A stretch of 64,000 nucleotides of DNA from Symbiodinium natans (taxonomy: Eukaryota > Sar > Dinophyceae > Suessiales > Symbiodiniaceae). The position numbers and the translations under genes are program-made. Location of the stretch: NCBI GenBank assembly GCA_905221605.1, contig CAJNDS010002404.1, positions 62,001 through 126,000 of the forward strand, written 5' to 3'. Within the stretch, counting starts at the first letter, position 1, and every line of letters begins with the position of its first letter. Under the pieces are notes generated by a model that ran no database searches, was not told the DNA's origin, and saw nothing but the letters and a program-made list of their open reading frames with translations. This document shows, in pieces, positions 1 through 64,000 of this stretch.

Positions 1-1
1 A

Positions 2-947
2 GCGGAGGAAGAGCTCTGGGGCTGGCCCTACGACCACTGGAGGCACAAAAAAGCCTTCGAAACCAAGGGCTTCAGGGGCTTCGGGTTTTAGGGTTTAGGG
101 TTTAGGGTTTATGGTTTGAAGGTTTAGGATTTAATTTTGAAGCTTTTCTGGGTTTAAGGTCTAGGGTTTGAAGGTTTCGGATTTAAACTTGAAGGGTTTG
201 GGGTTTGCAGGTTCACGGTTTTGAAGGTTAGGCTTTAAAGGCTTCGGCTTTGAAGGGTTTAGGGTTCGAATGTTAAGAGGTTAGGGTGTTAGGGCTTCAG
301 GGTTTAGGGTTTAGGGTAGTCACGTGGGCCCTTAATATGGTCCCTAACCTCCGTTAAAGGGTTGATGTACAGGCCCCTAGTTTGTATCGGGTATAGAAGG
401 GGTATATCAGGGGTACTCTTTTAAGGGCCCAGAGAAAGGGACCATGTAACGACCCGAGGGTACTGCTGTTTGGATCCTCCCAGGGGTCTGGGTAGGGAAA
501 AATTTGGGGTTTAGGGTTTAGGGTTTAGGGTTTAATTAGGGTTTAAGGTTTGGAGTGTAGGGTTGATGGTTTGCCTGGAGTCTTGGGGCGGGGGCTCGCT
601 TTTGCAAGGGGGCCCTGGGGATCCCTGTCGCCCCCGAAGAATTAGGGTTTAGGGTTTAGGGTTTAGGGTTTAGGGCCTAAACCCTAAACCTAGGTTAGGG
701 GTCACTTGCTGCCTTAGACAGTGTGCAGCCGGTGATGGTGTTTCATACAGCTACACTTCACACATTGCAACACACCCGAAGCCAAGCGTAAAACCCAAGC
801 CCTAGACCCGAAACCCCAAAATCCCGCCCCCCCGACAAAAGCCCTCAGACCTTCCCCGTCGTGGCGATGGAGATGCCCTTCCACGCGGCCGTCTTTGATG
901 CCTCGACGTGCCAGCAGTGGGATGCGATGGAGGCCCTAGCAATGTGG
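2..947 (+). CDS. exon-like segments of an unassigned gene, partial at window start
   Basis: Two open segments have the base composition of the real exons elsewhere in the window. The first (about 2-70) is cut by the window edge and reads as an acidic, aromatic-rich peptide (AEEELWGWPYDHWRHKKAF). The second (849-947) starts after a TCAG acceptor, reads with VAMEMPFHAAVFDAS near its start and AMEALAMW at its end, and stops at a GC-type donor. Between them lie degenerate TTTAGGG-derived DNA and unique sequence. I do not recognise the protein. They could be part of the same large gene as the ketosynthase exons downstream, since strand and intron style match, but no motif ties them together. Confidence 0.4.
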
Positions 948-2197
948 GCTTAGGTTCGAAGTTCGGAGCTTCAGGATATCTGATATCTAAGGGTTTTAGG
1001 GTGTAGGGTTTGGGGTTTAGGGTTTAGGGTTTAGGGGAAGCCCCGAAAAAATACACCAACAACACTCTTAGTGCCCCTGTAACCCTACAGGCCCGACACA
1101 TCCCGACACTTTTGTGGAAACTGCGGACAACTCGATTCAGGGCGCCCCTCCACCGAGGGGACGATAAATTTCCAGGGGGGGGGCTTTGGACAGGGCAAAC
1201 CTACAGCTTTATAAGCCTTCAAGCCCGCACACCCCTAAACCCAAACTCCCACACCCTGAACCTCTCAATGAATCTTTAAACCCTCAACCATTTAAACCTT
1301 AAGCCCCTCACACCACGAATCCTAAACCCCTTCAAACCGTTTCAACCCAAACAACATCCCTGAACCCTCAACCGTAAAACCAAACCCTAAGCCTCAATCC
1401 CCAATCTCCCTGAACCTTTGAAGACCCGGTAAACCTCAAGCACAGTTTCCCCCAAAAAAATCCCTTGCAAGCTTTTAAAGCACCAAACCCTAAACCCTAC
1501 ACCCAAGTATGGGCTTAGGGTTTAAGGTTTTGGGCTCTTGCAAGCTTTAAAGCCATTAGCATCACTCCTGGCGATGAGCTCTAAACCCTAAACCCCAAAT
1601 CCTAAACCCTAAACCCCAAATCCTAAACCCTAAACCCTAAACCTCTAATCTCTATAAGCCCTAGACATCCCGACAGTCCGATGAGCCTTATCAGCCTGCT
1701 GCCTAGGGTTCCAAGTACGGGCCCTTAATTTGGGCCCCTGTTCTATAAACCCTCAACCCTAAACCTATAACTCTTATATACACTATACATAGTAAGGGCC
1801 CATACTTCGGATCCTAGAACAAGGCTCAGGGACCATACTAGGTTCCAACCTTAGAGGCTGGACCTTAAAGTTTAGGGTTTAGGGTTTGGTTTGGGGTTTG
1901 GGGTGTAAGGCCTTACCTTGAACCGATCAACGCCCCTGTCCTCCGACTTGGGAAGGCGGCGTGCAAAGAAACCCGGCTCTTCAGCAGTAAGATTGATTGT
2001 TGCAGTTGTATGGTGTCTGTACCCTAAACCCTAAAAACCCGAAACCCTAAACCCTAACCCAACAAGTATCCCAGAGCTTCCCAAAACCCCTTCGCGAAGG
2101 AGAGCTGTTCCCCCCAGATCACCATGGAGACCTCAATAGAATAATTTGAGCTCCCTAACGGCATTGGGGCGAGGAAAGAGGGGGGAAAGGGGCTGAG

Positions 2198-2228
2198 GCG
2201 GGGGGGGGGGGGGGGGGGGGGGGGGGGG
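2198..2228. repeat. poly-G run of about 30
   Basis: A long G homopolymer next to telomeric repeats. Length is unreliable in sequencing, and it can form G-quadruplexes. Confidence 0.95.
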
Positions 2229-2376
2229 AAAGCCGCCAAAGCCCCGACAAGCAATCAACCCTAAGCCCTAAACCCTAAAACCCTAAACCCCTTTAACCCT
2301 TAAACCCTAAACCCTAAAACCCTAAACCCTCAAACCCTAAACCCTAAACCCTCAACCCAACGCCCCGAAAAAGCAG

Positions 2377-2885
2377 CCGAGGATGGCTACCGGCTCGAAG
2401 GCGAAGGCGACACCGACCTCACCCGGATCCACCTGAAGCTGGGTCAGGAGCAGCTCCTGGGCCCGTTTAGGGTTTAGGGTTTAGGGTTTGGGGTTTGGGG
2501 TTTAGGGTTTAGGCTTCAAGAGGATCCTTTTCTTAGAGTCATCTACTTGCCTCAGGCCCCATTAGTCTGAAGGCTACTATTTTAAAGGAGGGTTAATCCT
2601 GCAAAGGGAAAAAAACATGAAGGCGGGTTAAAGGGTACCTGCTTCCTTCATACCCTATTGCTTGAAGGCAATTTTAATTGAAGGCTACTCTTTGTTAAGA
2701 GGGTTTATCCTTTCAAAGGTGTATAGAAAGGAGGGGTATAGGGTACCTATACAGGTACCTAAACCCTAAACCCTAAACCCTAAACCCCAAACCCTAAACC
2801 CTAAACCCTATTCCTTCTTAAAAGGGGATAAACCAGGCTCGGTTCCGAATGGCTGCCTTGGGAAGCACTGGCCCGGAAGCCCAGG
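2377..2885 (+). CDS. two phase-compatible exons, unassigned protein
   Basis: Exon 2377-2464 follows a GCAG acceptor, reads EDGYRLEGEGDTDLTRIHLK and onward, and ends two bases into a codon exactly where GTTTAGGG begins. Exon 2837-2885 follows an AG, supplies the missing base and continues open (LGSEWLPWEALARKPR), then ends before GTTTTG. The intron between them (2465-2836) starts directly with TTTAGGG units and ends with a CCCTAAA tract at about 2760-2812, some 25 nt before the acceptor. Function unknown; the phase match is what supports joining them. Confidence 0.45.
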
Positions 2886-2918
2886 GTTTTGTCCTTCCTC
2901 TAGAAGGTCCTTAAAGCA

Positions 2919-2983
2919 GGGTTTAGGGTTTAGGGTTTAGGGTTTAGGGTTTAGGGTTTAGGGTTTAGGGTTTAGGGTTTAGG
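2919..2983 (+). repeat. (TTTAGGG)9 tract
   Basis: Perfect plant-type telomeric heptamer tract, about 35 nt into the intron that follows the 2837-2885 exon. Confidence 0.97.
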
Positions 2984-3667
2984 TACCTGTATATTGTCCT
3001 CCCTTATTGGGGAGTAGGATTTTGGAGGGGTGTAGGGTTCAGAGCTGTAGCGGTGTGGGTGTTTATACTATTGCTTCCCCTTGTTGGGCTTTTAGGGTTT
3101 AGGGTATTGGGGTTTTATGCTTAGGCCCTTTTGCAAGGGTTTTGTGTTTGTTCCTTGTACTGGGGTGTTAGGGTTGCGGGTAGTGGGGCTTAGTAGAGGG
3201 TTTTGGGTTGAGGGTACTGGTGTTTAAGAGGGTCTTATTCGGGGTACCTCGCTCGGCTTGGCGAGGGAATCTCGCTGGGTTTAGGGTTCATGTCCCAAGA
3301 GATCTTGCGATACTGCGCACCCCAAACCCCTGAACCCTAAACCCTAAACCCTAAACCCTTCTGGGCCTTCAAAATCCTACGGGCCCCAAGTCCCTGAACC
3401 CCGGTCTTTCCCGAACCGCCCACGAAACCGCTCCAACTCCTAAAGCCCCGAACGCCCTAAGCCTCTCCATCCCAAAACCTGCAGTCCAAAACCGGTTTAG
3501 GGTTTAGGGTTTAGGGTTTTCCCTATATAAACCCTAAACTGTAAGGCTTCACAGGGATCCTAAACCCATCTGAAGCCCCTCCAACCCCCCCCCCCCTCCA
3601 AAGCAAAAGGAACCTTAACTCCCTATATCAAGGACCTGTAACTAGAAAGGCCGTTGGGATATTTCGT

Positions 3668-3911
3668 ATTTTCCCTTGTTGGGTTTTAAGAGGATCATAT
3701 CTAGGCATACTTTCCCTTATTGGGGTTAAGAGGAATATATTTAGGTATATTTGCCCTTAATGGGTTTAAGAGGATCATACTTAGGTATATTTGCCCTTAT
3801 TGGGTTTCAGAGCAATATATTGAGGCATACTTGCCCTTATTGGGCTTAAGCGGATCATATTTAGGCATACTTTCCCTTATTGGGTTTAAGCGGATCACAT
3901 TTCGCATGTTT
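3668..3911. repeat. 40-bp tandem repeat, about six copies
   Basis: Units share TTCCCTTATTGGGTTTAAG followed by GGATCATA and TTTAGGCATA variants, with a 40-bp period. The ORF across it encodes the repeated GGIYLGIFALNG-like peptide only as a by-product. A single related unit occurs at about 23,166-23,203. It lies inside an intron of the 5' exon series. Confidence 0.9.
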
Positions 3912-4135
3912 TTTCAGAGGGCTTCAGGGGCCATCCTGGCACCTGAAATCACACCGCACCTGCTCCCCTTACTGAGATGTAGGAATATGTTTTTCAGAGA
4001 GGTTTTAAGGGCCACCCTAGTTCAAGAAAAGCCCTAAACCCCCAAAACCCCCAAAAACCTTCAATTCTAGAGTCAGACCCTAAACCCGAAACCCTAAACC
4101 CTAAACCCCAAAGAAAGCAAGAGAATAACGCCAAG

Positions 4136-5040
4136 GTAGGGGTCCCGCAGAAGGAGGTGGTGGCAGTCCTTGCGCTTCAAGCCGATTGCCTAGGGCCAGT
4201 TTAGGGGGACAGTGCTTGGGGTTTAGGGTTTAGCGTTTAGGGTTTGGGGTTTAGGGTTTAGGGTTTAGGGCTTAGGGCTTAGGGTTTAGGGTTTAGGGTT
4301 TAGGGTTTAGGGCCAGGGCTTTGGGTTTTTTTTTTATGGGATTAACAGTCCGAGGTAGAACTTCTAGACTTTTGGGGTTTAGGGTTTAGTGTTCAGCGTC
4401 AGGGTTTAGGGTTCAAGGAGGGGGGGTGGGGTTGTAGCGCAGTTTTGGGCTTTGAGCGTTCAAGGAGTGGGGGGGGGGTTGAGGGTTGTGGGGCGGGGTT
4501 AGGGCATGAGGGTTGATAGGGGCTTTAGGGTTCAGGGATTTAGGGTTTAGGCCTTTTTGGGGAGCTTTACGAGAGGAGTATAAGGTGCCGAAACCCTAAA
4601 CCCTAAACCCCTATTCTTGGAAGATCAAGGCCTCCTTTCTCATGATTTCCGACGGCTACGGCTGGATTGCCGCCGTGCTTCTGATGGAGGGGGGTGACCT
4701 GCTGGCCAGCACAGCCTTCGTGAATGAGGCGCACGAGGGTTTAGGGTTTAGGGTTTAGGGTTTAGGGTTTAGGGTTTAGGGGCACGGGCATCACTCACCC
4801 TGTAGGGATTCCATGGCGGGCTTCCTTTTCAGTAGGGCTAGAAGTATGGTTTGCGCCAGTTATAAAACTCCAGCTAACCTACTTATGCAAACTCAAACCC
4901 TAAACCCTAAACCCTAAACCCTAAACCCTAAACCCTAAACCCTAAACCCTAAACCCTAAACCCTAAACCCTGAACCCTACCATGTAGAAGTTTTGGAAAT
5001 TCCCCGGGCGCCTGGACCTCGTGCGCAAATACCCGCGGCC
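4136..5040 (+). CDS. three-exon run, unassigned protein
   Basis: Exon 4136-4198 (VGVPQKEVVAVLALQADCLG) ends in phase 0 before GTTTAGGG. Exon 4624-4738 carries a hydrophobic stretch (SFLMISDGYGWIAAVLLMEG) and ends at a TTTAGGG tract. Exon about 4988-5036 reads KFWKFPGRLDLVRKYPR. Frame 4136 to 4624 is continuous. The join to 4988 works in phase 0 only if the donor is GG or lies one or two repeat units inside the array, so that boundary is uncertain. I do not recognise the family. The two introns are the clearest examples of TTTAGGG at the donor and CCCTAAA near the acceptor. Confidence 0.5.
4739..4987 (+). repeat. intron with TTTAGGG at its 5' end and CCCTAAA at its 3' end
   Basis: The intron opens with about six TTTAGGG units at the donor (4739-4781) and closes with about eleven CCCTAAA units (4894-4971), 16 nt before the acceptor AG. 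The two arms can pair over 40 nt or more with a loop of about 110 nt. This is the cleanest telomeric inverted repeat in the window. Confidence 0.9.
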
Positions 5041-5289
5041 CTAAACCTGCTCCGTAAGAGCTAAACCATCAACCCCCTGTTTTTCTTTTTCTTCGGGTTT
5101 AGGCACCCTTTTCATTCCTAGGTTACTCAGAGAGCCCAACACCCCTTTACAGTTAAGGAATGTACCTTGAACTATATAGGGATCCCTTCATATGATTTAA
5201 GGTACATTCCTTGTTTAACTGGTATTGGGCTCTTTGGGCTCTTTGGGTACTCTTGGGTCTAGAGAAGCCCTACACCCTTTCCTCCTCAG

Positions 5290-5736
5290 GGAAGCGGTCA
5301 GCTGCGGTTCCGGAGCATGGTGTTTTCCAGCTCTCTGCGTGTGAAGTCCTGGGAGGACTCCAGTTTAAGGGTATGCGGCTTAGGGTTTCGGGTGTAAAGT
5401 CGTAAGGGTTTGAGGACTGAGGGCGGAAGTTTCTTAGGCATTAAGGATTACGGATGAGAAAGGGTTCAGAGCTTCAGGGCCTTGGAGCTCCAGGCAAACA
5501 AGACTAACGCCCCAAACCAAAGCTCCAAACCCTACTTGGAGGTTCATGGTACTTATTAACCAATTATACCTGTACTTAATAACCCAAATTGTAGCCACCA
5601 TATTAGGGCACTGAAGGGGCTGCGTACAGGAACTCCAGCGTCTTCGCCCCGACTTTGCAGCGGCAATGGCGGCACCCGCGTCGGCGCGGTGGGGACAGCG
5701 CGACGCCTCGTGCGAAAGGGGCTCTCTTACTTGAAG
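5290..5736 (+). CDS. two exon-like segments, unassigned protein
   Basis: The segment 5290-5370 (acceptor CTCAG, donor GTATGC) reads 27 codons including LRFRSMVFSSSLRVKSWEDS. The segment 5661-5736 (acceptor TTTGCAG, donor GTTCGA) reads GNGGTRVGAVGTARRLVRKG and ends LSYLK. The phases of the two do not match directly, so a small exon may be missing between them or one end is misplaced. Part of the intervening DNA is a short dispersed repeat (see 5541-5610). Function unknown. Confidence 0.45.
5541..5610. mobile_element. partial relative of the 13.2-kb TIR element
   Basis: Shares GGAGGTTCATGGTACTTATT and TGTACTTAATAACC with 13161-13285. The right terminus is not clear. Confidence 0.45.
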
Positions 5737-5765
5737 GTTCGAGCCCAAAATGGTAGATTTCTTTC

Positions 5766-6855
5766 TATAGGGGTTTCCGAAAGTAAGGGGTGCCGTTTTG
5801 GGGGGTCCCTGTGAAGGGGATTCTATTCTATTTGGGGTATAAATCCGGTACCCCTATTTTGGGAAATACCCTTATAGGAGGAAGCCCCGAAATATTTTAC
5901 CCGAAGACAGGGTGCAACCTCATCAAGGGCTTCGGGTCGTGCGGCTTTGGGGCTTCGTGGGCACGTACATCCCCCCCCCGCCTGAAGGAGACAAGAACAT
6001 CTTGCATGTGGGCAGTTCTCGATATTAGGGTCCCTTTGGGGGCTTCCTGTTTATTGGGTGCCTGTACCCCAACAGGCACCCAAATTGGGGGCTGTGGAGA
6101 AAAGACTCAAAGCACCGTAGCACTCTTTGCCCGGAACTTTGGGCCCCCAGACCCTTGAACCCTTGAACCCTAAACCCTTGAGACGCCGAAGCCCGGAAGT
6201 CCTAGAAATCCCAAAAAAACCCTAAAACATCCCAAAGCACCCAAAGCGGATCCGCCCCCCAAGGAAGCAGAGGAGGCGGAGGAGGCTGCAGTGAAAAGCC
6301 TCGGGCCTCTGCGCATTGCAAGCTACTTGGCGCAGTTGGGTTTAGGGTTTAGGGTTTAGGGTTTAGGGGTTTAGGGGTTTAGGGGTTTCGGGGTTTAGGG
6401 GTTTAGGGGTTTAGGGGTTTAGGGGTTTAGGGGTTTAGGGGTTTAGGGGTTTAGGGGTTTAGGGGTTTAGGGGTTTAGGGTGTAGGCGGGTTGCTGCAAT
6501 GCTCTTGATGCAGTCTCTTATGTACCTGTCGATGATTGCGAAAATACTTGGCCCCCCATTATTCCCCCCAAAGGGTAGGATTCCGTTGTAAGAAGGGCCC
6601 CAAGAAGGTACCCCTATTTTCGGCATGTCGGCTTGTATCCGAAAGAACCTCTGCTTCTTCAGTCTTCAATGTCGCACCTGATGTGCTTGGTAGTCTTGCG
6701 CGGACAGTTTTATGGTGAGGTTGGTTAGTCATTCGGGGGTTAACATATGGAGGTTTACGAAAATGGGGCCCCCAAGATTGATCTCCAAATACTAGGGTTC
6801 CCTTATAACAAGGACCCCGATGAGGTACCGCTAATTTCGAAAACCCCCCCATACT
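5766..6855. mobile_element. three copies of a short dispersed element (MGVSENRG-type)
   Basis: Copy A at 5766-5880 (+), copy B at 6546-6627 (-), copy C at 6748-6852 (-). They share GGGTTTCCGAAA, AGGGGTACC, GGGGGGTCC, then a run giving ATTCTATTTGGGG. Further copies are at 17,890-17,985 (-) and 26,187-26,281 (-). Read from the conserved end, the element opens with MGVSENRG or close relatives, a peptide start I recall as common in gene models of Symbiodiniaceae. At about 100 bp with no coding capacity it looks like a MITE or SINE-like element. Confidence 0.7.
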
Positions 6856-6979
6856 TCGAGGGTTTAGGGTTTAGGGTTTAGGGTTTAGGGTTGAGAGCAC
6901 AAGTCAAGGTCCAGACATAGGCGTTAGCGGCCACTGGACTTGCGGGATCGTGCTGAGAGACTGGAGGCCAGCGAACAAG
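6264..6979 (+). CDS. two phase-compatible exons, unassigned protein
   Basis: Exon 6264-6339 begins with a Glu/Ala-rich run and continues AVKSLGPLRIASYLAQL; it ends one base into a codon at GTTTAGGG. Exon 6915 to about 6979 supplies two bases, making Asp, and continues IGVSGHWTCGIVLRDWRPAN. The 575-nt intron contains the TTTAGGGG array and copies B and C of a short dispersed element. The protein is not recognised; the joined frame is open and the phases agree. Confidence 0.5.
6340..6483 (+). repeat. TTTAGGG tract turning into a TTTAGGGG array
   Basis: Four TTTAGGG units at a donor site pass into about 15 copies of the octamer TTTAGGGG, one of which reads TTTCGGGG. No other tract in the window has this octamer in bulk. 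Confidence 0.95.
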
Positions 6980-7845
6980 CTTCAGGAATCCCAAAATTCC
7001 AGGGGTTAGGGGGCGTAGGGTTTAGGGTTTAGGGTTTAGGGGTTGAGGGATTAACCCGAAGAAGTAGAGACGCTCGTCCCTTGCCGCGCACACTGGGCAT
7101 GGTGTTTTTTCCAGTGCGTGGTTCAGGGGAGGTGACCCGGACCCGTACGCTTAGCGCTCGCAAGCGTCCGCTACCGTCCGCGAGGGTTCGCCAGCTTTCA
7201 TTTGTGATCAAACTCGTGAAGGTCGTCGCTTTGGGCGGCTTTTGAGGTCATTCTAAGCTTCGAAGGTCAGAGGCGCGTCGAAGTCGGCATCCTCGCATCT
7301 CTCGTCACTGTTTGCAACTTTGGCGAAGTTCCAAAATGCAACAGCGCCGACAGCTACGAGGATGTCGAGCATCGGAGTCGTCATCCTCGTGCCTGTCAAA
7401 GATCGACGCAGTCTCCAGGATCATGAGCGTCAATGTCGCCATCCTCGAAGTTGTCGTCAAGGCTTCTTAGAAGCTTCGCGTGCCAAAACTGCTGACGATC
7501 ACAAGGATCGTGACGGCAGGTGGCTCGTGCCAGCGGTTAATCAAGTCTTCGCGTGGGAACTCACGCTGCGACGTCGAGACGCACTCGTGTGTCGTCATCG
7601 TGCTGCCTCTCACGTGAATTATCTCCATTCGGGCGTGTGGCCTCTATCAAGTTTTAGTGTCGAGAGCTCTTTTGAGGCAGGGGATCACGGGCATGATCGC
7701 ACCGGTAGGCTCTGAGCAGGGCAGGGGCGACTGATTACCCCAGATCACCCCCCCCGTTGCACCACAAGGCCACCCTTTCAAAACCCTAAACCCTAAACCC
7801 TAAACCCTGAACCTTTGGCTGAGAGTTCCAAAAAAAATCTCGCAG

Positions 7846-8993
7846 GCAGAAGCTTGGGGAGGAGGACCCGTTCAATCCGCGTTACACGGGCCTGGAGGGC
7901 TGGCCTGCAAAGATCTTCACCAGACATCTGGGCAAGGAGCTTTGGATGACAATTTTGGGGGGATCCCTTTTTCCTTCTTCGGGTTTAGGGTTTAGGGTTT
8001 AGGGTTTCCTGAGCTGGGTTTTTCGGATTGTGGGGGGGGGGGGAGGGGTTGGGGCTTCCCGGCCTTACTACACCTGAAGAAGCCTTGCACCACGGGTCCC
8101 CCAAGCCCTAAACCCAAAGCCCAAGAACAAATTCTTAAAGAACTCTGACGGGCGTTTCCAAAAGTAGGGTCACCCCTTCCCTACACCCCCAATGACCTAT
8201 CATATGGGTTCTGGGGTCTAGGGCTTAAGGGGAAACCACAAGAGGGCGCTTCCGATCCCTTTATACGAAACCAATATTCAAGAGGGGCGCCAGGGTGTAG
8301 GGTTTAGGGTCCGTAAAAACCTAAACCCTACATTCTGAATGAATTGGGGGGAGACCTTGAAGCCCAAATCGGTTGGGGTTCTGGGACCCCAAACCCTAAA
8401 CCCCAAACCCCAAACCCTAAACCCTAAACCCCAAACCCTAAACCCTAAACCCCAAACCCTAAACCCTAAACCGGCCAGATGCCCCCCGACTTTCTGGCTG
8501 CGCTGCGAGCTGCGAATGACGAGGCCGAGCGCTGGAACCAGGCCACCTTGATGGGTTTAGGGTTTAGGGTTTTAGGGCTTTAGGGTTTAGGCTTGAGGGT
8601 TCAGGGCTTAGGGTTGAGGGTTTAGGGCTTAGGGTGGAGGGTTTAGGGCTTAGGGTTGAGGGTTTAGGGGTTAGGGTCGAACCTTCAGTGCGGGCTTTTG
8701 ATATCGGGCTTCGCGGGCTTCTTTGCATGGGGTTTTCATAAGGTGTCCCTGAACCCGAAGCCCTAAACCCTAAGCTTTGAGGGTCTTTGGGCTTCGGGGC
8801 TTCAGCTGTGCCAGGGCTTTAGGGGTCACTGGGTGTCCTAAACCCTAAACCCTAAACCCTAAACCCTAAACCCTAAACCCTAAACCCTAAACCCTAAACC
8901 TGTTGGAGCACCAGGTTGTCAACGAAGTGGACCAGATGTGTGGGGACCCTGAGATGCCCTTCAAAGGACCCCTGGCTCTTCTTGGAGAAGGGG
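7846..8993 (+). CDS. three exons, unassigned protein
   Basis: Exon 7846-7982 (acceptor TCTCGCAG) reads QKLGEEDPFNPRYTGLEGWP and onward to about HLGKELW; its 3' end may lie earlier, because the frame stays open until GTTTAGGG. Exon 8479-8554 reads MPPDFLAALRAANDEAERWN. Exon 8909-8993 reads HQVVNEVDQMCGDPEMPFKG. Upstream of 8479 and of 8909 the intron ends in CCCTAAA/CCCCAAA tracts; downstream of 7982 and 8554 it begins with TTTAGGG. Phases fit only if the donor sits at GG or inside the repeats, so ends are approximate. The methionine at 8479 need not be a start. Function unknown. Confidence 0.5.
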
Positions 8994-9048
8994 GTTTCGG
9001 GTTTAGGGTTTAGGGTTTAGGGTTTAGGGTTTAGGGTTTAGGGTTTGG
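8838..9048. repeat. CCCTAAA array and TTTAGGG array on either side of an exon
   Basis: About nine CCCTAAA units (8838-8900) precede the exon at 8909-8993, and about six TTTAGGG units (about 9000-9048) follow it. On the + strand the exon is flanked by C-rich repeats upstream and G-rich repeats downstream. Confidence 0.95.
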
Positions 9049-9613
9049 AGAGTTATCAGGTTTAAACCACAAGAATCCACAGACGGTGCCAGTGGCGTGT
9101 CAGGTACCCCCATGGCCCTCCCAGGGCGAACAGTCCCAGCGCCCTCGAAACGGTAGCTTGCATTCGCACACGGTCGTTCTCCGTGCCTGGTTTTCAGCCT
9201 GTTTGGAGCCTCTTCTGGGGGGAGCTCGAGTTTCGTTTGGAAAGTTTCCTGGCGGAGAAGGTTCGGCCGGTTTGTGGGGGGAGGGGGGGGTGGTTCCGCC
9301 CTACAAAAATCTGCCTCAATGAATGCAAAGAAGCACGGCGCTGCACCTTCACATCCCGAAACCCGAAACAGTCCTGCTCTGCAAATCCCAAATCCCCCTA
9401 AGGTCAAGGTTCGGAGGTTTTCGTTTGGAAAGGGGGGGGGGGGGGGTGGGGGGCACGCCTAAGTCAGTGTCCACATTCCCTGCGTCAACGATGCCTCGCA
9501 CCCACTCAGCATGCATGGCCGTAAGATTTTGAGGAATCTCATGGGGCTGAAGCAAAATGTTCCAACCACCCGTCTTTTCTTGCTTACTGCCGACCTAGCT
9601 GCCCATTTGCAAG

Positions 9614-10868
9614 CATGGCGTGCGCAGCTTGGAGGCCGGAGAGCTTGTCATCTTTAAGGCTTCCCCTCAGCTGCACAACTCAGCGTCCTGAGGACAGTGA
9701 CCTTTTGGAATCACACCTCAGCAAACTCGTGCCGCTGAGTCCACAACGCGAAGAAAATCTGCAAACGCAATCTCTGCTCAGCACTGGCATTGCTCTATAG
9801 CTGTTGTTAGCAAGGGGTCCCAAATGAAAGATTTAACGCGAGCTTCGTCAAAGACGAACCGCACGGAGAAAAGAATGCACGGACCAAACTGGCTGCGCTT
9901 CTGTGATGCCCTGGGACGCCTTGCGAATCGCTGTCCCAGGCAAATGGTACATCCTAAACCCTAAACGGTATATTGGGGGTTGGGGAGACCCCTCCTGACC
10001 CGCTGTCATTTGTGGCACTTCAGCCTCGGGCGTCTGGGGCTGAGGATTCGAGCCTTTGGTGCAGTTCCCCCACACTTAAAGGCATAGAGTTTTAGGGATA
10101 GAGGTACATGAAAGGGGGTTTAGAGCCAGTTTCAACCATCATTCGTCTGCCTCCAGAAGCCCCAGCTGGAACTGACCATGGATCTCCGATCTCATGGTTT
10201 AGGGCTTTTGAAACCCTAAACCCTAAACCCTAAATTTTGCCCGCAAGCCGTTGACAGCTGCCCTAAGGCCCCTAAAGCCCTAGTAGTAGAGTAGGTAACC
10301 TTTAACCTTTTTAGGGTAGTATAGTTCCCTTATAATCCCGAAGGTTAACCTGTAATTCCCCCAGGTTAATGGACAACTAGGAAACCCTGCTCTCAATACA
10401 CTCAAGTGGCGAGCCAAGGCAGGGGCGGCAGAGGCAAGGGTAAGAACAGATGCTCGGCTCTGCAGTTCAGGTTGTTGTTGGCTTCTGGGCGGTTTTTGAT
10501 AGCAGAATTCCCCCCCCTCAAAAGGTATATCAGGAGGGGTGCTGAAGATCAGATAGTCCCCTGCTGCGTGGTGCTTTTGTCTCTAGATGACCTTTCAGGT
10601 AGTACCCTAGACACTATCCCTTTTTGTCACCCCAAGCTCTCAACCCCTAAACAAGCCCTAACACCTGGCACCCTAACCCTAAACCCTACACCCTACACCC
10701 TAAACCCTAAACCCTACACCGGAAATCCTAAGCCCTAAACCCTAAACCCTAAGCCCAGCAACCGCCAAAGCCCAGGAGCAGTGAGCTGCAAGCAACCCTT
10801 CTCCACCGCAGTCCAGGAGTTACGTACCCGGCTGTCCGGGTCCCCCAAGCTCTCTGTCTGTTTTGGGG
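9614..10868 (+). CDS. short exon-like segments, unassigned protein
   Basis: Three short segments fit the local exon style: 9614-9658 (HGVRSLEAGELVIFK, donor GC), 10157-10196 (KPQLELTMDLRSH, donor GTTTAGGG) and 10812-10868 (QELRTRLSGSPKLSVCFG, donor GTTTAGGG). The middle one is followed by a possible miniature intron of about 55 nt (10,197-10,251) that contains one TTTAGGG and three CCCTAAA units and ends in CGCAAG. No domain is recognised. Each is short enough that some could be chance. Confidence 0.35.
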
Positions 10869-11396
10869 GTTTAGGGTTTAGGGTTTAGCGTTTAGGCTTA
10901 GGGTTTAGGGTTTTCGGGGAGGGGGGGGGGGTTCGTAAGGTTGAACCCTAAACCTTAAAACAGAAACCTAAACTTATCAGGGTTGAGTCTAGGGTTTCTG
11001 GCATAGGGTTTCTGGTGCCTAAGCCCGAAACCTCAAATTTTAAAGATTCTGGGGGGGTGCCTTTTGCGGGTTCGGGATGAGCACTAATAAATGACTTTAA
11101 AGCCCGAGGGTACCAGGGCCCTGATAGGGAGCTAAAGGATGAGTTAGTTTGGGTTGACAGTTTTGCGGGCTTAAGGACTAGGGGGTTTCGGGTTTAGAGT
11201 TCGTTTGGAATTTGCTTGGGGGGGGGGAGGAGGGGTGGAGGAGGGGGGTGTTAGGATTCGTGGTTTGGGGTTCAGGGTGCTCCAAGGGTAGTTGTAATTA
11301 TGGGCCTTAGGTTGGTTTAGAGTATAGAAGGCGTCCTAAACCCTAAACCCTAAACCCTAAACCCCCCTTTTAAGGGCACCACGTCACTACCCCAAG

Positions 11397-12808
11397 GTTT
11401 GACCGAGCAGTGGCAGCGCTGGAAGACCTGGCCTCACCAGACTCGCAGTCCTACAACCTGGGGCACCCTGGCAGGGTTTAGGGTTTCGGGTTTCGGTTTT
11501 AGGGTTTAGGGTTTAGGGTTTCGGGTTTAGGGTTGCCCGTCTTCTTCTTGTATCAGGGTTCCCATACTACCCCACCCCCCCTCTGTACTACCCGCCCCCC
11601 CCCACCCCCAAGGTTTTTTCCAGAAGTTAAGGCTATACTTGGGGTAGTAGGGTTTTTTTCATGATTGCCGGGTTTCGGGTTTCGGGTTTCAGTGGCAAAG
11701 GGTCACCCCTCTCCACCACAACTTGCGCATGCCTCAAGTAAAGATCGGAGAGGCTCTCCGCAGGTCTGTGCATAGTGCTTCAGGGTTTAGGGTTTACTGG
11801 GGGTTGAGGGGGTTTCAGTGGCTCTGTGACAAAAAGGGTTCCGACCATCCTACGGCCCAGTTCAGATTGAGGAGTTCAGAGTTTTAGGTTTCTAGGGTTT
11901 GGGAGTTTAAAGTTTTAGGGGGTTTGGGGCCTAGGGGCTCAAGTTGGGCCGCGATCCAGTGCAACGGGAAGCTCGCTTTGTGTATGCGACTTCGGCCAGC
12001 GATGCTTAATCTCTTCCTCATGAACCCTCTCAAAACGATACCGATGCTAGTGCCATTTGCTTAAGAGCCCCCCTAAAGAATATCTAATATCAGCTGACAA
12101 TGGCCCTTATAAGGAAGTTTTGTTTTTGTTTTTTTGAGATTCTTAAGCAAATAGTAGATGATCGGTGTATGTATAACATAGTAGGTGCTAGTTTCTGTAG
12201 AGTAGAGTGTATAAGCTGGGATGTTCCCCCTATACTTGCAGTCCTTAATAGGGATGATAGTACCCCCGATTTCAAGTACCCCCCTATGTCAATCAATCCC
12301 TATTAAGGTCTGTTAGTATAAGGGGGATCATCCCAAGGTGTAAGAGTTGAAAAACTCGGGGAGTGTTACAGCCTCTAGAGTTCGAGGCACCAGGTCATCA
12401 GGGCAAAAGGCTCGAGGTTGCAAGATGGACCCCACAACGGCACCGGAATCCAGAGAATTTAGTGTTTAGGGTTTAGGGTTTGGGGTTTAGGGTTTAGGGT
12501 TTAGGGTTTAGTCCTTGAAGAGCGGTTTTGTGCTGAACCCCCCCCCCCCCTCCGAACACTTCAAACACTAAACCGCCGCCCTCAGAAGCCCCAAGCCCAG
12601 AAACCCTACATGGTAACTTCTCGATATTACGGTCCCTTGTTTGGGGTTACTTCTTCAGGGTCCCTAACTTAGAGATCTAAACCCTAAACCCTAAACCCTA
12701 AACCCCCCTTCAACCGCTCCAGAATCCCAAAAACTCAGGACCCTTGCGGTTGCCGCCATGGAGTTCTTTGAGGTTGACTTGCTCTTTGGCCCAGGGCAAC
12801 GGGAGGCC
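11397..12808 (+). CDS. exon run just upstream of the ketosynthase exons
   Basis: Exon 11397-11475 reads FDRAVAALEDLASPDSQSYN and ends in phase 0. Exon 11693-11784 begins in phase 0 and reads WQRVTPLHHNLRMPQVKIGE. The intron between them (217 nt) is GT-AG and made largely of TTTAGGG and TTTCGGG units. Exon 12379-12461 reads FEAPGHQGKRLEVARWTPQR. Exon 12739 to about 12808 reads TLAVAAMEFFEVDLLFGPGQ. The last could be the KS N-terminal region around the usual MDPQ motif, but the match is weak. These are probably part of the same gene as the KS exons, by position and strand only. Confidence 0.45.
12218..12340. mobile_element. palindromic MITE-like element, copy 1
   Basis: Contains CCTTAATAGGGAT and, about 55 bp later, ATCCCTATTAAGG, with an outer CCCCC...GGGGG pair. 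It relates to copies at 13,615-13,715 and 16,797-16,895. No coding capacity. Confidence 0.65.
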
Positions 12809-13097
12809 TGGGGGGGGGGGGGGCAGGGCTGAGAGGGCTAAGGATTTTGGGGTTTCAGGTTCCGAGGATTTAAGGATGAAGGGTTTCTGAAAGGTTCTGA
12901 GGTGTTGAGGGCTTACGGCGGTTTAGGGTTCAGGGTGCTTTTTTGTTCGCTGACCGTTTAAGGGCCAAGGTTTCGAGATGGTGTGTTGAGAGTTTGGGGC
13001 TTAAGAGCTTCAGAGTTTTGGGAGTTCAAGATTTTTGGGGTTTAGGGCTTTGGCGTTTCCGTTGCCTGCAAAGTTTGCATATTGGTTTTCTGTCTAG

Positions 13098-16000
13098 CGC
13101 AACGTCAAGCGCAACGTGACCTCGGGAAGTATCTCTGGGATCCTTGAGCCCGACAACCCACGTGGAGGTTCAGGGGGTACTTCTGCCCCCAGTTATTCGT
13201 CTACTTAATAACCTACGAAGAGGACTTAGGGGCCTTCCAAGAGCAGTTAGAACTGCGGTTATAAGTGCCCATGAACCTCCAAGCAGGACCCCAGTGGCGG
13301 CCCTCTTGCAGTTTCGGGTTTGGGGGGTTTGAAGTTCAAGGGCTTTAGGGGTGTCGAAGATATGTGCTGTGAGGTTCCCTTACAAAACCGCCAGGTAAAC
13401 AAAGATAGGCTGCGCCCTGACTGGAAATCATGGGTTTTGAAGTACGATACTTCAATACTTTTTGTTGATTCTGGGTTCCCATTTTTGCTACTTAGAATCT
13501 GTTCAGCCCTGACACCGAAACCCCCAAGCCCCCTTGAGAGAAGACCCCGAAGACTAAAGCCCCCAAACCCTACACGCCCTCAAACCCCAAGAGACTTCGA
13601 GACCCTAAACTTGGAATGCTCCCGCTTATACGAACAGTCCTTACTAGGGATTCTAGTACCCCCTACTAGAATCACTACGAAGGACTCGTAGTATAAAGGG
13701 GAACAGCCCAACCCCTAAACCCTAAACCCTAAACCCTAAACCCTGAACCCTGAACCCTAACACCAATTGCAGGTCATGTATGACACCTGGGCTGCCGCAC
13801 AAGCTTCCCAAGCTGCCAAGACTGCCGCCACTGAGGGCTACACATCCCATTCCTAGGACTGGCTTCGGGTTAGGGTTTTATCATTTCGGGTTTTGAGTTC
13901 GGTACTTTAATTGAATCATAGTCAAAACCCCTACTTTAACTCAAGGCATGTGTCATAAATCACATCAAGATGCTCACCCTAAGCCCTAAAGCCTGGAAAC
14001 TCCAGCTGCCTCGCGTCATTTTGAGTCCTTGTCTGCGGCGACAGGAAAAGCGGCGACCGGCATCAATAGTTCCTTCCCCTCTCTGCTGTATTCAACCGCC
14101 CCAATAGATACAAAGCAGTCGTGAACAGTATCAAGAAAATGTCGTGTATAAATGTAGATGTACACATGTATGTATGTGCACACACACACACACAGCCGGT
14201 ATTTTAAAGATGACTACGTTCACATGTCTGGGGTTCAAGGGTTGCGGAAGGTGCAAACAGAGGATGAAAACCGTTGCTCTAACCCTAAACCCTAAACCCT
14301 TAACCCTAAACCCTAAGCCCTAAGCCCTAAGCCCTAAACCCTAAGCCCTGTGTGTGTATGACGGTCATGGCTCTCTGAAAGAAGGTGCGGGCTTTTAAGG
14401 CCGAGGGATCCAGGGAACTGAGGTATGGTTTCCGCAGCCTAAGCCCGAAACCCCGTAAAAAAGCAAACAGACTGTCCGTTGGGTTTAGGGTTTAGGGTTT
14501 GGGGTTTAGGGTTTAGGGTTTAGGGTTTGGGGTTTAGGGTTTAGGGTTTAGGGTTTAGGGTTTAGGGTTTAGGGTTTAGTTGGGGGTTTAGGGTTTGGGG
14601 TGTTGGGGCAAGGAACTTGAGTAGTTCTATTGAGAATAACAGGGTAATCCGCGTGTACTTACCTGGCGGTTTCCGACATTCGCGGTACCTTACTGGGGTC
14701 CTTATGATAAGGGGATGCCACTACTTGGGGTTTGTACTGCAGGTCCCTTATTTTCGTAGCCCTAAACCCTAAACCCTAGCCCTACACCCTAAACCCGAAA
14801 CCCCTGCCTAAACAGTGAGCCAGGCAGCCATCTGCGGCGGGGTGTTCCTGCAGATGTCGCCGTTCATGTGGCCGGTGCCCCCAGTCGCTGGCGCAAGCTT
14901 AACCCAGACAAGGGTTGAGGGATTTAGGGGTGTAGGGTTTAGGGTTTAGGTTTTTTGTGTCTTGGGTCTTGGGTGTAGGGTTTAGGGGTTTGGGGTGGTT
15001 GGGGGTTTAAGGCTTTAGGGTGTATTTGGGCTCCACACTGAACCACATGTCGAAGGCGAAGGCCTAGACCCTAAAACTTTCAGCCTCCATCTCTAGCAAA
15101 CTCGAGTCACCCTCAAGCCGAAACCCTAAACCCTACAACCCTAAACAGACTGAGGCCACGGTTCAATGCCTACATGAACCCTGCGGGCAGATGCTTTTCC
15201 TTCGATCAGGCAGAGGGTACCCTTTCTCCTTTTGTTAGGGTGGGGGGGGGTTCAAGGTTCCCGTACAGAGTGTCCAACTTAGAAAAACAGGTGCCCTTAT
15301 TACAAGATGGTTGCTGGGCGACCAAGTTGGAAGCCCTTTAGACTTAGCAAGTAGGGTTGGTAAGGTGGGGTGATGAGGGGATACTAAGTAGGCTTACTCA
15401 GTAGGGTTTAGGGTTTAGGGTTTAGGGTTTAGGGTTTGGGGTTTAGGGTTTAGGGTTTAGGTTTAGGGTTTAGGGTTTGGGGTTTAGGGTTTAGGGTTTA
15501 GGGGGGCCTTGAGGACCTTTCAGCAAAAGAAGGGGCAGCTTCGGGATTCGAATAGGGTTGAGGCTTCAAACTTAGGGAACCCTCCAAGGGATCCTTGCCT
15601 GAAGTACTGAGTTTAGAGTTTAGGGTTTAGGGTTTAGGGTTTAGGGTTTAGTGGGAGTTTAGGGTTTCAGCGGGCTCTTCAAAGAGATTGTGGGGTATGT
15701 TGCATTATTATTCGTGTAGAACCCCAGGTTTTCCCAGGATTGCACTTCATCGCTTCTGAGAAAAGCTCTCCTGCTCCCAACACGTGAGGCCGCCAACGGC
15801 TACGTGCGCGGCGAATGCTGTGCCAGCGTTGGGGGCCCCAGACCTTCAAAAAGGATGCCAGAACTACCCTACACCCTACGCCCTAAGCCCTAAACCACCA
15901 CAACTGAAGACATTTTTCACCTCCAAGGCAGCTCTGAAGCCGTATGCCGAGAAGGTCGACAACCAGCTGCTGGTCGTGGACGCGCCTGTCCTAGGCCCAT

Positions 16001-19000
16001 GGGGGGGAAAGAGGATTACTGAAGGGCTTTAGGGTCTTCCGATGAGGGCGTTTTGGTGTAGTTTCTCTCGTACTGCTTGAAGAGACAAAGTCTTCCTGAA
16101 CCACTTGGGCTCCTGCATGTCCAAGCATCTTGCAAGATGCGGCCCTCGCCTTCGGCAAGGTTATGCTGGGATCGGGGGTGCGATTGTCTTCCATCCAATA
16201 CTTCCCCCCCCCTCAACTGCTTGAAACTCCCAGAATCTGGCTTCAGGCATGATTTCTCAGCGGTGATGTCTTGATATCAGGTGGACCAAACCCGAAGCCT
16301 TGAAACTGCGGTCGCAGGTACCCTCGTCGGCTGGCGCATGACGCGCCTTCGCTGCAGATAGCGCGGAGAGGATTTAGGGTTTAGGGGTAAAACCGGAGCC
16401 GATATGAGTACCCATTATCCCCTTGTAATCACCTGCTTACACAGGAAACGCACTGCCAGGTTCAACCAGAACTGCAAACCCAAAACCTTTCAGGAAAGCC
16501 ACATGACCAGGACCCCAACGTTAACCTCACTTTCCCTTTCCGGGGCTTGTTCCCCTGGTGTTACTGGAGAACCTACGGAACGCCCTTGAAGTAAATTGCA
16601 GAATGCTACCATCCCCTGCTAGATTTACATGATCTGTACTATAGTTCAAGGTGTGCTCCTTAGATCTGGTATGTCTCAAATAGCGTAACCCGAATAGACC
16701 CCCTAAAATGCTTCAAGGTTATCCCCAAATTTTGGGCAACCTTTACACCCTAAACCCAATGTACCCTCAACCCTAAACCTTGAACCCTAAACCTTGGCAT
16801 GTTCCCCCCTAAAACTAAGAGTCCTTAATAGGGATTATAGTAGGGGGTTGCTATAATCCCTATTAAGGAGCTGTTAGCTTCAGGGGAAACATCCGAACCT
16901 GAACCCCATGTAGGCCCATGCAGTCTTGGGGTTTTACCCTAAACCCTAAACCCTAAACCCTAAACCCTAAACCTTTTGATCGAGGAACAACGGGCGCAGC
17001 GCGGGCCTGGCGGCACCCAGTGGACCTGCCGAGCAGGAGGCCGGGGGCACCAGCCAGGGCTAAAGGGCTGTGCATGGCTTTTTGTGGCTTAGGTGTGGGG
17101 TTTAGGGCTTAGGGCTTAGGGTTTAGGGTTTAGGGTTTAGGGTTTAGGGTTTGGGAGTCCGCGGGTATGGAGCGCAGGGGCCTGTTTGATGTTTCGGGTG
17201 CGGGGTTCAAGAGTTTTCGAGGTACATAGCGACTTCTCTCTACAGCAAGTCTTGGTTCGTTTTGTGGGTCCTCCTGAAATATAGGAGCATTGCAATCGTG
17301 TGTGCATGTGTAAATATGTGCTCTGGTATGATGCCAGATCATTTCAGATCATATGATATGCGGATGGGAAAGGAACACAGGCGCGTGGCACATGCATATG
17401 CGTATACATATTATGTGTATGCTCACGTGAGATGTAGATGCAGAGCTCTCTGGGGCTCTTTGCATACAGGATGGCGTTCTTAAGGGTCCTATCTTTCGGG
17501 TATGGCGTTTGAGGCAGCCAACGGCTTCGGAAGGGTTTTAGGGTTTAGGGTTTAGGGTTTAGGGTTTAGGGTTTAGGGTTTAGGGTTTAGGGTTTAGGTC
17601 GGGTGCGCCGAAGGGTGGGCTAAATCCGGGTCTGACTAGACGATGCTTGTGGTTGACATGCTATGGCTCTGGGTATGCAAGGGACATCTCTGAAGTAGGC
17701 TCTCCAACAGCACTAGGATGTCAAGTTTCTGTGCCTGCTTCCCTGAAAGCATGATACCTCTGGCACGATGAAACCGGGAGCTTTTGCTCTCTAAACCCCC
17801 ACGCCCCGGGTTGATTTGGACCAAACGTTGAATTTTCACGGCGAGAACCCTACATGGAATTTCCAGAATGTTTATCTGGGCATGTCCAAACATAGGGGGT
17901 GCCCCCCTTATATGCCCCAAATAGAATAGAGTCCCTTTACAGGGACCCCCAAAAAGAGTACCCCTATTTTCAGAAACCCCCATATGAACCCTGAGCCCTA
18001 AAACCCCAATTCCCGAAGCAAGCCCCTCCCGAAGCCGCCAAGAAAGGCCATCGCCGACTGCGTCCGACATGCCGGCATCTCGCCTTTGGACGTCGATGCT
18101 ATGGAGTCTGCCTGGCCACGCTTCAAGGAAATGCTTTACAGGGTTCTTAACCGGGGGGGGGGTTCAAGGGAGGTATGTAACCGAAGGTTCCCTCATACTC
18201 CCCACCAATACTCCCACACCCCCCACACCCCCCCCCCTTAAGAACCCTCTAAGAATTCGCAGGATCTGGTTCGGTGCCGAAGAGGAACGTTTGCACTTTG
18301 CCATCGCTATACATGACCAGGAATAAAGTTTCGTCGCTCTTGACAAGACAAAGTTGACTTAGGACAGCGGAGTACTGCATCATGGTTGTGTCCTAGCCTG
18401 GCGAGCGGAGGAACTACTTCACCAGAATACACTTATACTATTCTTACTGTTACGGAGGAGGACCCGCCGCTCTTGGAGCGCAGGAGTCTATGGGGGAGAA
18501 GGGGTCTTCTGCTGTCTTCGTGTGTTACGATGTGAGTGCGACGAACTTTCGGCCTGCCGCAGCATGCGTTGGGGGAGCACTGGTCTTGCCGAAACTTCCA
18601 AAAGGGTTTCTGGTGAGACAGTGTGACGATCGAACGAGAGAGGCAAGGGGAGGACTTGCGCCGAAAGCGCCGCAGACACAAGCAGAAATCGTCACATGGG
18701 TCCTGGACGCCAGATTTGTTAATGGAAACGGCGAGGAGCAGCATGCCTTGGGGAGACGTTGTGAGTGCGACGAACTTTCGGCCTGCCGCAGTAGAGCCCT
18801 GACTGTAAGTGATTCTTGGAACGGTTGCAAGGTGCAAGCCATGTACTGGTGAGCTCTCAAGCTCTGAATCCGTCAACACCTAGAACCTAGATCCTTTAAG
18901 CCCGCAAGCCTGAAGCTTCAAACTAACACAACCCTAAATCCGAAACCCTAGCCCTAAACCCTAAACCCCCTGTTCAACACATGGGCCAGGTGTCATGCTG

Positions 19001-22000
19001 CAGGCTCCCTCCTGTCTGATGGCGTCGAGGCCGCTCGTGACTTGGTCTCTGGTGGCTTCGGTTAACCGAGCTTGGTCCCTCTTTTTATGGGTTTGGGGGT
19101 GTGTTGTTGTGGCCCTAGACCGTAAACGCTAAACCCCCGTAAGGCACATGGACTAGTCCAACCGTGAGCTATTTGGGCACCGCCCACCCACATACTATGC
19201 TGCCGCAAGCCCGGACCTGCAATAGCTGCTTAGGCGCAAGGTGTTGAGTTGGCTCTTGATACTTGGGGGGTATTCCGAGTTCGGGCTGTAAGGTGTTATG
19301 GGTTGTTTGGGGTATTTTGGTTGGGTTTGATAGGTTTCTTTGGGTGTTTAGAGGGTTGCCTTGGGGCTTGTACGGTGTTGGGTGGGTTCCCTTCCCTCAA
19401 GCCGCACCTTGACATGCGTTGAGCCTGCAGTGGCGGCACGGTGCCCTAAACCCTAAACCCTAAACCCTAAGCCCTAAACCCTAAACCCTAAACCCCAAAC
19501 CCGAAACCCTAAACCCTAAACCCTCAAGCCAAGCCTTGGGAGTGTTGAAGGGTTCCCAACTCGCCAAGTTTCTCTCGATGCAGGTGGCCTCCACCCTGTC
19601 AGTTCTGCGAGGCATGGAAGGCGCGGCCTGCGTCCCTCTTTTGGGGTCTTCAGGGTTACTTGGGGTTTGAGGTTCAGGGTTTAGGGTTTAGGGCTAGGGG
19701 GGGTTACTTGGGTTGCTTGGGCTACATAGATTTCTTGTGATACTTGGGTTTCGGGTAGTTCGGGAGGTCAAAGGGTTTTCGAAATCTTGCCCGGGCTCGG
19801 GGTTTTCAGAGTCTCAGGGGAACGCATCGGGGTTGGAAGGGTTTGTAGAGTCAGTCGAGCTGATGAATCATTGAAAAATTAATCGTGGTAACAGCAAGAA
19901 TATGAAGAATAGTAAGAATAAGAATCATAAGAAGAGTTTTAATCGAACAGGAAAATATGAATCAGAATGGACATATAAGGCATCATAGCAGTCGTATTTC
20001 ATTGTAATTGTGATCATGCATATCCATTAGTATTGTTGTCTTGGGGTTGGGGACGGGTTTGGCTAGGCTGTTCCGTGCTGTGCTTTCGGTACCCTGATTT
20101 AGCTTCTGAGTGTGTATTATCATCCAAGGGCACCACAGCAGTTTGCACTTCTCCCTCAGAGGGGCTGCTGAACAACCGGGCCTTCAACCGCAACACTACA
20201 CATGAACCCAACAAAACATAGAGGCGCGAATGGACACTTTCAGGAGCTTAAGCCGCTGGGACCCAGGGCCCCTTCTTGCTTCTGTATCTTGAGCTTCCCC
20301 TGTAAGCCTTTTGGCAAAGCTGAGAAGGGTACCTTTGGTTGTTGTTCCCAGGTTACTCTGGGACCGAACGTGCCACTCCCTAAAACTGCACGCCACACTG
20401 GACTCGAGGGCACCAAGGCAGCAGAACCTCCATTCTTTAAAAAAGGCCATCATGAGGCTTCGAGGTCCTCACCTTCCCAGATCCTCCAACATAGCCGAAG
20501 AAGACAGCTGAAGGAGAGAGTGAGGGCCGGTTTTGAAACGTGTGCGTGTGCGTTCATGCTGATATGCCCGAAGGTTGCCCTCTTTGGCCCCGTAGAACCC
20601 ATAAACCCTAAACCCGAAAAGCCCTGCATCCACCCAAGCTCGCAGAGCCCGCCCCGTGTTAGGGTCCTATTGGGGTTTTCGGGCCGGTTCGGGGGTTGAG
20701 GTGTAGGGTTTAGGGTTTAAGGGTTGTAGGGCTTTCAATATACCCTAAAATCATAAGTAATGTTCCCGGTGCTTGAAGACACTACCAACATTCCACAGGA
20801 TCGAGAGGATCTGCGTTTTACGTTTGGAAGACACAAAAGCAGCAACGGGTCTCCGAGCATGGGTGGGTGCCCTATGTGGAAGGTTTTCATGACAAGAATT
20901 TGTCAGGGGGAGAGGCGGAAGGGTTCTTTGACTATCCCTAAACCCTAAACCCTAAACCCTAAACCCTAAACCCTAAACCTTCTATGAGGGGTATGCCCTG
21001 TATTGGGAAAGAACGCCTGGAGACTTCCCAGGCGGAGATCGAGAGATGCTGACCGTGAGCTCGGCGAAGCCGAATGCCCGGGAGCCCCAACACTGGTGGA
21101 ACGTGAGGGTTTTGGGGGGTTTAGGGTTTAGGGTTTAGGGTTTAGGGTTTAGGGTTTAGGGTTTAGGGTTTAGGGTTTAGGGTTTAGGACCACTTTAGGG
21201 TTTAGGGTTTAGGGTTTAGGGTTTAGGGTTTAGGGTTGGGTTTTGGGTTTTGGGTTTTGGGTTTAGGGTTTAGGGTTTAGGGTTTAGGGTTTAGGGCCCA
21301 GTAGTACCCCGACTCTCTTTGCTGTTAGTCGGTTAGGTTCCATTTGCATTGTTGTTAAAAACACAAAATTTGCACCTCGCTTCTCAGCTCTTGGGCTAGG
21401 AAGGGGGGGGAAGCCACGACGCGCTGGAGTCTCGAACTTTCAGGGTTTTTAGGCCCTTGGGCTTTAAGCTTCATGGGTTTTGAAAGCGGTGTTAGGGCCT
21501 GCAGGCTTTATAGCCCTAAACCCTCAACCCTTAGGGTTTTGGGGGGAGGGGGGCTTAGGGACCTTAGGGTTTCTAGGAATTCCCTCTTTCTAGGGTTTGG
21601 GTTCCCTTGTAAGCGCCTTTAAACCAAAAAGGGACCCCTACCTAGGTTACTCCTGGGTTTAGGTTTTGGTGGGGCTTTAGGGATCTTATGTCAGGATCGG
21701 TTTCTCTCCGCAGGTCGGCGTGCAACAGGAGGCCTGCGCCATGACTTCCTTCCTGAAGGCCAGGGTTTAGGGTTTAGGGTATAGGGAAATTAGAGCGATG
21801 ACTCGGACGAGCGGCCCTTTAACCCCCTACACCCCAAACCAGATCCATAAGAAACCGCAACTCCAGGATGATGAGCTATTCTATGTGGGTCCCTTTATGA
21901 TGATACGATTATGCCAGGGCAATCCCCAAAATGGCTTAGGGTTTAGGGTTTAGGGTTCCCCAAAACCCTATTGTAGCCATTAAGGCCCCCAAATTACCGA

Positions 22001-24620
22001 ACGCCTCATGAGATGCCTTAAAGGGGCCACATATGCTACAGGCGCACTCGAGGATGAAGTAGGCAACACAAGCTAACACGAAGTCCTTCTACTTCTACAA
22101 CGCCAGCCCCCCCGTGAGCCCAACATTTTTCCTACGTCCGCAAGCCCCAACCCCAAAGCCTAAGGTCTGAAACCCTAGAAGGCTTGAAACCTTCACCTAC
22201 AAGAGCTCCTATCGTCCACAAGCCTTGCTACATTTCGAAGCACCGATACGAATCTAACGAGATTAGGCTATAGTCCTAAACCCTAAACCCTAAACCCCAA
22301 CCCCAAACCGTAAACCCTAAACCCTCAATACCTTCAGTGCCTCTTAGCTCCCTTAGGAAGACAGCATTCTCAGTAAGCAGGTTTATGGTTTAGGGTTTAG
22401 TAGTTTGGGGTTTAGGGTTGAGGGTTTAGGGTTTAGGGTTTAGGGTCCACAGATGGAACAAAACTCCACAACCCCAAGACCTTCATGGAGCCTGTCTGAC
22501 AGAGGGGGGGGGGGGGTTCAAGAGTTCCTTGGCCCCCAGAAACCGAGAAAGCAGGTGCTCTACAACATCAGCTACGCCAACCAGGTCCAGTCACTTTTGG
22601 AGCGCTTTTGCTTTGCTTCTTGTGTTTTGTTTTTCTTCGTTGGGTTGAAGATTTGCTGGGTTTCCGGTCATCCTGCCACTAAGCGCTTCAACAGCTTCCA
22701 TCACACCCTAAACCACCCTTCCTATCCCCACAAGGCAAGAGAAAGAGGGCGGGGGGAGGCGAAATTGCTGTGGGTATGCTTTTTGTAGCCCAGAGCCCAC
22801 CAACCTTCAGGGAGTTCGGGGTTCCGCAGAGGCCCCGGCCATCCATTTGAAGCAGCTCAACCCGCACATCGAGCCCCGCGACTTCTCAAGTGGGAACTGG
22901 ATGTTGGAGTTCTATACTTTAATGGGTTTTTTTCTGGGTTCCTGTTATAGCTACTTTATACCCAAAAAGTATATACTTTTTTTCCAGGTTCTACTCCAAA
23001 ATAGGGGGAAATGGGGGGGGGATGGGAGGGAGAAGGGATTCAAGGAGCAAGCTTGCCCCAAAATCTGGAGCAGATTCGATTCCCCAGATTTCGCTGGCCA
23101 CTTCCGAGGGACGTTCGAAGTGTAAGGCTTGGTTCTTCAGGGAAACTAGGTAGGCCCTTGGGACATTTTTATTGTTCCCTTGTTGGGTTTAAGGAATCAT
23201 ATTCAGGAAAATTGGGTCCAAGGGTTCTAAGGGCCATCCTAGGAAATGATGGGGTTTAGGGTTTAGGGTTTAGGGTTTAGGGTTTAGTAGGGTTTAGGGT
23301 TTAGGGCATGTACACAGGTTGTCGGATGCTTCTGGGGCCTTGGCAAGCTGAGCTTCTGCACGTGCTTGAAACGTTCAGCTTGTAGCCTGCCAGAAGCAGA
23401 GTGTCTCTTGAAGCCAACCCAAATCCAAGGCCCTTAATTGCAGAGTATTCCCAAACTTTATCAAGGGCCCTATCAGGATTAGGATACCGTCCTTCAAGTA
23501 AGATGGTTTGGAAGTTCTGAATGCATGAGGCTTGGCGAGGCTGCGGTCAATTTCAACAACGAGGCCTCTTGCGTTTTGTCGGGCTTGAGGAGGGTTTAGG
23601 GTTTAGGGTTTAGGATTTCGGGTTTAGGGTTTCGGGTTTAGGGTTTAGAGTTTATTTAGCTGCCAGGTTGCAGTCCACTGGTGAGTTGAAGAGGACCCTT
23701 CGTGAACCCTGAACCGTAGTGAGAGACATCTTTTGCGTGTACAAGGCCTAGTTGAGGTTGTGTTCAAGATGAGGGTCCTTTTCTCAGGAACCCTAGAGAT
23801 GAGGACACCAATTCCTAAACCCTGAATACAAGACCGGAATCACGAAATCGAGAACTGCCCATGCGTCCTGCAGACCGGTTGCCCGGACATTGCACGCAAC
23901 CACAAGATGTCTATAAACCCCAAGCCCTAAACCCCTAAACTCTACAAACCCTAAACTGTAACCCCTATACCCTAAACTTGAAGCTCCCTACACGTTGCAA
24001 CCCCACACAGACTGCAATTAGTGGTGGTTGACCTTGATTCTTGGCGCCACAGCCCCTCCTTGAGTCCTCTAGAAAATCTCAGCGCGACCTTCTCGCGCGA
24101 GGTTCCTTGGATGTCGGGTTTGGGGGCTTGAGGTTTAGGCTTTCGCACCATGAGCCCAAAAAAAAGCAACGAGGAAAGCCCCAAAACTGAAAGTCTCGGC
24201 TACCCCCTCCAGATGTTAAGCCCCTAAACCCTTAAGCCCCTAAGCCCTTAAGCCCCTAAGCCCTTAAGCCCCTAAGCCCCTGAAGCCCCTGAAGCCTAAG
24301 CCAGGGCCTTCACGCCACAAAGGGCCTCTGAATCGAGATCCTCACAATTTGTCATCACATGAACCAGGCTTGTATCCCTGTTATTGGTGAGTGTATTTAG
24401 GGTTCCTTTTTAATACTGGTGAGTGTACATAATCGGTGTCCTATTGGCGGTACAGGGAATCTAACCCTACTTCACATGTTTTTGGAAGCCCTAGGCCCAC
24501 CCTAAGCTCACTTTAGCGCCCTTGCTCCCACAGGCCATGGCTTACAGGGATAGCCGCGTCTTCAACGGCTTCGGCACTCGCGGACTTGGTGGCACCAACG
24601 CGACCCTGGCAACTATTAAG
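13098..24620 (+). CDS. polyketide synthase ketosynthase (KS) domain, about 14 exons, catalytic residues altered
   Basis: KS domains condense acyl-thioesters in polyketide synthesis. Exons: 13098-13163, 13773-13836, 14816-14886, 15149-15209, 15789-15834, 15932-15994, 16985-17039, 18035-18105, 18990-19044, 19584-19620, 21032-21075, 21714-21764, 22830-22889, 24534-24620. KS motifs occur in family order: VMYDTWAAAQAS where DTACSS is expected, ICGGVFLQMSPFMW, NPAGRCFSFDQ then AANGYVRGE, LKPYAEKVD, NNGRSAGLAAPSGPAEQE, ISPLDVDAMECHAAGS, SSAKPNVGVQQEACAM, IHLKQLNPHI and GFGTRGLGGTN. From 16985 to 21764 every splice phase agrees. The Cys nucleophile is replaced by Ala, HGTGT reads HAAGS (first His kept), and the His of NIGH is Val, so it may be non-condensing or decaying. 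Small exons are probably missing near 16.0-16.9, 21.8-22.8 and 22.9-24.5 kb. The ends at 13163, 14886 and 15834 are approximate. Confidence 0.82.
13161..13285. mobile_element. 125-bp element with imperfect terminal inverted repeats at an exon end
   Basis: Starts GTGGAGGTTCAGGGGGTACT and ends AAGTGCCCATGAACCTCCA, which are inverted repeats of about 19 bp. Its left end coincides with the end of the KS exon 13098-13163, so the intron appears to begin at or within the element. A related sequence is at 5541-5610. Confidence 0.6.
13615..13715. mobile_element. palindromic MITE-like element, copy 2
   Basis: Shares CAGTCCTTACTAGGGATTCT and a mirrored ACTAGAATC, then GTATAAAGGGGAACA. Inside a KS intron. 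Confidence 0.65.
14481..14800. repeat. TTTAGGG field followed by CCCTAAA cluster in a KS intron
   Basis: About 14 TTTAGGG/TTTGGGG units at 14,481-14,600, then a CCCTAAA/CCCTACA/CCCGAAA cluster at 14,759-14,802 that ends 12 nt before the acceptor AG. Inside the intron 13837-14815. Confidence 0.93.
15401..15660 (+). repeat. TTTAGGG arrays in a KS intron
   Basis: Two G-rich tracts (15,401-15,505 and 15,607-15,665) in the GC-AG intron 15210-15788. Here no CCCTAAA partner is present near the acceptor, so not every intron shows the inverted pair. Confidence 0.93.
16797..16895. mobile_element. palindromic MITE-like element, copy 3
   Basis: A near-perfect hairpin: GAGTCCTTAATAGGGATTAT pairs with ATAATCCCTATTAAGG, with a short AGTAGGGGGTTGCT loop and outer TTCCCCCCT/AGGGGAA arms. 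Confidence 0.75.
17535..17598 (+). repeat. (TTTAGGG)8-9 tract
   Basis: Near-perfect tract in the KS intron 17040-18034, with another at 17,096-17,152. Confidence 0.95.
17890..17985 (-). mobile_element. MGVSENRG-type dispersed element, copy D
   Basis: The best-preserved copy on this strand. The minus strand reads MGVSENRGTLFGGPCKGTLF. It lies inside the KS intron 17040-18034. Confidence 0.7.
20935..20980. repeat. (CCCTAAA)6 tract near an acceptor
   Basis: Six perfect units lie about 50 nt before the acceptor of exon 21032-21075. Confidence 0.95.
21117..21298 (+). repeat. longest TTTAGGG field
   Basis: About 24 heptamers in two blocks split by ACCACTT and by three TTTTGGG units. It starts about 40 nt into the intron after exon 21032-21075. 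Confidence 0.95.
24221..24298. repeat. 16-bp tandem repeat derived from CCCTAAG
   Basis: About four to five copies of CCCTTAAGCCCCTAAG, probably a degenerate CCCTAAA field that was re-amplified. Confidence 0.85.
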
Positions 24621-24894
24621 GGTGCAAGGTTTCGGGCTTCGGAACCCCAAGCCGTAGATACCATAAAGCATTCACGAATCAGGAACCCTGTCCACTGCTT
24701 GATGTCACTGGCCGGCAGTTTGGGGCATGAAGGGCTGGCTGATCAGGAGCTTGATATAGGAAGGAGTTCTCACTACCATCCCGCCACATAACCTCGACCC
24801 AAGAATAGTTATCAACAACCCAAAGAAAGCCAAAGCACACCGCTACTAGCTCAAAGAAGGACCCCCCAGACAATCCTCCACCCTCCTCGAAAAG

Positions 24895-27881
24895 TGCGGT
24901 GACCCCCCGAAAACGCTGCGCCAGATCAACATGCTCTGCTGGTTCTCCGCAGATGGCTCCCGCGTGAGATCCCGAGGTTTAGGGTGTAGGGTTTAGGGTT
25001 TGTGCCAAAATTCTTCGGGTGAGGAGGCCGCCGAAAAGCCCTGAGAGGTCCAAACGGAAAGAAGAAAAAACAAAGAGAGACCTCAAAAAGGAGCGGTCTA
25101 GGGTTTAGGGTTTAGGGTTTAGGGTGTTGAGCCCTGAGAAAGAAAGGGCCCAATTCCAACTTCCGCCAGAATCAGGGTTCTGGGAGCTGAGTTTCAATGT
25201 GCAGGGGTTGCGGGGGCAGTTCAAATGGCCCTAAACCCTAAACTCTCAACCCTAAACCCTAAACCCTAAACCAGTGTCCTTTCTTCCTTCCGAAGGGTTC
25301 TCCACGACAAAATCTTTGTGCCAAAGGTCCCAGTCGTGAAGCCGAAGATGGAGAGGGCTTCCTTCTCCTACTGGCCGGCAGGCCAGGTATGACCAATCAA
25401 CCCTGGACCATAAGGTTTGGGGCCTTTCGGGTTTAGGGTTTAGGGTTTAGGCGTAGAAGAGCAGAGAACAGGAGAGGCGGATCAGGTAGGCATCCCTTTC
25501 CGAATTCCTCAGACTTTCCTCCTGCTGCAGACACTTTCCTCTCAGACCCCTGAGTGGATGCCCAACGCACCTCGATCGCACCCTCTGAAGGCCCTGGAAG
25601 CCCCCAGCCCCTGAACCCTACAGGCCCCAAACCTCGCAAAATTCCCGAAACCTCCCGAAACCTCCCGAAACCCTGAGCCTTCAACCCCTCCCCTAAAAAC
25701 TTCCCTAACCCCTAACCCCTAAACCCTAAACCCTAAACCCCCCCCCCAACAAGACACAAAGCCCTTCAAGCCGCAGGCGGCGGCATGCTGGAGAGCGACC
25801 TCAAGGCCTCGGAGGCGCAGCTTCCCTCCTTCAACATACGGGCTCAAAACCCAACTTTTTTCAACTTTTGGGCTTCTTAATAAGGGTTTAGGGTTTAGGG
25901 AAAGCTTAAGCTGTTATTTCCTTGGGTTTTGGGGCCAGTAAGTCAAAAGGAAAGAGGAGAGCGTGGAGCCTCTCTGAAGAGGGGGGAAGGAAAAGAGGAA
26001 GGGTTTGGGGGTTGAGGGTTTCGGGGTTTAGGTTTAGGGTTTAGGGCTAGGGAATGAGGAGAGCCACGTGAGGGGCCCCGAAAAGAAGCCCCTTTTGTGA
26101 CGAAAAGCTTATGACACAGGGTTGGTGTGGTGTCAGCTCTCTTCTGCCACGCCTGACCACTCGGTGGGCTGACTTTCCAGTCGCTGCGAAGGTTTACCCA
26201 AAAATGGTCCCCCAAATAGTAGCATTCCCTAATACTAAGAGACCCCCCATAAGGTACCCCTAATTTCGGAAACCCCCATGTCCAGTCTGCATGCTCCATT
26301 GGACGGCCTCATGTTGCCCATGGCCAGGGCTACTTCATCATTGGCACCTGGACCAATTGGCGAACACCCGAAGAGATGGCCACGCGCCTGCAGCGCATCC
26401 CTTTCTGACCATCAGGGTTTAGGGTTTAGGGTTTAGGGTTTAGGGATCTTGGGTGTTATTCTGAAAAGCAAAAGGCCTGAAAGGCCGAGGCTCCCAAGCC
26501 CTGAGCGCGAAGCTCACCATCCTGGAATTCCTCCCCCGCCCAATCCACACAAAGGTGCGGCAGAAGGACGGCTCCTTCACCACCACCGCCCGAAGCCCCA
26601 GCATCCACAAAGCGCCGAGGGGTCGAGACCACTCTTTGCCCCATCTTCAGCTGCCGGTTCAGGATTCAAGTTCAGGGTGTAAGGACCATGCCCCAAGCAG
26701 TTTTTTTGTGCGGCTCGTTTGGGTGTTGAAGTTTGGGGACCCCAGCGGCTTGACCCTGTCACTGTCACAAAGCTTTCCATCTCCGAAGGTCACTCTTGGC
26801 GAAGACTGCGTGGAGGTGGGCTTATGGGCTCCAGGGGGCAGTGCACATGAAGCCTTCCACGGATGTTTAGGGTTGAGACTTTTGGGGCTCAGGGTATGAC
26901 GTGCAACAAGGGTCGAGCTGCCTGGAAGGCCTTCCAGATCTTGCTGGATGGTGAGAAGGACAAGGTCTTGCATCCGGAGAGGCAAGTGTTTTTTGGCGAA
27001 TTCTGGGCGATCGGACACGCAGAGGGGGTCGACATGACTGCGTTAAGCGCGCGGCCGGCACCTGCAGCCCCAGACAACGCAATTTTCTCGAGGCTTGCTC
27101 GCGTTTTGGACGATGGCCACACTCGCCGTCCTGGAAACTGTCATCGCTTTTGGACGTGTGGGCTCGCGAAATACGAAAAATGTTGTCTCTTTTTGTCTTT
27201 TCGAGGTCTGGGCTCACGAACTACGAAACTGTCGTCGCTTTGTGGACGGGTTCGCGATCTAATTCAAACATTCGTCAAACAATCGTATCTTTTGCATTTC
27301 CACGTTTAGGGGCACACAGGAGGGCATAGTGGTGAAACGCGCATCCCGCGTCCACTTTGTGCTTCGCAGGCCGAATGCCCTGCCGGGCAGCAGATTGCAG
27401 GGCCCGACCATGGGCTACTACCTTCATGCCGCGGGCTTAAGGTTTATTGTTTAAGGTTTAGGGCTTAGGCGGCTTAGGGTTTATGTAGGGTTTAAAGTTT
27501 TGAGGAGGTGCTTTTGTGGCGATGCTAAACGCTTCAGACTTCGTGTTGTTCTGCCCTGACTACAGCCGCCATGCTGGAGTGACCACATAGCCGCGTCCCA
27601 CGTGTCAGAAGCAGCCCCCAAAAATCTTTCTGCAAGCTTGCGGTGGGAGCTAGGGCTTGGCCAACACACATACTCCTGGGTCCCCGCCACTCTCTCGGGT
27701 CTTCTGACTGAACACCCTCTCAACCTCTTGAAACCCTCGAAACCATAGCCCTCAAAGCCCCCAATGTTCTCCACTTAAAACACTCCCGAGGGAACAGACA
27801 GAACCCAAAGAGCCCAAAGAACCCTCTAAACCTTAACTGCTTGAGGGCCAGAACCTGAACTGGGTCATCGACGGCCGCGAG
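24895..27881 (+). CDS. WPAGGG / GTWTNW module behind the KS, possibly carbohydrate-binding-like
   Basis: Exons: 24895-24963 (LRQINMLCWFSADGSR, donor GTGAG), 25327-25381 (KPKMERASFSYWPAG), 25777-25814 (GGMLESDLKASE), 26328-26378 (GYFIIGTWTNWRTPEEM), 26555-26587 (VRQKDGSFTTT), 26911-26985 (KAFQILLDGEKDKVLHPERQ), 27370 to about 27410 (QQIAGPDHG) and 27846-27881 (NLNWVIDGRE). From 25327 to 27370 phases and GC/GT-AG ends agree, giving WPAGGGMLE and then KASEGYFIIG. The GTWTNW core resembles the V-G-S-W-x-x-W motif of starch/glycogen-binding domains (CBM20/48). From memory, similar modules follow KS domains in dinoflagellate proteins; this was not checked. It most likely belongs to the same polypeptide as the KS: 24620 and 24895 can be joined with a GC donor after a Gly codon. 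Confidence 0.65.
26187..26281 (-). mobile_element. MGVSENRG-type dispersed element, copy E
   Basis: Shares the CCCCCAAATAGTAG, AGGTACCCCTAATTTCGG and AAACCCCCATG blocks with copies C and D. It lies in the intron just before exon 26328-26378. Confidence 0.7.
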
Positions 27882-28463
27882 GCCCAAAAGGGGGCTAAAA
27901 GAGTGAGGGCTTTAAGAAAAAGGCTTTCAGAGATTCAGTCGGGGTTTAGGGTTTAGGGTTTAGGGCTTGGGGTTCGGGCTCATGGTGTCAGCGTTTTCTG
28001 TAGCTGTTTTGTACAAAGCGCCCTGTGGCGTTCGAGGTTGTCGGCAACTCTCGTCGTCATCGTCATCACAACGGTATAACTTTAAGAGAACATGCTGCTT
28101 GAAGAGCCAGGTGACTCTCCCGGCCGTGGAGGATGCAGCCTGCGGCTCTGTCTCGGGTTCCAGGGCTAGTCTTTTGAAAATCGTATGGAGAGAAGAGCAG
28201 AAGGTTTTCAGGTTCGCAGGGCAGCGCAATGCTGCTCTGCGTTGCTTCAGCCGTCTTGGGCTGTGAACCCTTCACATCCAAGACTTCCCAAAACCCTCAA
28301 CCCTAAAGCCTAAACCCCCAAACCTGAAGCTCTTAACCCCTAAACCCGAAGCTTTCAACCCAGAGCCCTAAACCCCAAATCCCTAAACCCTAAACCTCAA
28401 GTCCCTAAACCCTTAACCCAAAAGGCCTAAACCCCAAATCCCCGCAAACTTGCCGGGCCTCAG

Positions 28464-28536
28464 ATCAGCTCCATTCTGCCCTCGAGCAGCGTCAAGCAGA
28501 AGCTGCGGAGCTCCCAGGCCCAACCTTCGCCCCGGA
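28464..28536 (+). CDS. isolated exon, acidic helical segment
   Basis: After CCTCAG the frame reads QLHSALEQRQAEAAELPGPT and onward, ending before GTAGGGTTTAGGG. The composition suggests a helix followed by a Pro-rich turn. It lies between the WPAGGG module and the Lys-rich exons and probably belongs to the same large gene. No family is recognised. Confidence 0.4.
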
Positions 28537-28539
28537 GTA

Positions 28540-30200
28540 GGGTTTAGGGTTTAGGGAGATTAGAGTTTAGAGTTTAGGGTTAGAGTTCAGGGTTTAGGGT
28601 TTAGAGTGCAGCATTCTAGGGTGCAATCTTTACCCTGTTCGGGGGGAGTGCTCAGTAGGGCCCAAAACGGATAAACCTTGTTGGGGGGTTAAGAAGACTT
28701 TGAAACACTCTGCCTGGATTTAGGCTGTTTTCAGGATTGGGTGGGGAGGAGGGTTTTGTCCCGGTTCTCGGAGGCTTCTGAGGTTTAAGGTTTTACCCCA
28801 GTACCGTGGACCGTTCTCGAGGTCTAGGTTGAAACCAGCGGGGTTGCTTCGTTCTCAGCTTGTAGGATGTGCGCATGGCTTCATTGCTTGAGGTGTAAGC
28901 TTTGGATCCCTCTCCCCGAACCCCTGAAGCTCAAGTAAGGAGAGGCGAGAGAACCGACGCGCTTTGGAGTGAACACGCAGCACCCACGCCACAACGAGTG
29001 CCCATGAAAGGGTTTAGGGTTTTAGAGAAGCAACGACCGGGACAGTTCTCCAAAGTGTTGCCGGTACACTCTGAATAGAAGGGGCCCACAACATGCCCAC
29101 CACATACCCATCCATAGCGGGGACACTGCCTCTGCCTTGCCTACCTTGCTTGGGAGGACGCGTTGGCCCATGCCAGAGACCAGGGTCAGCCAGGTGACCA
29201 GTACGAGGCGCTTAGGGAAAGTTTAAGGAGTATGCAGTCCCCCATCTTGTAGCACCCTCATATTTTGAATACTCGACCCAGAACCCCTCCTACCTTCGAT
29301 GAAGGCACATTCCTTAAACCCTATACAGATCTCGCCAAAAAAACAAAAAAGGGGGTCGATTTGCACGGCACAGGGTAAGGTGGATTGCCGGAACTTCCCA
29401 AAATAGGGTCCCTTGGTATATCCAACAGGAACAGTCGGTTTGCTGTCCTGATCATAGTAAACCCCCAAAACGGGTACCTGGAGCATGTTTGCACTAACAG
29501 TTTGCAAAATGGCATCGCAGGTGAAGCTCTACATCTCTGGGAAGTACCGTGCAGTGACGTGGTCCAAGATCACATAAACACCTTCCACAGACTTCCGCAC
29601 ATTCGTCAGACGCGTCATGGTATTCAAAATTGAAGGGGCTCTTCCAAGCAACCAAGCAAAGATAGCTGAGTGGTCCTCTCCAGCCAGACTTTACCCCAAT
29701 CTTCTCGCCATCCAGTCGTTGACTCACAGGCAGAAGTGAAAAAGGCCCGTAAAAATGCACATGTTTGCGGCACAGCCCTAAACCCTAAACCCTAAACAAG
29801 GGGATCCAGATATTTGGGGGGCATCTATCAGGGTCCCTCAATATCGTAAACCCCTGTTGAAAAGCACGTCAAAACCTCCCCTGCCGGTCCAAGCCAAGCC
29901 AGAAGCAAGTAGCCCCTGAGATGCGTTGAGGGTCCTTTTGCAAGCTTCTGAGAGCCGATTTCCACCAAGGGCTTTGGGTTTAAGGGTTTAGGGTTTGGGG
30001 TTTGAACTGCCGCCTCCTCAGCGAGTCTTGATACAAACAGCAAGCTGAACGCGCGGTTCGGCGCACGGTGGCCAGCCATGGGCAAAGCTGTCGCATCCCG
30101 GCAAGTCTTAGATTCTGCGCTCCTTGTGACAGTCTTGCACACAGTTCGGACGTTCACGAGACCCATCCTAAAGCCTGAGCCCCAAACCTTCACACGCAAG
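28540..30200. other. non-coding stretch, probably intronic
   Basis: The stretch has scattered TTTAGGG-like units at its start, then unique DNA, with a partial relative of a short dispersed repeat near 29,385-29,480. Long frames here do not show coding composition or splice support. I see no convincing gene. Confidence 0.4.
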
Positions 30201-30510
30201 GCCAAAGCGAAGAAGCTGCTCAAGAAGAGAGCAAGCTCAAAAGCCGCTTCCTCTGTCGGAGCTGCTGAGCCAGCAAAGAAGCCGCCGATGAAGAAGCTGA
30301 AAATGAAGAAGAAGAAGACGGCCGCGAAGGTCCAAAAGGCAAGTCTCGCATTTGAGAGGCAGACGTGCGAGCCTTCTTTCTGCAAGTCCTTTCCCCCCAA
30401 GAAAAAGTGTTGCCCTCCTAAACCCTTAGCCCTGAACCCTCTGGCACTCGAAAAAGCAGGCTGATGAAGCGAAAGCCCAGCAAACGGCAAAGGAGGCGCA
30501 GCCCAAAGAG
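30201..30510 (+). CDS. two exons of a Lys/Ala-rich segment
   Basis: Exon 30201-30338 starts after CGCAAG and is strongly basic (KAKKLLKKRASSKAASS, later KKLKMKKKKTAAKVQK). Exon 30460 to about 30510 continues in phase with ADEAKAQQTAKEAQPKE. The intron 30339-30459 is GC-AG. Such composition is seen in flexible linkers, nuclear targeting segments and H1-like basic proteins, and the sequence does not decide among them. An alternative end of the first exon at 30329 (GT donor) would break the frame to the second. Confidence 0.5.
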
Positions 30511-30959
30511 CGGCTTCCTTGCATGTTTGGTGACCAAAACCTCAATCCCACCAGACTCCTTCCCTTGCAGTAACATGAGGATTCACAGGGATTTAGGGTG
30601 TTTAGGGTTTAGGGTTTAGGGTTCGTAGGGTTTCGGGGTTGAAAGCACAGTTGGGCCAAGGACGTCTGCGTCCTGCGCGCTTTGCGAAGGCCTGGTACCC
30701 TTGGAAGGCACCATGCGCCACTTGGACATACAAGCACTCCAACAAATTTGCACGACGGTTGCTCGCGTGGCTGTTTCTATACGAATACACGAATAATGCA
30801 CTAGAAACATAATGACAATATAACTGACCATATAAAGATGTAAGATTTCAGACTACGACAAAAAAATGTTCGGATATTCGAATATAGCCATTGAAAAGTA
30901 GAATAGAACAATAGAATTGAATCCCCTCCTTTTGCTTCAGAAAGACGCATCGGAACCCT

Positions 30960-31385
30960 AAACCCTTGCACCTTAAACCTAAACCTTAAACCCTAAACCC
31001 TAAAGACCCCAAACCCAAAAACACCCTAAACCTTAAACCTTAAACCCTAAAATCCCTAAACCCTTATACCTTAAACCCTACACCGAAACCCCTAAACCCT
31101 AAACCTTCATAAACCCTAAACCCTAAAAGGCTCTAAGCCCTTATACCTTAAACCCTGAACCCTTGTACCCTAAACCCTACACCGTAAACCCTAAGCCTTA
31201 AACCTTAAACCTGAAAAGACCCTAAACCAAACAATGAAAAAGTTCCTAAACCCTTTACCTTAAATCCTGAACCCTAAACCTTGAACCCTGAAACCCTAAA
31301 CCCTTTACCTTAAACCCTAAGCCCGAAAAGACCCTAAACGCTTTACCTTAAACCCTGAACCCTAAACCTTAAACCCTGAAACCCA
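30960..31385. repeat. decaying CCCTAAA field, last large one
   Basis: About 425 bp of CCCTAAA mixed with CCTTAAA, TTATACCTTAAACC and CCCTGAA variants. It marks the end of the repeat-rich part of the window. Confidence 0.9.
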
Positions 31386-31387
31386 GG

Positions 31388-31475
31388 ATGTCGCGGATGC
31401 GGCCGAGCCATGGTGGCAGAAGCTCGACCGTCCTGAAGGGATGCAGAGAACTGCTCCAGAAAAAAAGCGAACAGG
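31388..31475 (+). CDS. isolated exon ending at a telomeric repeat tract
   Basis: After AACCCAG the frame reads DVADAAEPWWQKLDRPEGMQ and onward, and ends at GTTTAGGG. An alternative frame (RMRPSHGGRSSTV) is also open but less exon-like in codon choice. Upstream 31,000-31,385 is a decaying CCCTAAA field. This is the last exon-like segment in the repeat-rich part, so it may be near the end of the large gene. Confidence 0.4.
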
Positions 31476-32142
31476 GTTTAGGGTTTAGGGGTTTAGGGTT
31501 TAGGGTTTAGGGTTTAGGAACATGTCAGCAGAGATTTGCACAACTTCAGGGTTCGAAATGCTTGCGAGTTGGGTGAAACTACATGGGACCCCGCGACCAA
31601 GCATGACTTCATGAAGAGTTTCATACATCACGACATTCTGTTGCAACTACTGCCCGAAGCATGATGTGATGTGCTTCCAGTTTGCCTGCATGATCTCAAT
31701 TCTTGCATCGCTTCGTCTCTGCCCGCTTTGCGGTCATCGGGCAGGGGTCTTCTGAGTTCCTGTGCGCCACAGATCGTATTTAGCTCTGGCTGGAGCTGTG
31801 CTCTCTCCATGGGCACAGGTAACAACATTTGGTGTAGTTTACGGACGCACGCCTATGCCACTGTCGCAGCAGTGGCACTCGAACAGCGAGCGGCCCTGAC
31901 CACCCCAATGCCAACATGGCGAAATAACTTGCTACAATGCCAACCACCTGACATGCATGTTAGTCGGAGCAACACAAAACAAAGTATTATTACACCTTGT
32001 AGTGTTTATATTTTTTTTTATGTGTGGCGTCGACCTCACAATTCCCCCCTTGAATCCTAAATCTTAAGCTTCCTTAGTGACAACTTCAGGTTCAGGGAAG
32101 GTTCGCATTTTCCCACAAGTACGGGATAATTAGCCCAGCGCC

Positions 32143-34021
32143 ATGGGCTGCGGAAACTCGAAGGTTGATGAAGACGACCAGACATCTTCAGAAGAAGACA
32201 GCTATGGTGGAGCCTTGCAAAATGGCTTCGGGCCCCTTGATTGGGGCATTTCCACCGAGCAGGTTGAAGAGGTAATGAGAGACAAGCGATGCATCACCAA
32301 GACTGTCATGAACATCACCGACACAGGCAGCTCCACAATGCGAAGCTTGGTGTCAGACTGCATGGTCAATTGGGCTACGACTCAAGCAAACCAATAGAAT
32401 TTGTCAATAGCAGCCAACCATAAATGCAGCAAGCAAGAAGATATATTCACAGACAACAACAACCGCAATTTTCACGAACTGTAATCATGCAGTTGCATGG
32501 CTTGCAGTTGCATGGCTGACTCTTTTGGACAACTGCCTTGCCGGAGGGACGATCATAGTGCAAAGATAAAGAACAACAGTAACAGTTCATAATTAGCAAA
32601 CATCGAAATCGTTTTGTATCAAAAGCAGAACAGAAGTAGCGGAATGACCGTGATCAGATAAGTGGTTTGCACTTGCCGTGTGACTAGTAAAGAAATTCCT
32701 GCAAAGACTGGAAGCGAGAGAGTTAACGCAGTCCTACACAGAAGCTCTCGAACTCGACAAACAAGTAGCAACGATTACAGCAAAAATGATATTCCAGTCA
32801 GCAGCTGCAGCAATAGCAGTCGCCGAAGGCAAAAGACGTCTCAGGAGCATGTCTGTGTTAACGAATTGATCAGCATTCCTGTTTGGACAAATTGCTGCAG
32901 AGACATCTAAGGAAACATTGTGGACAAGATTGTTGTCCCCGCGACAGCCAGCACTGGCACTGGATATGCTCTGTACCTGAACAAGAGCGAACCGTTGAAG
33001 GCCAAGGTAATGGTGTCTCATGCCTGGGACGAATACTACCGAGACTTCGCGCTGGCCTTGCAGAAGGCAGGAAGGCCTGGACCATTCTGGATTTGCGCAT
33101 TTGCCATCTACCAGCCAGAAGACATCCCAGAACTGACCATTGCAAAGCAACTTGGTCCTGATCCATCGCGAGGGCCTTTCTCTGCTGTGTTGAAGTCAGC
33201 GGACGCCATGCTTTGCATCGTGACAACGTCCTGCGACATCTATGCGAGGTCAGAGGGATAAGGCGCCCGAATCCCGACGCGTGTGACCTTGTGACCTCGA
33301 AAACAACCCCTAAACTATACGTGCATTCAACTTCTCCGATCCTAAGCACGGTTTTCCTCCCATGCCATACACACATACATACGATTTGCTTCCCTGACAG
33401 GATGTGGTGCGTTTTCGAGATGTACACCGCCCTGCAAGTAGGCCAGTTGACCAAAAAGGGCCATGTTGTCTTCTCTCAATGTTGAATCAACAGTCTCTTT
33501 CTGCAGGGGGCGGTTTCGGAAGCCATGGTGATCTCGTGGTGGTTTGTCAGAAATACAGTTGGGCATTTCTTGTTGTGTGTTCGGAAGCTATTCGGAGGAT
33601 CTCTCTTTGCAAAATGCCCACGTTGGCAGGAGTTCCGGTGCAGATGTTTGCCTTTGCCATCTCGCCGGCAGGGATGCCTGGTATCCGTGCTGGAGAATTG
33701 ACTAACGACCCCATCAAAGATACTTGCGAAAAGGCCATTGACACGAAGTCAGCCCGTTGCGGTCACCCATCGCAACCACAAAATGATGATGAGAAGGCGA
33801 TTCGGAAGAATATCGAGGCAATGCCCGGAAGCTACACAACTCTTGACGAAGCCATTGAGCTCGCCAGGCTGCAATACCTCAAGGATACCTTGAATTCTCA
33901 AGACTTGCAGGATCGTGCTGCAATGTTGAAGGGTAGGCCTTTCACTGAAGACCCCAGGGAGGTGTACCAGCAGGCTATCAGCACAGTGGAGGCTCGATTT
34001 TGTGGCACGCTGCGACCATAG
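32143..34021 (+). CDS. TIR-like domain protein with MGCGNSK N-terminus, four exons
   Basis: Exons 32143-32326, 32912-33248, 33401-33459 and 33630-34021 sum to 972 nt, a continuous frame of 323 codons plus stop. Introns are GC-AG (585 nt), GT-AG (152 nt) and GC-AG (170 nt). The start MGCGNSK has the Gly-2 and Cys-3 typical of N-myristoylated and palmitoylated proteins, so a membrane-attached protein is likely. The body carries KVMVSHAWDEYYRDFALALQ, then FWICAFAIYQPED, SADAMLCIVTTSCDIYAR and MWCVFEMYTALQ, a pattern seen in TIR-like proteins of algae and protists (Ser-His-Ala-Trp near the first strand, Trp-Cys-Val-Phe-Glu late). The tail has AIRKNIEAM and AIELARLQYL. The exact family name is uncertain. 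Introns have no telomeric repeats, unlike the locus upstream. Confidence 0.8.
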
Positions 34022-34287
34022 TTTCACAAGTGTTTGATGATATCTTGCCTCATCCCAACAGAATTTTTTGCATTGATTGCAAGTAGTTCTTGCTGGAGAG
34101 CACGGAGGCTTTGGCCGCTAAGATCTGGGCTCGAAAACTTGCTTGCGGCTGCACGACTTCGAAGGTTTTGTAAAACCCGAACCCCACCCTAATCTTCTCA
34201 GCCGACACTCCAACCTTGATCCAAAGCCCGGATCCTTAAACCTCAAATCCCCAACTGCGTCAACCCCCAAGCCCTAAATGCTGGAGC

Positions 34288-34387
34288 NNNNNNNNNNNNN
34301 NNNNNNNNNNNNNNNNNNNNNNNNNNNNNNNNNNNNNNNNNNNNNNNNNNNNNNNNNNNNNNNNNNNNNNNNNNNNNNNNNNNNNNN
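34288..34387. other. assembly gap of 100 N
   Basis: A run of exactly 100 N, the usual placeholder for a gap of unknown size. Sequence order across it depends on the scaffolding. Confidence 0.98.
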
Positions 34388-35512
34388 TGTTAGACTTGGG
34401 CATGGCGTTCCATCACAACAGGAGTCCAAAAGAAGGCTTGAAACCTTGCAAAGGCCTCCGTGTCCGCTTGTGAACCGATTAAGCACTTGCAGTCGTTATT
34501 GTAGAGTTTAGGCTCTAGGGTGGAACCCTGACTCCGCAGGTGTTGACGGGGTGTCGCCTGTTTTTTGGCATTGTCCCAGCACGGCGGAACGGGCAATTTG
34601 AACAACAGCAGCCTGTGCAAGGTTCCAAAAGTTTAGAAAGTAGGGCGGTAAAGGTGGAGCAAGGTCTAGGCTGACGGCCTCAACCTGCCCTCCTTCAAGA
34701 ATGGAGCGCACCCAGGCTTTCGTCGCCGTAGCCATGGCGCTCGTTACTTTCCTTGGGTGCTCTGTCCGATCACAAACCCTGAGCTGTGCGAGCCTGAGAG
34801 CCTAAACCTTCAAGAAAATACGCGACGCGCTGTACTGCTATTTCAACCATCAGAGCCAACACCCTCAAGCAATCTATACTGGTTCTTAATATTGAAGCCC
34901 CGAACCTGAACCCTAAAGTACAGACTGCGTCAGTAATTCAGGGAGATGGGGCCCGGTCTGTAGGGCTGAAACTTGCGGTGCGGCTGAAACTTGCATTTAG
35001 TTGGGTTGACCCCGTTGAGCGGCGTTTTGTTGGTTGCGAGGTTAAGGGTTCGTGGGTTTATGGTATGCTCACGGCTTATTGCGTTTTTTTTGGAGCCTGT
35101 GACTTCACGGGATTCCATATTATTCTCTTGCTTCAAAGCCCCAAAGCCCCAAACCCGAAGAATCTGAGAACGGAATCCATTGCCACTCCACTCCCTGTAA
35201 CTTCGCCGCAGCTGTGCTTGACGCCGCTTCTCAAACCCTAAACCCTAACCCTGGACCCTAAACCCTTTGCCCTTGCTCGTCTTCGGCTTGCCAAAACGAA
35301 CTCTGCTCAGCTACATTCAGGTATCGGGTATCTTGCTTGAGTCTCGGTTTCCTCTACAGGATTCTACCGGCTTCAGGGTTTCAGTGAGCCAGGGCTACGT
35401 TTTTTTGGTTGACAAAATCCTAAACCTTAAACCTAAACCCAGACCGCGCCCGCCAACCTTAAACTTTAAACCCTGAACCGTATCCTAAACCCTAAGCCCA
35501 ATACAGCCCCAG
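34388..35512. other. mostly unique DNA without an assigned gene
   Basis: One minus-strand frame starting at 34,735 (MATATKAWVRSILEGGQ, then a possible GT donor) looks mildly coding but has no partner exon. A short CCCTAAA cluster lies at 35,237-35,262. No gene is supported. Confidence 0.3.
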
Positions 35513-35602
35513 GCGTGGCATCTACTGCTCTCGCAGCCGTGCTCGCGACGGCACGCCTGGCCTGCCAGAACGTGCAGATTCCAGATTGCCAAGAGTTGCA
35601 GG
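35513..35602 (+). CDS. single exon, Ala-rich helix, unassigned
   Basis: Exon after CCCCAG reads VASTALAAVLATARLACQNV and then QIPDCQELQ, ending one base into a codon at GTATGG. Codon choice is like that of the firm exons. The hydrophobic N-terminal part could be a membrane or signal segment. No neighbouring exon is firmly linked; the open segment 35,820-35,966 may be the 3' end of the same gene. Confidence 0.45.
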
Positions 35603-35819
35603 GTATGGTTTCCGGGCTTAGGGCTAGGGGCACGCAGCTTTGCAGGGTCTAAAACTCGGTGATTATGCCGATTTCGCATGTATACATGCACTGTATATAC
35701 TGTGTACACATACATGCTAGATCCGTTCAGAGCCCTGGGTTCGGATACGGGTCTTGCACGCTTTGGTTCTTTGGATGTGTGCTGGCTCTGGCTTTTCGAG
35801 CTTTAGCGCTGATGGCTCT

Positions 35820-35966
35820 GCACCTCAGCCCACGCACTTCCAGAGTATCCAAGGAAACAAAGCGCATACTGCAGATCTGGCACGGTTTCGATCGTGCAAC
35901 TGGGCCAAACGTGGCGCTTTTTTGCTTGCCATGGATATGCTGTATGCCCTCGTGGACACCTGAATC
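35820..35966 (+). CDS. possible terminal exon, unassigned
   Basis: The frame reads IQGNKAHTADLARFRSCNWA and ends MDMLYALVDT with a TGA. The composition is exon-like, but the acceptor is ambiguous and there is no recognised domain. It could be the 3' end of a gene that includes 35513-35602. Confidence 0.3.
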
Positions 35967-36846
35967 TGAACAGTGAGTCCATGACTTCACGCTCGGTGAG
36001 CCCACATCTCAGGTCGACGCAATGCTGCGTCGCCGCGTCCGGCGTGTGGCCCGGCCTGCGTAAGACCTTTTGGCTAGCCTTTGCCTTGGGGCTTCCGTGG
36101 GCTGGGGTCCTTTACTGCATGTTTGATGGCGCGCTTGATGGAATCATACCTTGAGCTGTCGCGGTGTCGTCTTTTTCGCGGGACTTAGGCAATTAGAACC
36201 AGCTTGCGCCAGTGCAAAGCCTTACGTCAGCAATACGCTCGAGACACAATGGCGTATGCCATTTTATGAGATGTGCTGCTTCAAAACTTTCTTGTTACGA
36301 TCAGTAAAATCGTTGGAACCCTGTCTATCTGCAGCGCCTTAGTTTGGGGTTTGAGATGCTGGGCTGCCGGAGCTATTCTAACCAGACCAGACTTTGGGAG
36401 CTTGGGGTTTGCGTGGTCATTTAAAGGCGTCGAAGTTGCTGAATTAGCGACATGATTTGAGGATCGATGAAGAGAGGAAGAGAATGCAGAGATGGAGAGA
36501 ACAAGAATCAGATTGGGGAAAGGACATCAGGAATCCGCCGGGCATTTGCTTGTCGCTGCCCGAAAGGCCTTTTGCCAGGATCGAGCGCAGCAGAAATAAG
36601 CGTTGAAGCCCAAACAGATTGGGATGGGAAGATGGAATATTCGGCTCACTGTCTGAATGGGATGTTCAGCTGCTTCGAACACTTTCAAATACCCTCACTC
36701 GGGAGGCGGTGCCAACAGTCGAGGCATCGCCCCTTTCCACTCTGAGGGCATACTGGCAGGAGGTGCCTGGTGCGGGGGATGGCTGAATAATATTAGCCAT
36801 GGTCGGTCGGCGGCCCCTCCTTTTGACATCTGTGTTGTGTGAGGTG

Positions 36847-37887
36847 AGTGGAGTCCGATGAGCCCTCCCCCCTTTTCACCAACTTCTTGCCTCGGGTGAT
36901 GACGTTTTTCGGCCAGCGTGAAGTCCAACTCGAGGGGGTCGGAGGTCCCTCAGCAGGCAGGAGGGATAGCGCCTACAGCGTGGCTACCAGCTACCCCCAG
37001 TTGGCAGTCGCTCCTCACTCACTCACTCACTCACACTTTCGCAACGTACGTCTTCAATTTACGGGTATTACACATGGGCATCCTTTCGTTACAAAGCCAC
37101 CTACGAACCCATACCTCGCGACAAATTCGCACACTAGTTCGACCCAAGACTGTCGCGTAGAAGATTGCCGGTCAGGAAAATACCATTGGGAAGTAAGAAC
37201 AAAGTCTAGCGCAAGCCGCGTAGCTGGAATGTTCTTAGCAGTACTCCCGCAAGGCGCTGGTACGGTGGAAGGCGCTGCCTCCACGGCGCGGCGTGCCTGG
37301 CCAGGCCGGCTCTCAGAACCTTCATTCGTTTTGGAGCTATGCCCTGCGACTCATGTCCCCAAACTGCCACGGTAAGGACGCTGTTTTTGTACACCCGGGT
37401 CCTCTGGGGACGCCTGGGCATTCTAAAACTCAAAAGACGTTTGTTTCGGCGAAGGGCCACCGCAAACCAGCCAGCGCTGCCTCTGAGGCCGTGGGGGCGA
37501 CGAGCGTGCCGCCGCATGTGCGCCCGAACCTGGGCAGCTCCGGCGCTGTGGGGCTGGACATGGCGCAGGGCGTGTGGCTCGGACGAAGCTTGGGCTTGTC
37601 TGCAGGGCTCCAGTGGAAAGGTTCATGTTGGTCTATAGGTCCAGGTCTTGGAACTAGCGTACTGTAGTTACTGCCTCAAAGACCCTGGAATCCATCCCAG
37701 CTCCTACTGCTACTACTGCTACTACTGCCACTATTGCTACTGCGCACTGCTGCTGCTACTACTACCCTGCAGTGGTAGCCTGATTATCCAGCTAAGCCCA
37801 CCGCAAAGGCTTCACAGAAAGCCAAAATGGGAGACCCCACCTCAATCTGCCGCCGCAAGGCTTGCGTCATTCGACGACATCGACTGA
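36847..37887 (+). CDS. unnamed three-exon gene
   Basis: Exon 36847 to about 37005 reads ESDEPSPLFTNFLPRVMTFF and later AYSVATSYPQL. Exon 37241-37632 begins in phase after TTCTTAG with QYSRKALVRWKALPPRRGVP and includes LHSFWSYALRLMSP and GAVGLDMAQGVWLGRSLG. Exon 37774-37887 begins after CCCTGCAG and ends SAAARLASFDDID and TGA. A GTAAGG inside the second exon (37,372) is an alternative donor, but the frame stays open through it. The last intron holds a CTA/CTG trinucleotide tract. Start codon not found; a possible earlier exon (36,711-36,771, VEASPLSTLRAYWQ) lies upstream. Function unknown. Confidence 0.45.
37699..37763. repeat. CTA/CTG trinucleotide tract
   Basis: Imperfect CTACTGCTACTAC-type repeat in the last intron of the 36.8-37.9 kb gene. 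Confidence 0.85.
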
Positions 37888-38060
37888 AGTGGCCTTGGCG
37901 GCGCTGGCTTCACGATGCTTCAGAGCTGCAGGGTTTTGGGCTGGAGGTAGTTTGCAAGGTGAAAGATCGCCAAAGACGTCCATGCATTCTCAGATCCCCA
38001 GACCGTCGTTCCAAATTTCACAAATTCTTCGAGCCTGACATCCTGAATCTTCACTTTTAG

Positions 38061-39429
38061 GCAAAAGGGTTTGTGGAGATTGGGGAGTTTCGCAAGGTGT
38101 CAGGAATTTTCCCAGAATGCCATTGCAGTTGCGCGAATGGCGTCTCCAGGTCATGCTGTTACCCTGGTTATTCGCCCGCAGTGGGCGAACATCCAAAAGG
38201 CTTGAGTTGAGGGCTTTCCGTATTTCTGTATTGAAAACCCCCTTTCGGAAAGGGTGGGCGGAAGAGAGGCCGTGTCGTCCAGAATTGTGAGCTCAGGCAA
38301 CACGCGTCAATGGCGGCTTAAAGTTACCACGTTGGGCTCTTGGTTCAGGGGATACCGTAGGGTCTTCATTAACGTCTAGGGGACCAGGATCCCGAAGTTT
38401 CAAGCAACCACATATGTGACAACCTGGCTCAACAAAGGGTGATGATATTATGGCGAGGTGATCATCGACTGGAGTCTTTGAGGGCACGGGTTTCTGTTCC
38501 CTCGCGGTGGTGCGGTCTCCTGTACGGTCAAACTGTCAACCTAGCGCCAATTACCCAAAGAGCACACACACAGGCACGACAAACTGCCAAGCTGTTGAAA
38601 ATGTGCCAGAGACCTTCAGAATAAAATGCTTGAGTATGCACTTTTTGGGCAGGGCTTTGTTTGCACCCCGAATTGGTTCCCTTTAAACCCTGTTCAGGAG
38701 TTTAGGCCTAGGTTCTAAATTCGGCTGGTCAGTCTCAAAAACTTCTGGAATGTCATCAGCGGACGGTCTAGTGAAGAAAGAACTACATAGATGGAACACA
38801 AGAAGAGTGGTTAAACATGTTGGTGAGGATGATGGTGCAGCCTAGTAAGAACTGTAGCTAGTTACGGTTCATACAAATCTACGAACCAGTGGGAACACAT
38901 CCTTCAACCTCCTCCCAGTTTTCAAACGATAAGGCTCTACGGAGCCGGGGGGACCACCCATATTGGGTCGTGCCCCCGGCTCCTCCACCGTCAGAGAGGG
39001 CGGGGCTTGCAAACGACAGTGGATCAAGGATGACATATAGTAGCTATTTTGTTGTTCATACAGGTATATACAGTACATTCCCTGACACCATGCTATTGTT
39101 GCGGTGCCGCTTTGTGAGCTGTGGCTGATACAACCATGAATCCACCTTGGCGGCACTTTGGATGGTTTTTTTCAGGTGAAATCTCTCTCTTCTTCCCTCC
39201 TTACACCCCTAAAGCGAGCGGATTTTTGTGGGGGCATTTGCGGGCAGCATTTTCATCCCCTTGCTATGGAAGGCGGGAACCCGAAACGCGGGAGGTGAGG
39301 GACTATGGGGCCAGCCCGGCGGGCGCTGGGTGAGTCCTTTACGCGACGATCCCCAATGGACCCCCTGCTCCTGCAAAACTTCTCCGGGCCCCGATAAACC
39401 CGCGTGCTGTCAGCACATCCTTCGCGCGT
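38061..39429. other. no gene recognised
   Basis: Unique, mostly non-coding-looking DNA with many stops in all frames. A short inverted pair sits near 38,944-38,999 (GGAGCCGGGGGGACC against GCCCCCGGCTCC). I see nothing else supportable. Confidence 0.4.
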
Positions 39430-40010
39430 TTGCAGTACGACCTTCTTGTTGTTGTAGTTATTATTGTTGTTCGCCATTCGTGGTCCGTGCTTCGTTGTTC
39501 GTCCTTTCGTCGTCGGTTGTTGTCGTTGTCATCGTCATCGCCAGCGGCATGGTCATCGACATATTCATCGTTGTCATCGTGATCATCGCTGTCATCGTCG
39601 TTATCGTCGTCATCGTCGTGTGTCGTCGTCGTGTGTCGTCGTCGTATGTCGTCGTCGTATGTCGTCGTCGTATGTCGTCGTCGTATGTCGTCGTCGTATG
39701 TCGTCGTACGCCGGCGTCGTATGTCGGCATCTTACGTCGTCGTCGTATGTCGTCGCCTGTCGTCGTCGGTCGTCGACTGTGTCGTCGTGCTCTGTCGTCG
39801 TCCGTCGTCGTCGTCCGTCGTCGTCGCGTGTCGTCGTCCGTCGTCGTCACCTGTCGTCTGTGCTCGTCTGTCGTCGTGTGTCGTCGTTTGTCGTCGCCTG
39901 TCGTCGCCTGTCGTCGTCTGTCGTCGTCTGCCGTCGTCTGTCGTCTGTCGTGTCGTCGTCTGTCGTGTCATCGTCTGTCGTGTCGTCGTCTGTCGCGTCG
40001 TCGGACCAGC
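39430..40010. repeat. CGTCGT-rich low-complexity block with 15-bp periodicity
   Basis: About 580 bp built from TCGTCG units. Near 39,615-39,705 a 15-bp unit (GTCGTCGTCGTATGT) repeats about five times, then decays into CTGTCGTC variants. Because the unit length is a multiple of three, several frames on both strands stay open and give Ser/Val/Arg-rich or Thr/Asp-rich peptides. These should not be called genes. Confidence 0.9.
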
Positions 40011-40748
40011 ACGCCGAGAGGGCTCCAGGTTCAGTCGCGCCGGCGTGACCGTGAAGGCTTTCATGGCTCCCGAGTAAAATCTCCGCAACACTGTAGCTGT
40101 AGGAGCCTACTCCAACAAGCTTCAGGCACTAAACCCTGAACCCTACCTCAGATTTCTCAGCAAGGCCCCTACAGTCAACCCAGTGGTCCAGATGTGTAGA
40201 CTCATCGCAGGAGATTGGGGGGCCTCATGAAAGACGGAGCACAGGTCTCGAAACCCCCAAGCTTTGCCCTTTTTGGGGTTGACCCCAAGCCCAGAGCCCA
40301 GTCCAAACCCACAGACCCACATAAACCTACTCGAGTCTGGCCATCTCTGAAGCCATGGCTGCCTCAGGCATCGCGTTCTGTTTCGTTGGGCTTCAGAGTT
40401 TCAGGGTTCTGAGACTCGGGTCGAGGCCTATTGTTGGCTCCAAGTGAGGTCAACTCCACTCAACTCCATTACACGATATCTTCGAATTCTTGTATGGCTG
40501 CTTCCGTAGCTCCGGTGTGGCGCTTGTTGGCCATGCTCCGTTTATGGACCTATGCGGAGAAGCATCTACGACCCTGAAGCACTAAAAGTAACCCTGCCCA
40601 CACCCCAAGCCCTAATTCTATCTCGTAAGCCTGCTTTCGGCCATCTGCCCGAAGACCCCGAAGTTGCAACCTCCGCCGGACCCCGCCTCTGAACCTGAAC
40701 TGTCTAAATTTTTTGTCTAAGCCACAAACCTTATACACCTACGACAGG
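40011..40748. other. no gene recognised
   Basis: Mixed unique DNA with a few degenerate CCCTAAA units near 40,125. No exon with both splice support and coding composition was found. Confidence 0.35.
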
Positions 40749-41116
40749 AAGTGGTGGGCCAAAACCTGGAGGAGGCAAGTCCCTGTTTGCTGGCTCTTGG
40801 TCGAAGTGTTCAAGGGGAGGTTCGAAGCTGCGAGGCTTCAGAGTTCTGAGACTCTGAGAAGTGTGATCATGCAGGTGGAGACATGTGCGTGTCATTGTGC
40901 AGCGCATCAGCAGCACACGGGCTTACACAGCACGCGTAAATTAGCTTGCGTTCCCTCAGCCGAGTTTCTGGTGGCCTTGAGAGTTTGAGGATGGGTGGCC
41001 TGGTGAGTTGGAGGATGGGATTTGAGCATAGGTCCTGTAAATCCCAGTGGCAAACGGCTTGCGGTGGAGGCGAGGCCCTCGTCAGCTTCGTGACTAAGCT
41101 GCCCGATGCTTTCCAG
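40749..41116 (+). CDS. two small exons upstream of the glycosyltransferase
   Basis: Exon 40749-40778 (EVVGQNLEE, acceptor GACAG, donor GCAAG) and exon 41048-41116 (23 codons, TACGGGEALVSFVTKLPDAF, acceptor CCCAG, donor GCGAG). Both begin and end in phase 0, so they can be spliced together. They may be 5' exons of the glycosyltransferase gene, whose first methionine at 42383 might not be the true start, or belong to another gene. Confidence 0.45.
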
Positions 41117-42382
41117 GCGAGATCTTGGGGACATTTTTTGGGTAAATCTGGGGCTTGAGCACCCCCAAGCCCTGAACCCCCTCGCTTTAAGTCAGGTTCC
41201 CTGTTTCCTCTCACTTCGATGTCTTGCTCAGGGCTTCGTTCAATTTCATGTGCTCATTTGAGGTTTCTTGAGAGCCTCCGCGGCGGCCATCGGGATGGTG
41301 CATAACGGTGCATAAGTCCACAGGACCTTGAACGTGCCCAATTCTTAGCCCGACCCCACACACACCAGAACGAGACCGCAGGTGCCGGAAGAGGAGCTGG
41401 TTGTGCCATCAAACCTGGAGCGATATGGGCTGTCAGAGGCCAGACCATCTCACTCCTCAAATTTTCAGTTTGGGCTTGACTGGTTTTGAGCATGAGCTTA
41501 CAGTAACTTTGCATACATCGTTCCACGTAGGCTTAGACTTCGGGGGTTTTACAAAACTGCGAAATAGGACCCAGCGATGTGTGGACTGTACCTGCGCATC
41601 TTGCGAAACGCGACAAACCGGATTGCTATTTACGGACGCCGTCGGCTTGCACGCTCACGTGTCCCAGTGCATGCGCATGTCGATCTGAAACCCTATGCAA
41701 TTTCGGCTGATGTCAGTGGATGCTTGCTGCACAAGTGATCGCTACAGTAGCGAGGGATCAATGGGACAACGAAGCACTGATAGGGTAGCAAAACATTGAA
41801 TCCGGACCCTGCTAGACTCCAGAACTTAATTCGGGGCATCCAGCAGCACAAAGCAAGTTGCGGGCAGGTTGTGAACAGGCTCCTGGCGCGCGAGAAGTCG
41901 GGCTTCCAAGTAGCGCGAGAGTGCAGATTTCGCCTGGCGGGGCGTTAAGTCTAGGTCACGAAGCAAAATGCCAAAACCCAAAGACACCCTACAACAAAGT
42001 CCTGACAGTATTGGCATGTTTTAGGTCCCCACATCTCAGGAATAGCTTGCCAATTACCTGGCACTGTTAAGTGTTAAGGACGCTTGGGATGGCATTTGCG
42101 TCTTTGTTTGCGACGGCTTGTTGCCTTTTTGGCTTCGGGTTGTTAAATCTTGCGCTTTCAGATGTTACCTATTGTGCCTCTCTTGGAACAGACCAGTCGC
42201 AGACTATACGGAATCCCCGGAGCCGGAGAGATCTCGGAAGCCCTTGATTCAACTACGACCCTTTGAAGTGCTCGGGGCATTTCGGCTCTGATCTTGTAGC
42301 TTCGCAAGCCCTGGGCCCTACACTCCCTACAAAGCCCATATCACGCCCTAAAGACGCTTGTGGCGAGGGAGCATCTCTCTCC

Positions 42383-45300
42383 ATGAAGTGCGCTGTGTGC
42401 AATGTGGGCACCCGGGGCGATCTGCAGCCGCTGATTGCGTTGGCGCTGGGCCTCCAGAAGAAAGGTCGCCTGCTGGATGGCCTGCTAAGTCCCCCCCCTC
42501 AAAAAGTAGCACGCCCTTGGGCATTTGGGCATTTGGGCATATTCTTCAATTTCTTAGCTTCCATTTTGGCCTGGCCATGGCATCACTGTCTTCTTCAGCA
42601 GTGCGGTCGCGGTAAGAAAGGGGCCACTGGACGATACTTGTACGGTGTTTAGGAGCCTGTTTCATGGCTCTCCCTTCTTAGAGGTTGGGAGGTCGTCATC
42701 ATCTCCGAAGAGCGCATCAGCCACTCAGCTCAACTCAGAGACGCAGTTAGCGGCGATTGGCAGATTCTTCAGGCCAAAAATGTACTTTCAGCAGATGTTC
42801 AGTGCCATGATATTGGCTGTTGGGCGCAGGCCAGGGAGGAGGGACGTTTGAGACTGCTAGCTGCTGGCTGCATGGCACGGTTGGGATAAGAAGTTCCCAC
42901 GAGCAAATCCTGCATAGCTCCCGCATTTAGCTTACAAGCCAACAATGGTACTAATCACGAGACACATCTAAATGATTTAAGGATCGCTGGTGGTCGACGA
43001 ATTTGGCCTTGAGTTTCGAACCATTGCTGGCGACTCCACCGGCATCATCTTCGAGCAGGACATCAGAAAATGGGATGTAAGGAGGCTTCCGGTCCTTTAG
43101 GTGGAAAGCTTTTTTTTTTTTTTTGAGGTGGTGCTGTCGAAACAAAATCGGCGCTTCAGGGCAAGCTGGAAATCGGCAAGCTTTGACACAGATGTCTAAA
43201 CCCTATACGTTTGTAAGCCCTACACCATGAACTCCTACAGCTTAAAGCTGCCTTCCCTAACTTACCTTGAGGAGTATGCAGAGATGCTGGCCAAAGGCAA
43301 GCTGATGGCTATGATGCAAGAGACGCAGAAGCGGAAGGCGCCACTCCACCGACAGCTCTGACCTTAGGCCTAGCCTCTAGACCAACCTCCCTCCCCCACC
43401 ACAAAAGCAACAGACAATCAACTTCTAAATGCCACAAACAACCCAAGCTTAGATGAGCCGTAAGCCGTATTGGTTGCGAGGGGGTGCAAGCACTGCGTGG
43501 CACGACAGTGAGAGGCCACCTGGTACGAGCAATTCCTGACAGATCTCGTGGAGCACACGAAGGACACAAGGGATTTGGGGATGAAGGTTTCGGCTGGTTT
43601 AGGATTGAAGGGATGAAGGTCGAGGTTTTTCAGACCTCTTACATGTAGTAATGTAGCAGGGCTTGAAAGAACATTGGAGCAGCAGAGCCCTGAGGATGTT
43701 CAGATGATGATCTCCGGTCCTTTGGTCTACAGTGAGACATACTGCAGCGTGGCAGAGATTTGTCGTTCCGTGGGTGTATACACATATGCAAAACGATATA
43801 GAAAACATTATATACACATATACATGTATAAAAAAACATATATATATATATATATGCATGGGTTGGCCAAGCGAGCCCATTCGCGTCACGTAGTTAGAGC
43901 ATCATTCGTTTTGCACCGTCTCGGGCAAAACGACGTTTTCAGCAACGCTAAGCCGCTAAGTGGGTCTCATGAGCATCCTGGCGGTGGCGCACACCACGTC
44001 TCCCTGCGACTTCCAGGAAGGTGCGAGTACGTGCTTCCCGTGGTAGCTTGAACAAGAGTCTAAAAGCAGGTTTTCACTGCTGGAAGCTAAAGAGATAGAA
44101 ATAGGACTCTCATTGTGACCCTCCGAAGCCGTCAACCTCTTTTTCAAGATTCGGTTTCGTCTCAGGTGTTGCAGAAAAGCTTGGCATCCCATGGATACCG
44201 GTACTGCTGCCCGTCGGGCAAGGAAGAAACTCTTCGAAGATTCCGACGTTTCGTTTTCGTTGATGCTATGGCTTTTGGAGGTTGAGGGGTTTGTTCTAGC
44301 TCTGCCCTAGCAAAGCCCCAAACCAGCAACCCTGAAAACTGCCTGAATCCTTCGTGTTTGCGGTGCCTCGGCGCTCGGCTGCTTATTTTGCTGTGGGGTC
44401 CGTATACGGAGCTTTCCAAACCAGGCTCGCAAGAACCCCGTTTCGATATTGCCCCAGAAGGTGTATATTTATACTTTTAAAAGCCTGTTTCGGATGTGTG
44501 TCATGCTAGGGGTGTGACTAGGGTTGACTGTGGGCCCTGACACTAGCCGCTCCGAAGTGAGAGTCGGGGCTCGACCGAGGTATGGGCCACTTTACCCTAC
44601 TGCCGAGTTCCCCAACCCCTTCGTCATGGATTCGAGGCTTTCTTGGTACATTTTTGAACCTTCTTGAAGCTTACTGTTTTAATCTTTCTGATTGGCAGCC
44701 GAAAGCCTAAAAGCCCTAAACGTCCCGAAGCCGACACCATTGCACCTAAATCCGCTGAAGCTTGAAGCAAGGAGTCGAATTGGTTTAGCTGGCTGAACCT
44801 CTTCACGTGCGGGAGCCTAGAGGGTTGCACAGCCGGAGACCTTAGGATCCAAACACTTCAGCAGTTTGAGTGTTCGGTGTTAAGGGCCCAAAGCCCTGAA
44901 CACACTGAGGCGGCCCAGGCGGGGCTTACATCCTAAATCCAAGAGTCGCTGATGGCTCGTATTAATTAAAGGGCATTCAAACTCGCCCGGGTTCAGATTT
45001 GTTGTTCCCAACCCGACAAGTGGGGTACGTAGTTAGATGTTATAAGGACGAAGTGGAGCGCATCACGTGACGCGACGCAGTCAGGACAGTGCAAGGAGAA
45101 CCAGTGCAAGATTCAGGACAGTACAAGGACAGCAGGTAGGACAGGGGCTCAGGCGGGCAACCAGGGAGGCTCAGGCGGGCAACCGTACCGAAATGTCGCC
45201 AGGTTAAGCAGGCCAGGAAGGCTCAGGCGGGCAACTGTACCAAAATGCCGGCCACAAAAGCTCAGGAGGGCAACCGTGCCGAAATGTCGCACACCAAGCA

Positions 45301-48300
45301 GGCCAGGGAGACTGGGAGGCTCAGGCGGGCAACCGTACCGAAAGGTCGCCTTGCCAAGCAGCCAGTGGGCGACAGTGCCATACTAAGCAGGCCAGGGAGG
45401 CTCAGGCGGGCTGGCCGCAAGCCGAAATGTCGCTTCCATACGGGGTTGGATCTAGATTAGGGTCTGCGTGTCGTCATGCACGCACGCAAGGTTTCCTTGC
45501 AGAAGAGCCCCCCAGAGGCTCCCCGATGTTCGAAGTGATAATTTCAGGGCCTCCCGCTGCAGATTAGGGGATTCCTGGGAGGAAAGTCGGCCGGGAGGAA
45601 GAAAGCGAGGCCACATGGTCAGTCCTCTAAATTAGGGTCCTTTTTGGGTTTCCCGTTCTTTATCCACAGTTTTCAAAAAGTGTACCCCAAAGAACCGCAA
45701 TTGATAGAAGTGACCGTATGTCTCCATTTTCAAGATCTTTGTGTCAGTCCGAAGCTGCACAATGCTGAGCCCTCTGAAAGAACGCCCCTCGAGCCGTTGA
45801 GGTACAACTTTTTGTACTGGGCTCTTTGGATGCAGGAGGGCAGCCAGATCAACCGCTTCCGAGCCGCTTGGTTCTACTTTGAGCTCCGCACTTCGTTTCA
45901 TCAAAACGCATGAAACATGCTGACGCACTGTCCCTGGTGCACACAAGCCTTGAACCCAATCAAGTCCTAAGCCATAAGCCCTAAACCGAGGGTACGTTTG
46001 GATGGAGGCTTGGTGGTTGAGGGTTGGGTGCGACGGATCGACTCTTTATTCACAGCGACCCCCTCTTGCGAGCGCTCAATCCGAAGGAGAAGTTGGGCCT
46101 GCCTGCGTTGCAAGTCCGGCGTGGCATGATGAGCATGATCGAGGAGAGGCTCGCCACGTCTTTGGTTGCTGGAAGGGTTGGGGCTGCTACCTTTTTCGTA
46201 AAACCCAATCCCGCAGGCGCCTAAAAATCCAGGGTTTGGATATCGGATTACTTAGCGTAAACGTTTTTGCCGTTCTCAAAGCTGCTGAGGAAGAAGCTCC
46301 TGGTCTTGGGCGCCTTCCACGAGGCGGGGGTCCAGATTTCATGGGGGGCTTTGTTGACGGTATGGAGGCTTCGAAGAATTAGAAGGATGTGATCGTACTC
46401 ACTGACTTTGCGATCTTCGAATATGCAGGGAAATAATTCAGCAGTAGTAGAAGTCACAGTAGTGGAGAGAGCAGAAGGAGAGCAGGCGGAGGAAGAGATG
46501 ATCAAGGGGCAGGAGGGACAGCAGTAGGATGAGGAAGCAGAGGAAGTGACGACGACAGCAGCAGTTGCATTGGCACTTGCAGTCGCTGCGTTGTTGTCAG
46601 GAAACTCAGGTCCACTTTCAGTTGATGTAAAGGCTGAAACAGGCTTAAGCAGCCCCAAACGGCAAACCTCTTGCTTGGCATGTCGTAAACCTTGAACAGC
46701 AAGCCCCCGAAATGTAAATGCAAGGCTTGAGCCTCAACACGGTCTTCGTGAGCACCCTCAACAAATCCCAAACGCTACAAATCTGAACCGAACAACCCTG
46801 AACCCTAAAGTTGATTAAAGGCCGAAACTCCAAAAGTCCAAGCCATCTTGAAACCCCCGTCTGTTTGAGCTCCCTCGAAGCTTCAAGCCCTTGACACGTC
46901 AAGCCCTGGCCAGCAGGTGTCAATCCCACATCCAGCCGCCCCCGCAGACTGGCCGGAGTCCTTCTTCTTTTCAAACGCCCCGCGGCATTTTAGGGACTGG
47001 AAAGCCGGAAGCTTTGGAAGCCTTGGAAGCCTTGGAAGCCTCAGAGTGAAGGGTTGAGGAGGCGGCATTTGCGGTCATTCGCCTTCTCAGTTTTTCTTCG
47101 TCCCCAGCACGCCGGCTGCCGCGGTGCCCGGCCCGCTGTCATCCTTCCTCGAAGAAGTCGGCTCCAGGCCTGAGCGGACGTTGAATCGGTGGAATGATTG
47201 AGCGTTTGGGGATGGAAAAGTCGTGAGTTGCAGGGCAGAAAGCACACATGTAACAGCATGGCATTCCTGACCACTTAACCATTACCCAAAGCCATCTGGC
47301 ACCGCCGGGAAACATGTCAGGTTTGAGCGCTTGCGTCCTGAGTTCAAGCCCAGTGCCCCGAAACTCAGTCGTCTCAGGCCTGTTGTTTACCTTGGCCTGG
47401 GCTCCATGCCTGCTCCCAGGCCTGTCCAGGGCAGTGGCTCCGTTTGAGTCCAGGGTTCGGACGTTCGGAAGCCAAGGCTGAGACTTCAGAGGGTTTTTCT
47501 GGGTTCGAAGGTTGTCGGGTTTCAGGGTTCGAGGGCGGAAGGCGGAAGAGTCCTACTTGTAGCATCTATAACCATCCGCAAAGCCACGAAACCTTGGAAG
47601 AGTTCGCCCGCCACCCCCGAGGCCACAGGCGCACCACCAAACGTCCCGAACCCGCAAGCTCTTCAAGCCATGCCCAACCCGAATGCCAGACTTGAGAACA
47701 CAAATGAAGGTGCGTAGCATGTCGAAATATATCTTTCACTTGACATCATTAGAGAGCCAATATGAAAAAGACAAGTGCTCCAAAAGAGGAAATTCAGTGC
47801 ACTTCAGGACCTTTCTAGCGGCTACAACTGCAACAAATCCAGTACAAAATCCTACGATAAAGTGCATACAACTACAATAAAACTACCGAACCAATAAACG
47901 AAGTCAAAGATCCTTGGAAATAGATGGGCTGTTGGAAACAGAGGTTCTTGGGGCGCATGATATTCTGCTCTTTTCTTATTTGCGATTTTAATGAGAAGTC
48001 TTGTACCCTTTTGCCCTTACATTTGTGTTATCTTAAGTCTTTATGCTTATACTGTTATGCAAAGAGAGATCACTCATTGTAGTCCCTCAAAACAGCTCTC
48101 GGCTACACGATCAGCATAACCCCAGACCTTCTTACCGCTGCCCTTACACCCTGGACGTCAACAAGTCCTGCACCCTATTTAGAAGCTCGTGAATGAAGGC
48201 CCCAAGACCTGGTCAACTTGGCAGAAACCATCGTCGAGAAGTTAGAGGCGAAGATTGGAGACACAACCACATGCTGTCGCTTTGTTTTTCTTGATGGGGG

Positions 48301-51300
48301 GGGGAGGGTTCCGGATTTAGATGGATTTAGGGGGCTGCCTGTATACGTCTCAAACAGCGCCGAAATCATGTTCAATGCAGTCCTTTTAGGGCTGCAGGCC
48401 CAGGCCTGGGCTACACAAAGCAAAATTCCCCCCAGCATGCTAGAGTGCTAGAGCCCCAAGCCCATGGGAGGTCGCTGCGGTGCTGTGTGCCGGCTGGTCT
48501 GACATCTCTTTCAAGTCGAAGGAGCGCTGAGGGTTTCGTGGTGTCCCTGTGTTTTGCACCTTCAAAACAGGTGAAGGGTTTCCAGTGCTTTACTTGGGCC
48601 TGAACCCTTACAAGCGGCTCTGAGGCCCTGAGGCCTTGAATCCCCAGGATCCTAAAGCCCAGGGCTCAGGAGTGTGGAGGGTTTTCGGGCTTGAAGGCTT
48701 AGTCAGCTTAAGTGGTTCAGAGTTCGGGTACGGTTTTGGATTCTTGCGCTTCGTGGCTCACAGTTCAGACATGTTCAGACGCACCAAAGCTGCTTTTGGT
48801 GCGTCCAGTCATTCCTCCTTCGCGGGGAGGCATCTGCCCTGAGCATCCTGAAAGAACCTGAGAGGAGGCTGAGCGGCGCATCCTTGTTGTCAAGTCGGCG
48901 CCTCATGACTTCCTGCTGCCCCGCTGCCGCGTGCTCCTGCACCATGCGGGCGCCGGCACCTGTGCTGCGGCGCTCCGAGCGGGCGTGCCCAGCGTGTGCC
49001 GTCGCGGCAGTGAAGTCAGAGTCTTTTAGAAAGGTCATATGGGTTGAACATCTTGCTGACATACTTATGGAAAACAAGTCATGGTGCACCACTAGCCTGC
49101 TGGTCAAAGCCACGCAGTGCTGCTTGATTTTTCAGAGGACTGCCACGTGTCACCCTGAGCAAAACAACAATCAAGGTCAGGATATGTCAGGACCACACTT
49201 ACAATTGTACGGCCCAAAGGTTGCCTTCAAATCACCAGACTTCAGTAGCTCACAGCTACTCTAGGGCTACGCTAGCTAGACCTGCGACTGAGAGCCGACA
49301 CTGAGAGCCTTCTTTGAGGGCTCCCGATTCAAGGTGTCTGCCAGTGATGCTGGACCAGCCCACCAACGCCAAGCACCTGAACCGTCTCTGGGATGCAAGG
49401 GATGTCATGATGCAACATGATGATACACGAGATACACGTAATGTATGCGTTTGGAGGGTTTGGGACTCACGGGGTCAGGTTCATCAGATGCACCCCGGAA
49501 GAAACAAGAATAAGGAACTTTATGATCTACTTGAGCAGCTCAGTCTTTTCGATGCAGAAGCACAATGTCACAAGAGGAAGCCAGCACAACTGCATCTCAA
49601 CTCAATACAGGCCCGAGAGCAAAAGCAAGGAAACACTGATCAACCTCTGCCCTAAGCATTCAATCCCGCACCCTTAGCAGCAGCCTAGGCTTGGGCGTGG
49701 CCACACCGCCGATCCTGTTTCAGGACGTTCCAACCTCCGTCGACCGCGTAGTGGAGCAGGCGGGCATTGTTGGACTTGCCATGGGCTGCAGGGCTGGGTA
49801 TTAGGTTTGAGATTGCTATTGCGAGCCATGAAGCTGAAACCCGAACCCCTCAAAACCTCAGATTATATCAAATTATTTTTAAGGGGCTGTGCCCATGGGC
49901 GGGCAGCGCAGGCAGAAGCGCGGGGCCAGCAGTTTCTAAGCATTTTGAGGCCCCTAAACTCCCTTAAAATCTCTAAGCGTTTGAGGCTCCTCAACCCCCT
50001 TAAAGTTTCTAAGCATTTTCAGGCCCCTAAACTCCCTTCAAATCTCTAAGCGTTTGAGGCTCCTAGACTCCCTTAAAGTTTCTAAGCACTTTATAAGGCC
50101 CCTAAACTCCCTTTTTCCTAGCCCCGGGCTTAGACACGTCGCTTATGCCCGCCCTTTGGGGGGCGTCATGCTCCTGATGCGCCCCCGGGGTCCCGCCCCG
50201 GGAGCCGCCTGATGCTCCTGATGCGCGCCTGGGGGTCCCGGGCTGGACCCGCTGATGCTCATGATGCGCGCCCTCTGGGGGCCTCCGTGGCGACGCAAAA
50301 AACCACGAAAATAAAACCGTTCACCGGCGGCACGCGGGGGTCGGCGGCACTGGCGTCCGGCCCAATCCGGCCCCCGCGCCGCCCGTGGTCCAGGGCGGAG
50401 CCCGCGTCGCACTAAAGCGCTAGCTTTAAGGGGCGAGCGCCCGAGCCGCCGACCCCGCCCAAAATTGCTTCAAATTCGCGCGGGGCCCTTCGGGAGGCCT
50501 CCAAAACGGCATCCAAGGGGACGCAACACGCGGTGGTGCGAAAAGCACGAAAACCTCGTAAAAACCATGGGTTTTTACGAAAAACCGAGGCCACAAAACA
50601 CCCGCAGCACCCCATTAAACCCTCACGGGCGCGCATCATCGGCCCTAGCTTTTCACATGGGGCGCGCGCCAGGCCGAAACCACGTTTTTCAAGGTTTGGG
50701 GGGGGTACCGGAAGCCCAAAACCAGGCGAGCATCATGAGCATCAGCAGCCCTGGCCCGCGGGCCCAAGGCAATAAAAAACGCTGAAAAACGCTGAAATCA
50801 CCGTAAATACCGTGTTTTTATGAGGTTTTTCACGCGTGCCTCCGACCCCCACCCCTGTTGCCCTTGACCCGCCCCCAAAGTGCGCATCATCGAAACCCAC
50901 GTCCGGGGGGGGGTCTGCTGATGCTGCTGATGCGCGGGGTCCGGGCGCATCATCGAGCCATCGCTTCTCTTGGGCTTCGTGGGGGGGTCCGGGCCCACGG
51001 CCCAGAGACCCAGCTGATGCTCATGATGCTCGGTTTGGGGGGGTGTTCCAACAGCAGAAAACCTCGTAAATACCGAGTGTTTTGTGGGTCCACGTAAAAA
51101 CGCCCCTAAAATCGCTCATTTTACGCGCTCGAACGGCTTCGTGCCTACAAAACACCCGAACAGCAGGACCCCGAATGCCCTTAAGGGCATTCGGGGTCTT
51201 GCTTTTGGGGGTTTCGTGGGCACGCAAGCGTTCAAGCACATACAATCGGCGTGTTTAAGGGGGTTTTGGATGGCCTGGGGGAGGCCGCTGATGCTCATGA

Positions 51301-53329
51301 TGCTCCCTTTCCTGGGTCCCAAAAGGCTTCCCAAGCCCAAAAACACGTGTTTACAGCGTTTTCTGAAGGTTTTTCGAAGGCAAAACGCATGCATAGAATG
51401 CTTTTAAGGCCCCCAAACCAACCCCACTGATGCTCCTGATGCGGGTGCGCGCGCGCGCGCGCGGCGCGCGCGCGGGGGGGGGGGGGAGGGGGGGGGAGGC
51501 AGGAGAAAGAGAGACAGAGAGAAGGAGAGGACAAAGACACGGGAAAGAGAAGACAGTGCCAAGGTTCAAGGTTTCGTGCTTTGGGGGGCGGGGGCCGGCC
51601 CGTGCCGCTAGGCCTGAAATTCTGCTTCGCAGAAGGCCGCAGGCTAGCAAGGCTATTCCCGGGACGACCCGGGTTAAAAGGTCCGCCAACGCTCGGTCCT
51701 TGGGGACCTCGCGCTGCCCGATTTTAAGGGGCTGCGCCCATGGGCGGGCAGCGCAGGCAGAAGCGCGGGGCGAGCAGATCCGTCAAGGGTTTAGGGTTTA
51801 GGGTTTAGGGTCCTATGCCCGCCCTTTGGGAGCATCATGCTCCTGATGCGCCCCCGGGGTCCCCTGATGCGCGCCTGGGGGTCCCGGGCTGAACCCGCTG
51901 ATGCTCATGATGCGCGCCCCTTGGGGGGCATCATGGGGCATCCGCGCCCGTCCCATTTTTCGTGCCTCAACCCGGGCCGCGAAAGGTCGGCGGCACTGGC
52001 GTTCGGCCTAATTCTGCTTCGCAGAAGGCCAGAGGCCAGCAAGGCTATTCCCGGGACGACCCGGGTTAAAAGGTCCGCCAATGCTCGGTCCTTGGGGACC
52101 TCGCGCTGCCCGATTTTAAGGGGCTGCGCCCATGGGCGGGCAGCGCACGCAGAAGCCCGGGGCGAGCAGTTTCTAAGCATGTTGAGGCCCCTAAACTCCC
52201 TTAAAATCTTTAAGCGTTAAGTTTCTAAGCATTTTCAGGCCCCTAAACTCCCTTCAAATCTCTAAGCATTTGAGGCTCCTAGACTCCCTTAACGTTTCTA
52301 AGCACTTTATAAGGCCCCTAAACTCCCTTTTTCCTAGCCCCGGGCTTAGACACGTCGCTTATGCCCGCCCTTTGGGGGGCATCATGCTCCTGATGCGCCC
52401 CCGGGGTCCAGCCCCGGGAGCCGCTGATGCTCCTGATGCGCGCCTGGGGGTCCCGGGCTGGACCCGCTGATGCTCATGATGCGCGCCCTCTGGGGGCCTC
52501 CGTGGCGACGCAAAAAACCACGAAAAAAAAAACCGTTCACCGGCGGCACGCGGGGGTCGGCGGCACTGGCGTCCGGCCTAATTCTGCTTCGCAGAAGGCC
52601 AGAGGCCAGCAAGGCTATTCCCGGGACGACCCGGGTTAAAAGGTCCGCATTTGCTCGGTCCTTTGGGGACCTCGCGCTGCCCGATTTAACGGCTACCGCC
52701 AGTGCCGCCGACCCCAGACAGGAGGGCGGGCGGCAGGCCGGCAAGCCGCAGAGCCAGTACAGGCTCCAAGATTTAGGGTTTAGGGTTAAGGGCTGTAGCA
52801 AAAAATATTTAAAAAGAATGAGTTCTATGTATAACTAATATCTATACACATAGTATTTTAAAGTATATAATGAGTTTTTGGTAAACATGAAGACCAAAAG
52901 ATAAAGGAGATATCTTTTAGTGATCTTTTATCTTTTTATATTTGTATAAAACCGAAATTCATATCTTTGGGGCTCGGGGCAGGGCGCTAAGGGGCGCGAG
53001 GGTTGGGCATGCGCTGCAAGTGTGAGGGGGGTGATGAAGCAGGCAGCAGGCCTGAAAGCATTGGGGGGTGGGGGGGAGGTGGGGGGGTGCTGGGGTGTGG
53101 GGGGTGGGGTGGGGGTGGGAGGTGGTTCCAACACAGCCCCGGCCCCATGGCTTCATGGCCCCAGCGCCCCAGGGCCCTACCCCCATGGCCCCATGGCCCA
53201 GCCTAGATCGGCCCTAAGCTCAGTTGCCGTTTGCTCCAAAGCGCCTGTGTGGTAGGGCCATGGGGCCATGGGGGTGGGGCCCTGGCGTGCTGCCATGAAG
53301 CCATGGGGCCAGGGCCGTGTTAGAGTGGC

Positions 53330-53365
<36 letters not shown>

Positions 53366-54034
53366 CGGGATGCTGCAAGCGCCTTGGGGGACGTAGATGA
53401 GGTGGGGGAGGGGGGGTTCAGGGGGCGGGGGGCTTGGGGGGGTGGGGGCGGGTGGGAGTTGGGGAAGCGCTTGGCGGACTGTCATGGATGAGGTGGAAGG
53501 TCTAAAAAGCAGTGGGTCTTCACTGACGCCGCCCCCGGCTGGGGTCGGCGGATATCCGAGACCGGGACTTTCTCAGCCCTAAGAAACCATTCCACGTGCC
53601 GACTCCGCCAGTATTTCAGGGTTCAGAGGTTTGCGAGTGTCGGGTTGGGAAACCCAGACCTTGCACCCCTTGAGATACTACAACATGCACCAATCTAGCT
53701 GGTCGTGCTACTGAGCAAGCTTAGAGCCCCTAACCTGAAACCTCGCCCGCAGGTGAAGACTGCGCTGGAGTCGTCGGAGATGCGCACAAAGGCGGAGGCA
53801 ATTGCAGGCCTGGGGAGCCAAACCTCCCCAACAACCTGTATCAGTCGCCTCCTTGAGTGTGGTTGGCCCATGATGGAACTGGAAGGGGTTCAAGGCATAT
53901 AAATCCCTGAGCCTGGAGCCCCAAAACTGCAAAGAGCGCTGCCGAATTCATCAGGCCGCGTCCGCCAGAGTGACGGCGTGTCGGCTGCGCTGGAACGCAT
54001 TTTCCAGGCTTATCCAGAGGGCCGGCTTCCCTGA
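42383..54034 (+). CDS. GT28-type UDP-glycosyltransferase (sterol glucosyltransferase-like), about 18 exons
   Basis: Likely transfers a sugar from a UDP-sugar to a lipid or sterol acceptor. Exons: 42383-42464, 42684-42713, 42982-43076, 43272-43337, 43683-43773, 44166-44217, 44580-44636, 45802-45865, 46087-46148, 46917-46981, 47108-47156, 48327-48405 (weak), 48471-48518, 48874-48995, 49334-49394, 49684-49759, 53753 to about 53810, 53971-54034 (TGA). N-terminal motif VGTRGDLQPLIALALGLQ, then GWEVVIISEER and FGLEFRTIAGD, ISGPLVYSE, EKLGIPWIPVLL, YPTAEFPNPFVM and NFLYWALWMQEG. C-terminal donor-sugar motif PHDFLLPRC, HHAGAGTCAAALRAGVPS, PVMLDQPTNAKHL, then GLGVATPPILF and SDGVSAALERIF. Ten introns use GC donors; phases agree from 42383 to 46148. 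The GFGS motif before the C-terminal lobe is not seen (SNSA instead), so that exon is uncertain. The intron 49760-53752 is about 4 kb and repeat-filled. Confidence 0.87.
45125..45435. repeat. ~70-bp tandem repeat, about five degenerate copies
   Basis: Units share GGCTCAGGCGGGCAACCGTA, CCGAAATGTCGC and AAGCAGGCCAGG. It lies in the glycosyltransferase intron between exons 44580-44636 and 45802-45865. The open frame across it is a product of the repeat. Confidence 0.85.
49876..52700. repeat. GC-rich duplicated block with three- and two-copy modules
   Basis: A module starting TTTTAAGGGGCTG and including GCCCATGGGCGGGCAGCGC occurs at 49,876, 51,723 and 52,112. A ~430-bp module (49,931-50,370) recurs at 52,171-52,580. 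A ~110-bp module (TTCTGCTTCGCAGAAGGCC and onward) occurs at 51,617, 52,012 and 52,578. The motif GATGCTCCTGATGCGC or GATGCTCATGATGCGC recurs about a dozen times. The whole block lies in the last large intron of the glycosyltransferase gene. Confidence 0.9.
52795..52960. other. AT-rich island in a GC-rich intron
   Basis: About 165 bp with very high A+T, with a possible hairpin (AAAAGATAAAGGAGATATC against GATCTTTTATCTTTT). Composition changes sharply on both sides. No gene seen. Confidence 0.7.
53120..53330. repeat. long inverted repeat, ~75-bp arms, between G-rich tracts
   Basis: The left arm runs from about 53,127 (AACACAGCCCCGGCCCCATG) to 53,204. The right arm (about 53,257-53,328) contains CATGAAGCCATGGGGCCAGG and GGCCGTGTTAGAG, its near-perfect reverse complement. 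The spacer is about 55 bp. G-rich tracts flank it: 53,066-53,122 on the left, and on the right a poly-G of about 30 (53,333-53,363) followed by more G-rich DNA. Confidence 0.9.
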
Positions 54035-54501
54035 AGGGTTTCGGCGCCTGAATAAATGGGCTCATGGAGTTTTAGCGGTTAGGGGCTTCGATGGGCTCAG
54101 GGGAGTTTAATTAGTGTTGTAGAGTGGTTGTCGCAGCAGGGGCTTAGGCGCCAATGGGCTTTGCGGTTTTGTTCGTCGCCGCTGCAGTCGGTTTTGTATC
54201 CGGCAGCGGTGTCGAGGGCTTGCGGTTTCCTGTGCAGAATTGTCGCGAGCTCGGAGGGAAGAAGGCAAAAGGGGCGCACGACCTGCCTGCCAGGAGCCAG
54301 GGGGTCAGCCTTCATGCACAATTAGCCATGAAATTGGGGTGAAGCCTTGCCCTTGTCTGTTGGCGCACCTATTCTCTCAGCTGATGGGCTTGAGCCTGTG
54401 TTTTGAATCCCCAGCAGTCAAGTCTCTAAAAGCTTCGTCTGCCGACTGCCCTTAAATCGACCTCAAAACCCTGAAATAAAGAAACCCTCTCAAGTCTCAA
54501 G
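54035..54501. other. short intergenic interval between glycosyltransferase and WD40 gene
   Basis: About 470 bp between the stop codon of the glycosyltransferase and the first recognised exon of the next gene. A frame at 54,154-54,342 starts with a hydrophobic run (VLFVAAAVGFVSGSG) but has no splice or family support. It must hold the 3' end of one gene and the 5' end of the next if no upstream exon was missed. Confidence 0.4.
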
Positions 54502-54689
54502 GCCCGTTCCTTTCGACTTCCTGGTGGAGGGCGAGTTCCTGCGCTCCAGTATCTCGGGGTATCTGGAGGCTGGTTAAGCCCAGCTCTGCAAAGTGGGTTA
54601 ACGGTTCGGCCTGGATCAGCGTAGCCCGTGGCGAGGAGAATTCCTTGTTTCCGCAGCGTACTGGGAGGCGTCTTTCTAGCACTCTCTAG

Positions 54690-54757
<68 letters not shown>

Positions 54758-54771
54758 AGCTAGCTCTCTAG

Positions 54772-54803
<32 letters not shown>

Positions 54804-57800
54804 AGCTCTCTCTCGCTCTATAAATGTGGAACCTTGTGAAACCTCTGCAGCATCGCGGCTTGTCAGAGTTCCTTAGCCCAGCACCTCAAACAGGTTGCTA
54901 GTCATATTGCAAGGGCGCCGCTGCGAGACACACACGCGCACACACAGACACACTCGGAGCAGATCGTCAAAGCGATCTGTCGGCTTCAGCAACCGTACTA
55001 GATGATGTCTTGAACATTGATTGAGCGTTGAAGTTGCAGGTACATGGCAAGAACGTCTTCTTGCCATATCGGTGCCTCTACACTTCTGTAGGGCAGACAC
55101 CCCCTGCATTCACATAGAGAACTTAGAAACAGAGTTCACACACACACACACACACACTCACCCGCACACCCTCTCACCCCTTCATCCCCCGACCCTGAGC
55201 CCCTTTTAACGTCCAGGCGCATAAGCTTTCCTCCGAGAAAGTGCTGAAACTGGAGTTTGTGCGTGAAGCCAAGAGTTGCTGTTTGCTCGGGACATTTGGG
55301 GATGCCGCTGAAAGGACTTCGGCTTGTTGAATTTGCCTTGAGCCCGATAGGGAGGGTGTACTGAAGGATTTCTGCGGATATGCCATATACTGTAAGAAGG
55401 TAGAGGGATGGGTTACGTGCAGTCCCACGCCAGAGACTCCACTTGTCCAAAACACCCCGTTTTGGCCCTAAATCTGCCAGAAACTCGAAGCCCTAAGCCA
55501 TCCTACTGAACTGTTAAGGCTCGCACTGCGAGAACCAGAGCAATCGACGGTCGATGAGGCTCGAAGCGTGATTGTTGGGTTTGGGACGATGTGGTTTTCA
55601 AGTAAGCGTTAGGACCTTTAGGGGATGATGCGGGCATAGGGGTCTTAGCTTGCGGAGGTAGTGATTCGCGGGGTAGATTGTGAGGGTGCTTTGATGGGTG
55701 ATGAAAGTTAAAATTGGCAGGGCTCGGGCAGATGTAGCTTTGAGAGTCAGTGCCTATCCTCGCTGCATGCCTGTATGGTGTCTGTTTGTCAGAGTGGTGA
55801 CCCTATAAGGCGGAGAACTCCAACAAGCTCTGGCTTGGAGAGCCATAAGATTCCGTTGACTGGGCGTCTGACGCAGAGTTGGTTCGACCCGTCCAAACGA
55901 CTGGTGGCAGGCCCCATAGCACTGTAGCATTCCATGCATAATCAACATATCCGGCGGAGACAGCATCATCGCTTGCGAGCTAGGCAGAGCGTTCCCGAAA
56001 CCCCAGCCCTACTTCAAGCCTTAATGGTGCCAAACCCTGTAGACCCTGAACCCGCAGCTCAAGCCAAAACCCGAACCGCACCTGCACGCCCCGCCCAGCT
56101 ACTCGGGTCGCGTCTGGGGTTTGATTCAACCGCCTCCCTGTTTGCAAGACCCCGGAGTGGATCGCCGCAGTGGTGGCTCTGCAGGCCAGAGCTCTTAGGG
56201 TTTGTGGATTTGGCTTGGTACTTGGTCTGGACAAGTATTCCCGTGAGATAAGCACTATTCGGATTTGTGTAGTTGGTTCTGTAGCACGCTGGCAAGATAC
56301 TGTAGGGCTCAAGTTTAGGGCGTGTACCCCTCAAGAGAACACGTCTTCGCCAAGAGAGTGTGTGCTGCGAGCTCGTTGACGCAGAGCACCTTCACAGGTC
56401 AATCTAATCTATGCGCGGGTAGACCACGTCTAAACTAAACTTAAACTGTAGACTAGTAGACCTGCATGTTCACTGGAGTCCAGCCTACTCAGGGCTATCC
56501 CAGTTCGTGGTTCGCCGCCGTCTCATACGACGGCACACTTCGCCAAAACCTTGGCTTTGGCCGTCACCCGCAAGAAAAATGCAAATACAAATAAGAGCAT
56601 CAATACAAACATAAACATAAAAATAAATCTAAATATAGATACATATAAACAAAAAGTAAACAAAGACATAAGTAAATACATGAATAAAGCAATACATATA
56701 CATATATATATATATATGTTCTGAACTTGCCGTTATGCAGATTGACGATTGAAGATCGCCACTTGTGAATTAAGGTATCCGAGACTCTTGCATAGGCTTT
56801 ATGTGCCCGATTCAGCTCACTCTTTCTGAGTTCTTACTGCCAGAACTCAGGAAAGGTGACAGCTGTTTTGGCAAAGCACGTGCCAGGTCATTCCCTGGAT
56901 CCGCTTCAACCTGCAAACCTGGCTGTTTGAACCCCCAATCAATCCTAGCCCCGAAACCCTCAATCCCAGTTAATCACAACCCTACGGCCCTACGCGCAAA
57001 ACATCTCAAACCCATCTTTTCCTTCCAAGGTCTCTACGAGAACTCCGAGGCGCGATTGACCTCGAGGCCGCCAACCTCCTCCTCTGACCTATTCCTTACG
57101 GCCTTGCGGGTCTTACGGGTCTTAGAGGCAACCGGAACCTTGAACACAGAACCTGACATCCCAACGCCCTCAACCCTGAACCGACTGGCCATGGATCCCG
57201 ACTGAGATCTCCTTCACTGGAGCTCGCTGTGCATGTCATGTGCCCTCCATAAGGTTGGTGCTAGTTCGCTGGTGCTTGGGTTGAAGTCCTACTTGTGCTT
57301 GCACGTTCACGAAGTCCAAGCAAAGTCTGGAGCGCGCATCTCAGCCTCTGCTTTGCTGTCGGCGTTGCTTCCGCGGCTCCAGTTGCTTCATCTTCGGCTT
57401 ATTCAACTCCTGCTCAAAACTGATCCTTGCACAGCGCATGAGGAAACATTCAGAGTGTCTTTGGCCCTCTCCCTTCCATCTTTGATAGGCTTTCGGACGC
57501 CGGCCTCGCAGCCGTTGCTGCACTACCGGTGGACGGCGGCAGGCGCGATCGGAAATGTCTTTTTGGGAACTTTTAGATCCTGCAAACTTCGACCCACCAA
57601 TTCTCCCATAATAATAGCAATCCAATAACAACACGGCCATACCCTCAACCTGAAGTCCCTAGGACTGCCGTAACACAATTAGACACAGGTCACACCCCAA
57701 AAAGCACCCCAATCCCCAAGCGCACTGAGCTGGAGGGGCTCGCACCTCGTGGCAGCTGGTGTCTGCCTGAGGGATGAGTGGCAAATGCAGGCTTGGTGTC

Positions 57801-59865
57801 ATATTTGGGTTTCGGGATTTACTGAGGGTAAAGAAGAGTCAGCAGAAGAAGGGCTTCGGCAGGGGCTGGAGCTTGTGTAGATGGGAGCGATCAGGGATGT
57901 TAGGAAAGCAGCCCAAATAGCTGTGAGTGGCCAGCTGGGCTCTCTTGGGCCTTAATCCCAACACCCTTGATGGGAACAAAGGCCTGGACGGCTCAGTGCG
58001 GAGCTGCGCGCTTCGGCACGAGGGTGCTCCCGGGAGTGAGAGGACTGTGGGCTTCAGGTCGAGGTTGTAAGCTTGACGGTGAGGTACCCAGGTTGGGCTT
58101 ACGTTGTGTTGTTCGGTGATCTGAAATCTCAGGTGATTGCCGCAGGCTCCTGCCCTGCCCCAAACATGTTTTAGTCTTAACCTTTTGCGCATGTCTGCTG
58201 GGAAGCCTGAAGGGTTCCGACAACAAGAGCACTGTTCATCCTGCGGCAGTTGACGCGGCAGCTCTCCAAGATGTTCCAAAGCCCCAGGCACCAAAACACC
58301 AAAGGCACGAACACCACTACACCACTGACTCATTCGCCTGGAGAGGGCCCGTCACCACAATCCCCAACAAACCGTTCAAGCCCGAAGGCGCCCTAAGTCC
58401 CAAATGCCCTCAGGCACCGCGCCTCCGGCGGTGGGGCCGGTGGCAGAGCGGCGGGGGCCGGCGGTGCCCCAAGCCCTTCAGGTCGGGCTTCAGGATTTTT
58501 TGTAGGCCCTGATGCCCCGCAAAGTGCCAGTCAGCTCAGTGTGCAGGGGTTTGGGGAATTTGGAGGTTGTTTCTTGCTGGAGTTCAAAGTTGACCTATGC
58601 ACCACACCTCCCAGGTCGCTACACCACGAAAAGAGTTGGGGCTGTCTCACCAACATCAGTTGAACATGGAACCAAGACATCACAGATATTTCGACCAACG
58701 TCGACGTCGACGCCAATAGCTGTCACCTTCCCTTGCACCGGCCTGGCTAGTGAAGGAGAACATCAAACCCAGTACTTCCTGGGTTTTCGGGTTTATGTGG
58801 ATCTCAGGCTCGAGGCTGAACAAATTGGAGTTTGTGCTCAGCTTTTTGGCTTCAAATGGCGCTTTCCTTGAATGCCCTAAATCCAACAAAGCCCTCGGCC
58901 TTTGAGAGGCCGCCGCCATCAGCGAAGATGGCACGATGATGGCCAGTGCCGGGTGGTCCTCACAGGCTGGGCTGTAGCTGTTTTGATGCAGGTAATCGCA
59001 GGTAGTATGGGTTTGCAGAAGCTGACGGGCAGGATGATTGCGGATTTCGAGTTCAGGTCTGAAAGAGAGAGGTTCAACCGTTGTATCGTAGACCGAATCC
59101 TAAGAGAGAGATCGGGACCTCGAACAACCGTCTTCGGTCAGTATATATATATATATATACACTACACAAGTGAGAAGCTTGGTACTTCGACCAGCAACAT
59201 AGACAGCAGCGACTGCTGATCAAATATTCACCATATCAGCTAAATCAACGGCGTGTGGTAGCCTTCGAGGCCTCAGGCCTTCTTGCAATAAAGCCCTGCT
59301 CTACAAAAGCCTGGCCGGTACCGTACGTTAGCGTGCGTGGACCATCGCCCTTGTCACCTGATGACTCGATGACTCCGTCTCATCACTCGCGCCTCACACG
59401 TTTGCAGCGACTTTCTCATTCGAACTCTCCGTGAACATGCCCGCAAACTCAGTGCTCTCACAGCAAGTTTGCCGGTGGTCGCGACTTGGATCGTGCTGGC
59501 ATGGCCAGTAGTAGCTCTTTGGCTCGTCCCCAAATTCTGGGTTTTTCTCTCCTGGCATGCAAGGAGCTTGGACTCGTGATGACTCAAGCCGTCTGTCGAA
59601 AGCTGTGGTGCCTGCTAGGCCCACTAGTCCAGACTCAAGAATCTGGTCTGTGCCATGTAACATGTTTCGGTGTTTTGGGTGAATCTTGACATCAGGTCTT
59701 GCGGCTTCGGCCTTTGGGTTTACGGTTCATGACCCTTGAAGATGGATGCCAGTTGGCAACAGGTCTATGTGTGGAACGCTGGCGATGAGCTGTTTGCCCC
59801 GCCTTCGAATGAGGGGCCAAAGAGGACTGCCGGGCATTGCAAGCAACATTCGGCTTGACCCCCGC

Positions 59866-59899
<34 letters not shown>

Positions 59900-62800
59900 A
59901 TTATTATTAGCATTATTATTACTATTATTATTATTACTATTATTATTACTATTATTATTGTTATTATTATGATTATTATTATTATTTGGGAAATGATTTT
60001 CTACACGCAAGACCCGCGGCAGTAGCTTGATAACCCTTCGTGATCATCCCCCCCACACCTCAGGAAAGCTGCAGCTCCCTCAGAGGCGGGGTTGCCCCGG
60101 ATGGCCTGTGGCGTTTCAACAGAGCTTTCATTGTGTTTGGACATCGCATCTCGAATCCTGCGAAAGCACTCGAGACCCCAACCCTAAACCCCCCCCCCGC
60201 CCCAAGCTCTACCAAGAAGACCAAGAATCAGAAACCTTGATCCCCGAAACAACAATTGCCTCTAACAGCCCTGCGCCGCACGAAGGTGGCACCGAAGTTC
60301 TGCCTCGGCGGCCACTCGCAGGTGGTCACGGCGCTGAGCTTTGGGGCCAAGGCTCCCATTTAGGGCTACGGGTTTAGGGTGTTGGAGGTGTTGGGACAGG
60401 GCATCCCATTGGTAGGGGTGGGGGTTGAGGATCAGGTCTGAAGGCTTCGGGTCTGGGGCGTGGCTTGAGTTTCCGGTGTTTTCCGGGTACATTCGCCGTT
60501 GCGGGTCCCTTTCCCCAATCCTCTTCTCACAAGGGTCGCTTGGCTCGGACCTTGGTCTTCTTGATGCAAGCAACGAGGGGCAGGACTGTTGAACCTTTCA
60601 TGCTGCCTTGCATATTACACAGTCACAAGTCCGACGAACCCCCCAGGGTTTTGGGTTTAGCGCCGATCATCGTACTCTGCAGGAGAAGTTTCCCTACACG
60701 TTGCTCAGTGCATCGTGGGATCTGCACCCAGACATGCTCTTTCTGCACATCGGTGGGTTCACTTCAACTCTAAACAGGAGTTGAGGATTTGCATGGATTT
60801 GCCGTTGGGTGTCTTGGTGTTCTGGGCTCTGTGCAGGATCCTTTACAAGCCCTGGGTCTCTCTACAGTAAGCGCTCCAGGCCCCCAAGCGTCAGGGATCA
60901 TCTAGGGTTCAGGGCTTGGCACTTGGGATGGTCAAGGCTTCCTCTGGCTCTAAACTCCAAATCCCGAGGATTGCTCACTGCGAGTTTGGGACATCGCAGC
61001 TGCGGGCGCCTCAGGGTGCCTCGGGTCCGGGTTTGGGGCTAAGAGCGTTTGTGGGATAAAGTTTAGTTTGTTTTGGGCTTAGGGAAGGGCGATTCCTCTC
61101 AAATTCCACGAGCCAGTGATTACAGCCCAAGCCCCCAAATCCTGAACCAGTCATAGCCTAGGCTAGCTGCGTCTGCAACTGGCCGACGGCACGCGCGGCC
61201 CGGGGCCCCAAGTTCAGTGTGTCATTTGGTACGCTGTTGATTTTCGGAGCATTCATCAAGGCCTTACTTGGGACAGAAGACTTGATTTGTTCTCTGGCGG
61301 CTTGTGGTGTAGTTTTCTTTAGGGGGTTGAGGAAACGCAGCTGGCTCGGGTTGCCAACCTTTTTAACCTGTGCTTGGGGCTTCGAGTCCAGATGGCCGAG
61401 TGGGCTAGGTTGTTTAGTTGGAAGTTTCGGTCTGCTTCAGGTCACCAGTTTCAGCACCAATCCAGCGATGCCTCCGCAGATGGCTACGAGCCATGAGGAC
61501 GGGCTCGGCTTAGAGTTTAACGGGTTCATGCCAGGGCTCTTATCGATGTTGTGTCTTAGGTGTCCAAGGCTTGGGACACACTTGAGCAGGCCCTTTATTT
61601 TCAGACGTTTGCATATCTGAGCCTGCAAACCTGCAGAAACGGCCTTCGCCGAACACTTCAAGAACTCCAAACATCAAGAGTCAGCGAGATTTTGAGTTGC
61701 AATCGCTGAGCCACTGCGCGAACGCTCTACTTTGATTATTTTTGATTCTACGTCGGCTCGACATCAATCCTCAAGATCATCCCAAAAACACACTGCTTTG
61801 AAAGGTTCGAATCCGAAGTCTATCCGAAGCCTGAAGGATATCCGTTCGTACAGCCATCGCATCCTGCAGCTCCTAGGATGGCCACGTATCGCTATGGGAC
61901 GTACGAGCGCCGCCGCATGCATCCATTGCCGCTCGGCAGAGCAGCCGACACGGCCGAGTAGAGTTGGGGCCAGGACCCGACGTCAACCCTGAAGCCTCTC
62001 CCAATTGTGGACCCGACAACGCGACCCTACACTTCCTCACGTGGGGTACGTGGGGTTGATGGTTGGGGATTTGGGTCAGGGCTTTCAGCCCGATTGAGCC
62101 CTGCACAGGTTTGGAGCCAAGGGCTGAATTGAGGGACCAGCATGTTCGGTGTTCAGAGGTCTGAGGTGTCTTTTTTTGCGCAGACGAGTTGGCGGCACCC
62201 ACCCCCCCCCCTGCCACCCCCACAAGCAAAAGGGGGTCATGCCGCCATGCCTTTGCTTGTTTTGCTGCTTTGCTGAGGCCGGTGCTGTGTGCGGCGCTCA
62301 GGCTGCCAGGATGCGGCTGTCAGCTTTGAAGCTTTGATGTCGTCGAGTTGATGCTGGGCTTGGGCGTGGGAGGGCGTAGTTGAAACAGTGACATTTGCGC
62401 GATTGTTTTTCTACAAGAGCTTTGTGTTCCGATTCGTTTGGCGTTGGCGGTGGTTTCCTTCTCGAGTTTCCAGACTCCAGATGAGGCAACTGGTCCTGGA
62501 ATGACTCCCAGAGCTGAGCTAGCGCAGAACTTTGCCTTAACTCTAAAACCACGGTTATTCGAAACTCTATGCGCAACCTTGGCTTGCAGGTCTCTGGATG
62601 TGAGCCCGCCGTGGTTTGTGCCAGTCAGCAGTTTGCAGCATGCTTCCAGCAAAGAAGGGATAATAGAAGGGTTTAGGGTCCAGAGCCCAGGTTTTTAGAA
62701 TTTCGAGTTCAGAGTTTCGTGCCCATTTCTTGAACCTTACCCAAAGGCTGACGCAAGCCACCACGCAAAGTGAACCACCAAGCCGCAAGCAAATTGGCAT

Positions 62801-63051
62801 GCGTGGAGCAAAGATATAGAACAGCCGTCATGTACACCCTGCAAGAAACGCCAACAGCCGACAACCCTTCGCCCGACCGATAGGTTGCAATCCGAGTACC
62901 GATTTCGGCAACCGTCCTGACAGCTGCAAAGGCAGCATTTCGTAACCATGCAATGAGACCCTACCCTGAAATCTTCCAGCTTTGCTGCCAGGCCAGCGCG
63001 GCGATGCAGCTGCTCACTGCACAGCCAACCCATCGGCGGATGGCCTCTCAG
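54502..63051 (+). CDS. NLE + WD40 protein, WDR12/Ytm1-like ribosome biogenesis factor
   Basis: WDR12/Ytm1 acts in the nucleolus in the PeBoW complex for 60S subunit maturation. Exon 54502-54568 (FDFLVEGEFLRSS, SGYLE) and exon 55217 to about 55274 (AHKLSSEKVLKLEFV) make an NLE domain, in phase through a GC-AG intron. WD40 exons: 58907-58952 (EAAAISEDGTMMASAG), joined in phase to 59753 to about 59840 (WQQVYVWNAGDELFAPPSNE), then 60286-60351 (GGHSQVVTALSFGAK), 61877-61957 (DGHVSLWDVRAP) and 62992-63051 (LLTAQPTHRRMASQ). Several repeats are clearly missing, especially between 55.3 and 58.9 kb, and the start Met was not found. NLE also occurs in Nle1/Rsa4; the FDFL form fits WDR12 better. Introns carry CT, CA and trinucleotide microsatellites instead of telomeric repeats. 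Confidence 0.75.
54685..54815. repeat. CT microsatellite
   Basis: About 130 bp of TCTCTC with interspersed CTAGCT, in the first recognised intron of the WD40 gene. Confidence 0.95.
55137..55157. repeat. CA microsatellite
   Basis: About ten CA units, shortly before exon 55217. Confidence 0.9.
56575..56720. repeat. A-rich ATAAATA stretch ending in a TA tract
   Basis: Low-complexity AAATA/ATAAAC DNA ending in ATATATATATATAT, inside the WD40 gene. Confidence 0.8.
59866..59988. repeat. GAT then TTA trinucleotide repeats
   Basis: About ten GAT units followed by about 30 imperfect TTA units. Directly after a WD40 exon (59753 to about 59840), so within an intron. Confidence 0.95.
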
Positions 63052-64000
63052 GTCAGGCTGAGATGGGGCCGTGGCTTGAGAGGGGAGGGTTCGTGATGAA
63101 AAGATTGTATAAAGGTATTTTGGATGTCCAATGTTGGCTTTTGGAGTGTCCTGGCGGTTTGAGAGAGCTATCCTGGACATTGGCCAAGCTCTTCCGCGAA
63201 GCACAGGCACGCGTTAGATTAGGCTCGCATTCTTGCAACGACGCTTCAGATCAGCTTTGGCTCCTTAAACATGCATTGTAAGGGGCCTACCCGAAACGCC
63301 AATCCGTAATCCTTTGAGGTGGGTGTTTCGTGTCGGGGTCGTGAACCAGAAACCATTCACCCGAACCTTGGAAACCTGAACCTAGAAGCGCAACCCTCAA
63401 GTCAGTTCCCACGCCAAGACGCCAGGTTGCGTGGTGTCGGCAGGAGCTCAGGGTATGCATGTGGGTTATGGGGGGGGACTTCAGGATGAGGACGGATTTG
63501 CATGGAGTTGGGGGCTGAGGGGGCTGAGGGGGCTGAGGGGGCTTTGGGAGTGTAGGGTGTGTTGCAGGGTTCATTGCGTGAAATTCTGGCGACCAGATGA
63601 GAGTCAATGAGAGGCGGCGTAAGGGTCCAGAAATCCTGAGGAGTCGTGAGAATACAGCCTTTTTGTAATTTTTTTCAGGACTTTAAACCCTAAGCCCGGT
63701 CCTCCAAATGAGCCATTGAGGCATCCGAGGCTTCTCGGGGCTTCTTGGGGCTTTAGGCTGGGCTCGCGAATTCGAGGTTGCAAGGCTGATGAGTGCTTAG
63801 GGTTTTGGGTTTATATATACATATGTATATATATATATATAGATAGTATGAAAAGGGATCAGGATCGGATTGCTGTTTTGGGAGATGTAGTGGGGGGTCG
63901 AAGACCTGAGCGTTAAGTTCCCAGTCCCGTACATGCTTGACTCATTCTCTTCTCAGCCATTATGACTGGACACATGCGGGGAATGCCATTTCATGAATAG
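63052..64000. other. window end, probably intron or 3' part of the WD40 gene
   Basis: No exon was recognised. It holds a TA-rich microsatellite at about 63,815-63,842 and a GGGGCTGA tandem at about 63,512-63,542. Confidence 0.3.

Follow-up and report, generated by a model that had tools for sequence, protein, structure and literature searches.

Arrays of the telomeric unit TTTAGGG and its reverse complement CCCTAAA are abundant in the introns of a dinoflagellate locus that is not situated at a chromosome end, which raises the question of whether these arrays belong to the introns in which they lie or to the short exons between them. The locus is a 64-kb stretch of nuclear DNA from Symbiodinium natans (hereafter, the window), corresponding to positions 62,001–126,000 of a 443,579-base contig. 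In total, 262 TTTAGGG and 198 CCCTAAA units were found, where the dinucleotide composition of the window predicts approximately 10 and 7, and most lay in positions 1–31,600 (248 and 178, respectively, vs. 14 and 20 in positions 31,601–64,000). How tiny exons with non-canonical donors are recognized in dinoflagellates is unsettled in the literature surveyed.

Gene models and splice borders

The introns of two genes, A and B (Table 1), were mapped by protein homology, which yielded 45 introns at first and then 70 (44 retained and 26 placed with the aid of fetched upstream DNA). The introns of gene A were placed by splice-aware alignment to P0001, and its upstream part was aligned to P0014. Gene A is a separate gene, and its homologs P0014 and P0016 are transcript-like; P0014 was 54% identical to it, with 13 of 17 junctions gapless and 3 to 8 of 8 residues alike. 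Upstream of these it has earlier introns and its 5′ exons, some of which fall outside the window. Three of the four introns that P0014 placed upstream of position 933 were added, one of them at 43–848 and another spanning the window start, and the first (contig position 60,095) was left out. For gene B, the Pfam domain Ketoacyl-synt_C was found in P0001, and the stop codon follows position 29574; P0002 was 92% identical. In the fetched upstream DNA, 23 of the 36 introns placed with P0002 were counted, starting at contig position 36,558, beyond which the alignment was near-identical. Four introns at the start of the first alignment (353–841) were dropped for mismatched residues, and the intron 13824–14823 was dropped because P0001 falsely joins genes A and B there.

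Table 1. Genes, arm-bearing cassettes and an armless exon in the window
Feature	Position	Strand	C-arm	Exon	G-arm	Remarks
Gene A	933–13772	+				17 introns and exons between; first intron 933–1955, last 12806–13772
Gene B	14824–29574	+				3′ half of ketosynthase (polyketide synthase-like) gene; 27 introns, 14871–15154 to 29208–29520
Third gene, part	33010–34846	+				P0006 alignment, 149/221 residues identical
Cassette	2266–2507	+	2266–2348	2382–2452	2466–2507	
Cassette	2764–2977	+	2764–2805	2837–2870	2922–2977	
Cassette	8394–8669	+	8394–8470	8479–8541	8556–8669	
Best cassette	8840–9046	+	8840–8894	8915–8966	8992–9046	Arms complementary at 54/55
Cassette	10645–10910	+	10645–10746	10776–10848	10870–10910	
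Cassette	11341–11532	+	11341–11361	11397–11462	11477–11532	
Cassette	16937–17149	+	16937–16971	16985–17039	17101–17149	
Cassette	20936–21296	+	20936–20977	21032–21075	21120–21296	
Cassette	25229–25445	+	25229–25270	25327–25381	25432–25445	
Cassette	28301–28599	+	28301–28409	28464–28517	28543–28599	
Armless exon, gene B	24534–24599	+		24534–24599		Example, well supported; no arm on either side

The median exon and intron lengths of genes A and B were 45 and 552 nt, respectively. Donors among the 70 introns were GC (52), GA (10) and GT (8), and all acceptors were AG, where the aligner permitted only GT/GC/GA–AG borders and the residues of gene B matched P0002 gaplessly across 26 of 27 junctions. 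With these borders and a conserved frame joined across them, the introns are of the dinoflagellate spliceosomal type. According to the original prediction, most introns take their GT donor from the repeat; this is wrong, as none of the 70 started with GTTTAGGG. The borders that it gave for seven introns were not confirmed: every donor had been placed 10–46 nt too far downstream, and three of the acceptors were exact, three were 6 nt off and one was 302 nt off.

As an internal contrast, the two best-supported introns of the third gene, 33249–33400 (GT donor) and 33442–33629 (GC donor), carried no telomeric array, with a lone CCCTAAA at 33308. No match was obtained for the window against Rfam at gathering scores, for exon pieces taken before the gene was known against Pfam, or for a 201-base piece against phage records.

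Telomeric arms and the exons between them

The orientation of the units depended strongly on their position in the intron. Among the 45 introns first mapped, the TTTAGGG:CCCTAAA ratio was 131:6 in the first 150 nt and 28:102 in the last 150 nt (permutation test of orientation against position, p = 1e-5, the lowest value attainable), and among the 70 introns it was 222:14 and 51:187, respectively. Counted by majority per intron (n = 70), the 5′ end was G-type in 44, C-type in 3 and tied in 23, and the 3′ end was C-type in 38, G-type in 12 and tied in 20. The orientation asymmetry at both intron ends that had been reported from at least seven introns is thus real, in two genes rather than genome-wide by annotation. 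The first TTTAGGG started at a median of 42.5 nt past the donor (46 of 70 introns with a unit within 150 nt), and the last CCCTAAA ended at a median of 33 nt ahead of the acceptor (41 of 70). Of the 19 introns with a CCCTAAA array there, 17 had CTAAA at a distance of 12–60 nt to the acceptor, as the telomeric repeat itself entails.

Viewed from the exon, these arrays form a C-arm, (CCCTAAA)n, upstream and a G-arm, (TTTAGGG)n, downstream, so that the unit layout is (CCCTAAA)n, ~33 nt, an exon of ~45 nt, ~42 nt and (TTTAGGG)n (Table 1). An annotated exon lay inside 28 of the 41 C-to-G gaps of ≤260 nt, vs. 1 of the 18 G-to-C gaps of 80–250 nt; 13 of the 41 had no listed exon, and one of these 13 does contain a gene A exon placed with P0014. 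Arms bracketing many of the short exons are an architecture of genes A and B, of which we are highly confident, and the flanking of tiny exons by complementary repeat blocks indicates that the repeats belong to the exons rather than to the introns. Among 67 exons, 21 had neither arm and 18 had one arm only; since such exons are still joined in the proteins, the arms are not required in general.

The two arms of one exon occurred together. Pooled over both genes, the upstream C-arm predicted the downstream G-arm of the same exon (rho 0.61, n = 67), with an odds ratio (OR) of 9.0 (rows 21, 13 and 5, 28; p = 0.0001; 67 exons). In the window, the same-exon arm strengths were correlated at rho 0.64 (n = 42; p = 0.0003, the lowest value attainable by permutation; 0.68 in gene A and 0.53 in gene B), vs. 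between −0.15 and 0.19 at all other lags from −6 to +7 at the same 100-nt setting; at a 50-nt setting, rho dropped to 0.27, and the coupling was absent in gene B (−0.16). Complementary arms around one exon were also found together out of sample, in 23 introns and 22 new exons of the ketosynthase 5′ half (rho 0.46, p = 0.016; OR 11, p = 0.026), where the within-intron OR was 0.7. The coupling persisted when exon length (partial rho 0.59) or flanking intron length (0.51) was accounted for.

Within a single intron, in contrast, the presence of an arm at one end was independent of that at the other (OR 1.1, p = 1, n = 70; window rho 0.05). By length, within-intron rho was −0.22 below 350 nt (n = 19), 0.29 at 350–600 nt (p = 0.20, n = 22) and −0.36 in longer introns (p = 0.05, n = 29). 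In introns of 200–350 nt, where the arms are separated by about the same distance as across exons, coupling was absent (rho −0.15, n = 16); distance alone as its cause is not supported, on only these 16 introns. Where both arms were present, their lengths were unmatched (rho 0.17, p = 0.17, 70 pairs; 0.21, p = 0.19, 41 cassettes). The relation of the arms to donor class was weak: G-arm strength was 50 at GC-donor vs. 7 at GT-donor exons (p = 0.02, one of several tests, uncorrected), with no difference in C-arm strength by donor class (p = 0.17) or in arms between GC and GA donors (p = 0.15).

Explanations for exon-bracketing arms

The best explanation, with a probability of about 0.45, is that the arms contribute to the definition of short exons whose GC donors are weak, perhaps through cross-exon pairing. 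We infer that the arms function in splicing. They would act at the exon level: in the pre-mRNA, complementary arms could close a loop of ~140 nt around the exon, and this loop would mark the exon as a single unit and unite its two weak splice sites, mostly with GC donors, for exon definition. Telomeric sequence would be an abundant repeat that was available to the genome and was retained in the working orientation. Selection in splicing at the level of the exon is probable, and cross-exon pairing as the way in which the arms work is close to an even bet. Inverted telomeric blocks around exons could be a new way to mark exons for splicing. The earlier idea that telomere-type DNA aids splicing is possible, with the exon rather than the intron as the unit.

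Pairing was assessed by predicted duplexes and folds. In the window, the duplex energy across an arm's own exon was −76.5, vs. −66.1 (sd 2.2) with shuffled partners, and the out-of-sample test gave p = 0.06. Folds were predicted for the 21 RNAs with both arms among 47 whose two introns sum to ≤1,700 nt. In these selected RNAs, 1186 of 3150 donor-side nucleotides were predicted to pair across the exon and 122 with the 3′ end of their own intron, so the donor-side 150 nt favoured cross-exon pairing approximately tenfold, a preference that depends on distance in addition to sequence; in 3 of these folds, no donor-side nucleotide paired across the exon. A point against the reading is that, in animals, an exon between stable complementary flanks can be skipped or circularised; complementary intronic repeats flanking an exon can promote circular RNA.

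A somewhat unlikely alternative is that the arms are separate strand-specific enhancers that never pair. UUUAGGG, an element of the UAGGG/GGG type, would act close to the donor, and CCCUAAA, which is C-rich and resembles a branch site, close to the acceptor; both would be needed by weak exons and neither by strong ones, so that the arms would be coupled through the exon. The proximity of both arms to splice sites, their independence within introns and their unmatched lengths agree with this, as do human intronic G-rich and C-rich enhancers, which offset weak sites (PMC2481429). It leaves the exact reverse complementarity unexplained, save that one repeat is at hand, and own-exon partners out-paired shuffled ones in the window, although coupled presence alone could yield that result.

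Rather less probable is a single DNA-level event that placed the repeat on both sides of the exon, by telomerase-like addition to both ends of a fragment carrying the exon or by fold-back copying of one arm, with no role in splicing. Both flanks, when read outward, consist mostly of TTTAGGG, as at two chromosome ends, the rule is strand-symmetric, and the mirror symmetry of the cassette around exon 2837–2870 extends beyond its arms, with a 16-nt run common to the outer flanks. However, this was the one clear mirrored outer flank among 41 cassettes (a second, of 12 nt, was telomere-like), the mean did not exceed that of shuffled flanks (p = 0.48), mirrored interruptions in the arms were absent (p = 0.19, 70 pairs), and such an event gives no reason for centring on exons. 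Fold-back copying was thus unsupported in general by the outer flanks and the arm interruptions.

Microsatellite drift with purifying selection, in which arrays arise everywhere in either orientation and those making decoy sites (TTTAG|G before the real acceptor) are removed without any positive role, is improbable. TTTAGGG is indeed rare immediately upstream of acceptors, and the telomeric 21-mer is equally common on the two strands of the 759-Mb genome (1,185,204 vs. 1,184,385 copies), but neither the near-absence of CCCTAAA after donors (14 vs. 222 units) nor the coupling across exons is explained.

The two readings that take the intron as the unit are very improbable. The pairing of arms across the intron, which in the original prediction brought both its splice sites together, fits arm orientation and position, but complementary arms did not occur together in one intron, no length class among the 70 introns showed significant positive coupling, and own intron ends paired no better than ends from different introns (p = 0.64, n = 39; new introns, p = 0.49). 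The proposed introner made of telomeric repeat would be a transposable element whose terminal inverted repeats (TIRs) are telomeric and which inserted and became each intron. Introners with TIRs and TSDs are known in dinoflagellates, including Symbiodinium microadriaticum (PMC9860276), where low-complexity families were removed as possible microsatellite expansions. The reading fails here on the independence of the arms of one intron, on boundary direct repeats beyond the splice consensus (3–5 nt in the Farhat definition), which showed no excess (2.77 nt on average vs. 2.75 nt; n = 44, p = 0.43), on inverted repeats of 8–20 nt within 30 nt of both ends (an 8-nt repeat in 3 of 44 introns vs. 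2.1 expected from unrelated introns) and on sequence, as none of the 44 introns were alike over near-full length and masking left three short similarities (23, 62 and 26 nt), none in the 31.6–64 kb part.

Known systems and genome-wide distribution

Introners as defined in Amoebophrya, and searched for in Prorocentrum and Suessiales, have inverted repeats of 8–20 nt and direct repeats of 3–5 nt near intron ends (PMC7789003, PMC10666404, PMC10522408). They are likewise from a dinoflagellate, with inverted repeats near both intron ends, non-canonical donors and proposed hairpins, whereas the S. natans arms are telomeric, are coupled across exons rather than introns and lack a direct-repeat excess. 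Introners described as DNA transposons (PMC9860276) share the terminal inverted arrangement if it is viewed by intron, but the 44 S. natans introns show no similar family or TSD signal. Alu pairs, which alter splicing as complementary repeats in exon-flanking introns, also place reverse-complementary repeats on either side of an exon (PMC2533698), whereas the S. natans repeats are telomeric heptamers, mostly in one orientation, around very short exons, tens of nucleotides from splice sites and common genome-wide. The G-rich and C-rich intronic enhancers of PMC2481429 similarly lie near weak splice sites, but both are upstream of one intron's polypyrimidine tract, whereas the S. natans arms lie in two introns, flank the exon and are reverse complements. 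Repeat-made stems proposed to aid splicing of large introns fold the intron (PMC2773006), whereas the proposed S. natans stem would enclose the exon. In euglenid nonconventional introns, secondary structure near the intron ends unites them and the borders are variable (PMC4770533), whereas the modelled S. natans introns have G(C/T/A)–AG borders, and within-intron pairing is not favoured.

Telomeric arrays were present in stretches of several contigs. In the genome, C-to-G matches with a gap of 110–140 nt outnumbered G-to-C matches (257,542 vs. 75,755), counts that include overlapping starts within one array and are not locus numbers; at 400–430 nt, the retrieved DNA had 23 and 19, respectively. 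On other contigs, gaps within 80–200 nt made up 26 of 36 C-to-G vs. 12 of 31 G-to-C cases (p = 0.007), and the GC content of the gap centres was 0.612 (n = 26) vs. 0.531 (n = 12; p = 0.002). The C-to-G centres are thus exon-like in GC content (mean exon GC 0.608), and G-to-G gaps of 80–200 nt were also fairly high (0.589, n = 9). On another contig, six pieces that were located by their arms and picked visually for an open frame had no Pfam match, so only their spacing, GC content and open frames speak for these cassettes being exons.

A genome-wide exon-definition code is a more tentative extension of the exon-definition reading: by folding the pre-mRNA into loops that each carry an exon, complementary arms might allow very short GC-donor exons to be found among long introns, and such loops could also give rise to exon circles or protect exons while they are transcribed. 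If true, a genome-scale repeat flanking exons on both sides would be a direct handle readable from DNA alone and may aid exon prediction, telomeric sequence would have been recruited for gene expression at a great many places in the genome, and inverted-repeat introner screens in dinoflagellates may be counting exon flanks. The telomeric 21-mer was also carried by 22 IMG/VR loci, which were counted for orientation only.

Gene models and telomeric units at intron ends

A protein query built from exon-like pieces of the window found P0001, listed as the 839-aa PpsA (ppsA) protein of Symbiodinium natans, which the + strand of the window matches piece by piece. Residues 55–419 of this record correspond to a separate gene with its own homologs (gene A). 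Residues 420–839 come from a ketosynthase gene, of which they represent the 3' half (gene B), and are 92% identical to P0002, a 926-aa record taken as a transcript because its source contigs are at most 2,902 nt long. The public P0001 seems to be gene A fused to the ketosynthase 3' half, without the ketosynthase 5' half. Gene A lies on the same strand between the ketosynthase exons for P0002 residues up to ~503 and from ~506; unless the region is mis-assembled, the whole multi-exon gene A appears to sit inside one ~18 kb ketosynthase intron. Other ketosynthase-like sites in the genome (several on C2141, and others on C22, C2006, and C1502) match P0002 in long open frames, so these copies look intron-poor at the matched place.

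Introns were placed by splice-aware alignment of P0001 against the window, with GT, GC, or GA allowed as the donor and AG as the acceptor. The alignment yielded 49 introns, of which 45 were usable and 44 were retained after one false join was dropped. In gene B, 26 of 27 junctions were gapless in P0002, with 7 or 8 of 8 residues matching, and in gene A, 13 of 17 were gapless in the more distant P0014, with 3 to 8 of 8 residues matching. Upstream DNA of the contig (C2092) added 23 well-aligned ketosynthase introns guided by P0002 and three gene A introns guided by P0014. The donors of all 70 introns were GC (52), GA (10), and GT (8).

The first 150 nt of the 70 introns contained 222 TTTAGGG and 14 CCCTAAA units and the last 150 nt contained 51 and 187, respectively, in agreement with the original observation that TTTAGGG lies toward the 5' end and CCCTAAA toward the 3' end. 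In the window, the density of units in the expected orientation was highest 20–80 nt from either splice site, with an equal fall-off on both sides, and no complete unit was found in the 2,305 exonic bases checked. The borders proposed for seven individual introns held only in part: three of the seven acceptors were exact, and all seven donors were wrong. The repeat itself, which had been thought to supply the donor in most of them, does not do so, since none of the 70 introns starts with GTTTAGGG.

Features of the locus and related protein records
Feature	Coordinates	Description
P0001 counterpart	window 10–29574	
Gene A between ketosynthase exons	C2092:58737–76823; window 1–14823	
Rejected intron	window 13824–14823	false join of genes A and B
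Exon with extended mirror symmetry	exon 2837–2870; window 2748–2993	symmetry extends beyond the arms; 16-nt common run including TATACAGGTACC / GGTACCTGTATA
Third gene	window 32140–34846	MGCGNSK-like start, VSHAWDEYYRDF motif, longer exons, no telomeric arrays; relative P0006 of Effrenium voratum
Run of 100 N	window 34288–34387	likely scaffold gap
GTC/GAC-type repeat	window 39339–40139	~0.8 kb; several frames open on both strands
Several alike reading frames	window 50164–52834	within 2.7 kb (e.g. PEASKAIPGTTRVKRSANARS); likely dispersed or local repeat
Ketosynthase intron	C2092:52650–57773	example with a short cassette and no mapped exon
P0014		gene A homolog; from 1,546-nt contig
P0015		gene A homolog; Symbiodinium sp. 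CCMP2592
P0016		gene A homolog; transcript record

Coupling of the arms across exons

A CCCTAAA array upstream of an exon is termed here a C-arm, a TTTAGGG array downstream of it a G-arm, and the two with their exon a cassette. Were each intron a unit, one would expect both of its arms to co-occur. No co-occurrence was found within introns (rho 0.05 in the window, pooled OR 1.1), nor any coupling within the 16 introns of 200–350 nt, and duplexes between the two ends of an intron had no advantage over shuffled partners, which argues against the arms pairing across the intron as originally predicted. In contrast, the two arms flanking the same exon, the C-arm before it and the G-arm after it (lag +1), were coupled in the window with a rho of 0.64 at the 100-nt setting, the remaining lags from −6 to +7 giving −0.15 to 0.19. 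Settings of 75 to 200 nt gave 0.58–0.65 at lag +1 and −0.19 to 0.34 at the remaining lags; at 50 nt, the coupling was weak (rho 0.27) and was absent in gene B. It persisted when exon and intron lengths were controlled.

The new ketosynthase introns, obtained once the hypothesis had already been formed, served as a replication set and showed coupling across exons (rho 0.46, p = 0.016; OR 11, p = 0.026), with an OR of 0.7 within introns. For all introns pooled, the across-exon OR was 9.0 (p = 0.0001). When measured as duplex energy, the effect across the exon was strong in the window; in the replication set it reached only marginal significance (p = 0.06). The unit carrying both arms is thus the exon, not the intron, in the two genes tested, whose models come from protein alignment rather than this strain's reads and whose borders were limited to G(T/C/A)-AG.

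Possible role and origin of the arms

We infer that the complementary arms may pair across the exon. Folds were predicted for the 21 intron-exon-intron RNAs with both arms among the 47 that were short enough; the donor-side 150 nt paired over 1186 nt across the exon, compared with 122 nt with the far end of the same intron and 808 nt elsewhere in it, a preference that reflects distance as well as sequence, and in 3 of the 21 folds donor-side pairing across the exon was zero. We think that such arms would assist exon definition where exons are short and weak. GC donors were weakly associated with stronger G-arms (p = 0.02, uncorrected; 50 versus 7, with only seven GT donors), which points in the same direction. 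Donor class was not linked to C-arm strength (p = 0.17), and G-arm strength did not differ between GC and GA donors (p = 0.15).

Arms acting as independent splicing enhancers, without pairing, fit nearly as well and have a precedent in human introns (PMC2481429). General fold-back copying is not supported, as mirrored interruptions were absent from the 70 arm pairs and the outer flanks were clearly mirrored in only 1 of 41 cassettes. An introner made of telomeric repeat, as first suggested, does not explain the pattern either, since the 44 window introns showed no direct-repeat excess at their borders, almost no similarity once masked, and only three cases with inverted repeats in the 30 nt at each end, which is the chance level.

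Excerpts of published work (PMC7789003, PMC11453091, PMC10666404, PMC10522408, PMC9860276, PMC11114475, PMC2481429, PMC8045281, PMC11508785, PMC2773006) describe introner elements that carry simple inverted repeats in the introns of dinoflagellates; they also deal with non-canonical donors and with telomeres of the TTTAGGG type. According to the methods of PMC8045281, Iso-Seq reads were used to guide the S. natans gene models. The stem 'telomer' is absent from the main text of PMC10666404, PMC10522408, PMC9860276, and PMC8045281. No description of telomeric repeats around exons was found in these excerpts or in the literature listings searched; two of the papers cite Roy et al. 2023 (Current Biology) on dinoflagellate introners. 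Repeats around exons are already known in principle, and Suessiales introner counts in print may include such exon-flanking arms; an exon-bracketing function, if real genome-wide, would be categorically new.

Telomeric arrays beyond the two genes

Telomeric arrays were distributed very unevenly among 15 other stretches of the S. natans genome (L031–L045): seven contained at least two arrays of at least two units (five rich, with L041 and L043 in between), and eight had no such array. Within the window, the median gap was 136.5 nt for C-to-G (n = 26) and 325 nt for G-to-C (n = 25); other loci gave medians of 140 nt (n = 44) and 240 nt (n = 39), respectively. On contigs other than C2092, gaps of 80–200 nt made up 26 of 36 in the C-to-G class and 12 of 31 in the G-to-C class. 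At their centres, the C-to-G gaps of this size had exon-like GC.

Across the genome (759,417,921 bases in 2543 contigs), CCCTAAACCCTAAA followed by TTTAGGGTTTAGGG at a gap of 110–140 nt gave 257,542 matches and the reverse order 75,755, both figures counting overlapping starts within arrays rather than loci; the backward-read control gave 0 for either order. At several of the match sites listed, AG followed by an open frame was seen by eye, uncounted. In the DNA stretches examined, the C-to-G excess was clearest at gaps of 110–200 nt. On other contigs, it was gone in the 300–330, 330–360, and 400–430 bins together (60 versus 68), the 400–430 bin by itself giving 18 C-to-G versus 7 G-to-C. Thirteen of the 41 short C-to-G cassettes enclosed no exon on the mapped list and may represent unannotated, alternative, or dead exons; one of the 13 encloses a gene A exon that was placed later via P0014.
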